DNA of 64,000 nucleotides from contig NC_052489.1 in NCBI RefSeq assembly GCF_009730915.1, positions 27,397,916 to 27,461,915 of the forward strand, written 5' to 3'. This document shows positions 1 to 64,000 of the stretch, piece by piece; position 1 is the first letter of the stretch, and each line of letters opens with the position of its first letter. The translations under genes and the position numbers were made by a program. This stretch comes from Dioscorea cayenensis subsp. rotundata. Taxonomy: Eukaryota > Streptophyta > Magnoliopsida > Dioscoreales > Dioscoreaceae. Under the pieces are notes generated by a model. That model had not been told where the DNA came from. It saw nothing but the letters and a program-made list of their open reading frames with translations, and ran no database searches.

Positions 1-187
1 TCATGAATCATAAGTCTTTATTTCTTTTTTTATTTAGTATGGTTTATTCTTTTTTTAAAATCTAAAAATTTTGGTTTTTATTTAATTTATCATAAAACAA
101 TTTCTTTCCCAAAAATGATTTTTTCCCCTCAATTAGTCATGGCAGAAATTTTAGCTTAAAATTGAAATAAACACACATACAGAATTA

Positions 188-730
188 AAAAAAAAATCTA
201 TTTTTTGAATAAGGTGGATAAACCACTAATTTATTAAAAAAAGAAATACGGGAAGTCATAGGTACAAAAAGTAGCAGTGAGAAAAAGCTAAAAAGATATA
301 AAAGCAGTAAACCTCACTCGGGAGATGAGGAGAACAGGAGAGCGGAGGAATCATGAAAAAACACAATAAAAGGGAAAAAAATCCTGGAGCCTGCAAGTTA
401 AACATCTGAAGACATAGGCCTGTCCAGAAATGGATGTAACGGATTACTCCTGGTTTGGGCTGGGCGCCAGCTCGCTAGAGAAGTCGGTGGATCCGGAGCT
501 CGGGGAAGCTTTAAGGAGCGACTTGATCTTCCGAATGTCCTCCTGAAGCTTCCCCTGCAGATGAGATTCGAGTCTGCAGATAACCAAGTAAGAACCAAGT
601 TAGCTGTTTTGTATAAGATAGAAGAAATAGTAGAACAACTATGATTAAAAATACGATTGTTGCGTTCCAGCCAAATAATCCAGAAATTTCGCTCGAACGG
701 TCTATTAATATTACTACCAAAAATAAACAT
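188..730 (-). mobile_element. 3' end of a LINE (L1-like non-LTR retrotransposon), remnant
   Basis: On the minus strand an open stretch (730 to 398) contains the segment WIIWLERNNRIF, the signature found near the C-terminus of plant L1-type ORF2 proteins. After the coding remnant the minus strand runs through a short 3' region ending in GTGGTTTATCCACCTTATTC followed by an A-rich tail (poly-T on the plus strand near 186-205). It is strongly 5'-truncated and holds only the last part of ORF2. The same tail motif recurs in other elements of this window (see findings). Family level is well supported by the motif and tail; the exact left and right ends are approximate. Confidence 0.65.
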
Positions 731-867
731 TTTTTTAAATCAATAATAAAAAATAATAATAATATTTTATCTTGTCATACCTCAAACTCAAACAAATAGT
801 AGCGCAAAACCCTTGGCTTCCCTTTGAAACAAAAATCTTCTCCTCCTCCTCCTCTGAATACGTCGCC

Positions 868-879
868 ATGCGATCTTGA
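868..879 (+). promoter_or_regulatory. Minimal upstream ORF in the TWINKLE 5' leader
   Basis: An ATG at 868 opens a three-codon reading frame (Met-Arg-Ser, then TGA) that ends 14 bases before the chosen TWINKLE start at 894. It is out of frame with the main coding sequence. If the leader includes it, it could dampen translation. The transcription start is not known, so this is only a candidate. Confidence 0.35.
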
Positions 880-893
880 GAAGCTCTTCTACA

Positions 894-3800
894 ATGCCGG
901 CAATCCCTCATCGCCCTCTGCAAACCCTCCTCCATTCCAACCTCCTCATGGCCCTCTCCAAGAACCAACTTTTGTTCAAATGCCCAGCGGGAACAACCAT
1001 TCCCACCTATACCTTCCGCCTCCTTCGCCGTATCTCTTTCGCCCCTCATCCAGACCAGTGTCTCATTAAGAATCCAAGAAACTCTTCTTCTAAAGCTCTG
1101 TTCTTTGCTATGAAATCGTCCAGGGTTCAGTCTCCTGGCCCTCTAGTGCCTTCAAGAATCGGTGCTTGGCTTCAAAATCAAATCTTTTTCTGATTTTTGT
1201 GTTTTATTTTTGGAATAAATGTTCTAAAATTTGTAATATTTTTTTAATGGTTTTTGATGTTTTTTGTCGGGGGATTGGCTCAGTTCATGTGGCTTCAGTG
1301 GAAGAAGACACGTCCTTCGCCAAGCGCGTGGCTATGATGAAGTTGAAGCTTGAGCAGGCTGAGATTCGGTGCGCTTCCTTCGAGCCCGGACAGTACTCTA
1401 GCATGATATGTCCCAAGGTGCTTTTTTTGGCTATCTTTTTCTCTTTTCTTTTTCTATCATGCATTTTCTTGTTCAAGATGTGTTCTTGTATTGCTTATAT
1501 GTCAAATTGGACAAAATTGATCATTTATAGCTGTTGATTAGTAACTTGTATTTATAGTTCTTGATGGAATCATTCTGTTAAGTAAGAGTTCCATCTTTGA
1601 ATTAATGTTCTGCTGTAGAAAATATGTTCATGTTAGTTGTGAGCTCTGTCTAACACACAATGTAATCCTGCTATCTAGACGTTATCAGTGTCTAACAACA
1701 TCCATATTCACTAATTATATATTTATATTTGCTTAGTGTGAAGGAGGGACTTCAAAAGAGAGGAGCTTCTCTCTTTTCATTCGTGAAGATTGGTGAGTTT
1801 ATATTTTATCATATGCTTTCATGCTATATCTTTTAAAATTTTCTTATTTGCTATAGGTATTTAATATCTTGATTTTTTCTGTTGTCATATTGTGTTCACC
1901 TGGGCTGATTTTGTAGGGGACTGGCCATGTGGTCATGCTTCAGGGCCAAATGTGGATGGAGTGGTTCTATTGAGGTATGGTTGCTTTACGGAATTCTGGC
2001 TATTTAAATCAAGGAAAATGAACATAAGAAATCTGATGTTACATTTGTCCTGCCTGTGATCACCATTTTTTGGCAGGCCTCTGGAAAGAACAAGGACAAC
2101 CGAGCTGGTCCTAGTCAATCCTCCAAAGTGAAGGAGCATAGAGTAATAACTGAGGCAGATCTTCTTCTAGAGCCGTTGTCTAATGAGGTACAACGTAGGA
2201 AACTTGGATGTAGTTTTTTTCTGCTTCCTAGTATAAAGTTTATGCCTGAGACATGAATTACACTCTTCCTTCATAGACCACATGCTGTTTACCAAAGTTA
2301 ATGTAACTTGGATTTTCTTTTTGGCATGTCATCTCTTTAGCATCTTTCAAGTGATTTATTACCTGTACATGTTACTAATATTTTTTACAAGGAAAAACCA
2401 ACAGTTGCACTCTGTAGATTAGATGGTTCCCAATGGAAAATCTACTCATGGTGTTCGTCTTAGCATGAAAGGCTGCCATTTCTGAACATTCTTGTAACAT
2501 AAAATGCTATGTGACTCAAAATTCTTCGTCCATGTTGTTGGCTTGGTTTGAGACCATACCATGATATAGTTTCCTTAGAGTTGCTTTGATCCATGCAACA
2601 AATCCTTATTAATTCTGATGGATTAGAAACTTAAATTTACACAATATGCATTAACTGCCAGCCTCTTTTAATTCAGCTTGGGATCCATTATACCTATCTT
2701 TTGTCCATGGTTCTCATTGATTTTGCACTATTTTATTTTCAATTCTTCAGCTTGTTGAATACTTCTCTGCAAGAAAGATATCAGCAGAAACTCTTCGAAG
2801 GAATGCAGTTATGCAGCGCAGAGCACATGGACAGGTTCTTTTGCAAAACCTGAACATTCATGAATATATATGTAGATATATTTCATTATTCATCTGTCTT
2901 GTCACTGACTGTTTATCTCATCTGTAGGTTGTAATAGCTTTTACATACAGACGCAATGGAGCTCTTGTCAGTTGCAAATACAGGGATGTTAACAAAAACT
3001 TTTGGCAGGTAAAATTGTTGCCTCTGTTGATCTGTGCGTTACTAATTTGCATTGAAGCTTTTAAGTTCTATTTCCATGTGGTAATTGTTGGTTCATTGTT
3101 GAAGCCTGAAAATCTGACACTTGTTTGATTACTATATTTCCTTCTCGCAGGAAAGAGGCACTGAAAAAATATTTTATGGTGTTGATGATGTAAAACGAGC
3201 AAGTGACATCATCATTGTAATGATCAATCTGGAGCTGTTATTTTTGCTGGAAATCACTTCATTTTTGGAGTTTCTTTTTAACTTCTTTACTCTCTGGAAA
3301 TTGTTTCATGACGTATTGTAGGTTGAGGGTGAAATTGATAAGCTTTCCATGGAGGAGGCTGGATACCTCAATTGTGTCAGTGTTCCAGATGGCGCACCTT
3401 CTCAAGTTGCAAAAGAGATACCCAATGAAGGACAGGTCTGCCCACACTATTTTCTGATGATATTTTCATTAGCACCTTTAGTGACCAAGTTTTTCCTAGT
3501 GCTCTTGGTTCTTATGTATTTATTTATTTTGAAGTTCATGCCAGAAATTAATCTTCATTGCCTTAACTTCTTACTAAGATTATTATATTTGTCAGCAAAC
3601 TAATGCTCCTTAAGGCCACCACCCCACCCCACCTTGACTATAAAATTGTAATTAATTCTATGGTGACCTTTTTGACCATTTAAAAATCCTTGCACAATCA
3701 TGCAATTATTTGTAATTCTTTATGCTTAAATTTACATCTGACATTTCTTCATGTTCTCTGTGAAGCCAGGATAATAAGTTCCGATATTTATGGAACTGTA

Positions 3801-6800
3801 AACAGTATCTAGATCAGGTACTTGTTGTTGCAGAGCAAATTAATTGTTTGGAATATGTACCTCTAGAAATTGCAGCTAAGTGTGTTATTGAACTTACAAA
3901 ATTCTCCTATTAGGCATCTCGCATTATCCTAGCCACAGATGGTGACCGCCCTGGGCAGGCCTTAGCTGAAGAACTTGCACGACGCCTTGGTAAAGAAAGG
4001 TTACTGATGTCCTTAGCTTGTTGATTTTTTTTTTTCTTTTAATTAAATAATCTCTGTGGCATGAGAAGTACTTGCATTGGGGGGTTATCATAATTTGATG
4101 TATGCCTGATTATTTTCCATGGGATACAGATGCTGGAGAGTTCAGTGGCCTATGAAAAACGCTAATGAAGTGTGCAAAGATGCAAATGAGGTTTGCTCCT
4201 ACAATAATGAATTGTAAATCATGGAAAATTCAGAAATGTCCAATTTTTTTTACTGTGTTTGGTGTTGTAAGATATTGCTTGGGACAATCACTTGCATCGT
4301 GTCCTTGGTGATCATGTTGATTGAATTCACTATTATTTCGTCGGAAAGGGCCTGCATTCTCTTAATTTTGTCAGGAATAATTATTTTTATTTAGGATATG
4401 GTTTTCTTTGGGCAGGAGTTTCTCGTTTTTTTATGCTAGCTTTTAATGTTTTTATTTTATTTTTTTAACAGGTACTAATGCACCTTGGACCAGATGCTTT
4501 GAAAGAAGTTATCGCTAAGGCTGAATTGTATCCCATACGTGGCCTATTTACCTTCAGTGATTTCTTCAATGACATCGATACATATTATAGCGGTAATCTT
4601 GATCATGACCATGTTGTGTCTACAGGCTGGAGTGGTGTAGATGAATTTTATAAGGTATGGTTTGTGAATTACAGGAACAATTAGTTTATTGTGTTCTATA
4701 TATTATCAATAAGACCCTCATCTAATTTTGGAAATTAACTGATCTTCATGTTTTTTCTTTGAGAAATCAATAGTACTGCTTATTAGGTATTTTCTGTTAA
4801 TCTGATCTAGATGTGGTTATTTTTGTTTCATAACTGCAGTCAATTTTATGTTGTACCTTTGAGATAAAAGTTCCCATTTCTTGATTTATCTAAGTCATGT
4901 AGAAATGTCTCTGGAGTATTAAACAGTCTAGGACTATCATAGTATGAGCATTAAGTTGTTTGGCTTTAATGGACTGCAATCCCATTGAGGATCTGGAAGC
5001 CTCTCCTTTATAGCAAATCTAAACTATTTGCTTTCCCTTACATTTGTATGATTTTCACTTAGTTTCACGCTCATGGTTCACGTGATTCTTGTAAAGTAGT
5101 TTCAATACAATTTCCTATTTTCTCCTATTTTTCTTTCTTCATCGTGTCATGTTTTGGATAATGAAGTAGGGGCAAAACACTAAAACTCTTTTGCTTATAT
5201 GTGGGTAAACTAAAATAAAATTAGGTTTATCTCTCCTTATTTTTCTTTAAACATCTAGGTTGAATGGAATTTATTTTCTTGAAGCATTTCTGGTAAATCA
5301 TATGGTTTATAGTCTTATATATCACTTAATTGGGTCTGAACATTCTATCTTTTAAGAAATAATTGAGATCTCATGCAAGGTAATTTTCAGCTGGTCTGTG
5401 AAACAGTGTGTTTCTTCATGGTTTTTTGTATCTGGACAAAATAACAAGCTAAACTTATTCCTCTATAATTTGGGCATGGATAGGTTATTCCAGGAGAGCT
5501 TACTGTAGTAACTGGTGTGCCCAATTCTGGAAAAAGTGAATGGATTGATGCCTTGCTTTGCAATATTAACAGAAATGAAGGGTGGAAGTTTGTACTCTGC
5601 TCTATGGAAAACAAGGCAGGCTCTCTATTGACTTAAATTGTATATCCCCTTTATCTATTGAGCTTTTTTGGCTACTGATTTATGTGCTTCCTTTGTAGGT
5701 CCGGGAACATGCAAGGAAGCTTTTGGAAAAGCACATCAAGAAACCATTCTTGAATTCTAGGTAAAAGTAGCGTGTTTCTCACTTTCTAATTGCTGGTTTT
5801 ATTTCAGTTGTAGTCACTTTTCTCACCTGTAAGAGATTAATTTTTCTGAAGATTTTTAACAAGTAAAAATTCTCCCGTTTCTTCTCTTTGCTTTCTGATT
5901 ACTCATCTAGCTTGACTATGGCCATCTGCAAACATCATGGACCAGAGAGTAGAGTAACTAAATCTTGGCATACATGTTCATGATCATTTCCATTATGCTT
6001 TCTGATTGATTCATGAATAATGTATAGCTTTAGGCTGGGTTTTTGTTCCAATTATACGACTTGGCTGCTGATTGGATTGGACTCTTGTGCTCTATATTCT
6101 TGCCATGTTGGTAAACTTTAAGGCGCTTATATATGTTTCTGGTTGCCTAACTAGGTATGCAGAGTCGGCTGAGCGAATGACTGTTGAGGAGCTAGAGAAA
6201 GGGAAGGAGTGGCTGAATGATACCTTTCATCTTATCCGGTGAGGTTGCTGTTTTATCACACATGAAGTGCAACGGTTATCTAATATTTATGTTTAGCCAT
6301 GTTATAAGAAAATGCAAACTGTTGCTAGTGATTAAATCTGGACTATCTTTCTCAAATTTGCCTTCCTGGCCTCCTTCTCTCTTTTTTTTTTTTTCTTTTT
6401 TTTCTACTGGAGTGCACAAATGTTTGTCATATGATATTTTGCCTTAGTTACTTAAGTGGTATGTCAAACAGATGTGATGATGATTGCCTTCCATCTATTC
6501 AATGGGTTTTAACACTAGCAAAAGCTGCAGTTATGAGATATGGGGTGCGCGGACTTGTCATTGATCCATATAATGAACTGGATCATCAACGGCCCACAAA
6601 TCAGTGAGCATTCTATTTATATATTTTGCCATTAGTTTGGTCAATATTTCCTTTCTGATATATGTAAATTTTTTTAACCTTGTTCTTTTTTTTTCTTTTT
6701 CATTTCAAAACTAAATAGCAAACTTTTGAAGCAAGTACTCCATCTCTAAAGTTCTAAAACTAGTATGATTTTATGATGTTGCAGCATTCACCTGACTGCT

Positions 6801-7953
6801 TTATGTCTGTTGATTATATCAATTTTTGTTTGTTGATGTATTTTGTATCTTTTACTCTGATTAACAGGACAGAAACAGAATACGTAAGTCAGATGCTCAC
6901 CAAAATCAAGCGCTTTGCTCATCATCATTCATGTCATGTGTGGTTTGTTGCCCACCCCAAACAGGTATCATTCTTGATTACAGGCATGATTTTTACTGTT
7001 CAGTATTAAAAAAAAAAGTTTATATATTGTTCACAGTAATAATTTGTTTCCGTTTTTTTTTTCAGCTACAACATTGGGGTGGTGGTCCCCCTAATATGTA
7101 TGATATTAGTGGAAGTGCACATTTCATTAACAAATGTGATAACGGGATTGTTATTCATCGCAACAGGGATGAAAAAGTTGGGCCTATTGATCGTGTACAG
7201 GTCAGTTTGTTTCTCTTGGTTGCTGCTGTGGTGCTCTATATATTTATGATTGTTGGCCATGTTAGTCTAATACATTAATGTTATATACAATTGCATTCAA
7301 ACATAGGTTAGTATTTTCAGCTCTTGTAACTTTTATATATTAAAATCTTGCTCCTTAAAACATAAACTAATTCATATTTTATATCTTATATGGTACCAGA
7401 ACTATTGTTCTACCTTCTGATTTTAACCTGGTTCATACTGTCATTTCTGATAATTACTAAGTAACATATATTTGCTATAGGTTCACGTACGTAAGGTACG
7501 AAACAAGGTTGCTGGTGGGATAGGAGATGCGTTCTTGTCATATGACCGGTAAGTGATCTCTTCTCTTGATTCCCAATCTATGTCCTCTGTTGTGCCAATT
7601 TTCATTGATAGCTTACTATTTAAGACATGGACCAGACATAATCATGCTATCGATCTAGTTGCATCTGTGCATTGTGCATCCAAAATGCAGCCATTTGGAT
7701 TCCTTTTCTTGTATAGTTATTGCTGCTTAATCATTGAGTGACATTGGTTTGCTGCTTGATCATTTGGATACCTTTTTTTTGTATGGAGAATGCAATCTTA
7801 TGTATCATTAGTTTGGTGAAAACTTAAAACTACCTGCTTAGAAGTTCTTAAGCTTTTTATTTTCTGAGCCAAATAAACAGTGGGAGAGAAAATCACAATT
7901 GTTCGGTTTAATGCAGGGTCACTGGAGAATTTTTAGACGTTAAAGAAGAGTAG
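894..7953 (+). CDS. TWINKLE: TWINKLE-type organellar DNA primase-helicase, 21 exons
   Basis: Phage T7 gp4-like primase-helicase for plant mitochondrial and plastid DNA. Exons I read: 894-1161, 1284-1417, 1737-1792, 1917-1974, 2077-2187, 2751-2834, 2928-3008, 3151-3216, 3322-3435, 3770-3817, 3914-3999, 4130-4190, 4472-4654, 5484-5615, 5699-5760, 6155-6238, 6472-6603, 6868-6964, 7066-7200, 7481-7548, 7917-7953. They sum to 2097 nt, 698 residues plus stop, close to the Arabidopsis protein (about 709). An N-terminal presequence-like region (about 1-90) is followed by a zinc finger (C132, C135, C160, C165), TOPRIM acidic residues (E288; D349-G-D351), Walker A (GVPNSGKS, 461-468), Walker B region (LVIDPYNE, 571-578) and HVWFVAHPKQ (610-619). 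The start at 894 is the first in-frame ATG. Intron 14 begins with GC rather than GT. Exon phases all agree, so the gene looks functional; the exon 1/2 junction is the least certain. Confidence 0.93.
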
Positions 7954-8263
7954 TAGCTAACAGTCATTAAACTGATTGAATGACTTTGAAATGAAGTCTT
8001 TGCAGACACGGCTTCTCAAATGCAGCAAAGCACACCAAATCTGAATGAAAGGTGGAACCATTGAATCTTTAAAGAAATGAGATCATGGTGTACATGGTTT
8101 AGTATTTCTTCTCTTACATGATTCAAAGGAAAAAATCACAGTTCAAGTTGTTAACGTCCTTGAAAATTGATTACCATAGTCTAAACCTTTGTTCTCAAGT
8201 ATCATGAAGATGAAAGTCCAGCTTTAGTTTTTGAAATTACATCATTTTGATCAATTCAACCTA

Positions 8264-8265
<2 letters not shown>
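7954..8265. other. 3' flank of TWINKLE, no gene seen
   Basis: Probable 3' untranslated region and intergenic sequence. No open frame, repeat or structural signal recognised. Confidence 0.5.

Positions 8266-8301
<36 letters not shown>
8266..8301. repeat. (TA)n microsatellite
   Basis: An uninterrupted AT dinucleotide run of 36 bases. It is followed directly by GGGAAAAAG, which resembles the GGGAAAA start of the MITE at 40339 that also sits in a TA run; no matching right end was found here. Confidence 0.85.
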
Positions 8302-8303
<2 letters not shown>

Positions 8304-10274
8304 GAAAAAGATTTAGACGTCTGAAGCAAGATTGAAAAAAAGGCAATGGTTTCTTAATTTTTTATTTTAAAATAGCCAATAAGTCCTTTAGTTTTTAAAA
8401 ACGTCTCTCAACCCTTTCCTATTTTTTTAAAACTTTCTATTTTAGCCATATTATTTTTTAATTTATATTAATTTTTATAATATTTCTTAATTCTATGTGA
8501 CTGGCCATATTTGACAAGGCCGTGTGAGACCACAGGCCACGCAATGACGGAAAGCATCCCCATTGGCTTGGTGGGCTCCCTTCGGCCATGGCTAGTTGTG
8601 GGTTGGGCTTGTGGGCTGTGCAAGCTTGTTCTGAGCTCACCATGATAAGCCATGTGGGGGCTGGGTTAGCCTGCCAGTGAAAAAAAGAATTAAAAAAAAA
8701 ATGGGGGAAAGAAAGAAGAAAAGATAATTTTATAAAAATAATTATTTTTTTATTAAAAAAAATTAAATTAAATTATGAGAGATCTACATGATATTTGACT
8801 TTTTCAAAGCCCTAATTAGAACAACAAATCTCTTCATTTTAGTTTCCATAAGGGGTTGCTTCTGGCATTAGGTTATTGTTATTATTAATCAGAAGAAAGG
8901 ACACGTTAAGTCCCTGAATATTTACACTCATTTTACACATGACCAACAAAGGGCATTGAAAAAAATTAATTGTTTTTTTTTTAAATTATATTTCTATTTT
9001 TATTTTCAAACGTTCTTATCCGCTCTTTTTTCATGAGAGAGCAAGCTATTGCAGGATTTCCTTGTGTCATGGTTGATCCAACCTCATGTTAGTTCATCAG
9101 AGTCAAGTGATTTTGTCTCCATCCTACACAAGTCTCTGATGGCCAACTGAGCTCATGGAGGTATGTGAAGTTAAAATAAATAAATAAATAATAATATGAG
9201 TAAAATATTAATTTAAAAAAATAGAAGAGTGATGAAGTTTTTTTTTTTTTTTCAAAAGCTTAGGAATTTATTAGGTATTTAAAACAATGGCAGAGATCTA
9301 CAGATTCCTTCGAGAGTTATCTGAACTCTACGTCATTTTTTTTATTACTATTATTATTATTTTATTGAGATGGCGGTATGTGATGACAGTGATGTCCTTG
9401 TAACACCATAAATGTTTTGTGTGTCCTCAAGGAACCATTAATAATTTTCCTCAATTATATATAGGACTATCTCATTTTTTTACTTTTCCACTTGCCCATA
9501 GAACTATCTCAATTATATATATGATCATTCTGTGTGATTATACTTTTACCATCTATTTGGATGGAGGTAATTATCTCCTCTCAAAGGAATGTTTATTAAT
9601 CTTTAATGCCCACTCATGTTTAGATGCACATTAGATGCTATGATTATCCTTTATTATCACCCCATAGAGGGTGATCATCATTCCCCCAATTTTGGGAGAA
9701 ATGAGAGAAATGGGAGAGTAATAAACATGAAATGTCCATTTTACCCACTCCCAATGTATATATATAATATTAATATTAAAATAATTAATTTATAATAATT
9801 AGATAATAATTCTATATTAAATAAATAAATATTTGGAGATAATGGCTAATTTTTTTCATGGGAAAATTTTCATTTTATCCTAATCCAATTTATCTTTATT
9901 AAAATAATATTAATTTAATTAATAATTAGAATAATTAATTACAATAATTATTAAATGAAGATATGTTATTTAAATATTAAAATTAATAAATTATATTTAA
10001 AATATTTATAATTAAAGAAAATTAATTAATTAACCATTAATTATAATAATTAAATCATAAAGTGAGAATTTTAATTAATATTTAAACATAATTAAATATT
10101 TTATAACTAAAAAAAATTGATTAATTTAATTAATTAATTATAATAATTAACATGAGTAATACAAAATATTATTATAAATAAAATTTATTTACTATTAAAT
10201 AAAAACTCACTATATTATTTAGTATTATTTGTTTATATTAAAGACACAAACATAATTACTCACTATCTTTTTAT
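8302..10274. other. AT-rich intergenic DNA
   Basis: No gene recognised. A GC-richer patch at about 8500-8660 has short open frames on the minus strand without recognisable motifs. The stretch 9700-10270 is extremely AT-rich, made of near-repeated TAATTAAT-like words. A repeat fragment around 9040-9235 shares CCAACTGAGCTCA and an AAATAAATAAATAA run with sequence at about 14985-15110. Confidence 0.5.
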
Positions 10275-10475
10275 TTATTTATTTATTTATTTTTTTAGAA
10301 ATGCGACAAAGTCTCGGGAGGCCCGGGGACGTGCACGTGTGGGGAGGAAGGCTCAGCCGAGCCCACGTGCCCTCTCAGCATCGCGTGGGGACGTGAGGTT
10401 CGATCCCGGGTCACAGCAAAACGCAGCCCTATAAGGGACGATCATCAATTGACCCGAGGATGTTGGTTTTTACTT
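10275..10475. mobile_element. GC-rich insertion with tRNA-like box B, possible SINE remnant
   Basis: A sharply GC-rich island (10300-10460) in AT-rich surroundings, bordered on the left by a TTTATTTATT run. It contains GGTTCGATCCC near 10400, a good match to the Pol III box B, with an imperfect box-A-like stretch about 50 bases upstream. The T-rich tract on the left would fit an A-tail of a minus-strand element, which conflicts with the box B orientation, so orientation and class stay open. Confidence 0.35.
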
Positions 10476-11269
10476 TTTCACATTTCTAATAAATTACTTA
10501 TCTATTTTTCTCATTCTCAATGAATTACTCTCTCAACCAAACAAAGTTTTCATTTCCATCCCCACTCTAAAATTTTCATTCTTATCCTTTTCTGTAAATT
10601 TTCATTTTCGATTCCGTCATCAAAACGGAGGGTTATAGAGGTATTTACACGGAAGCGCACGTCTATTTGGTATGCAAAACAATTCAATTCACTTCAATTA
10701 CATCAAAGAATAAAGATTATTCCTTCATATGAAAATACATGAAGATGATGTCAAGCAACGACACTTGAGGGGGACACACAAATCCAACATTTTAGTTAAT
10801 ATTAAGGGACTAAAATGACACTTAATCTGCTATAATAATTTATAATAAAATTGAGATATCCTTAAAACAAAACCCAAAAAAAAAAAAATAAATAAATACT
10901 GAAATCATGCAGGCTTCTTTATCAACATGTTGCTTCCTGTTCTTTTCATATAACAAGGGAGCATCATCACTAGCCAGAGTTCTTGCGGTTCTCTCAGCTT
11001 GGTCTCATCTTGATCCTGCAGGCACTTATCATGTGTTTTCTCTTTAAAATTACTAAATTAATTAATTAATTAAACAGTATCATAATTAAAGTAGATGCCA
11101 AAACTATGAACATGGACATAAATAATAGTATTCAGACTAGCTCCCGTTTCTTGACCAGCAACAGCAGATGCAGATGCTTTTCCAACCAATCATCATTATC
11201 TTTTTGTTTTTAATTTCTCCAAACATAACATGGTTTTTCCATGTCTTTTATAAAATTAATAATATTATT
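10476..11269. other. Upstream region of BBE-like gene 1 (duplicated block)
   Basis: From about 10665 the sequence is similar to 17490 onward, upstream of the second BBE-like gene, for example the shared words GAAGATGATGTCAAGCAA and CATGCAGGC. This marks the left side of the BBE/PPR tandem duplication. No coding frame seen. Confidence 0.6.
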
Positions 11270-11500
11270 ATTTTTTATTTTTATTTTTTTACAAAGTCGA
11301 CAAGCCACAAATCAAATGACAAACGGGTATGGAGGTGCACTAGTTACGGTGGCTTGAATGACCTCTTGGGAATAATCCCCCGCTATGCAACCCTGGAAGA
11401 GAGAACGAGAAGTAATCCTCACCCTAAATATAAATTGTAATATGAGAGGTTTGAACTCGAGACCTCTCAATTACAATCATGGGCTAGCTCAAAGTTCCTA
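11270..11500 (-). mobile_element. tRNA-like SINE, minus strand
   Basis: Read on the minus strand this has a tRNA-like head (TAGCCCATGATTG as box A-like, GAGTTCAAACCTC as box B) followed by about 150 bases ending in GTGGCTTGTCGACTTTGT and an A-rich tail, seen as poly-T at 11268-11290 on the plus strand. Its 3' end resembles the end of the LINE at 188-730. It sits about 120 bases upstream of the BBE-like gene 1 start. The left limit is good, the right limit approximate. Confidence 0.55.
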
Positions 11501-11565
11501 ATATTAAAATATTGACAAACAAAAAAAATTGTCTATTTAAAAAAACAAAAACAAAAAAAGGAAAG

Positions 11566-11576
11566 TTTATATATAC
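11566..11576 (+). promoter_or_regulatory. Probable TATA box of BBE-like gene 1
   Basis: TTTATATATAC lies 46 bases before the first ATG of the gene and is conserved in sequence and position upstream of the paralogue (18758-18768). Confidence 0.6.
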
Positions 11577-11622
11577 CCAATGAAAAAGTAAAACACAAGT
11601 CAGAGAAACACACACACAGAGA

Positions 11623-13257
11623 ATGGGAGAAACAATGGCAAACCTCAATCTTCTTCTCCTCTTCATCCTCTCAATCTCATCTTCCATGATCTTGTTAGCT
11701 TCTTCAAGCACAACAATAAGAAGCTCTAAATTCCTCCAATGCTTCATAAACAAGACTAACTCCACCAATAACATCTACACACCGAACACAAACTCCTACA
11801 CCAACGTCCTCCTTTCCTCCGTTCAAAACACTCGTTTCATCACCTCTAACACCACCACCAAACCATCCTTCATCATCACCGCTGCCACCTTCTCCGACGT
11901 GCAAGCCTCCATAACATGCAGCCGTCTCGCCGGTCTTCATGTCCGTGTCCGTAGCGGCGGTCATGACTATGAAGCCATGTCTTACGTCTCCTCCGGTGAT
12001 CCATTCATCACCATCGACCTTGCTAACCTCCGTTCCATCACCGTCGATAAAGCTCAAGGCACTGCATGGGTTCAAGCAGGTGCTACAGTAGGTGAGTTGT
12101 ACTACACCATTGCTAAAAACAACAGGACAGTGGCCTTTCCTGCAGGTATCTGCCCAACCATCGGCGTTGGCGGGCACTTCACTGGTGGTGGGATTGGATC
12201 GCTCACTAGGACGTATGGAACATCAGCGGATAACATAGTTGATGCTCTTATAGTGAACTCTAAAGGCAAACTTATGAATAGAAAAGCCATGGGAGAGGAT
12301 CTCTTTTGGGCTATAAGAGGTGGAGGAGGTGCAAGCTTTGGGGTTGTTCTCTCATTCAAGATAAATCTTGTCAGTGTTCCAAGCACAGTCACTGTTTTCA
12401 ATGTGAATAGGAAGTTGGGTGAGAATGCAACTGAGCTTGTGGAAAGGTGGCAGACAATTGCACCAAGGTTTGATGAGAAGCTGTTCATAAGAGTGGTGGC
12501 TCAGGCTGTAAATGGAGGTAAAACCATTCAAGCTTTGTTCAACTCTTTTTATCTTGGGGGGATAGAGGAGTTACTCACAGTGATGAAGAAGAGTTTTCCA
12601 GAGTTAGGATTGAAGAGAGAGGATTGTACAGAGGTGAGTTGGTTAGAGTCTGTGCTTTTCTTTAATAGTGATTTAGGAAAGAGTGTGGATGTTTTGCTGG
12701 ACAGAGAGCCACAGGTGAACAGTTCCTTCAAAGCTAAATCAGACTTTGTGAAGAATAGTATAAGTAAGGAAGGTTTGGAGAAGATATGGGAGTTTCTTTT
12801 GGAGGCTAAGGATGAGCCTTTGATTCTGATACTGGAGCCATTTGGAGGGAAGATGGATGAGATATTAGAGACAGATATTGCATTTCCTCATAGAAAAGGG
12901 AACTTGTATAACATTCAGTACTACATGAGATGGTCTGAAAAGGGTTCTGATGTTAGTGAGAAGCATCTTGAATGGATGAGAAAGATGTATGAGTTTATGA
13001 CACCTTATGTTTCTAGTCAACCAAGAGCTGCTTATTATAATTACAAAGATATTGATCTTGGTGTAGGACATGGAAGCTATTTGGAAGATGAAGTTTGGGG
13101 TGTTAAGTATTTTAAGGATAACTTCAAGAGATTGGCGCTTGTTAAGGGGAAGGTTGATCATGATAATTTCTTTCGGAATGAACAAAGCATCCCTCCAACA
13201 GTGCTTTTCAAACAGTACTCGGAAATTAAAATTGCAATGCCAAAATCATCAATGTAA
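11623..13257 (+). CDS. Berberine bridge enzyme-like FAD-dependent oxidoreductase (copy 1)
   Basis: Single-exon gene for a secreted FAD-linked oxidoreductase of the BBE-like (reticuline oxidase-like) family, 544 residues, normal length. A hydrophobic signal peptide (about 5-30) precedes the FAD-binding domain. Both residues that link FAD covalently are present: His114 in RSGGHDYE and Cys177 in CPTIGVGGHFTGGG. The BBE C-terminal domain ends with the typical NFFRNEQSIPP. The fourth residue of the CPTI motif, the oxygen gatekeeper position, is Ile. There are two in-frame ATGs (11623 and 11635); the paralogue at 18813 starts at the equivalent of the second, so the true start could be four codons later. 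The substrate cannot be told from sequence: family members act on alkaloids, monolignols or oligosaccharides. It is the first gene of a tandem block. Confidence 0.92.
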   Translation: MGETMANLNLLLLFILSISSSMILLASSSTTIRSSKFLQCFINKTNSTNNIYTPNTNSYTNVLLSSVQNTRFITSNTTTKPSFIITAATFSDVQASITCSRLAGLHVRVRSGGHDYEAMSYVSSGDPFITIDLANLRSITVDKAQGTAWVQAGATVGELYYTIAKNNRTVAFPAGICPTIGVGGHFTGGGIGSLTRTYGTSADNIVDALIVNSKGKLMNRKAMGEDLFWAIRGGGGASFGVVLSFKINLVSVPSTVTVFNVNRKLGENATELVERWQTIAPRFDEKLFIRVVAQAVNGGKTIQALFNSFYLGGIEELLTVMKKSFPELGLKREDCTEVSWLESVLFFNSDLGKSVDVLLDREPQVNSSFKAKSDFVKNSISKEGLEKIWEFLLEAKDEPLILILEPFGGKMDEILETDIAFPHRKGNLYNIQYYMRWSEKGSDVSEKHLEWMRKMYEFMTPYVSSQPRAAYYNYKDIDLGVGHGSYLEDEVWGVKYFKDNFKRLALVKGKVDHDNFFRNEQSIPPTVLFKQYSEIKIAMPKSSM

Positions 13258-14432
13258 TAATAATATGTTAATCTTGGCGCTTGTTGCGTTTGTCAAGAAA
13301 ATAAATAAATAAATTGGCGTGTTTATATTGTCTTGTAATGCATTAATTTTTATACTTTGTATTGTTAAAGTCTAAATAAAGTTATAATTGTCTTGTAATG
13401 TATTAATAAATATACAAACTACAATATTTATCTCAAGATTTCTATGTAATGGTGATGGGATGGACATGATTTATGCCGTGCCCATCACCATCAGGCTCAT
13501 GTTCAAATTAAGTCATCCCGGTGTTGGATATTACATAGTCAACAAATCACGTTGAAGTATGAGGTTGATGGGCACCACCTAATTTTTTTTCCATTTTTTT
13601 TTATAAAATACAAAAATAATGTCCATAGAATCCTGATTTTTATTATTGATTTATTTTGCCTAGGTGCAGGATCAAGTTTTTCAAAGATCGCCATTATCTA
13701 GCCATGGACTTCGGCACATGCACCATGAATGCATGGATTTTAAGCAGATTTTTTTTTTTTTTTACCAAATTGACAAGTATTTACCAATTAATAAATTATT
13801 AAAAAAATATATGATGGTGCAATAATTATTTTAACTATGGACTACTTAAAAATTTATTAATCCAGCCAAATATCATATGAAGCAATGAAAGTCCTACGTG
13901 CACATCTAGAAAATTGTAAGAAATAAAATTAAGTTTATAAATCTTCTATTTTATGTGTAAGTTTAAAATGAAAAAATATAATACCTCCCACCGATAATTC
14001 ATCAATTACATTTAAACAATATCATAAATAGTAGCTAGGTCAAAGAACAATGGCGACACTGTTGCTACAGTACACTTAATACTTCAACGTTTCAATCTTG
14101 CACCTTTTCTACTCATCACCTTGTGAATGTTATCGGCCTACTAGTAATTTTCCCTTCTTTTTTTAGTTTTTACTAATTATATGACTTTTTTTTTAAAATT
14201 AGATTTACCAAGTTGTTTTTCTTTCTTCGTTAAGCATGGTGTCATGCCATGCCTATCATTCGCTTTAATCTATTACTTATTAACTTAATCTAGTTTAAAT
14301 TTGATGGGAATGAGTGGCCTGTAGATGTTGAAAATTAATCAATTAAACCAATATTCACTATCAATTAATTACAACATATCTATATATATATACACATACA
14401 TGAAAAAAAAAATGCTGAAAATCCTGCCACAC
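13258..14432. other. Intergenic, block 1 between BBE-like gene and PPR relic
   Basis: Probable 3' untranslated region of the BBE-like gene followed by AT-rich sequence. Parts (about 13440-13570, 14220-14330) align by eye with 20630-21080 of block 2, for example GATGGGATGGACATG and the GGTGTCATG words, showing that the duplication covers this spacer. No gene seen. Confidence 0.55.
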
Positions 14433-14985
14433 ATGAACAAAACATGAAACATTGTTGCATTGATTAAACAGTGCAATAACAGTACAATGTTGCTGAAACA
14501 TTAATTAATGACCTCCTCCTTCAATTAATCTGTAGCCCTAATATGGAACTCAATCATCAAAGGCTATGGCCAAATCCCTGGTCCATCCTTGCAATCCTCA
14601 TTTACAACAACTTCATTCATCTGGCATATATCACTGCTCCCTGACAATTACACCTACCCTGCCCTCTTTAATTAAGGCTTGTGGCCACTTAACTTTATTC
14701 CTTACCTAAAGCAAGAGAAGTGCATGGCCATGCCACCAAATTAGGGTTTGTCTCTGCTGTTTATATTCAGAATTCTCTGATTATGTGTGAGGGGTTTTGT
14801 CACAGATTAATTGTTGATGAACATAATTTGTATGATATATATGAAGCACCTCGGAGAGACCTAACAAGTTGGAATTCTATTCTAACAGATTATGTTTGTG
14901 TCTGTGATGTTGGAACTGAGGTTTTTGTTTTGTTTAGAGCTTTGGTTTGTCATGATGTTTTGCTTTGATGGAATCACATTAACAA
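14433..14985 (+). pseudogene. 5' fragment of a PPR gene, broken
   Basis: Near-copy of the first third of the intact PPR gene at 21473. The start ATGAACAAAACA, the RDLTSWNSILT segment and LFR..V.HDV are recognisable. The reading frame is disrupted by several small insertions and deletions; a segment at 14720-14968 is still open. Similarity stops at about 14980, in the codons after HDV..DGIT, where unrelated repeat sequence (CCAACTGAGCTCA) begins. It is the PPR partner of BBE-like gene 1, lost after the block duplicated. Confidence 0.85.
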
Positions 14986-16330
14986 GACCAACTGAGCTCA
15001 CCTAAGCTTGAGAAATTGAGAATAAATAAATAAATAAATAATATGATTCAAATAATAACTTTAAAAATTGGAGGAGTTTTTTTAAAAAAAAAGAAAAAAA
15101 ATTTCATTCTAGCATAACCAAAGTGCAAACCATAAACAAGAAAATCATGGGGAATATAACTTCTCAAACTTATAGACCTGACATGAAACTATAAACCTGA
15201 GCAATTATATATATGAGCCTCATGATTTGTGGATCAACGAATAAAATTAATTTTCACATTGTGAAAAGTAGCAATCAAGAACTTGTGATCATCAACAAGT
15301 AGGCCATAAGTGGAATTGAGCTGCTTTCATCCATCCATTGACCGCACGAACAGCTTGGAGAGCATCAAGTTCGCAACTTCGCAGTATACTCGTATTTTTT
15401 TATTAAAAAAAATTAAAATTTATTGGATAATTAAAAAATAATAAAAATCTCTTTGACAGCTGCCAGAACCCCTAAGTTATCTTTCTTTATTATAAGTAAT
15501 AGGCAAATTTCCTCGCTAGGAGTTTGTGCAATTTTTTTTTTATTTTAAAACAATATTATATAACAATGAAAACTCTAATGCTATAATTATAAACCGTTTA
15601 ATCTGAAAATGTTAGCATACCTTAATTTTGAAAAGTTTTATAAATATTTATTAAGTAATTAAAATTACAAAGTTTTAATACCATATTTAATATAAATAAA
15701 AACTAAAATATTATAAAAATATTTAAAATTATTTTTTGACGCAGTCTTAAAAAAACTTATACATCTACATTAATAATATGTAAAAATTTTATTAAAATGA
15801 TGGTTTGTGATGCCCTCACTTGCATATTAAACAATTTAAACCAACTCCAAACTTATCTAAATATTAAAGTACATGTTTGTGCATCACCATATGCTGTTTG
15901 ATTCATGGTAATATGAAAATATTACCTCATGTTACACAATAACCTAAAAACACTACTACATTTAAGATTATATTATCGGTAATATATTAATAATAATTCA
16001 AGATTAGCAACAATGAAATATTACAAAAAAAAATCGGTAATCACATCACCATCAAAATTAAGTGATTATTTAGGATTATAAAATGGTGATAATTTAAAAA
16101 CATTGTTTAGACAAATCTTTTTTTCTTTACAAATTAATTTTGACGTGTGTATATATATATATATATATAATTTGGATTAGTAGTTTTATTTTAGGTTCAA
16201 AAGATATTTTCAGAATTTTGACACTTTACTAATTCAAGTATTTTAATCAATTAAAAGTTTTAATGAAAAATTGTCAGTAATATAAATTCTCAAGTAAATA
16301 TGATTATATCAAATTATTGTAATATTTTTA
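14986..16330. other. AT-rich intergenic DNA between duplicated blocks
   Basis: No gene recognised. The left edge carries a repeat shared with about 9040-9235. The rest is very AT-rich, with a TA run at 16150-16168. Confidence 0.5.
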
Positions 16331-17276
16331 GGGGTTGTTTGGTTCATGGTAATGATATATTACCACTTAATGACATTATCATGGTAATATGAGTTAGAAT
16401 GTTATATGGTTGGGAATATTGTAGTAATTTAATATAACTATATTTAATTGAAAACTCTTATTATTAGGAATAATTCATTACTGTGTTTGGTTCCTCATGA
16501 TAATTAATTTGATAAAATATAAAAAATCCCAAAATATCCTTTTTAACATTTGGAAAACCCCAATAATCACGCATATAGCACGTTGCCATTACATATTTTG
16601 CGGAGAGGATTTCGTGATGCAACCTAGATTCCGGGTGTCAATCGGAGCTCTCGGGGTTCTTCTCGTCTACGATTACGTCCCCAATGGAACCCAATCATGA
16701 TGCAACCTTCATAATTTTGCATATAACACAATCATAGATCTATTTAATTTCCAATTTGGCAATATTTACATGAAATAGGAGAAGAACCAATAAGATTTGC
16801 AGATGATGTTCGCTTCGGCTCAAAAACCAAAAACAATTCACTTTTTGGAAACCCTAGTGTGAGAGAGGAGGAGGAGAAATCGGAAGATCACTTCAACCGT
16901 GAACAAAATCCTCTTTTTTAAAACCCAAGCATGAGAGAGAAAGAAGGAGATAAAATATGTTTTTTTTTTAATTTTTTTGCACTCATTGTTCTTTTTTAAA
17001 ATTATTTAAAGAAAAAAAAAGGTATATTTGATAGGAAAAAGTTATGAGATAATTATATATTTAGTAATTTAAATAGACACAAAATTTGGTAGTAATAGGA
17101 TTACTAATTTTTTTTAATAATATTATTAGGTTGGTAATATGATTTTATCATTCAGATTACTATTGATGTAGTGTTATATATGATAATTTTTCTAAATTAG
17201 AGATAATATTTTTAACTTTATTACTATGATAATCTTATAACATGGGATTCATCATTATGGTCAACCAAATGACTCC
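16331..17276. mobile_element. Non-autonomous PIF/Harbinger-like element
   Basis: The left end GGGGTTGTTTGGTTCATGG is matched in inverted orientation by the right end, CCATAATGATGAATCC near 17243-17258 and CCAAATGACTCC at the very end. GTTTGGTT-type ends and flanking TTA/TAA trinucleotides fit the PIF/Harbinger (Tourist-like) class, although the two flanking triplets are not identical. About 945 bp with no transposase. The inner part (16600-16690) is less AT-rich and may come from elsewhere. Confidence 0.6.
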
Positions 17277-17906
17277 TAAACGTGGTGTGTGGTTCATCAA
17301 CAGTAATTTTTTTCAATTATATATCATTTTTATAGTTTTTTTTTTATTTTTCAACTTTGACCATCGGATATTATCCAAGATATTATATATATATAAGATT
17401 GTACACTCAAAACTGCACCTGTTACAATAATGTATAACATTTTTTTTTTGGGATAAAAAAAATAGAAATTTAAAAAAACAAGGGGGCTCCTTAGGCATGC
17501 AGAACAACTCAATTTCATTTCTGCCACATCAACGAATAAAGCTTATTTCTTGATCAAATGCATGAAGATGATGTCAAGCAATGACACGCAAGGGGGAGAC
17601 ACAGATCCAAGTTTATAGTAAAGATTGAGGGACTAAAATGATATTTTATCTACCACAATAATTTATAATGAAATATAAAAGGTTGAGGAATTTACACTCT
17701 ACATATTTAGAGATCTCTTTAACAAAAAATAAAAAAATAAAAAATAAACAAACAAAAAATAAACTATATATCATGCAGGCATCCCTATCAGATGTTGTTT
17801 CCTGTTACTTTCAGCATCAGTCGGCCAGTTATATAACATTGGACATCCTTAGTTGGGCCTCAAGAGTTCTTGCAATTCTTGCACAATTTGATTTCATTCT
17901 CTTGAT
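17277..17906. other. Upstream region of BBE-like gene 2 (duplicated block)
   Basis: From about 17490 this matches 10665 onward, upstream of BBE-like gene 1 (shared GAAGATGATGTCAAGCAA). It holds no recognised gene. Confidence 0.55.
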
Positions 17907-18420
17907 ATATATTTTTTTTAAAGTAGATAAATCACTTGTATTAAAATATATAACATATCAAAAATATCATCATAGGCTCATAGCTTTTTTTTAATATTAA
18001 AAAGAGCAAAAGACAAGAAGAAAACACAATCCCACTAAAAATAGAGTAATCTATCCCTATGAAGACCACAGAGTCAAAGAAAAACAGAGTCAACGCTGAT
18101 ATGTGTTTTGAGTGAAAACCTCATCTTCAGTAGAGCATGTTCCAACTAACTGTGACCGCGATCTAATAAATTTCAAGTTATGACAAAAGTCACAATGAGA
18201 TCCTCAAGCTTAGTCTTCTTATTCTATGGAGCTGCAAAGATCTAAAAAAAAAAAATATGTGATCAATCTTTATGATAATTAAAAATAGAGACAAATATTA
18301 ATCATTAAAGATACGATCATTATATGCTCACCAAATTTTCCATGTGATCGCACGCACGGCACGTATAAGCAATCTCCCATTTCCGCACGGAGACCAAAGT
18401 GAATCTCCATGAACACCACA
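17907..18420 (-). mobile_element. LINE 3' fragment inserted upstream of BBE-like gene 2
   Basis: On the minus strand (18360 to 18300) the frame reads ITWKIW, a stop, then AYNDRIFND, the degraded form of the LINE ORF2 C-terminal signature W.IW..RN.RIF. The minus strand continues to GTGATTTATCTACTTT and an A-rich tail, seen as poly-T near 17912. The equivalent place upstream of BBE-like gene 1 (about 11020) lacks it: CTTGATCCTGCAGGCAC there is split here into CTTGATA and CCTGCAGACAC. So it inserted after the duplication. Confidence 0.7.
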
Positions 18421-18757
18421 GTTCCTGCAGACACTTCTCATTTGTTTTCTCAATAAAATTACTTTTAATTAATTCATTAATTAAACACTAGCATATATAT
18501 AAAAAAGCCGGGTAAACACCGTAAACTAAGAACGTGGACGTGCATATAATCCTGTACGTACACAGGGAAGCTCCCGTTTATTGACCAATAACAGCACATG
18601 CAGATGCTTCTCCAAGACTCCAAAAAATAAATCGCACCTTTGATTTTTAATTTTCCAAACTTAATAGTTAATATGACTTTTTCATTTCTTTTAATAAATT
18701 AATAATAATCAAACATTGACCAACCAAAAAAATCCAATTTTTTTTAAAAAAAGAAAG

Positions 18758-18768
18758 TTTATATATAC
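18758..18768 (+). promoter_or_regulatory. Probable TATA box of BBE-like gene 2
   Basis: TTTATATATAC, 44 bases before the ATG at 18813, in the same context as the TATA element of the paralogue at 11566. Confidence 0.6.
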
Positions 18769-18812
18769 CCGGCCCCTCGAAAAACACAAGGAGAGAAACA
18801 CGCACAAAAACA

Positions 18813-20396
18813 ATGGCAAACCTCAATCTTCTTCTCCTCTTCATCCTCTCAATCTCAGCATCCATGATCTTGTTAGCTTCTTCAAGCACAACAACAAGAA
18901 GCTCCAAATTCCTCCAATGCTTCATAAACAAGACTAACTCCACCAAAAACATCTACACACCGAACACAAGCTCCTACACCAACGTCCTCCTTTCCTCCGT
19001 CCAAAACACTCGTTTCATCACCTCTAATACCACCACCAAACCATCCTTCATCATCACCGCTGCCACCTTCTCCGACGTGCAAGCCTCCATAACATGCAGC
19101 CGTCTCGCCGGCCTTCGTGTCCGTGTACGTAGCGGCGGTCATGACTATGAAGCCATGTCCTACGTCTCCTCCGGTGATCCATTCATCACCATAGACCTTG
19201 CTAAACTCCGTTCCATCACTGTCGACAAAGCTCACGGCACTGCATGGGCTCAAGCAGGTGCTACCGTAGGTGAGTTGTACTACACCATTGCTAAAAACAA
19301 CAGTACAGTGGCCTTTCCTGCAGGTATCTGCACAACCCTCGGCCTCGGCGGGCACTTCACCGGTGGTGGGATTGGGACTCTCATGAGGATGTATGGAACT
19401 TCAGCTGATAACATAGTTGATGCTCTTATAGTGGACTCTAAAGGCAAACTTATGAATAGAAAAGCCATGGGAGAGGATCTCTTTTGGGCTATAAGAGGTG
19501 GAGGAGGTGCAAGCTTTGGGGTTGTTCTCTCATTCAAGATAAAGCTTGTCAGCGTTCCGAGCACAGTCACTGTTTTTAATGTGATCAAGAACTTGGGTGA
19601 GAATGCAACAGAGCTTGTGGAAAGGTGGCAGACAATTGCACCAAAGTTTGATGAGAAGCTGTTTATAAGAGTGGTTGCTCAGGCTGCGAATGGAGGTACA
19701 ACCATTCAAGCTGTGTTCAATTCATTTTATCTTGGCAGGATAGAGGAGTTACTTCCGGTGATGAAGAAGAGTTTTCCAGAGTTAGGATTGAAGAGAGAGG
19801 ATTGCACTGAGGTGAGTTGGTTAGAGTCTGTGCTTTTCTTTAATGGAGAATTAGGAAAGAGTGTGGATATTTTGCTAGACAGAGAACCACAGTCCAACGG
19901 TTCATTCAAAGCCAAATCAGACTTTGTGAAGAAGAGTATAAATAAGGAAGGGTTAGAGAAGATATGGGAGTTTCTTATGGAGGCTAAGGATGAACCTTTG
20001 ACTCTGATATTTGATCCATTTGGAGGGAAGATGTATGAGATATTAGAGTCAGATATTGCTTTTCCTCATAGAAAAGGGAACTTGTATAATATTCAATACT
20101 TCATGAGATGGTCTGAGACTGCTTCTGCTGTTAGTGAGAAGCATCTTGAATGGATGAGAAAGATGTATGAGTTTATGGCACCTTATGTTTCTAGTCAACC
20201 AAGAACTGCTTATTATAATTATAAGGATATTGATCTTGGTGTAGCACATGGAAGCTATTTGGAAGATGAAGTTTGGGGTGTTAAGTATTTTAAGGATAAC
20301 TTCAAGAGATTGGCGCTTGTGAAGGGGAAGGTTGATCCTGATAATTTCTTTCGGAATGAACAAAGCATCCCCCCTTTAGTACTTGCCAAACACTAG
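18813..20396 (+). CDS. Berberine bridge enzyme-like FAD-dependent oxidoreductase (copy 2)
   Basis: Single-exon paralogue of the gene at 11623, 527 residues, very similar throughout. It is shorter mainly because its C-terminus stops soon after FFRNEQSIPP. A signal peptide covers about 1-26. FAD-linking His110 (RSGGHDYE) and Cys173 are present, but the cysteine motif reads CTTLGLGGH rather than CPTIGVGGH, so the gatekeeper position is Leu and the neighbouring Pro is Thr. In characterised family members Leu or Ile at this position goes with poor oxygen reactivity (dehydrogenase behaviour). The frame is intact and the promoter TATA box is shared. Substrate unknown. Second member of the tandem BBE/PPR block. 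Confidence 0.92.
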   Translation: MANLNLLLLFILSISASMILLASSSTTTRSSKFLQCFINKTNSTKNIYTPNTSSYTNVLLSSVQNTRFITSNTTTKPSFIITAATFSDVQASITCSRLAGLRVRVRSGGHDYEAMSYVSSGDPFITIDLAKLRSITVDKAHGTAWAQAGATVGELYYTIAKNNSTVAFPAGICTTLGLGGHFTGGGIGTLMRMYGTSADNIVDALIVDSKGKLMNRKAMGEDLFWAIRGGGGASFGVVLSFKIKLVSVPSTVTVFNVIKNLGENATELVERWQTIAPKFDEKLFIRVVAQAANGGTTIQAVFNSFYLGRIEELLPVMKKSFPELGLKREDCTEVSWLESVLFFNGELGKSVDILLDREPQSNGSFKAKSDFVKKSINKEGLEKIWEFLMEAKDEPLTLIFDPFGGKMYEILESDIAFPHRKGNLYNIQYFMRWSETASAVSEKHLEWMRKMYEFMAPYVSSQPRTAYYNYKDIDLGVAHGSYLEDEVWGVKYFKDNFKRLALVKGKVDPDNFFRNEQSIPPLVLAKH

Positions 20397-21472
20397 AATT
20401 TAAATTAAAATACTAGACCACAAAATCATTGTGATAAAAAGTTGGTTTATAGGTGTGTTTATACACTGCATGGCTTGTAATGTCTTATCATTTGTACTTT
20501 GTTGTTGAACTATGAATAAAATTTTTATTTTTGTCTTGTAATGTATCATTTTTTTCTCCCAATATATATATATATATATAGATACAAATAGAAGAATACA
20601 TTAATTAATATACAAGGAATTTTATCAAGATTTTTTATGGAGTTGTGGTGGGATGGACATGGTTTAAATCAGGCTAAAGTTCAAAGTCGTCCCAGTGGAG
20701 GATTTTACAAAGTCATGATTCACTTTGAAATATGAGGATGAGATGGACACCACATAGTTAATGCCCATTCCATTACACCCTATAGAATCTGGTTTTCCAA
20801 TTTTGTTCCACAAGAAATTAGGACAATAAAATATAGCCATATTCTTTGGTGTGGACTATTCTTGCATGGACTTTTAAGCACGGATTTTTTTATTTTTTCA
20901 CTTTGATATATATTTTTTAATTAAATTTACAAGTTGTTTCTTACTTTCTTTTGCGTGGTTTATCCACTATTTTTCAAAAAAAAAAAAAAACTTTCTTATG
21001 GTGTCATGTCATGTCATTCTCTATAATCCATAATTTACTAACTTTAATCCAGTTTAAATTTGATGGTAATTTTCACTGTGTAAATGATGAAATCCAACCA
21101 AATCAATGAATAAAACAATTTTTCACTAATTAAATACAACTTTATATATAGTATTAGATATATTCTATGGGCATTGATAGCATAGTTATCTATGGATGTT
21201 GATTTGAATTATTGGATCTCAATCCAACGGATGCACAGTGTTTTGATTACTCTGTTTATGAATAATATACAGTGAAAAATAGAATGCACAGTCAAACAAA
21301 TTACAACCATTGAACCCTTTAACACTTACTCCTAAAAAATAAAAATCAAAACACACAATGTTACTACCTGTGGACATCTAAGTAAATCCAAAAAAACCCT
21401 TTTCTAATATATATATATATATATATGCATTCAGAAGAGGAAAAAAAGTAAAGTTGAAAAATTCTAATATAA
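20397..21472. other. Intergenic between BBE-like gene 2 and PPR gene
   Basis: Contains a TA run (20564-20581). The stretch 21175-21300 has the words ATCCAACGGATGCACAGTG and repeated ACAGT/CAGTG, resembling the interior of the MITE at 38430-38706 (ATCCAACGGCCC, many ACAGT/ACTGT). A second TA run is at 21409-21426, just before the PPR gene. No coding frame recognised. Confidence 0.5.
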
Positions 21473-23149
21473 ATGAACAAAACATCAAACATTGTTGCAT
21501 TGCTTAAACAGTGCAGTAACAGCACCAGGTTGCTGCAACAAATCCATGCACAAACCACCATTAATGGCCTCCTCCTTCAAACTGAAACCCTAATATGGAA
21601 TTCAGTCATCAGAGCCTATGGCCAAAGCCCTAGCCCCATCCATGCAATCCTCATTTACAACTACTTCATTCATCTGGGATCACAACTCCCTGACAATTAC
21701 ACCTACCCTGCCCTCCTTAAGGCCTGTAGCCACTTGCCTTATTCCCTCCCTAAAGCAAGAGAAGTGCATGGCCATGCCACCAAACTAGGGTTTGTATCTG
21801 ATGTTTATATTCAGAATTCTCTGATTCATGTATATGGGGTTTTGTCACAGATTGATGATGCACGTAAGTTGTTTGATGAAATGCCTCACAGAGACCTAAC
21901 AAGTTGGAATTCTATTCTGACAGCTTATGTTTGTACCTGTGATCTTAGAACTGAGGTTTTTGTTTTGTTTAGAGAGATGGTTCGTCATGATGTTTGTTTT
22001 GATGGAATCACATTGGCTGTGGTGTTGTCTGGATGTGGAATTTTGGGCTGTGGAAGAGTGATTCATGCTTATGCTTTGAAACATGGGCTTGCTTTTGATG
22101 TTAGAGTGGGGAATTCAATTATGGATGCATATGCAAAAACCGGTGATTTGGATGCTGCATTTGGAGTGTTTGAGGAAATGGGAGTGATGGGTTGGAGTGA
22201 CGTTGTTTCGCATACTATTTTGATTAATGCATGCGTTGAGTCAGGTTCATTGGAGGTTGCACGAGACATTTTTGATCGGATGAGTTCTAGAGATGTTGTG
22301 CTATGGAATTCGATGATTGAAGGTTATATAAAGGCCAAGCGGCCGAAAGAAGGTATGGAACTTTTCAAGCGAATGGGGATGGAGATGATAGTCCCTGATG
22401 AGAAGACTATGGTGAGTGTGGTATCAGCATGCGGTAGTCTTGCAGACCTCAATGCTGGCCGTTTGGTTCATCAGTTCATTCATCGACAAGGCATAAAGGA
22501 AGACAAGTTTGTGCAGACAGCATTGGTTGACATGTATGCAAAGTGCGGGAGCTTAGAGGACGCGTTGCTCGTATTCTTGAAGATGACTCACAAGGATGTT
22601 TTCGCTTGGACAGTACTGATTTCTGGTTTCTCAACATATGGTTATGGAAAGGACTCTTTCAAACTCTTCTCAATGATGCAATGTGAAGGAGTGGAACCAA
22701 ATGAGGCAACCTTTGTGGCATTGCTCAAGGCTTGCACTAATTCAGGCCTTGTTCATGAGGGCCACATGTGGTTCAAGAGAATGGAACAAAATTACAATAT
22801 CAAACCTAAGATTGAGCATTTGGGCTGTATGATTGATCTTCTCAGCAGAGCTGGGATGCTATCTGAAGCTGAAGAGTTGATTAAATGTATCCCCATACAA
22901 GACAGAGTCGTAGTATACAAGACTATGCTCCATTCGTGCATTTGTTTTTCCAACATTCAACTTGGAGAAAGGATTGCAGAGGAATTGATCAAGTTGGATA
23001 AGCCACAAAGTCATGGTGTATATGTTCTGCTTTCCAATTTCTATGCTTTTGCAAGAAGATGGCAAGATGTTGAAGAGCTAAGAGAAATTGCAAGAAGTTC
23101 AGATATGAAGAAGGATGCTGGGATTAGTTACATCAAGGTGGCAGCCTAA
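21473..23149 (+). CDS. Pentatricopeptide repeat protein, PLS class with E-type end
   Basis: Intronless 558-residue gene, typical for the family. Tandem helical repeats of about 31-36 residues run through most of the protein, for example DDARKLFDEMPHRDLTSWNS, LEVARDIFDRMSSRDVVLWN and LEDALLVFLKMTHKDVFAWT. It ends with an E-type motif (YVLLSNFYAFARRWQDVEEL to GISYIKV). There is no DYW deaminase domain. Such proteins bind single-stranded RNA in mitochondria or plastids and guide editing or other processing; the RNA target is not predictable by eye here. No strong presequence is visible, as repeats begin close to the N-terminus. A broken copy lies at 14433-14985. Confidence 0.92.
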   Translation: MNKTSNIVALLKQCSNSTRLLQQIHAQTTINGLLLQTETLIWNSVIRAYGQSPSPIHAILIYNYFIHLGSQLPDNYTYPALLKACSHLPYSLPKAREVHGHATKLGFVSDVYIQNSLIHVYGVLSQIDDARKLFDEMPHRDLTSWNSILTAYVCTCDLRTEVFVLFREMVRHDVCFDGITLAVVLSGCGILGCGRVIHAYALKHGLAFDVRVGNSIMDAYAKTGDLDAAFGVFEEMGVMGWSDVVSHTILINACVESGSLEVARDIFDRMSSRDVVLWNSMIEGYIKAKRPKEGMELFKRMGMEMIVPDEKTMVSVVSACGSLADLNAGRLVHQFIHRQGIKEDKFVQTALVDMYAKCGSLEDALLVFLKMTHKDVFAWTVLISGFSTYGYGKDSFKLFSMMQCEGVEPNEATFVALLKACTNSGLVHEGHMWFKRMEQNYNIKPKIEHLGCMIDLLSRAGMLSEAEELIKCIPIQDRVVVYKTMLHSCICFSNIQLGERIAEELIKLDKPQSHGVYVLLSNFYAFARRWQDVEELREIARSSDMKKDAGISYIKVAA

Positions 23150-23410
23150 ACATTTCGAAATGTATCATCGACCAGCAGCAGATCCAATTCTTCAGAGATC
23201 ATACATCAATATTTTCAATATTTCCATCCAGTCTTTTGGGATAGAAGCGACAACAAGCACCAAAGTTAACAAGGTAAGTATTCTAACTATTTGGAACATT
23301 TTATTGCATAAACTAATGCAACCATTATTTTTTATCTATAGTAACTTGTCCATCTATAAAATTGCTTATTATTGTTCATCATTAAAGTTAGCATACATGA
23401 GACAATGAAT

Positions 23411-25037
23411 TCAAAGAGGTGGAATACTCTGTTCATGCTTAAAGAAGTTATCAGGATCAACCAGAGACTTGACATAAGCCAGCCTCTTGAAATTACCCTT
23501 GTAGTACTTGTGACCCCAAACGAAACTCTTTGAATAGCTAACTCCACCACCTTGATTCTGTCCCAAATCCAGGTCCCTATAATTCAAATACGCAGCCCTG
23601 GGATTCTTAGACACATATGAAGCCATGAACTCATAAAACCTTCTAAGCCAATCCACATGCTTCTTATCATCTTCATCTCCAATCCTTTTCCATTTCATCA
23701 AGTACTGAATGCTATACATGTTCCCCTTCCTGTGAGGAAAGGGAGTCTCAGTTTCAGAGATATCATCCATCCTCCCTCCAAAAGGATCAAGAATCATTAT
23801 AAGACTCTCACCTCCATCCAAGAACCTTTTTCCATATCCTCTCCCACACCTTCTCATTGAGATGCTCTGTTACAAAGTCTGACTTTCCTTTGAGGGAATT
23901 CTTCAACCGTGGTGGATTTCTATCCAGTAAAGTGGAAACTGGTGTGCCTTTTGGATACCATGCCATGTAAAGCACTGACTTAATCCATCTCATCTCCTTA
24001 CAGTCATTAGCCTCCAATCCAAGTTCAGGGAAGCTATCTTCCATTATAGGAAGAAGCTCTTCTCTGCTACCAAGAAACAGAGAGTTGAAAAGAACTTCAA
24101 TGGTTTTGTTGTTCCTTCCTTTATTTTCTATATTATCTTTGACTAGAAAGAGTACTCTGATGAACAACCTCTCATTAAGTTCATATGCAATGTGCTCCCA
24201 CTTGTTGACAAGCTTGGTTGCACCCTGACTCAGTGTCCTATGGATTGTGAAGACTGTGACCTTAGGAGGGACCTCCACCAACTTGATCTTGTAAGCGAGG
24301 ATGACACCAAAGCTTGCTCCACCTCCACCTCTAATGGCCCAGAAGAGGTCTTCTCCCATGGTTTCTCTATTGAGAACTCTTCCATTAACATCCACAAGAT
24401 GAGCATCAATGATGTTATCAGCTGCAAGACCATATTTTCTCACCAAGGTGCCAAAACCACCTCCACTGAAGTGGCCACCAACTCCAACAGTTGGACAGAG
24501 GCCTGCAGGGAATCCCATGGACTTGTTCTTCTTTGCTATCTCGTGGTAAAGCTCGCCTAGAGTTGCACCGGCTTGCACCCAAGCAATGTCTCCGGCGATG
24601 TGAATAGACCGGAGTTTGGAGAGGTTGAGGATGATGAAAGGATGGTCATGGTGTGATATATAGGAGAGGCCTTCATAGTCATGGCCACCACTCATTGTTC
24701 TTAGCCGGAGGCCATGCCGGGCGGCACAAACAACAGAAGCTTGGACGTGGGATTTGAGTGTTGGAGAAATGATGAAGAGTGGTTTGAAGGTGGTGTGAGT
24801 GGTGTTGGTCATGACTAGTCTGGTGTTCTTGATGGAAGAGTGGAAGAAATTGGTGTAAGCTGTTGTGTTTGAAGGGATGATGAGGTTGAAAATGGAGGGA
24901 TGGTGGGAGTGGTTTTGGAAGCATTGAGTGAAGGATGTGTGTAAGGTTTCAGGTGTTATCGGAAAACATGCATGGAATGAGAGGAAGAGAAAAGAGAAGA
25001 AGAAGAAAAAGGTTTCAGGCGGCACCATTTGTTTCAT
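23411..25037 (-). pseudogene. Third BBE-like gene, one frameshift (pseudogene or sequence error)
   Basis: Minus-strand BBE-like coding sequence of about 545 residues, diverged from the two tandem copies. It has a strong signal peptide (Phe/Leu-rich, about 9-25), His119 in MSGGHDYEG, Cys181 in CPTVGVGGHFSGGG (gatekeeper Val), and a C-terminus ending NFFKHEQSIPP. The frame breaks once, at a run of A and G near 23825-23833 on the plus strand: residues up to VWERIWKK are in one frame and FLDGGESLIMILDPFGG onward in the other, as if one base were added in the homopolymer. Everything else is intact, so this is either a very young pseudogene or an indel error in the assembly. Confidence 0.85.
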
Positions 25038-26005
25038 GTTTGCCGGGGTGGTTTGGATTGTATGACAAGGGTTTTTTATATATATATATAGTAGAAACTG
25101 ATAAAACTGTGTATTATTTCAAAGATATTGTGAATTTATAAAAATATTTATTTGGATCTTGTAATGATTTCGAAACAATTTTTTTTGTATAATAGATTGA
25201 TACAGTCCGTAATAGCTGAAAATTGCAAAACAATGCAGCTTGTGTGTGGTAGAAGAGAACTTTGTAAAACTTTCCAACATGATCTTTATATTATATTTTA
25301 GTGGAGATTTTCTGTTTTATGAAGGAACTCCTCAACATATTTTCATAATTACATGTTTAAAGGTACAGATTGTTACAGTCTGCAGACAATGCTTTGTATT
25401 TTTATCTTCATTTGAATTTTTTTTTTAAAGACAAAATTACTTGTGTAATTTGAAATTTTAACAATTTTTACCAAATTTTAAATTTTTGAAAAAAATAAAA
25501 AATGGACAGCTTGGTCTATTAACATATCTTATTTATCACTTCATAAAAAACAAAAACAAAACAAAAATTCATGAAGGGGAATATGAATCGATTCCAAGAA
25601 ATTAATACAGTTAATAAATAAATATGTACAGAAACAATGCAAACCAGTGCTTCCAACTAATTCGTTTCAAAATGATATGCATGACTATAAATAAGAACAA
25701 AATATATAATTAGACTTCGTTCAAAAACTAGACTATACATGGATAGCAAAGACAACAAACAAAAGCTTTTAGAAGCAACAAACTCAAAAACAGGAAGCCG
25801 ATGGATAAAGAAAACAGGTGGCACATTAAGTCAGACTCTAAAAGCAGAAACAACAGCACATCCAGGGAATGTCATACAAGCCAAGCCATACACAAACATT
25901 ATGAGTACAAATATGGTGATGTCTATCTCTCAAGATTAACAAGATGATATCAAGCTCCTCTCACAACCCCACCCAAAATACATGAAAAACACCAGACAAC
26001 ACATA
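25038..26005. other. Divergent upstream of BBE-like gene 3 and 3' region of beta-tubulin
   Basis: A TA run at 25077-25090 lies about 40-50 bases upstream of the BBE-like gene 3 start and probably serves as its TATA element. Sequence from about 25650 to 26005 is likely the 3' untranslated region of the beta-tubulin gene, read on the minus strand. No other gene seen. Confidence 0.5.
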
Positions 26006-30155
<4,150 letters not shown>

Positions 30156-30166
30156 TCGTCCACATG

Positions 30167-31393
30167 CCAACGATCACACGATATATTAGTACACGGGTCA
30201 CTGATAGGACTCTTGTCGAGTGACGAAAGTTTGATTCTCGGTTGAGAGCACATTTTTGCAATGATTTAAAAACCGGACCGGACCGGCCGGTTGAACCGGG
30301 ATTGAGCAAGGGAGCCGAGCCGATAAAAGCCGGTCCGATTACTCACATAAAATAGTAAAAGAACCGGGTCGGCCGGTTCAACCGGTTCAACCGGTGAACC
30401 CGGTGAAACCAGGTTGAACCGGACCGACCAATTTATTAATTTAAATTATTTAATTAGTTTATTTATTTTTATAATTAAAAAAACTTAAATAAAAGTTAAT
30501 AAACTCATTAACTCGGTCCAAATTTCAAAAAGGCAAAAAGTCAAAACAAAATACTTGAAAACAAAATACTTGAAGATATTAATATATTATGATTTATTAT
30601 CATTAATTTATTATAATTAACTTATAATTTTACGCTAATCAACAATTAAATCATTAAAATTAAAGTATTAAAGTATTAAACCAAACATTTCAATGGTTTG
30701 GTTTTTATTTTTTAATCATTATTGTTGTATACTTGTATACTTATATTTTTATTTAATTCTTTATTTTTTTAATATTTGTTGTATAGTTGTATCCTTGTAT
30801 ATTTGTATTTTTAAAAAAATTTTTAATTTTATATAAAGTTAAGACTTTGTGACCTTATAAAAGGTAATTTAAATTTGCAATATGTAATTTTTGTATCTTT
30901 ATTATTATTTTTTTCTTTATTTTTTTGAAGTTATTTTTTTACTTATTTATTATTATTATTTTTAATTTTTAAATATTTATTTATTTGAAAAAATTAAATC
31001 CGGTTGAACAATTTTAATAACGTCAAGAGTTATTAATCAAGAGTTATTCACTAATATGAATGGGCATTTTTGTTGATTTTTTTGAATTTTTTTATAATTT
31101 TTATGATTTTTTTGACATTTCTTATTTTTAACAAAAATTTAAAAAAATAAAAAAATGTTGGGACCGACTGAGTCGAACCGGTTGAACCCGGTTGAGCCGC
31201 GAACCCGGTTAGTAGCCGGTTCACCAGCCGATCCCGGTTTTTAACTGCGTTTTTGTGAGATGTGAGCGGTGGTTGTATGTGGGTGGTTTCAATGCCCACG
31301 TGTATGTGGGCTCCGCTCCCACCTGCTCCACTGAAACTTGTGCACGCCCTTGATGATTCTAGCGGATCCCCCACTCCTCTTGTCAAAAAATCC
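30167..31393 (+). mobile_element. tRNA-like SINE with target duplications, interrupted by a nested element
   Basis: Flanked by near-perfect 16-base direct repeats, AATCTTCGTCCACATG at 30151-30166 and AATCCTCGTCCACATG at 31389-31404 (one difference), the mark of target-primed insertion. The left part contains a Pol III-like box B (GTTTGATTC near 30228), and the right part ends with an A-run (TCAAAAAA) before the second repeat. Without the nested element (30266-31244) the SINE would be about 250 bp. The right arm (31245-31390) includes a GC-rich segment with an imperfect inverted repeat around CCCACGTGTATGTGGG. Confidence 0.65.
30266..31244. mobile_element. Element with terminal inverted repeats, rich in CCGGTTGAACCGG words
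   Basis: The left end TTAAAAACCGGACCGG and the right end CCGATCCCGGTTTTTAA are inverted repeats. Subterminal regions on both sides are packed with short words such as CCGGTTCAACCGG and GGTTGAACCGG (30270-30425 and 31150-31235), while the core (30430-31130) is very AT-rich and has no transposase. The layout is that of a non-autonomous, foldback-like DNA transposon. It lies inside the SINE described above. I cannot assign the superfamily. Confidence 0.6.
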
Positions 31394-31404
31394 TCGTCCA
31401 CATG

Positions 31405-32699
31405 ACATTTGCTAAAAAATTGTCACAAAAAATTACCTTCCTAAAGTATGTGTTGCGAGTTGCATTCGTATATTCTATGTATCAAACAACACAGAAAAAT
31501 ACTCTAATGCAATGTTTAGGAAACAACATTAAAAACATGGGCTCCTTGGCAAACAATCAAATATAAACCACTAGACCACTAGTCACCAGGGTAAATAGAG
31601 CAACTTGGTCATTGGGGTTAGCAAGAGCACGAGTTGCAAGTTATCTCTCTTGGATCACCCACACCACTAGTACAAGACCTAAGGAATTTATTTTAACTTC
31701 ACTCTTGTAGCGTTAAAGACTACAAAAACACTCAAAAATAAAACATATAATTAATCTGGTAATTATCAAAACTGAAAGGAGCACTTTGGAATTGATTATG
31801 TGTTCATTTCTCTTTAACCAAATAATCTAAATGATGGTCTTAGACAATGGTCTCAATTTTCCTTTAGCAAAGTACAGAGACACTAGTGATTTCCAAATAC
31901 CTCTTAAGGAGCTAAGATAATATATGAGTCTAAATATTTGCTAAAATAATTCCAACTTTGTGTAGTAAAAAGAGTATAAAAAGATTAAATGATCAACCAA
32001 TTCTTTCACTGAGTGAAAGAGCACACAAGTAGCAATATTAGTATATATTAAGTCTTCTATTCGTAAATTTATCTATCGCATATAGTAATATTAGTATATT
32101 TTGTCTATTCTTAGTAAAGTTATCCAGTATGAGAGTTTTATTGTCCCATACTAATTAATTAAAAATATTTATTTTTTAAGAACAAGTTGATTTTTTTTTC
32201 CAAATAAGAGGGATAATTGCATAGTGCCAAACTCCATCACCAAGGAAAGTGTAAAATAATTTAATTGAGAAGAATTCATTAGTATGAGGATCCATATTTT
32301 GAGGCCTTAGCTATCTAGAGGAGGATCCATGACCTATAGGCTATAAATTTACATCTAAAACAAAAATAGCATCCACAAATAGGAAAGGAAAGTAGATGGA
32401 GATAAGACCCTTAAATGTGTACCTCAGTAACTTTGAAATCCTAAATATCATGCCATATATAAATTATGTTTTTTAAAAAATAATAAATTTGTTTAGATGT
32501 ATGTTTGGTAACTTTTTAAATAAAAAGTAGAGTACTTCTCAATTGTAATTGTTATAAAATATAAATATATAAAAATCACTTCTCAATTATTTTTTTCAAG
32601 TTGAAATGTTGTGCCTATTATATATTTTTTTAATATCTCATAATAATATAAATAAAGAAAAATGATAATGAGGTTTTTTTTTATTTTCCAACTTTTTTT
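31405..32699. other. Intergenic DNA, nothing recognised
   Basis: AT-rich sequence without a recognisable gene or element signature. Confidence 0.45.
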
Positions 32700-33895
32700 C
32701 TTATACTTTAAAAAAACTATATATATATATATATATATAATTTATTTTCATAATTTATACTTCAAATTTGAAATTTGATGTTCCACCCATCAATGCCTTA
32801 TCCACACACTATATATATCTAGAATGGGGTGTCCTATATATAAATATAAATAAAACTAATAAACTATAAGCTCCCAACTAATTTATGGTCCCACTTTGAT
32901 CTGGACTAGGAACAAGCCAGCAAATATAAAGCAAATAGCCCCACATCACAAGATACAAACAATCCAACAACTTAGGTCCCCATTACCCCAAAATATCAAC
33001 CCATCAAATTCATGTCCTCACCTTCTTGTCAACTACCTCCTCACTGTCTTATTCTCACATTAAAATTTAATAATTTGTTTATGCTCAGACCCATCACCAA
33101 CCATCTTAATTTGGATCAAGCACAAAATTAATATAGATATATATATACTCACCAAGTAAGCATCATGCTTGTGTTTTACTCCAAGCTCTCACTTTACCAT
33201 TCCCACCTAAACTTCCACTGTGCCCCTTTTCAGGATTCTCCACTCAATGAATCCTTGTATCATAATCAAATCAAATATTAATTATATATTAAGGTAAACA
33301 ACATTCAAATAAACATATTTTCTTATAATTTCCAAACCATAGTATATATATAGAGGATGAATCATCAATTCACGTGAGTAAATTTTAAATATAGAAAAAT
33401 TATGTTTAAATATTGGACAAATTTTGAATTTCTGTCACTGTGCTTCTCACTGTATTTTGATCTTAATCATTCAATCACAGATGATCAATAACTCAATCAA
33501 TTACAGTCATTCAATCTTATTTTTACGGGTCCTACAATGAAGTTAAAAAATAAACCGTCAAAATAACACAACACTCGTCTGGTAGATGGTACAATAGTTC
33601 TATACTATTCATCTATTTGCTACAGTAATATGTGCTTGTCTCTCACATTAATTTTTCTCTCATCTTTTTTAAACTTTGGGAACGATCTTGAACGTCCCAA
33701 AAGGAGAATTAGAACCAAAGACTGAATTAGGAATGAGCACAAGACCAGTGTCTCAGGTCCCAAAGGCTGAAATGGCTATTGCCAAGGCATCACCTTAGTT
33801 GAATTGAAACTTGAAAGTGAATTAGACCTTGAAGGAAGACAAATGCATCTCCTTTCTTTAGCACCTGTGTGAAAAAGCCTAAAATTTGGGAAGGA
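32700..33895 (-). pseudogene. Fossil of a germin-like gene 3' end with its flank
   Basis: The stretch 33707-33890 aligns on the minus strand with the last part of the GLP-A coding sequence (39085-39265): words such as TAGAACCAAAGACT, ATGAGCACAA and CACCTGTGTGAAAA are shared, with scattered changes that break the frame. Upstream, 32700-33330 resembles the flank downstream of GLP-A (37620-38000 and 38740-38960), for example CTATATATATAT, ACTAGAAGCTCCCAAC-like and TCCTTGTATCATAATCAAAT words. It is therefore a remnant of an older unit of the GLP array, keeping only the 3' part of exon 2. Confidence 0.75.
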
Positions 33896-34439
33896 TAGTG
33901 GGGAGCTATCTGGGGCGCCTCAGGATAATTAAAGGCTTAAAATTAAATTTTAAAATGAGACTTCTGATTTATTTAATAGATAAATAATTTTATTTAAATT
34001 TATGGTACCAAATCTCTATATGAGATGTTAATGCTCTTGCAAATTAACCAGATTTAATACTCCCATTTATGATATATTTGTATATTTCAAGTTTGCAATC
34101 AAGAGTTATAAAAATAAGATGGATAAAATAAATTGAAGGGAGATGTTGGGAAAAGAAATTCTTAAAAAAAAGGATGTTTGATTAGTGTGGAAAAATAAGT
34201 AAACTATTTTTGGAATAGGAGTTTTTGGAATATTGGTTGAGAGAAGATATGGAAATTGCTAAACATTAAATTAAAATATTTAAAATCTGTCCTGATTCTA
34301 AACATGTTTGTTGCGATTATATAAAATTAATTAAAGTTTAAAATTTAACTTCTTAAATTATTATAATAAATAAATATTACATTCACCATGTTAAAATTTT
34401 AAAACATTATAAATTTCATGAAGATTAAAATATCAATAG
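33896..34439. other. Intergenic, nothing recognised
   Basis: AT-rich; no gene or element signature seen. Confidence 0.45.
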
Positions 34440-34885
34440 GGTGACTAACAGTTATTTGGTCTATTGGTATCGGTTCTTTTGCGTAAGGTTCTCATTTCGA
34501 GGCGAGAGCAAGATATTGTTAAGCTTGTGAGTACGCATCACATAGGTTTATGTCCCTAACTTAAACGTTAAATGGTGGTGTTTGTCGCATAGTGTCAAAT
34601 ATATATATAGGGTGTGGAATATGTGGAGGATATATTCTTGGCCTGTGGTTTTCCTTTCGGAGTTTCTGTGTCTGTCCTTGTGGTGTCTTTTTCTCTTATT
34701 TTCCTTTTACCCTCTTGGTGTTGGGTTGGGTCCCCCTCTGTTGTAGTCTTTGTCGCTTTGTGTGTTTTTTATTTTTGTGTTTTGTTGTTTGGCTTTAGTC
34801 CCCCTGGTGATTTGTCTTTGGTGATAGTTTTTTATATCTCTGTTTGTTTTTTTCTTTACTTTTTAATATATTTGTGGTTTATCAC
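34440..34885 (+). mobile_element. Probable SINE with LINE-like 3' tail
   Basis: Starts with a tRNA-like segment (TGGTCTATTGG as box A-like, GGTTCTCATTTC as box B-like, about 34457-34500). It continues through a T/G-rich region and ends in TTGTGGTTTATCAC before a TA run (34888-34913). The terminal motif is the plus-strand form of the tail of the LINE at 188-730. Boundaries are approximate, and the head and tail could belong to two adjacent insertions. Confidence 0.4.
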
Positions 34886-34959
34886 TTATATATATATATA
34901 TATATATATATATTCCCTATTCTGCATTTACCCACATTTAATTTTCATATCCCTAACGG

Positions 34960-35505
34960 CAGGGCGGCTCAAGGGTAAAGCCAATCAAACAAAAGCTTTA
35001 AGCCCCAAAAAATTGGGGGCCTCATCTAAGTTTAAATCAATATAGTTTTTAAAATCTTATCACTATGGTTATAATAATAAACTATGTACTGGGTAAATAA
35101 TAACTTCAAAATTTAATTTATGGCCTCATTATTCACTTTAAATTTTTAAAAATTTTAAAATCTTATCCTTGAAATCATAATAATTATTTATTATATAATT
35201 AATTAATATTTAAACCTTTTTATTTAATTCTCACTAATTTTAAATTTTCCATCAACTAGCTTTTTAAAATAAAAACTAATAAATTAAGCTCTTAATTTTT
35301 TTTACTTTAATGTATAATTAATTATGTTTTTCTCCCAACAAACAAATCTATTTCCAAAAAAATGTAGCTTCAATACACAATTAATTATCTTTTTCTCCCA
35401 ACAAACATATAACTTCAACATATTTTTAATAATTTTTTTATTAACTAATTAAGGTCAGTTTTATGCTTGGGCTTTAGGCCTTTTATAAGCCTTGAGCCGC
35501 CCCTG
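34960..35505. mobile_element. hAT-like MITE
   Basis: The left end CAGGGCGGCTCAAGG is mirrored by the right end CCTTGAGCCGCCCCTG, and the next bases (TAAAGCC and GGGCTTTA) also pair. Termini of the CAGGGGCGG type are typical of plant hAT MITEs. Flanking CTAAC occurs on both sides, consistent with a decayed 8-bp target duplication. It is 546 bp, AT-rich inside, with no coding potential. Confidence 0.65.
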
Positions 35506-36289
35506 CTAACTTGGGTAGAAGGACATTCCTATGCATGCAAGGATCACTCGGGTGTAGAGGTTCTCCGTTTCTTGATTCATTTTTGTTATAAATATTAAAA
35601 AATATTAATTAAAAAACCTCCATAAAAAGTTCAATCAACAAAATTTTAAGAGTAAATAAATATTGCAATACTACATGCAATAACAAGTACAAACTATAAT
35701 TTAACTTAATAAAAATTTATAAAGAGAAACAAAATTTAATTTTTTATTTCTAAATGTCAGTATCCTTGACCAAAATTTTATTTTTATCATTATTTTTTTT
35801 TACAAGGTGAATAAGCCATTATGAAATAGAAGGCTTAGCACCAATGTGGTAGAATTAGTAGTCTTGAAGCTCGCCTGACTGGCACACTAGGGGTATACCT
35901 ACCAAGCAATCTAGTCAAAGGTGCATACAAGCACATACATTGAGTTAATGATCACTCACACAATGCAAGTGCTCTAATCTAGCTAGTAGAGGCACAGAGT
36001 TAATTCATCATGTCCTCTTTTAGAGGACCAATTTTGGGTCTCTTTCACACATTGGGGACTTCTGCCACTCGATCTAAAAATTTTTGCCTTGTCAACAAAT
36101 GCCCTTCTAATTGTTTAAAATAAATCACTTATTTATTTAATTTTTTTAAATATAGATATCACAAGTTTATGGTTGTATTTAATTATTTTTTTAGTAGTAA
36201 TATTAATTTAATCATTAAGAAAATAGGTAGATAGGTTTTGAAGTTTTTGTTCATATATTTATAATATAAATAATTTAAATTATATGTTT

Positions 36290-36440
36290 CTTCTTTCGGT
36301 GTTTGTTGTTGTTGAGACTTGCTTCACCTTTGATGACTGTGGTTAGTCTTTCGTTTGTGTATTTTTTTTTATACTTCTTTACTTGCTTTCGTCTGTTTTA
36401 TTTAATAAATTTATGATTTATTTATTTATTCATTTTAAAA
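36290..36440 (+). mobile_element. LINE-type 3' tail remnant
   Basis: T/G-rich sequence ending TTTAATAAATTTATGATTTA, the plus-strand form of the LINE/SINE tail seen elsewhere in the window. In copy 2 of the duplication the equivalent sequence stops abruptly inside it (around 55636), at the edge of the segment missing from copy 2. Confidence 0.4.
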
Positions 36441-36559
36441 AAATTGGAGCCTCTAGAATATTTTTTATTTCATTAAGATGAGCGACAAAATAGAGAAGGA
36501 CGTGTACAAATCTCAAACGAGAATTGAGGTAAATTGACATCTATACTTTTTGAGGGACC

Positions 36560-36904
36560 ACTAGGAGCAATCAGAGCAGAAGATGTAAAATCTACTTTGG
36601 CAACTGAGATACCAATTAAGAGTGTTCAAGCCTAGAATATGTTGTACAAACACTGGTGTCATTGCAGAGCCTTGAGGGTTGGATGTGTTGCCTGGTATGT
36701 CCAGGCAGTGAAAGGTGAAATCATCAACGGAGACCACTTGGTGGATTTTTGCATACAAATCCATTCGCAAACACTGAAACCTTTGAATATATTGAACACA
36801 TTGATATATAGATCATGCAGAATAAAGTAACACTAGTGTCACCGCAGAACAAGTGCATGAGAGAAAGAGAGAGCCAAGAGAACAAGAAGAAGAACACGGG
36901 AAGC
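36560..36904 (-). pseudogene. Truncated germin-like protein pseudogene
   Basis: On the minus strand a short exon-1 remnant (start ATGCTTCCCGTG at 36904, signal-peptide-like residues) is followed by a shortened intron and the first part of exon 2, with VVSVDDFTFHCLDIPGNTSN and the PQGSA.TPVFVQ segment. It stops before the HYHPRGTE metal-binding box, so it lacks all germin metal ligands. The region upstream (36905-37120) still resembles the GLP-B promoter, for example GGTCTACAAGGTTTGGTATT. It is present only in copy 1 of the duplicated block. Confidence 0.85.
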
Positions 36905-37690
36905 ATCTTTATTGATTGAAGGAGCTTAATTGTGTGACATGAAACTCATGAGAGGAAATTGCTGTTCAAAGGGAGTGAAGTGTGATATATGATATGATGA
37001 AATTAATGGTCTACAAGGTTTGGTATTTTACTTATTTGGTTTCATTGATTTCTTCTTTCTATCATCTTCAAAATGCTCATTAAGTATATATGTTATTATA
37101 TTAATTGTTTGCTTGAAAGAACGGAAGTAACACAACAGACTTATATATTCCAAGGCAACTAGATAAAGATTAGATATAATATATAAATGATATTTTTATT
37201 TCACTTTTTAAATAATTTTCTTTTCAAAGCAAATTATGAGTGGTTTTTATTAACTTAGAAAAATAATTATTTGCCTTATGTTCTTTTTAATTAGTGCTTA
37301 TATGAAAAACATGCCCTTGTAGCTTCTTTAAAAAAAAAAAAAATTATGTAAACTATTTATATCTTGAGTTACTTTTTTTTTAAAATAATAAACTTGTTTA
37401 AAAATATTCTTCAAAATTGTCTTAATTTTAAAAAAATAACCCAAACAGCATAAGAAGGAGATTGGCGTTTTTGATGTTCCAAAAAATATATAAATAAATA
37501 AATAAACAAACACCAGTTGTTTATTATTTTGTCCCAACTGAAGATTGTGTCCATATATATATATATATATATATACTTCCTATAAGATTTTTAATCTTTC
37601 ACAAAATAGAATTATATAATTTTTTTATTATCATAATTTATACTTAAAAGTTTTAATTTGATGATACATCCATCAATGCCCTTATCCATA

Positions 37691-37721
<31 letters not shown>

Positions 37722-37765
37722 GGTCCAATAAATATAAATAAAACTAGAAGCTCCCAACAATTCAT
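36905..37765. other. Intergenic in GLP block copy 1
   Basis: Former promoter of the GLP pseudogene, then AT-rich sequence matching 55640-56120 in copy 2. TA runs at 37552-37575 and 37690-37717. No gene. Confidence 0.5.
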
Positions 37766-38583
37766 ATATAGTTCCACTTAATTTGATCTATCTGGAGTAG
37801 AAACAACCCAGTGATTATTAAAATAATCAAACACATAAAAATCCCCAATGCACTTAAAATATCAACCCATTTATATTCATGTCCTTGCCTTCATCTGAAC
37901 CGTAAATCTGCTCACTGTCTTATTCTCACATTAATATTTAATTATCTGTCTGCGCACAGACCAATCACACCAACTATATATGTTTGGATCAAGCGCAATA
38001 TCATATATATATATATATATGGCTAAACATCATCTGTGGACGTTCGTAGAGTCGTCCGCAGATGATGTCATGATCATTCATAGGGGTTGGATGAGCGTGA
38101 TTGATTCGATTCATTTGTCTTTGAGATTGATTGGGACTGGTTCGGATCAAAAACACCGCTCCATCCCACTTTTTATATAGTTCCACTTAATTTGATCTAT
38201 CTGGAGTAGAAACAACCCAGTGATTATTAAAATAATCAAACACATAAAAATCCCCAATGCACTTAAAATATCAACCCATTTATATTCATGTCCTTGCCTT
38301 CATCTGAACCGTAAATCTGCTCACTGTCTTATTCTCACATTAATATTTAATAATCTGTCTGCGCACAGACCAATCACACCAACTATATATGTTTGGATCA
38401 AGCGCAATATCATATATATATATATATATGGCTAAACATCATCTGTGGATGTTCGTAGAGTCGTCCGCAGATGATGTACAGTACATTTCATAGGGTTGGA
38501 TGACTGTGATTGATTCAGTTACTGTGCTGAGATTGATTGGACGGTTCAGATCAAAATACTGTGCATCCCATTTTTTACTGTGC
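37766..38583. repeat. Two tandem units of 409 bp
   Basis: The unit beginning TATATAGTTCCACTTAATTT at 37766 is repeated from 38175, offset exactly 409 bases. The first about 245 bases of each unit are almost identical, but the MITE portion that follows in each (from 38026 and 38430) differs at many positions. Copy 2 of the block (about 56125-56385) has a single unit and no MITE. Confidence 0.85.
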
Positions 38584-38703
38584 TTATGAATAGTGCACAG
38601 TATTACTGTTCATAGAACAGTGTGCAGCCGCTGGATTAAAATCCAACGGCCCATATCAACGTTCACAGATTACGTTTCTGTGAACGTTGACAGAGGATGC
38701 ATC

Positions 38704-38706
<3 letters not shown>
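38430..38706. mobile_element. Small MITE inserted in a TA repeat
   Basis: A 277-bp element lying between TA runs (38412-38429 and 38707-38740). It starts GGCTAAACATCATCTGTGGA and ends GACAGAGGATGCATCCTC, weakly inverted ends. The interior has an inverted pair (AACGTTCACAGA near 38659 and TCTGTGAACGTT near 38676) and eight ACAGT/ACTGT pentamers. The matching site in copy 2 (about 56360-56383) is an uninterrupted TA run, so this is an insertion with an empty-site control. A half-copy sits at 38026-38174. Confidence 0.7.
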
Positions 38707-38747
<41 letters not shown>

Positions 38748-39004
38748 TTTACCATTAAGCTCTCACAAGTTATCACTACTCACACCTTAAACTTCCACAC
38801 TGTCTTTTTTCATGATTGATTCTCCACACAATTAATTAATATTCCTTGTATCATAATCAAATCAAATATTAATCATATATAAAGGCATCCAACATGCAAA
38901 CAAGCATGTTTGCTTATTTCCAAAACATAGTAAATATATCTATAGGTATATTAATTATGCATGTGAAGCGGTAGCTAGTGGGTACGTAATTATATAAGTA
39001 AATA

Positions 39005-39786
39005 CTAGAATTTGGACTGGAGGTAGTCAATGATCTTCACGTCCAGTTGAAAGGCCTTGGCAAGAATAGCATCATTAATGGGTGGATTAGAACCAAAGAC
39101 TGCATTAGGGATGAGCACAACACCAGGGTCTTGGCTCCCTAACCCTGAAATGGCCACTGCTGGGGTATCACCATAGTTGAATTGGAAGTGAATGAGACCT
39201 TGAGGGAAGACAAACACATCTCCCTTCTTTACCACCTGTGTGAAAAGTTGGAAATTAGGGAAGGAGGTGACGAAACCGACGTGAAGTGTGCCTTCGATCA
39301 CCGTCATGATTTCAGTTCCCCGGGGATGATAGTGAGGAGGAATCAGACCATAAGGTGCAAAATCTAATCTTGCAAGTGAGACACCAAGAGTGTTCAGGCC
39401 TGGAAGTTGTTGTACAAACACTGGTGTCACTGCAGAGCCTTGAGGGTTGGATGTGTTGCCTGGCATGTCCAGGCCGTGAAAGGTGAAATCATCAGCTGAG
39501 ACGACTTGTGGAGATTTGCAGACAAATCCATTCACGAGCACTGAAATCAAGAACAAGAACCATAGAATATAAATATTGATCACAATGACATATATATATA
39601 GATCATGCATGCACAAAAACCTACGTTAAACTTAATTTGTATGTGCATGCATGCATGTATATTACAAGTACCAGTGGATTTGAGGTCTGCAACACAGAAA
39701 TCCTGGAGAGGACTTGGATCTGAAGCAAGAGAATGAGAGAAAGCCAAAGCTAAGAGAGAAAGAAGAAGAACATAAGAAGTAGCCAT
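39005..39786 (-). CDS. GLP: Germin-like protein A (GLP-A)
   Basis: Two exons on the minus strand, 39786-39672 and 39540-39005, GT-AG intron, 216 residues. A signal peptide (about 1-22) sends it to the apoplast. A single cupin domain carries germin box 1 with metal ligands His108, His110 and Glu115 (PHYHPRGTE) and box 2 with His156 ([12 protein letters not shown]), plus the Cys31/Cys46 pair of GLPs. Germins form manganese-binding hexamers; members act as oxalate oxidase or superoxide dismutase, and the activity of this one cannot be fixed by sequence alone. A CTATATATAG TATA-like box at 39868-39877 lies about 80 bases upstream. The near-identical sequence in copy 2 is at 56677-57464. Confidence 0.94.
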
Positions 39787-40338
39787 CTTCTTAATTAATT
39801 TGTTTATTTCTCTCTCAATGCTATGAGTACTACTTTAGCTTTGATCTTTAATGGGGTAATGAAGGATCTATATATAGAACTAGGGTTTGAAGCAGTCTTA
39901 CATGGGTGCATAAGCATGTTTGAGAAGATGAAAAGGTCTACAATGTTTGGTATTGCTTGCATTCTCTCTTACCATCAGTTACTGCAGAGAAGATACATCC
40001 TAAATTCTAAGAGAAAGGGAACCTAATTAATTAGATGATACCTAATGCTAGAAATTCCTACTCTAATAAAGACTCGTTCCTTCATTGAAGTTGGTGTTGA
40101 AATTTTTTTCATAATGGATTTGATATTGTATAATTTGTGACAAATCGTCTTAGGATTAAACTTGTCTTATTAGACCTGTTCAAATGAGTGAATATATATA
40201 TTTGTCAAAGGTTGAAAAGTAATTAGAGCTCAAGTTTCATAGAAATTTTCCAAATGGTGGTTTACACATATCCTCTATATATATATTAAAGTATATAGTG
40301 ACAATCTCGTCAACTCTAATATATATATATATATATAT
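39787..40338. other. GLP-A promoter and upstream flank
   Basis: TATA-like CTATATATAG at 39868-39877 (minus orientation). The first 400 bases are essentially identical in copy 2. No gene. Confidence 0.5.
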
Positions 40339-40593
40339 GGGAAAACATCATCTAAGTAAGTCCCTAGATTTGAAATCTAGAGACGTTTTAAATCTAAGCC
40401 GTTGGATAATCATCCGACTGATTGATCGATTATATAAACATCTGACACCTTTTTATCTGCTCACGATCATCGCATAACACCGTAGAACGCGGTTTCTACT
40501 GTTTATAGTGATAAGAGCCGTCGATTATCCGGCTAGCTACTATGGACATCCCTAGATTTAAAATCTAGGGACGTCCCTAGATGATGGATTCTC
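40339..40593. mobile_element. MITE with terminal inverted repeats in a TA repeat
   Basis: 255 bp between two TA runs. The left end GGGAAAACATCATCTAAG and the right end CTAGATGATGGATTCTC are inverted copies, and GTCCCTAGATTT and AAATCTAGGGAC extend the pairing inward. The copy 2 site (about 58000-58020) is a continuous TA run, so the insertion is specific to copy 1. Confidence 0.8.
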
Positions 40594-42190
40594 TATATAT
40601 ATATATATATATATAAGTTTTCTATTGTCACATATATTTTGCAATTAATTAAATGACTCATCTATATTAGCAGGCCAAAAGAATTAAAATGATATTTTCA
40701 GTTTCAAAGTAAGAGTGTGTTATTTATAAACTCATCATGTGATTTTTTCATAAATATAATATATAATAGATTTCTTTTTTCTTCGTTTTCTTTCTTGTCC
40801 ATTTGGATGGGCCTTGCCTTACATGACTAAACTTCTATCTAAACTAACTTTTTAGATTAAAGTCCATGATGTCATTTTTGAAATAACAGATTTTTTTATT
40901 TCTAAACTACTTCAATAAATTAATGGATGTGAATAATCAATACAACAAGGTTCATCTTACTTAATTATTTTTATTTTTATTAAAAAAATATGGACAAATT
41001 ACTCTTGAGAGGAGAAAATTCAGCTTGCTTGTGAGTGAACTTTCCTACAGAAAGATTAGTCTTAATTGCAATAAGATAAATTCATATCTAAATTGTGTGG
41101 TATAAGTATTAAGATATGATTGTAAAAAAGAGATGATAAATGGTTTAAATTAATTATATATAATTAATTAGGATGAATACCCTAAGGAAGATTTTTTTTT
41201 TTAATTATCCACAAGTCTCTGAATTGGAATAAAGTCTCTGAGAAAATTTCAATATATATATATAGTTATAAAATCCTCATTTCTCAAAAAATAAATAAAT
41301 AAAATCCACAAAAGTTTTTATTTAATCGTACCATTTTTAATTTTTTATAGTTTTTTTGAAAAATAAAGTTTTTTTTTGGATAATTGGAAATTTGTGAGGG
41401 ATTTATGTGTCTTTTACAACAAAATAAACAAAAATAACATACGTGTGTTATTTATAATAAACTTTTCATGTGATTTTCATAAATATAATATATAATAGAT
41501 TTCTTTTTTCTTCGTTTTCTTTCTTGTCCATTTGGATGGGCCTTGCCTTACATGACTAAACCTCTATCTAACCTAAATTTTTAGATTAAAGTTCATGATG
41601 CCATTTTGAAATAACAGATTTTTATTTCTAAACTACTTCAATAAATGGATGTGAATAATTAATACAACAAGGTTCATCTTAATTAATTATTTTATTTTAT
41701 TAAAGAAATGGACAAATTACTGTTGAGAGGAGAAAATTCAGCTTGCTTGTGAGTGAACTTTCCTATAGAAAGATTAGTCTTAATTGCAATAAGATAAATT
41801 CATATCTCAATTTTGTGGTATATGTATTAAGATATGATTGTAAAAAAGAGATGCTAAATGGTTTAAATTAATTATATATAATTAATTAGGATGAATACCC
41901 ACAATATAAAATTAAGGAATAAGTTTTTTTTTTTTTTATTATCTACAAGTCTTTGAATTTTTTTTTTTTTTGAATAAAGTCTCTAATTTTCAATATATAT
42001 CTTTATAATATCCTCATTTCTCAAAAAATAAATAAATAAAACCCACAAAAGTTTTTATTTAATTGTATCATTTTTAATTTTTTATAGGTTTTTTTGAAAA
42101 AAAAACCCAGTTTTTTTTTTGGATAATTGGAAATTTGTGAGGGATTTATGTGTCTTTTACAACAAAATAAACAAAAATAACATACTTACT
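40594..42190. repeat. 729-bp tandem duplication in non-coding DNA
   Basis: The segment with CTTGTCCATTTGGATGGGCC occurs at about 40795 and again 729 bases later at about 41524, and the whole interval 40728-41456 aligns with 41457-42185 with scattered substitutions and length changes in A/T runs. Copy 2 of the block has one unit only (about 58145-58850). No coding potential. Confidence 0.8.
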
Positions 42191-42304
42191 TCTAGGGTTG
42201 GTAATTATGTTTATGATTGTTATCAATATTATGCTATTATTATTAGTTCTAGGGTTGGTAATTATGTTTATGATTGTTATCAATATTATGCTATTCTTAT
42301 TACT
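42191..42304. repeat. 57-bp direct repeat, two copies
   Basis: Unit 42191-42247 (starting TCTAGGGTTGGTAATTATG) is repeated at 42248-42304 with one or two differences. Because 57 is a multiple of three, open frames run through it on both strands; they encode simple repeats and are not real genes. The same pair is found in copy 2 near 58862-58975. Confidence 0.85.
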
Positions 42305-42682
42305 AGATAGGTGGTTAATATTAGTTTTAAGATTTCTATTATTTAATTTTGATGGCTCTTTTTTTTGCAATAACTGTGATTCATCCATTTCCTCAGTATA
42401 ATGTATGAGATTTCATTACATTTGCATATTGAAGTCAAATGTCTTAACTACTCAATCATTAAAATAGTGGTCATGCAAAATCTTCATTAATCCCATTACT
42501 TAAGATTGAATTCCCCACCCCTAAAAAATGATATCTTCCCTTAAAAAAAAAATTATTTTGTAAAAAAGTATGTTTTAAGATTCTTCTCTATTGTTTGTAC
42601 TTCCTTAAATACTCTATTTGCATGATCTCTAAAAAGATATAAAAAAACCAACGCTCACATGCAATTAACATTCTCCGCAACA

Positions 42683-42727
<45 letters not shown>

Positions 42728-42982
42728 CCTCGTTCAATTTTGAAATTCAACTATTTGTACTTAAATTTCAATAATTTCTGGAAATTGTTTTCCAAAAAGA
42801 CAGGATCTTATTTAAAACTTGGAATGAAATACAAGAAAAAAATAAAAGGCTTTTATTTAATTGTACCACAACATTTCGAACAAACAAACATATTCAGCAA
42901 ATACAGAAATCACAAACACATATCTATAACAAACACAACAATAAATGAATCCCATTGAAGAATGACAGCATTCGCTCGCTAA
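42305..42982. other. Intergenic between the 57-bp repeat and GLP-B
   Basis: AT-rich with a TA run at 42690-42724, the site that holds a CACTA element in copy 2. The last 100-200 bases are probably the GLP-B 3' untranslated region. Confidence 0.5.
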
Positions 42983-43752
42983 CTAGAATTTAGACTGAAG
43001 ATAATCAATGATCTTCTTGTCCAATTGGAAGGCCTTAGCAAGAATACCATCATTAATGGGTGGATTAGAACCAAAAACAGTATTAGGGACAAGCACCACA
43101 CCAGGATCTTGACTCCCTAAGCCTGAAATGGCCACTGCTTTCTTGGCACCATAATTGAATTGGAAGTGAACAAGGCCTTTGGGGAAGACAAACACATCTC
43201 CTTTTTTCACAATCTTCGCGAACAGCTTGAAATCGGGAGCGGAGGTGACAAAGCCGACATAAAGCTCGCCTTCAAGCACCGTCATGATCTCGGTGCCACG
43301 GGGATGATAATGAGGGACAATGAGACCATAAGGAGCGAAATCAAGTCTTGCCAGTGATATTCCAAGAGTGTTCAACCCAGTAAGTTGTTCTACAAACACT
43401 GGTGTCACCGCTGACCCTTGAGGGTTTGATGTGTTCCCTGGTTTGTTGAGGCCGTGTGCGGTGAAATCATCGGCTGTAACGAGCTTTGGATTCTTGCAAA
43501 CAAAGCCATTGAAAAACACTGCAGCAAGGAGAACAATTCGTGAATTCAAGATCAGATATACACAATGTAAAAAAGATACATCAAGAATTACATGCATGCA
43601 TGCATGCACATGCATTGATAGTGATTAAATTCATACGTACCATTAGAGTTGAGGTCTGCCACACAAAAGTCTTGGAGAGGACTAGGGTCTGAAGCAAGTG
43701 AATAAGAGAAAGAGAAAGCTAAGAGAGCAAGAAGAAGGACATGGGAAGCCAT
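42983..43752 (-). CDS. GLP: Germin-like protein B (GLP-B)
   Basis: Two exons on the minus strand, 43752-43641 and 43518-42983, GT-AG intron in the same place as GLP-A, 215 residues. A signal peptide ends near residue 21. The metal site is complete: PHYHPRGTE (two His and Glu) and PKGLVHFQFNYG (His). It differs from GLP-A in many residues, for example KLVTADDFTAH, EGELYVGFVTSAPDFKLF and an added Lys pair in AKKAVAISG. TTTAAATAG at about 43807-43815 is the likely TATA element. Secreted, cell-wall located; enzymatic activity not predictable. The duplicate at 62995 differs by about eight residues. Confidence 0.94.
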
Positions 43753-44404
43753 CTTAATTAATTATCAATGGAGCTTGTGTGGTATCAAGTTCATGAGAAG
43801 AAGGGCTATTTAAAGGAAGTATGATATATGAGATGATGAAATGGTCTACAAGGTTTGGTATTTTACTTATTTGCATTCATTGATCTCTTCTTTCGATCAT
43901 CTTCAAATGTTAATTTATTATATGTTATTATATTGTGCTGAAATTAAGATGAAAGAAAGAAGGTAACACAAAAGACTAATTCCATGCTAATTAACCAGAA
44001 GGTTAGGTATATATATTATGTTAGTCAAAGTTCATTAGTTTCTCTGTTTTATCAATATTTTTTGTGTGTGGTTGGTTAGCTAACTAATTGGTGCAGTTAA
44101 TTTCCCATGATTAACGAATTATATAATCTCCTTTTCTTAAAAAAATATAATATAATCTGTCTTAATTAATTATTAACATGGGTTTAACTTAATTTTGACC
44201 TTTCACTTCTGCATTTGTTTTGATGCTAACCAAATCTGCATCAATTAATGTTGGATTTCTGAACTTAGTTCAAAGGAGCATTTCAACAAACACCTCATGC
44301 ACATGATCAAAATAAGGTTTAGTAGCTACACTATTTGACTACCAACTCATGCTAAAAATAATACATGACATTCCACAATTACAAACAAATAAAAAGAATT
44401 CTAA
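43753..44404. other. GLP-B upstream region
   Basis: Promoter and flank; matches the end of the window (63765-64000) as far as 43993. No gene between there and the Harbinger end at 44405. Confidence 0.5.
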
Positions 44405-44500
44405 TGCCTTGCTTGTTTGGGGGTTTTATATGGTTTTATAAAGTATGGTTTTAGATAAAACCTTGCTTGGATCCAAGGTTTTTGACATGGTAAGGTTTAT

Positions 44501-44540
44501 GGGGGTAAAATGGAGGTTCTCAAACCTCCATTTTACCCCC
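44501..44540. repeat. Perfect 18-bp inverted repeat (hairpin) near the Harbinger left end
   Basis: GGGGGTAAAATGGAGGTT is followed after four bases by its exact complement AACCTCCATTTTACCCCC. It lies about 95 bases inside the element. Confidence 0.85.
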
Positions 44541-45879
44541 ACTTCTCAACCCTCCAAATTGAGGGGTTGGGAGGGTTTTACATTTTTATTTGACAAAAAT
44601 ACCCTTTAACTTTTGTAATAATTACATACATGCCATTTGTATTAATTCACTCTAAGCTAGGACATTTGCTTCATTTCTCAGAGCCCTAGCTATACCAGCT
44701 ACGATTTTCCCATTGTTGCAAGTCACTCCAAGCTTAGCCGGAGCTTCACCGGACCTCCGTCGGACCTTCACCGAACCAAAGTTGAGGTAAGTTACTATGA
44801 GAACCCCCAATCTATGTATTTAAAATGAGGGTTCTTTCTCATTGAACAATGTGTGGTTGTTTGTTGGAAAAGCTTTGTTTTGTTGTTTGTATGAATTCTT
44901 AGATTTAAATTTATACAAAGGTGTTGGTGATTTATTTGTGCTGTTTTGTTATCTAGTGCTGGTTTTTGCAAAATTCCGATATCTTGTTGAATATATATAA
45001 TCTCTAGTATTGAGTAATGGGTCATTGTCTTTGGTAGGATTTTGTTTTTGCAGGCTGTGCTCATGATAATGGCATTACTGCTTTTTGTCCCTTGCTTTAA
45101 CTTCTAGAAACATGATTTGTGAGGCTTTGTTATATAATGTAGGTAATCTAGATTCTTGTTTTTGATTTTTATGTATCCTCCTTGTCATTTTTTTTTCCCA
45201 AAAGTCTAAGCATTTTATTTATGGAACTAGTTTGGTTATTGATACATAGAAATTGAGGAAGCTCAACATAAATGGAGTAGAATTTCAACAATGAGAAAAC
45301 ATATATTTCTTTGTTTCTTATGATGTTAACACCAAATTCATTTAAGTGGTACAAATATCCCATTGAAAGATGCACTAATGCTGTTCAGATGACTTAATAA
45401 AAAATTAAGAAAATATTTAAAAGATGCAGAACGTAATTTTTGCTTAGTTAGCAATGCATCTGGATCAGTCATCATAGAGACATAAACATTTACATCAAAC
45501 CTAAAATACAAAGGCAAAATGTTCCAAGTATAGCACAACCTAGTATTGCCATGAAATTTGCCATATAAACCAGTATTATCAAGTTCAACAGCTTGACACA
45601 AAGGATTTTTTTTTTTTTGCTTGAAACAGATAATTTCATATAGTGTGATGAACATTTTCAAGTTCTAAGAAACCTAAGTTATACCAAAAATTTAATATCA
45701 TGGCATCTATCATATGGTTAGATTAAAGAATAAAGAGCACATTAGACATTTAAGAGGATATCTCAATGTTCAAAATTGAACCAATAATTTTATTTTTTAG
45801 GTTGAAATCATAAGCAATATCCCATGGTTATCAATTAGAGTCCAAAGGCAAATCCAGGCCTAACCATGACGATACCAAC

Positions 45880-46172
45880 CTCTACACTGCCAGAAACCTC
45901 GTACCCTTCAATTTTAGTCTTAATCCACTCATTCACAACAAATGGACGGGTTGCATGGATCATTACACTTGATAGAAAATTTGTGAATATCTGCAACAAA
46001 AATAACATATTAAACCAGTCCATAATTTTCATCAAGTAAACATATACTAAAAGTATAGTGTTACACCATGTATTGATAATCAGTTGAATAGGTATTCTAA
46101 CATAAAAGACAGCACCTCACGGCCAGCAAGGGTCAGCAATACAGTTCCAAGACCTCCAGCAGTAAGCCATTT
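45880..46172 (-). pseudogene. Two captured exons of a plastid MscS-like (MSL2/3-type) channel gene
   Basis: On the minus strand, 46172-46116 encodes [19 protein letters not shown] and 45990-45880 encodes a 37-residue exon with [17 protein letters not shown] and [13 protein letters not shown]. Both have exact splice borders (AG before, GT after) and codon-phase agreement: 19 and 37 codons, joined by an intron of 125 bases. The pair is the central pore-lining and beta-domain region of plant MSL2/MSL3 mechanosensitive channels. No other MSL exons lie nearby. The fragment sits antisense to the transposase inside the Harbinger ends, so it is a transduplicated host fragment, not a working gene. Confidence 0.8.
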
Positions 46173-46545
46173 CTGGATTGAAGATAAACAGAAATGTCCT
46201 AAACTAAAAAATAAATCTCACTATATCACTCCTTTGTTCCTCACCTAGCTGCGATTTTCACAACCAGATTTTATTTATTTATTTATTTATTTTTCTAATG
46301 GAATTTTTTCATCATTATAGTCTGGTCCTTCTAATTTATGCTATTTCAAAGTCTTGTATTATATATTATTTCATTTCATTTCCATTTGTTATCATATTTC
46401 GTTTGAAGTCTGAAAACAAAGGTTTCTTTTTTAAAAAAACTAATATAATATTTCATTTCATTTGTTATCTTATTTCATTTGAAGTAAATTTTCCTTTTGT
46501 ATTGTTATTTTTTTAATATTCATGAATAAACTTTTCATGCTTTAG

Positions 46546-47666
46546 ATGGAAGATGAAAAAATTGCATTATGTAAAATGCTTCTCGTACGACAATTGTTGG
46601 ATAATCCTGTCATGAAATTGCACCACCTACATCATGTAGCAACAATTCAAGTTGTTATTGCCGTAATTGTTCGGCTTGTGCGACGCCGGATTGAAGTTAG
46701 ACGAAACAAAAGTCAAATAACACATGAGATACGGCTCGAAGGCGACCGAGCAAGAGATGAATTAATGTCACACTTGTTGTCAAGTGATTTATGTCATAGT
46801 ATGATTAGAATGAGTTCTTCAGCTTTTTTAAGTTTATGTGATATGTTAGTTAGAGATGGTGGTCTTCGAGCAACTTTGCACGTGTCGGTCGAGGAACAAG
46901 TTGCAAAAACTCTTTATGTATTAGGTCATAATGTTACACATCGTGAGTTATCTTTCTTTTTCCGGCATTCCCGTGAGACCACTTTTAGGCATTTTCATAA
47001 TGTATTGCAAGTTATAATAGAGTTGGAGGACAAATTTATAACACAACCTGATGGGGCACAAATTCCTTCAGAAATATTCAGCAGTAACAGATTCTATCCA
47101 TATTTCAAGGTAATGAAAAATTTATTAAATTCCAAGTTCACTATAAATACGTGAAAAATTTAGAATAAAATATGAGATGTGTTAATGTCAAGATTGTGTT
47201 GGTGCTATTGATGGAACACATATTCGGGATCAAAGTTTCTAGTGCTGAAGCTCCGAAATATCGTGTGAGGAAGGATTATCCAACACAAAACGTGTTAGTG
47301 GCATGCACATTTGACTTAAAATTCACATACGTGTTACCTGGGTGGGAAGGAACAACATCTGATTCAAGAATAATAAAGAATGCATTAAGTAGACCTTATC
47401 CTCTAAGAATTCCAGAAGGTATTCATAAGTATGATATAATGTTGTTCACAATTCCATATATATGCTCAACATGATAATAACATTTATTTTATTGTTAGGA
47501 AAATATTATCTTGTTGATGCGGGATTTATGTTAAGAAGTGGACTTATTACACCATACAAAGGAGAGCAATATCACTTGAAGGAGTATTCAAGGAATCCAC
47601 CAACAAATCCACGTGATAGGGACAACTGGACAACATGCCGAGACCGCGTCAGAGATGAGAAGTAGA
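46546..47666 (+). pseudogene. PIF/Harbinger DDE transposase (ALP1-like), defective
   Basis: Exon 1 (46546-47109) encodes the N-terminal region with a helix-rich DNA-binding part and ELSFFFRHSRETTFRHFHNVL. After a short intron, DCVGAIDGTHI supplies the first catalytic Asp, and VLPGWEGTTSDSRI the second. A later exon has KYYLVDAGFMLRSGLITPYKG. One base is added after GTHIR, shifting the frame. After NPPTNP the sequence jumps to DRDNWTTCRDRVRDEM, which resembles the family's extreme C-terminus, so the part with the catalytic Glu is missing. Length is well under the usual 400 or more residues. Inactive as it stands. Confidence 0.82.
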
Positions 47667-47669
47667 CTT

Positions 47670-49222
47670 CAAAATTCGGGAAATATATCACGTAGCCCTT
47701 ATTCGGCGGACACAATCAATGATATTGACTTTATGGTTTCCCAAAATGAAGTAAATTTGGAGAATTTGTGTGAGAATGAAAATATGACTTCACATGACAA
47801 TTAAGTTGAAGATGAAGCTTCACCACTAGATCAACCATCACAATTTGAGGCTCCAAGTTCTTTTAGGTCCAAAAGAGTTAGAAGAAATGACAATCATGAA
47901 GATGCAGACATGTCCATAGCTCTTGCGTCAATAGCTAGTGCTCTCGTTCAATCAACTAAGACAATGGAGAAAACAAATGCAACCATAGAAAGATCCACAA
48001 ATGTGCTAGAACAATATGTTGCAAATCGGGATCCACTTAAATATTTTGATGTATGGGATATGGTTACAAACATAGGAATGCCACAATATCTCCATACCAN
48101 NNNNNNNNNNNNNNNNNNNNNNNNNNNNNNNNNNNNNNNNNNNNNNNNNNNNNNNNNNNNNNNNNNNNNNNNNNNNNNNNNNNNNNNNNNNNNNNNNNNN
48201 NNNNNNNNNNNNNNNNNNNNNNNNNNNNNNNNNNNNNNNNNNNNNNNNNNNNNNNNNNNNNNNNNNNNNNNNNNNNNNNNNNNNNNNNNNNNNNNNNNNN
48301 NNNNNNNNNNNNNNNNNNNNNNNNNNNNNNNNNNNNNNNNNNNNNNNNNNNNNNNNNNNNNNNNNNNNNNNNNNNNNNNNNNNNNNNNNNNNNNNNNNNN
48401 NNNNNNNNNNNNNNNNNNNNNNNNNNNNNNNNNNNNNNNNNNNNNNNNNNNNNNNNNNNNNNNNNNNNNNNNNNNNNNNNNNNNNNNNNNNNNNNNNNNN
48501 NNNNNNNNNNNNNNNNNNNNNNNNNNNNNNNNNNNNNNNNNNNNNNNNNNNNNNNNNNNNNNNNNNNNNNNNNNNNNNNNNNNNNNNNNNNNNNNNNNNN
48601 NNNNNNNNNNNNNNNNNNNNNNNNNNNNNNNNNNNNNNNNNNNNNNNNNNNNNNNNNNNNNNNNNNNNNNNNNNNNNNNNNNNNNNNNNNNNNNNNNNNN
48701 NNNNNNNNNNNNNNNNNNNNNNNNNNNNNNNNNNNNNNNNNNNNNNNNNNNNNNNNNNNNNNNNNNNNNNNNNNNNNNNNNNNNNNNNNNNNNNNNNNNN
48801 NNNNNNNNNNNNNNNNNNNNNNNNNNNNNNNNNNNNNNNNNNNNNNNNNNNNNNNNNNNNNNNNNNNNNNNNNNNNNNNNNNNNNNNNNNNNNNNNNNNN
48901 NNNNNNNNNNNNNNNNNNNNNNNNNNNNNNNNNNNNNNNNNNNNNNNNNNNNNNNNNNNNNNNNNNNNNNNNNNNNNNNNNNNNNNNNNNNNNNNNNNNN
49001 NNNNNNNNNNNNNNNNNNNNNNNNNNNNNNNNNNNNNNNNNNNNNNNNNNNNNNNNNNNNNNNNNNNNNNNNNNNNNNNNNNNNNNNNNNNNNNNNNNNA
49101 AGGCATATGTGTTCCTTGTCAAAGACCCAAAAATGTTAGAAAGTGTGATTAGATGCCCGGACTCGCATTGCAAATCGGTGTTGTTGGAGTTAATGGGGCA
49201 TCATCATGAATCACAAGACTAA
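47670..49222 (+). pseudogene. Harbinger accessory (Myb/SANT-like) protein remnant, spans assembly gap
   Basis: Left of the gap (47910-48099) the protein reads ALASIASALVQSTKTMEK to DMVTNIGMPQYLHT; right of it (49100-49222) it continues KAYVFLVKDPKMLESVIRCP to LLELMGHHHESQD. These are adjacent parts of the C-terminal region of the Myb/SANT-like proteins carried by plant PIF/Harbinger elements. The upstream part (47670-47802) is in frame but ends in a stop, and the N-terminal Myb domain is not seen. It is a relic. Confidence 0.65.
48100..49099. other. Assembly gap of exactly 1000 N
   Basis: Exactly 1000 unknown bases, a placeholder size. The protein reading on each side suggests the real gap may be very short (see findings). 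Confidence 0.95.
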
Positions 49223-50039
49223 AAATGGAAGGTTCGTAATTTTTTGGATATTCATATCTTCACGAAAGTAATTTATTTTATATAATTTATTTGCTTAGAG
49301 TATTCTTTTATTTATTTTCTTTTATGTTATTAGTACATGAATTTAATTTGTTTTCAAATTTTTTTCCAATTTATCAGGGCGACTATGGTGGTTACTACAT
49401 CATCACAATGGTTTGTTACTCAATGTTTTGTGATGTAAGAACTTGCCTTTTGTTAAATGAAACAATGTTAAATGTGGGATTATATTATATGCACTACTTT
49501 GTTAATTGTGAATAAATTGTTGTTAAGTGTGAATTTCATTATGTCGACTATTTTGTTTTTTGTGGACAAATTTATATTAAGTGTTCGTTACATTATGTCG
49601 ACTATTTTGTTAATTATGTAAATTGTTGAATTTCTTTTTTTTTTTATGTGAACTTTGGTGTTCATTAGACTTTGTTCATTGTGTAAATTGTTCGATTTTT
49701 TTAATGTGAAATTTGGTTTGTATCAAGATTTTGTAATTGAAAAGTTTTATCATTTATTGTTATAACTTAATTGTAATAAATAAAAATATATTATTACAAA
49801 TTTATGTTTGATATGTATATATTTTAACATTCAAAGGGTCTTTTTTGTAATTTTAATATATAACTTAACTTTACCTTACCTTACCTTCAAACCAAGCATA
49901 ACATGGTTCATAAACCTTCATTTACTCTACCTTTGTTCCAAGCAAGATATGGTTTACAACCTCATTTACCATACCTTACCATACCTTACCATACTTTATA
50001 AAACCTTTCCAAACCTTCAAGGTTGCATATCCGCAACAA

Positions 50040-50979
50040 TCACTTTCTTGGCAGTCCACATTTACACATTTTAATACAGCTAGAAGGGCGAGCACGGGTA
50101 ACAAATCCCAGGTTATTTGATCTTCATTCTTCTAGTTCTTCTGTGGTATATCATCCGAATATACAATCAGTAAAGTCCAGTTCTGATGTCAAGGAGTATA
50201 TCGAGAAAGGGGGTGACTACGTGGACTGGGGTCAGTTCCAGGTTGACGGCAGATCGTCCAGAGACGGAAGACATAACTTGTCAACTGTCTATGCCGATGC
50301 ACTGAACTCTGGTTCAATGGAAGCTGCATTACAGATTATTTGGGAAAATAATCCCAGAGCTTTTACTTTACAATACCATAATCTTAAACCTAATTATGAA
50401 CGGATATTTCAGAAACCGTTGGATCTTTACACATAATTCTGGGATTATTCAATGTTCAAGATTACTCCACTTATGAATAATTAGCTTGAGCATAATTTTT
50501 AGATTAATTTTGCTGCGCGGCCGGACGAAAATATAATTAAACATAAGGAGGATTGTTTGTGGCCGACAAGCCTGATCGTTGAAGGACCAAGCAACATAGG
50601 AAAGACTGCTTGGGCCCGTTCTCTCGGTAAGCATAACTACATTTGCGGTCATTTGGATTTCAATCATGCCACGTTTCACCAGGACATGTTATACAATGTC
50701 ATTGATGATGTGGCGCCAAGTTATCTACGTATGAAACATTGGCGGGAGCTTATCAGTGCTTAGAGAGATTGGCAGACAAACTGTAAGTACGGCAAGTCAA
50801 TTCAAATTAAAGGTGGCATTCCGTCAATTGTTCTTTGTAACCCGGGCCATGATTCATGTTACAGGGAATATCTTGACAAGTTCGAGAATATGACCCTCCG
50901 TGAGTGGACACTGAAAAATGCCTCTTTTGAATTCCTGCATGATCCTCTTTACACAAAGGTTGACAACGGTAACCATGAC
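50040..50979 (+). pseudogene. Geminivirus Rep (replication initiator) remnant, partial and broken
   Basis: Recognisable family parts: the HLHILIQ endonuclease motif II region, YHPNIQSVKSSSDVKEYIEK carrying the nicking-tyrosine motif III region, WGQFQVDGRSSRDGR (the GRS-to-oligomerisation part), and the superfamily 3 helicase with the GPSNIGKT nucleotide-binding loop, YNVIDDV and MKHWRELI. Rep nicks the viral origin and unwinds DNA during rolling-circle replication. This copy is a broken fossil and is not expected to be expressed as a working protein. Confidence 0.88.
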
Positions 50980-53588
50980 TGTGAGCCCCACCCCTTAAAT
51001 TAGATCCTAGCCATCAATGCAAACTTTTTCAATCAGAGCCATTGATTTATAAGATTTTAAAACCCTTGTTCTTATCCTTGCGGTTACCACATATCACGAT
51101 CTGACTGCAACTCCACCGCCTACGATCTCCTATTGTTGTAGAAAAAAAAAACCATAGCCCTCATTTCCTTTACTTCATAGTGGTGCCGGCGGCAAGGACG
51201 AGTGGATCTTCTTATCGAGAGCTGTTTTGCTTCTTTGAAGGTAGGATCTTTGAGCTTTGTGCATAATATTAATGATTATTATTGATGCAGGTTGGCTCTA
51301 GATTTCTTTCTTTATGAAACCCTAAAATTTGTTTTTATTTGTGATTCACCTTTAATCCTTAGATTTAGCCCTTGAGTTTCTAGGGTTTGTTCCCAATTTG
51401 TAGTTTGAAGGAGTTTTGTTTCTTTTTTTGATATGTGCACCTAAACATATTCTTAGGATCTTTGACCGTGATGTTTTTATGGATTTAATCACATCTCAAG
51501 GATGATATTTTGCATGATATATTTGATGTAATGTGAAGTATAGTTGATTGAGGTATAATCTTTTGCCATGAGAAAGGAATTGTTAGTTGATTTAATTTGA
51601 TAGGTTTCAGATTTTTCGTTTTTGACAATAGCAAAAATCCCTCTCTGATTATATGGATTTTAGAGGAAGAATTTGGAGGAGAGTAAAATATAAAAGTTGT
51701 AGATTTTGATGTTACCTAGATACCTGCAAAGTTTCAGATTTTATGCATCTGTAGTTTGTGAGATATAGCTTTATTAGTATAATTATCTCGGATGATATTT
51801 CTGTGCAGAACTTGAAGAATCATGGCCAATTTTGATGATCAGGAAGATTGAATTAGATAAGGTGAAAAATAAGAAAGTCGTTCATTTTTTAGGTGTCTGA
51901 TTGTCAGCAAAGTTTCATTATGTTTGGAGTTGTAGATTAAGAGATATGCATATTTTAAAAGTATATGTCTGAATTATAATTTTGCAGAAATAGTTAGAGA
52001 TTCAATTGAATGTTATAAATTGAGTAGTACTCTAAATTATGTGAATTTTGGCTATGTCATAGTGTTAGGTGTCTATTATTCCCAGAATTTTTAAATTTGT
52101 GATTTGGAAAAGTGTAAGTGAAATTATGAGGGTTTTGGTACTCATTGATTATGTTGGAATTATTGATATGGCTTTTAGAGTGGGTAATTGCTATTGTACC
52201 CTCACAATAATCAATATTTGGGAGTGTAGAATAATAGTTTGAAATTTTTGCATTTGTACCCTTCTAAAAATCTTTTTGTTTAATACTATTGTTTGTTAGC
52301 CTCGATTTGTTATTTGAAAACTAATTGGATCTCTTCCCAAATATAGGACATGCTAAAGGTGTAAGGTTTGGGAGTATTTTTTTGGCGTTAATCAGGTAAG
52401 TATCCCACATATAAACCCTATTATATGTATATACTTGAAAATTCAAGTTTTGTGAACTTTTGGAATTTTTAAAGAAAATTACTGATTATTTTGACATATA
52501 TATTTTGAATTATTTATTTATTATTATTTTTGGAATTACTTTAAATTATTTGAAATTTTGAGTTAATGATATTTTATTTTGGATTAGAATTATCTGACAA
52601 GTTTAAATATTTATTTTAAATTCGGATTATTTAATTTGTAAAATTTTAAATAGTTTATCTAAATATGTATTATTTCAATTCTGAATTGTAGATATGTTGT
52701 TAGTTAATTTCTAATTAATTATTATTAAAAAAATTTTAAATTATCTGCTTATGTTTGGATTCAAGTAACTGGTTTATTTTGCTATGATAAAATGGGATCA
52801 TGCGACTGCTAAAAATTTTGTTTGGCAAGTTATTCGTATTTTGCCCAATCCGAATTTTGTTAGTTTATTGTTTTGTGAACATGCCGTATTTTGACATAAA
52901 AACTAGTCCCCAATTAACTATGCAATAGCCCTGTCACTGGGGGTTAAACACTGACCGTGTCGACACATATTTTGTTCTAGAAACTATAGTTTCCCACCGC
53001 CTGTCGGTGAAGAATATCGACCTTTGATAATTTTTGGCTCAGGGGTCATCGAGGGTAAAAAAATATGACTTTTGATAAATTTTGTCTCGGGGCACGAGGG
53101 TAAATATATAGATTACGTGATTTTTGTTTTTGGCAATAGTTGCTTGGGGGACCTATATGTTTAAATTTTTTTGACATCTATGTTTACGTGAAACAAATTT
53201 GTTTTTGGTGATTTTTGCAATTTGATAAATTATGATTTTTGTATAAGTGATTCCCTATATTTTTAGTGGGTGCTTCATCGAGTCGTCGAGCTTATAAATT
53301 TTTGTTGATATCTTTTTTCAGATCGGGAGTAGAGGTCGATAGCGGATAGCTTAGCAAGGATCGTTGAGCCAGCCTGCGTTTTATTTAGCTTGTAATAAGT
53401 CCCGATTGTTGTGGGCCTAGGTTTTATTTGAATAAGTTTATTTTGTTTTTGCAATCCACTGAGTTTGATTCTTTGTTTTGTTTTGGATCAGGATTTGAGG
53501 CCTTGTATGCCTACTTGGTTTCGGCCTTGTAGGTGTACGGTCGTTTGTCGGCGTCCCGGGTCCATAAAGCTTGGTTCGAGGCGTGACA
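50980..53588. mobile_element. Solo LTR of a Ty3/gypsy retrotransposon, Del/Tekay-like
   Basis: The 2609-bp sequence starts TGTGAGCCCCACCCC and ends GGTTCGAGGCGTGACA, with the TG...CA ends of a long terminal repeat. Flanking pentamers ATGAC (50975-50979) and GTGAC (53589-53593) differ at one base and fit a 5-bp target duplication. The length and the GTGACxCC / GGCGTGACA ends recall plant Del/Tekay chromoviruses. No internal coding region or second LTR is present, so it is the product of LTR-LTR recombination. It is inserted into the geminivirus relic and is therefore younger than it. Confidence 0.7.
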
Positions 53589-53593
53589 GTGAC

Positions 53594-54060
53594 GGTTTTC
53601 CTTCCTCAAGTTATTCTACTTAGTGATTGTTCTTGTTTGTTTTGCTTGTTTAAACATGGACAATAGAACGGGTGAGATCATCACAGAGGCACAGGCCAAT
53701 ACGGGGGTATTCTTTTGGAAGCTACATAATCCCTCGTATTTCCAGGTTAAAGAGCACATAGACAGACCCTTCTACAACAACTGGGGCCGTATAACAATGG
53801 AGATTAGGTTCAACTACAATCTCAGGCGAGCTTTAGGGATTCACAAATGCTGGCTCTTCTTCAGAATCTAGACCATCTTACGTCCTCGTTCGGAGAATTT
53901 TCTTCATGTTTTCAGATGTAATGTTAAGGATTTCCTAAGTAATTTCGGTGTTATTTCAATTAATTCGATTATTCGGGTTGTTCAACATTTTGTGGGCCAT
54001 TTTGAGCGGCATATCATTTCGGTAGATAAATCGGACCAAGTCCAGTTCAACCTGTACTAA
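53594..54060 (+). pseudogene. Geminivirus REn (C3, replication enhancer)-like remnant
   Basis: The N-terminal part reads MDNRTGEIITEAQANTGVFF and continues through an RFNYNLRRALGIHKCWLFFR segment, a close match to the C3/AC3 replication enhancer of begomovirus-like geminiviruses; a family-like C-terminus is still visible near 54055. It lies directly after the nested LTR, in the genome position expected for C3 relative to Rep. Broken; a fossil. Confidence 0.85.
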
Positions 54061-54886
54061 TTAATTCTAAGGATAGTTGTTTGTTGTTTATATATATAAT
54101 GTATGTACATATGGGTTGTGAACATTATCGTATGCATTGACATAATTATTTTATTTATATCGAAAATACTAGATACATAATAAAGAGACAGTCATAAATG
54201 CTGTATTGGATATGTATACTACAATAGGTATACAACTCACTAGCCGGTTGTAACTACTCCCTTTGAGGTTCCTACATCACCCAGATCCTGAATTTTCATT
54301 TTTTTCTTAATGCCACCTGGTTTGATGACAGTATATGCTTTGGTGATGTCTTCGTGTTCTTTACTTGTACTAGCAGCTACGCGTAGCATACGGTACATGG
54401 TTCTTCATGTTTGTGCAGTGCGTTGACGTAATCCAGAAGCGGTTGGGGGTTCTCTTCTATGGCTTTCGCGATACATATGCCGTGGATACATTTAATGAGG
54501 GCTGTGGGGCCGTAGCGGAGAAACAATAAATACACAGCCATTATCTATTCTTTCTATATATTTAATACTAATCTATTTATCTTCGGTCGTATATATAGTA
54601 AATATCCTTCCTCTCTACGATTCGTATTCTTCTTATCTAAAATTCCCAACGGTCATGATGTGAACAGCGGTCTGCATGTGGTTTATACAATATTAAATAA
54701 CGGTCAGGTCCCACCACACACAATTTGATAAAGCTTGTTCCCCAGTTATTTTGTTCTTTGTTAGGTTAATATTATTTTAATTGGGGTGGGTCCTACTAGC
54801 TTTGAAATTCTTGAGAAAGCATCTTCGCAGCAACTTTAATTTGAACAGACCAATCCTGACACGCCATGTGGCATGTACGGATCGGG
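54061..54886. other. Unassigned part of the geminivirus relic
   Basis: Lies between REn and the origin hairpin, where a geminivirus carries its virion-sense genes (coat protein, V2), read from the minus strand. I do not recognise coat-protein motifs. A minus-strand stretch starting MAVYLLFLRYGPTALIK around 54526 has an uninterrupted run of about 50 codons that I cannot assign to any family. Confidence 0.4.
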
Positions 54887-54898
54887 GCGGCCATCCGT
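54887..54898. other. One arm of the geminivirus origin stem-loop
   Basis: GCGGCCATCCGT matches the conserved arm GCGGCCATCCG of the geminivirus virion-strand origin hairpin, whose loop holds TAATATTAC. Here the arm is followed at once by plant sequence; loop and second arm are absent. It lies at the expected place and orientation relative to Rep and REn. Confidence 0.75.
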
Positions 54899-54899
54899 G

Positions 54900-56676
54900 T
54901 GCAATAACAAGTACAAACTACAATTTAACTAAATAAAAATCTAAAAAAAGAAACAAAATTTAATTTTTTATTTCTAAATGTCAGTATCCTCAACACAAAT
55001 TTTATTTTTGTCAACATTATTTTTATAAGGTGAACAAGCCATTGTGGGTTAGAAGGCTCAGCACCAATGTGGTAGAATTAGTCGTCTTGAAGCTCACTTG
55101 ACTGGGCACACTAGGGGTATACCTACCAGGTAGTCTAGTCAAAGGTGCATACAAGCACATACGCCGAGTTAATGATCACTCACACACATTGCAAGTGCCC
55201 TAATTTAGCTAGTAGAGGCACATAGTTAATTCCTCATGTGCTCTCTTAGAGGACCAATTTTGGGTCTCTTTTCACACATTGGGGATTGCCACTCGATCTA
55301 AAAATTTTTGCCTTGCCAACAAATGCCCTTCTAATTGTTTAAAATAAATCACTTAATTTTTTTAAAAAAAATATAGATATCACAAGTTTATGGTTTTATT
55401 TAATAATTTTTTTAGTAGTAATATTAAAATAATCATTAAGCAAATAGGTATATAGGCTTTGAAGTTTTTGTTCAGATATTTATAATATATATAATTTAAA
55501 TTATATGTTTCTTCTTTCAGGGTTGTGTTTGTTTGTTGTTGTTGAGACTTGCTTCATTTTTGATGACTGTGGTTAGCCTTTTGTTTGTGTATTTTTTTTA
55601 CTTTTTAATTTGTACTTTAGTTTGCTTGCTCTTGTCTGTAATTAGTGCTTATATGAAAAACATGCCCTTGTAGCTTCTTAAAAAAAAAGAATTATGTAAA
55701 CTATTTATTTCTTGAGGTACTTTTTTTAAAAATAATAAACTTGTTTAAATATATTCTTTAAAAGTATTTATTTCATAAGCAAAGTATTATTGTTTTAATT
55801 TTAAAAAATTAACCCAAACAGCATAAGAAGGAGATTGGCGTTTTTGTGTTTCAAAAAATAGACAAATAAATAAATAAACAAATACCACTTGTTTATTATT
55901 TTGTCCCCAACTGAAGATTGTGTCCATATATATATACATATACTTCTTATAAGATTTTTAATCTTTCACAAAATAGAATTATATAATTTTTTTATTATCA
56001 TAATTTATACTTAAAAGTTTTAATTTGATGATACATCCATCCATGCCCTTATCCATAATATATATATATATATAGACACACAAGTCCAATAAATATAAAT
56101 AAAACTAGAAGCTCCCAACAATTCATAGTTCCACTTAATTTGATCTATCTGGAGTAGAAACAACCCAGTGATTATTAAAATAATCAAACACATAAAAATC
56201 CCCAATGCACTTAAAATATCAACCCATTTATATTCATGTCCTTGCCTTCATCTGAACCGTAAACCTGCTCACTGTCTTATTCTCACATTAATATTTAATT
56301 ATCTGTCTGCGCACAGGCCAATCACACCAACTATATATGTTTGGATCAAGCGCAATATCATATATATATATATATATATATATATGTTTTACCCTTAAGC
56401 TCTCACAAGTTATCACTACTCAATTATTCAAAAAAAAAAGTTATCACTACTCACACCTTAAACTTCCACACTGTCTTTTTTTCATGATTAATTCTCCACA
56501 CAATTAATTAATATTCCTTGTATCATAATCAAATCAAATATTAATCATATATAAAGGCATCCAACATGCAAACAAGCATGTTTGCTTATTTCCAAAACAT
56601 AGTAAATATATCTATAGGTATATTAATTATGCATGTGAAGCGGTAGCTAGTGGGTACGTAATTATATAAGTAAATA
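54900..56676. other. Intergenic, left part of copy 2
   Basis: Non-coding; carries the shared SINE- or LINE-like tail near 55010 and TA runs at 56059-56074 and 56360-56383. No gene. Confidence 0.5.
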
Positions 56677-57464
56677 CTAGAATTTGGACTGGAGGTAGTC
56701 AATGATCTTCACGTCCAGTTGAAAGGCCTTGGCAAGAATAGCATCATTAATGGGTGGATTAGAACCAAAGACTGCATTAGGGATGAGCACAACACCAGGG
56801 TCTTGGCTCCCCTAACCCCTGAAAATGGCCACTGCTGGGGTATCACCATAGTTGAATTGGAAGTGAATGAGACCTTGAGGGAAGACAAACACATCTCCCT
56901 TCTTTACCACCTGTGTGAAAAGTTGGAAATTAGGGGAAGGAGGTGACGAAACCGACGTGAAGTGTGCCTTCGATCACCGTCATGATTTCAGTTCCCCGGG
57001 GATGATAGTGAGGAGGAATCAGACCATAAGGTGCAAAAATCTAATCTTGCAAGTGAGACACCAAGAGTGTTCAGGCCTGGAAGTTGTTGTACAAACACTG
57101 GTGTCACTGCAGAGCCTTGAGGGTTGGATGTGTTGCCCTGGCATGTCCAGGCCGTGAAAGGTGAAATCATCAGCTGAGACGACTTGTGGAGATTTGCAGA
57201 CAAATCCATTCACGAGCACTGAAATCAAGAACAAGAACCATAGAATATAAATATTGATCACAATGACATATATATATAGATCATGCATGCACAAAAACCT
57301 ACGTTAAACTTAATTTGTATGTGCATGCATGCATGTATATTACAAGTACCAGTGGATTTGAGGTCTGCAACACAGAAATCCTGGAGAGGACTTGGATCTG
57401 AAGCAAGAGAATGAGAGAAAGCCAAAGCTAAGAGAGAAAGAAGAAGAACATAAGAAGTAGCCAT
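56677..57464 (-). pseudogene. GLP: Germin-like protein A' (copy 2), apparent frameshifts
   Basis: Same two-exon gene as GLP-A: exon 1 57464-57350 intact, exon 2 57218-56677. Exon 2 differs from GLP-A only by six extra single bases, each lengthening a short run of C, A or G (near 56808, 56815, 56821, 56936, 57035 and 57135). Exons and intron show no substitutions. The insertions scramble the frame locally, though the total (+6) restores the stop. All metal-binding motifs are present in pieces. As annotated it is a pseudogene, but the pattern is that of consensus errors, so the real gene may be intact and identical to GLP-A. Confidence 0.85.
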
Positions 57465-59385
57465 CTTCTTAATTAATTTGTTTATTTCTCTCAATGCTAT
57501 GAGTACTACTTTAGCTTTGATCTTTAATGGGGTAATGAAGGATCTATATATAGAACTAGGGTTTGAAGCAGTCTTACATGGGTGCATAAGCATGTTTGAG
57601 AAGATGAAAAGGTCTACAATGTTTGGTATTGCTTGCATTCTCTCTTACCATCAGTTACTGCAGAGAAGATACATCCTAAATTCTAAGAGAAAGGGAACCT
57701 AATTAATTAGATGATACCTAATGCTAGAAATTCCTACTCTAATAAAGACTCGTTCCTTCATTGAAGTTGGTGTTGAAATTTTTTTCATAATGGATTTGAT
57801 ATTGTATAATTTGTGACAAATCGTCTTAGGATTAAACTTGTCTTATTAGACCTGTTCAAATGAGTGAATATATATATTTGTCAAAGGTTGAAAAGTAATT
57901 AGAGCCCAAGTTTCATAGGAATTTTCCAAATGGTGGTTAATTTACACATATCCTCTATATATTTATTAAAGCATATAGTGACAATCTCATCAACTCTAAT
58001 ATATATATATATATATATAAGTTCTCTATTGTCACATATATTTTGCAATTAATTGAATGACTCATCTTTATTAGCAGGCCAAAAGAATTAAAATGATATT
58101 TTCAGTTTCAAAGTAAGAGTGTGTTATTTATAAACTCATCATGCGATTTTCATAAATATAATATATAATAGATTTTCTTTTTTCTTCGTTTTCTTTCTTG
58201 TCCATTTGGATGGGCCTTGCCTTACATGACTAAACTTCTATCTAAACTAACTTTTTAGATTAAAGTCCATGATGTCATTTTGAAATAACAGATTTTTATT
58301 TCTAAACTACTTCAATAAATTAATGGATGTGAATAATCAATACAACAAGTTTCATCTTACTTAATTATTTTATTTTATTAAAAAATATGGACAAATTACT
58401 CTTGAGAGGAGAAAATTCAGCTTGCTTGTGAGTTAACTTTCCTACATAAAGATTAGTCTTAATTGTAATAAGATAAATTCATATCTCAATTTTGTGGTAT
58501 AAGTATTAAGATATGATTGTAAAAAAAGAGATGATAAATGGTTTAAATTAATTATATATAATTAATTAGGATGAATACCCACAGTATAAATTAAGGAAGA
58601 ATTTTTGAATTATCCACAAGTCTCTGAATTTGTTTTTTTTGGAATAAAGTCTCTGAAAAAATTTCAATATATATAGTTATAAAATCCTCATTTCTCAAAA
58701 AATAAATAAATAAAACCCACAAAAGTTTTTATTTAATCATACCATTTTTAATTTTTTATAGTTTTTTTGAAAAATAAAGTTTTTTTTTTTTGGATAATTG
58801 GAACTTTGTGAGGGATTTATGTGTCTTTTTCAACAAAATAAACAAAAATAACATCCTTAGTTCTAAGGTTGGTAATTATGTTTATGATTGTTATCAATAT
58901 TATGCTATTATTATTAGTTCTAGGGTTGGTAATTATGTTTATGATTGTTATCAATATTATGCTATTCTTATTACTAGATATGTGATTAATATTAGTTTTA
59001 AAATTTTTGTTATTTACTTTTGGTGGCTCTCTTTTGACCAATAATTAAATTAAATGTGATCCATCCATTTTTTCAATATAATGTATGAGAGATTTCATTA
59101 CATTTGCATATTGAAGTCAAATGTCTTAACTACTCAGTCATTAAAATAGTAGTCATGCAAAATCTTCATTAATCTCATTACTTAATATTGAATTCTCTAC
59201 CCCTAAAAAATAAATCTTTTGCAAAAAAATATCTTCTCTTAAAAAAAAATTATTTTGCAAAAAGTATGTTTTAAGATTCTTCTCTATTGTTTGTACTTCC
59301 TTAAATACTCTATTTGCATGATCTCTGAAAAGATATAAAAAACCAACGCTCACATGCAATTAACATTCTCCGCAACAATACATAT
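57465..59385. other. Upstream flank of GLP-A' in copy 2
   Basis: Promoter with CTATATATAG at 57544-57553, then non-coding DNA matching 40190-42650 of copy 1 with one instead of two 729-bp units. Contains the 57-bp direct repeat pair at about 58862-58975. No gene. Confidence 0.5.
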
Positions 59386-59689
59386 ATACACTACAAGAAA
59401 TTAGTGATTTCGCGGCACTCATTTCCCGGCGGTTTTACCTAAATGGCCGCCTGTGTTGCACATTGGGGCGGTTTAGATGGCAGTTAAATGAACGGCCGGT
59501 GTTTTCTTTCATTTGGTGGCGGTTTTTGGTTAAAACGGCCGTTAATTCCGTGGTATTGGCGTCAGTTACATCGGAACAGCCGAGGATGCTATGTAATAGG
59601 CGGCAGTTATGTAACAAACCGCCGGGAACTTATTATTTTCCCGTTGGACGACAACGACTACTTTCTTTTCTCTCGCCCACCCAGCCTGG

Positions 59690-60092
59690 CCGCTTCGCTT
59701 GTTAGGGTTTTTTCACTTTCCCTTTTGCCTCTCTCTTCTCTTCCCGGCCATCTCTCTCCTCTCTCCTTTTCCCGGCCATCTTTCTCCTCTTCCCGGCCAT
59801 CAATCCATCGATCCATCCGAGTTTGCTGCCTTCGATCGTTAACCAACACGCCGGCCATCAACCACTTGTTACATTCAATCTCGGCTTTTCACTCATCTCC
59901 ACGGTAAATCATCTCATTTTGAAACATTATTGGTGATCTTGTTTTTTCAAGCCATCAATTGATGATCTGGTGGCCATCAACCCCTTCACGATCGCTCACG
60001 TCGTCTCTGGTTTCTTGTTTTTTTTGCTTCTTGCCAGAGTCCGATGGTGAGGATGATAGCTCGTCTTCTCAAAGCGAAGCTGTGAAAGAAGA
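59690..60092 (+). other. Host-like leader and small exon inside the CACTA element
   Basis: 59690-59905 looks like a plant 5' leader (CT-rich, TCTCTCTTCTC runs, Kozak-poor), followed by GT (59905) and an intron-like stretch. The segment 60038-60092, bounded by AG and GT, encodes SDGEDDSSSSQSEAVKEE, an acidic, Ser-rich stretch. With the exon at 62050 it may come from a captured gene; its identity is uncertain. Confidence 0.4.
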
Positions 60093-61832
60093 GTATGTCT
60101 TCTTTTATTCTCTTGTTCTCTTGTTCTTCTCTCTATATTCATGGGTGTATGTGGTTCTCCTCTGTGCTTTTCTCTTGCTCGGTTGTTGATTGTTGGTGTT
60201 GGTCCGATCGCGGAGAGGAAGGTTGGTGCTTGCTCTGTTTGGGTTTTTCTTGGGGGAAGATGGAATGGCGAGGTGGGCAATGGCGTCATGCATGGTGTGT
60301 GTGTGTTTGTTGGGAGTTAAGTAAAACAGTGAAATGAGTCTAAATTTTAGAAGCTAATTGACATTTAATTAGAATATAATCTGCGAATTCTTTTGCTTTG
60401 TGGCATCATATGCTTGTAGTGGTCGAGATTTTGTTATAATCACACTTTGCATGGTTTTCTAAGATCACGATTTTATTGTTCTAGTAAATCAGTTGCAAAT
60501 TTTAATTTTAATAAGACAGACTCCTTTCTAAGTTTGATAAGAGATCATCTAAGGCCATTATCATCTTGCTCCTACAATAAGATTTTAAGTTTATACCTTC
60601 AATTAACATTGATGCATATTGAACATTAGTAGTTGATATCTGAAGGACCAAAAGTCTGAAAGTTTCTGTCTGCTTTGTGTGCTGTATTTACTTTTAAACC
60701 TTTTTCCTCTGTAGATTCATCTTGTTCATCTTAAGCCTTGTTATAAACTTATAATTACTTTTAAACCTTTTTCCTCTGTAGATTCAGATATGTTAAAGAA
60801 ATTCTATAGCATGTTGATTTTCTGTGCATGATTTAGATAAATTACTGAAGATGCTATAATATGATGCCATTGTGTTGGTTGTACACATGCATCTAAGTCT
60901 TTGTCTTCTCTTGAGGGTTTTAGCACAGTAGTGGAAGTTTGATTAGCCCCATATTCCTATAGTCATTTTCCTGCTGATCTATCTATCTATCCTCTATGTA
61001 TGTTTGTCTGCATGTATTTATATTTATATGCAGGCTACATTCCTTGCATGTGCAATGAAGTTAATTTGTGCAATTTGAATGATGATGACTATTCTGTATT
61101 CATGAACAGATATATCATAGTGAATGAATTTTTAGGCTGTAAAGTGGTCTGGATAAAATGGAAGGTGTGACATGATAAAATGGTATAAGTGCGATATTGC
61201 ATGAAGTCCTAGCTAAGTTGTGATGAGCTGTGAACTTTGGGATACATTAGTCAATGCTTTTAGCCTTTTATTGTTGCCTAACACTATGTTTTTAGGTTTT
61301 TCTTGAGAAGTACATTGGATGTGGCCTTTTTGTATCTTGTTGCTGAGTTTGGTGCTGCTAATTTATTCCTATACTAATTTCAACTATTCAAGAAATACAT
61401 AAGCTCCTAGTTTGCCTCTAAAGCATTCTCCCTCTTTTGTAGGGTTTTCTTGGTCACTGTGCGGAATTTTTTTTCCTGGATTGATATTTTCTTACTATTG
61501 GTGGTGGTCGTCTCCATCAATTAAGGTACCATTTGTTAATGATATTTAAACTTGTTTAGCAAAATTATTATTGCTATGATGTTAATATGGATAAATTCTA
61601 ACTAAAGCAATTAGGAAATAGATGCAACATGTGAGAGGACCATTTTAGAGAACAAATTACACTAATAATATGAACAACTTGTACAATGTGAACAGACAAA
61701 TATAACACTATAAATATTGGTAAGAGTTTTAATTTATGGTATTTACTAAGTTATTTGTCTAGGCTTAATTTGAACAATTTATATTAATAAATAAATTTTG
61801 TGTTGTTTATTTTTAGACAGTTTTAACTAAAC

Positions 61833-61943
61833 ATGGAAAAATCATGGATTACAATGCCGCGAAACTCAGTTGCATATGACCAAGGTGTTAAGAATTTTAT
61901 TGAATTTGCTTTCCGGCATGGTTCAATTAATGATAAGCAATAG
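61833..61943 (+). pseudogene. CACTA transposase-associated domain fragment
   Basis: A 36-codon frame, MEKSWITMPRNSVAYDQGVK then NFIEFAFRHGSIND, matches the start of the plant CACTA transposase (the transposase-associated domain: Asp/Glu-Lys-Ser-Trp, then Gly-Val-x-x-Phe-Ile-x-Phe-Ala). It ends in a stop, and nothing else of the transposase is seen. Confidence 0.65.
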
Positions 61944-62049
61944 TCTTCTCGTTATGGTTTAATTTTAACTATAGTTTTCATATTTAGGTACTAAATGTTT
62001 TTGCATATTCACCTTTGTATAGTTCTCAGTTCTAGTTGACACATTACAG

Positions 62050-62161
62050 GGGCACACTGAGCCTGTTAATGTTGACTTGGATGACAAGAGGTCTTACTTG
62101 TTAATGATGGATTTTTCAGAGGAAGAAGTTGCCATGGCAATTAATCAGTTAAACTATGGTG
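62050..62161 (+). pseudogene. UBA-like exon captured in the CACTA element
   Basis: After an AG acceptor (62048-62049) the frame reads GHTEPVNVDLDDKRSYLLMM then DFSEEEVAMAINQLNYG. The core x-x-FSEEEVxxAIxxL is a ubiquitin-associated (UBA) helix pattern. It resembles the UBA domains of plant DRM-type DNA methyltransferases, which also have acidic Ser-rich N-termini, but that assignment is inference. It is a fragment without the rest of a gene. Confidence 0.45.
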
Positions 62162-62732
62162 ATATATTGTCATTCAGTTCACATTGTATTGGTGTAATGG
62201 CAATGATGATTTCAACATAAGTATGAAGCCTTGTTTTTCAATATAATATGTTTGCAGCTTAGAGAGAAAACAAATTTGTAAATTTGACTTAATTATTAAT
62301 GAGTTATAAATAAATTTTTTATAATTTTTAAATATTAATTGAATGAGTTCAATGCACAGGATTCAAATGAGTTCAATGCACAGGATTCATATATATATAT
62401 ATATATATATAATTGTCAAAATATCAAATAAAAAATAAAAAAGAATTTAAAAAAATCAAACCCACGGCGGTTTACGCATGAACTGCCGCCACTTTCTCCG
62501 AGTTCCTCTGTTTGATCTCTTTATAATTTAACGGCCGTTATATAACCGCCAAGAATTCTCGTACGCATTTCGCGGCCGTTGTACCGGCCGTTCTATAAAA
62601 CCGCCGTGAATTACTCTCCCGACGTTCATATACACGGCGGTGTTGCAACTGCCATTGGTTTCATTTAGCGGCGATTATAACCGCCGCTAAATGATTTTAA
62701 AACCGCCCCAAAAAACATGATTTCTTGTAGTG

Positions 62733-62994
62733 ATATGTTCCTGGTTCAATTTTGAAATTCAACTGTTTGTACTTAAATTTTAATAATTTCTGGAAATTGT
62801 TTTCCAAAAAGACAGGATCTTATTTAAAACTTGGAATGAATTACAAACAAATAATAAAAGGCTTTTATTTAATTGTACCACAACAATCCGAACAAACAAA
62901 CATATTCAGCAAATACAGAAATCACAAATACATATCTATAACAAACACAACAATAAATGAATCCCATTGAAGAATGACAGCATTAGTTCACTAG
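62733..62994. other. GLP-B' 3' flank
   Basis: Resumes the copy 1 sequence (42725 onward) after the CACTA element; probable 3' untranslated region of GLP-B' on the minus strand. Confidence 0.5.
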
Positions 62995-63764
62995 TTAGAA
63001 TTTAGACTGAAGATAATCAATGATCTTCTTGTCCAATTGGAAGGCCTTAGCAAGAATACCATCATTAATGGGTGGATTAGAACCAAAAACAGCATTAGGG
63101 ACAAGCACCACACCAGGATCTTGACTCCCTAAGCCTGAAATGGCCACTGCTTTCTTGGCACCATAATTGAATTGGAAGTGAACAAGGCCTTTGGGGAAGA
63201 CAAACACATCTCCTTTCTTCACAATCTTCGTGAACAGCTTGAAATCGGGAGCGGAGGTGACAAAGCCGACATAAAGCTCGCCTTCAAGCACCGTCATGAT
63301 CTCAGTGCCACGGGGATGATAATGAGGGACAATGAGACCATAAGGAGCGAAATCAAGTCTTGCCAGTGATACTCCAAGAGTGTTTAACCCAGTAAGTTGT
63401 TCTACAAACACTGGTGTCACTGCTGACCCTTGAGGGTTTGATGTGTTCCCTGGTTTGTCGAGGCTATGTGCGGTGAAATCATCAGCTGTAACGAGCTTTG
63501 GACTCTTGCAAACAAAGCCATTGACAAACACTGCAGCAAGGAGAACAATTCATGAATTCAAGATTAGATATACACAACGTAAAAAAGATACATCGAGAGT
63601 TACATGCATGCATGCATGCACATGCATTGATAGTGATAAAATTAGTACGTACTATTAGAGTTGAGGTCTGCCACACAAAAGTCTTGGAGAGGACTAGGGT
63701 CTGAAGCAAGTGAATAAGAGAAAGAGAGAGCTAAGAGAGCAAGAAGAAGGACAAGGGAAGCCAT
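62995..63764 (-). CDS. GLP: Germin-like protein B' (copy 2)
   Basis: Two exons on the minus strand, 63764-63653 and 63530-62995, GT-AG intron, 215 residues; intact. Signal peptide, PHYHPRGTE metal box and PKGLVHFQFNYG box as in GLP-B. About eight residue differences from GLP-B, among them Met-Phe-Val for Val-Phe-Phe at the exon junction, Ser for Asn in VCKSP, Ser-Leu-Asp for Gly-Leu-Asn, Val for Ile in LGVSLA, Thr for Ala in KLFTKI and Ala for Thr in VPNAVF. The donor site changed by one base but keeps GT. Secreted cupin; activity not predictable. Confidence 0.94.
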
Positions 63765-64000
63765 CTTAATTAATTATCAATGGAGCTTGTGTGGTATCAA
63801 GTTCATGAGAAGAAGGGCTATTTAAAGGAAGTATGATATATGAGATGATGAAATGGTCTACAAGGTTTGGTATTTTACTTATTTGCATTCATTGATCTCT
63901 TCTTTCGATCATCTTCAAATGTTAATTTATTATATGTTATTATATTGTGCTGAAATTAAGATGAAAGAAAGAAGGTAACACAAAAGACTAATTCCATGCT
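63765..64000. other. GLP-B' promoter, cut by the window end
   Basis: Nearly identical to 43753-43993 of copy 1, including the TTTAAATAG TATA-like element at about 63819-63827. Confidence 0.5.

Follow-up and report, generated by a model that had tools for sequence, protein, structure and literature searches.

The relic and its host setting

The window (the whole 64-kb stretch of DNA that was analysed, C19:27397916-27461915) contains a geminivirus relic in complementary sense (50054-54900), the reading frames of which are broken, between two copies of a germin-like gene cluster. The features of the locus are as follows.

35676-44404: host unit A, a germin-like gene cluster, the last bases of which resume at 50018-50053 (36 bases)
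44405-50017: DNA transposon of 5.6 kb in the host flank of unit A, with terminal inverted repeats (pair 44417-44449 and 49988-50020); none in unit B
50054-50979, plus strand: Rep remnant starting near residue 53 of Rep (HLH motif), its frame broken by stops (Pfam, PDB); the virion-strand 3' end of the insert
50980-53588: probable solo LTR of 2.6 kb inside the relic, with a near-duplicated target (ATGAC / GTGAC)
53658-54060, plus strand: REn (AL3/C3) remnant, frame broken near 53871; Pfam Gemini_AL3 in two pieces and frames (E = 6.3e-19 and 1.8e-7)
54060-54560, minus strand: expected place of the virion-sense genes, with short open frames without a family match
54560-54886, plus strand: viral intergenic region on the coat-protein side, in complementary sense; 21 genome places matched (window included), several continuing into intact origin hairpins
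54887-54897, plus strand: 5' arm of the origin hairpin in complementary-sense reading, identical in intact origins elsewhere in the genome
54898-54900, plus strand: TGT, the part of the loop before the Rep nick (complementary to the virion-strand 5'-ACA); intact loops read TGTAATATTA
54900-64000: host unit B, a direct duplicate of unit A, running beyond the window to about L009:5213-5216

Upstream of the hairpin arm, Rep and REn lie in the expected order and orientation. The Rep piece at 50002-50436 matches Pfam Gemini_AL1 (E = 2.4e-27) and AL1_M (E = 9.4e-6) and is also aligned to the solved Rep domain PDB 1l2m; its first ~18 residues are host, and the first residues of the Pfam/PDB match (50029-50053) are likewise host DNA. 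The stretch at 50503-51003 is putatively Rep, judging from its position and a P-loop recognized by eye, and gave no match in the Pfam search for Rep. The other end of the virus lies inside Rep at about 50054, where host identity to unit B stops (50053-50056), and roughly the first 52 Rep residues are missing from the insert. A candidate Rep N-terminus to the left of the transposon (44319-44405) was rejected, as PDB and Pfam returned nothing and unit B shows the sequence to be host. On the minus strand, 54240-54404 and 54377-54544 have no Pfam match at E<=10; these short virion-sense frames (54240-54544) are possibly remnants of fast-evolving virion-sense genes. No relative was found when viral contigs were scanned with REn, one virion-sense frame and two Rep pieces, and no second copy of the solo-LTR-like element was found in the window. 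The locus thus has the Rep and REn domains of an endogenous geminivirus (Pfam AL1, AL1_M and AL3), with host flanks on both sides that match a virus-free duplicate.

The duplicate is the germin-like cluster itself (Pfam Cupin_1, E = 1.6e-50, for 42983-43624 in unit A). Past the window, unit B matches unit A as far as the left edge of the transposon and then for 39 bases beyond the transposon: L009:5178-5216 matches 50018-50056, and beyond these bases unit B is followed by host DNA and unit A by Rep. A search to the left of the relic did not find the sequence that flanks unit A on its left (before 35676). As the far end of unit B is virus-free host DNA and the left flank of unit A is missing beside the relic, the structure is L-U-virus-U-R, and the relic occupies precisely the point where the two copies of a tandem duplication of ~8.8-9 kb of germin-like genes meet. 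One event probably made both the integration and the duplication, the virus bridging two breaks. The initial annotation had pointed to copy 1 (about 35690-35695) for the empty site; copy 1, at 35676, supplies one half, and the other half is found beyond the window, downstream of unit B (L009:5178-5216), which rules out copy 1 as the full empty site. On each side, the host boundary of this site reads A|T.

Units A and B differ by 60 substitutions in 712 positions beside the junction and by 235 in 6817 over seven collinear blocks (summed). If integration and duplication were a single event, this divergence dates the integration, which would then be a few million years old at assumed plant rates, gene conversion being likely in the genes. 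Divergence between the two copies (35676-44404 and 54900-64000) is uneven among blocks, from 0.5% to 8% substitutions, suggesting gene conversion.

Several further differences and neighbours were observed. Unit A has an extra germin gene fragment with promoter at 36399-37269 (similar to 43313-44063), which is missing at that point of unit B, and unit B has its own 4.6-kb insertion just before its end (L009:398-5038), including a distant inverse germin-like match. The transposon at 44405-50017 appears PIF/Harbinger-like by eye, has no family match and includes a run of 1000 N (48100-49099). Elsewhere in the window, putative berberine-bridge-like oxidase genes were recognized by eye from the reading frames at 11584-13257, 18720-20396 and 23411-25118.

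The right junction and the origin hairpin

In geminivirus replication, Rep nicks the virion strand at TAATATT^AC and stays on the 5' end. At the right end of the relic, the junction reads GCGGCCATCCG-TGT|GCAATAAC, and the host DNA past TGT is homologous to 35676 onward. Intact origins of the same genome read GCGGCCATCCG-TGTAATATTA (L041, L042, L046, L053 and L059), which in complementary sense gives GCGGCCATCCG-TGT^AATATTA, where ^ is the Rep nick; alignments of the window with L046 and L059 end at +3. Because the intact loops are TGTAATATTA, the nick falls after TGT, and the relic in the window extends to the nick itself. Nothing viral is missing at this end, and a single base, the T at 54900, is common to virus and host (TGCAATAAC). 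That the TG before the junction is filler is ruled out by the intact relatives, in which TG is viral loop.

The initial annotation had placed the end of the relic at the arm plus a few bases, followed by plant DNA and almost exactly at the nick, and the end is tighter than it claimed. Its expectation of the loop GCGGCCATCCG-GT, and hence of GCGGCCATCCGGT, was not borne out: it followed from the begomovirus origin, which has the arm, then GT, then AATATTA, whereas the relatives of the window read TGTAATATTA. The GT loop is that of a modern begomovirus, in which the nonanucleotide spans the last and first genome positions (published primer in the available text of PMC12907893), and of another lineage in this genome (L022).

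The arm GCGGCCATCCG at 54887-54897 is the single match in the 64-kb window, even with one mismatch, against 0.03 matches expected in shuffled sequence. In the 584-Mb genome it occurs 58 times, against 15 for the reversed control; all 57 occurrences besides that of the window were inspected, and the arm, for which a non-viral identity had also been considered, is viral at many genome places. Of the hairpin, the relic in the window retains a single arm and the loop as far as the nick, and the nonanucleotide is absent from it; exact TAATATTAC is found four times in the window, each time away from the relic end. The origin hairpin with TAATATTAC is found in the relatives, which keep intact hairpins with AATATTA. 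The same host-virus junction, shorter by two bases (TG), is found on contig C43 together with the same LTR. This unplaced contig (C43:13819-18900; L063, L113) has a divergent second copy of the locus, relic and LTR included, which is ~12% different and may be a haplotype or a paralogue.

Relic ends across the genome

Relic ends were surveyed with origin-flanking sequence as queries, so that loci were not picked through the arm, and each match was read to its passage into other DNA. The 5' side of the virion strand was covered by three lineage queries and the 3' side by two, the third lineage being represented on the 5' side only. Queried spans of 341 or 306 bases are the basis of the uniform expectation.

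The first 5' query matched 21 places: seven (six events, window included) end within 3 nt of the nick, four (two events) at -4/-5 and three elsewhere, one is ambiguous (L070) and six run through an intact loop. Among the 45 places of the second 5' query, nine events end within 3 nt (one already in the first query), four end elsewhere and one is ambiguous (L116); four further events are virus-virus joins at the nick or one nucleotide away, the rest are mostly intact loops or array-internal, and one 46-base fragment was left unread. The third 5' query matched 44 places, with ten (eight events) within 3 nt, two elsewhere, ten (six events) ambiguous with a perhaps degenerate loop, four (one event) virus-virus, 16 through or internal and two fragments of counted elements. 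On the 3' side, the first query matched 42 places (four events within 3 nt; 12 events at 14 places elsewhere; 24 places through or fragments) and the second 36 (one event within 3 nt; eight events at nine places elsewhere, one at -7; one ambiguous, L166; two array places unread; 23 others through or already counted).

In total, 22 of 33 readable virus-host 5' ends are no more than 3 nt from the nick; they have distinct host flanks and were all read by eye, unblinded, in one assembly of one genome. Eleven are exactly on the nick, three are at 0 to +2, six at -1 and two at -2; the other 11 readable ends lie beyond 3 nt (two at -4/-5, nine further in). The fraction is 14/23 in the first two queries, after which the 3-nt limit was set, and 8/10 in the third lineage, which was read with the limit already fixed. 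Eight ambiguous 5' events, mostly with a degenerate loop, stand outside this count; taken as misses, they make it 22/41. On the 3' side, 5 of 25 ends lie within 3 nt, two of these five (L089, L112) being placed to 1-3 nt only.

Loci found only via the arm were excluded from the counts: L005/L055, L017/L033 and L007 (virion-sense-oriented; 3' ends at 0, -4 and -6), L004 (0) and L045/L047 (0). The arm finds L026/L027 and L039 recur in the third 5' query, among its ambiguous events. Virus-virus joins (L014, L120, L121, L129 and L179/L181) and joins inside arrays (three C14 places in the second 5' query, L197 in the third) were also left out of the 5' tally.

The 5' and 3' sides differ significantly (22/33 vs 5/25; Fisher p = 0.0005 for three 5' queries), on the assumption, common to all P values here, of independent events, independence being judged from distinct host flanks only. 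The difference holds with the first two 5' queries only (p = 0.007) and with all ambiguous ends as misses (22/41; p = 0.006). Against a uniform expectation of ~2% within 3 nt, the 5' excess has P < 1e-9 in each set, in the third set even with ambiguous ends as misses; the 3' excess at the nick is moderate (P = 2e-4). Precise 5' ends with imprecise 3' ends are a T-DNA-like pattern. The initial annotation had proposed that the relic end may record a Rep-linked, nicked intermediate, with ends scattered over the viral genome as the contrary observation; clustering is seen instead at the 5' side, which supports the proposal.

Within the hairpin, 19 of the 24 5' ends between -5 and +7 of the nick fall at 0, -1 or -2 (P = 1e-8 vs uniform through the hairpin). 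The nick does not lie at the centre of the loop, and the lineages differ in how far it is from the arm (TGT^ or CAGT^ after CCG, and GT^ after CCG in the third); the 5' ends track the nick in each lineage despite the different loops. At 16 5' ends (14 from the set of 22, plus L004 and L045), the host flank starts with C in six, A in five, G in three and T in two, and no base preference is evident in these flanks. This suggests that the integration site is chosen by the break and not by Rep, with the A|T boundaries of the relic in the window, the only copy for which the empty site was read, as a counterpoint.

Joins between viral units

Virus-virus joins at the nick or 1-2 nt from it are found at L129 (C18), L121 (C16), L014 (C5), L120 (C16) and L179/L181 (C4, C334). 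Three of these (L129, L121 and L014) are head-to-head inverted repeats, at the nick or 1 nt off, and the L129 join, CAGT|ACTG, is a fusion of two nick ends. On C16, an exact 5' end is separated by one unit (2555 bp) from an intact loop, which lies upstream in complementary sense, and on C20 an end at -5 has an intact internal loop 2511 bp away. This shape, with a defined 5' end and an arbitrary 3' end, is the one that rolling-circle concatemers would have.

Origin-bearing geminivirus units also form clusters or tandem arrays at C5:10049528-10054849, C9:26758910-26770988, C13:3702980-3706313, C14:13292790-13300559 and C18:7825012-7844103. In those with regular spacing, the units are ~0.8 to 2.5 kb apart.

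Mode of entry

A random break is rejected as the origin of the relic end in the window. An ancient begomovirus-like geminivirus may instead have begun rolling-circle replication in a nucleus of the germline lineage, where Rep would have cut the virion strand at TAATATT^AC and remained on its 5' end. The nicked strand, or a double-stranded form, would have been joined by this 5' end to broken host DNA with no viral loss, and the 3' end would have been joined at an arbitrary point within Rep. The two host ends would be the two sides of the ~9-kb germin-gene segment, making the virus the bridge of the tandem duplication, and many other relics in this genome would have entered with the same polarity, the 5' end at the nick and the 3' end eroded. 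This account as a whole, from the 5' entry of a nicked strand to the eroded 3' end and the duplication bridge, is considered likely. The substrate would be a replication intermediate. Attachment of Rep at the time of joining would fit both the 5'/3' asymmetry and the absence of an evident target preference; against this linkage, a Rep-free nicked linear end would leave the identical sequence, the linkage itself leaving no direct trace.

Rep might also have made the linear end and then left, so that recombination-dependent or double-stranded linear viral DNA entered by ordinary end-joining. The head-to-head nick joins (L129, L121) would form most easily from double-stranded ends, and the v-ori is described as a recombination hot spot in the available text of PMC3187698. 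This course of events is unlikely, since by itself it leaves precise 5' ends beside imprecise 3' ends unexplained.

Helitrons employ an HUH nickase and have a hairpin at one end. Rolling-circle transposition, in which Rep from chromosomal copies would have moved relics within the genome in a Helitron-like manner with one end fixed at the nick, is consistent with the many copies that have one such end, and the A|T boundaries of the empty site in the window resemble a Helitron target. Transposition has been put forward for elements of yam and Nicotiana as well as for Rep relics generally, and the likeness of the geminivirus elements to Helitrons has been remarked (PMC5014472 and PMC3198968 for the former, PMC5014472 for the latter, in the text available). 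However, of the four elements for which both ends were read (the relic in the window; L101+L073, L089+L077 and L100+L072, pairs treated as single elements on the basis of contig, strand and a spacing of ~2.2 kb), none is nick-ended on both sides, and the 16 5' flanks lack an evident target preference. Compared nick-ended copies with different flanks are ~70-85% alike, which indicates no recent burst among those copies, and the truncated Rep of the relic in the window also argues against movement by transposition. Transposition is thus unlikely, and the strand appears to enter as if by repair.

For the window only, the germin units might have been duplicated first, or a hairpin break might have come with a later duplication, the junction then being the duplication breakpoint. 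It is true that host homology begins right at the junction and that units A and B meet at the relic. This reading is improbable: the far end of unit B continues into relic-free host DNA, both viral ends are unit ends, so that a later duplication must have hit twice, and many other loci, at which only the ends were read, have nick-exact ends. That the hairpin broke without Rep, as a fragile palindrome or a cruciform, whether before integration or after it, is most improbable. Two 5' ends do lie within the arm (L082, L064-66), and a 3' end is found at -7 (L167), but the concentration of 19/24 5' ends at 0/-1/-2, off-centre and tracking the nick across the loops of the lineages, speaks against it, and a generic hairpin break is rejected.

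Relation to known systems and significance

Endogenous geminiviruses are known in yams, Nicotiana, tea and other plants (PMC5014472 and PMC7758297, in the text available). EGV1/EGV2 of Dioscorea (PMC5014472) and GRD of Nicotiana resemble the present relics in being degenerate begomovirus-like Rep/REn sequences in plant chromosomes, often in tandem arrays, and EGV1 and GRD also have an origin-bearing intergenic region. Coat, movement or transactivator genes are not reported for EGV1/EGV2 in the available text (PMC5014472). The present relics differ in that the origins described for EGV1/EGV2 and GRD lie inside repeats, with no nick ends, 5'/3' asymmetry or duplicated target in the accessible descriptions. 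In the accessible parts of the open-licence literature, no report of nick ends, strand polarity or a duplicated target in geminivirus relics was found.

Like VirD2, geminivirus Rep is a nickase that remains on the 5' end. T-DNA involves a bacterial conjugation-derived relaxase and strand; in the geminivirus, the nickase is a viral HUH Rep and the strand would be a replication intermediate. The likeness between the two would be one of mechanism only, and the relic is not claimed to be T-DNA. Agrobacterium T-DNA, with its VirD2-linked right border, shares with the relics a precise 5' end, an eroded 3' end, end-to-end fusions and rearranged targets (PMC5618600, PMC8348815). In the available text on alfalfa, right-border (5') junctions are precise or 1 bp short in 9/15, and no left-border junction is precise, with deletions of 6-133 bp (PMC5618600); T-DNA targets are described as rearranged or duplicated in the available text of PMC8348815.

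The nick-anchored 5' ends suggest that these viruses may enter chromosomes by a cut strand end, as Agrobacterium T-DNA does. It would be a further step, on which confidence is evenly balanced, to regard geminivirus Rep as a chance equivalent of VirD2, a 5' end capped by Rep being the normal way into the germline, with exact 5' ends, eroded 3' ends and concatemers behind, and with the bridging of breaks duplicating kilobases of host genes. For ssDNA viruses that lack an integrase, the usual explanation of entry into chromosomes is non-homologous recombination. In the fossils of this one genome, the entering end is very often the end made by the viral replication enzyme, with the strand polarity of T-DNA. 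A guess on entry thereby becomes a rule that can be checked in any plant genome with geminivirus fossils; the nick provides a marker by which the true ends of relics can be placed, and a viral replication intermediate may be linked to a large gene duplication.
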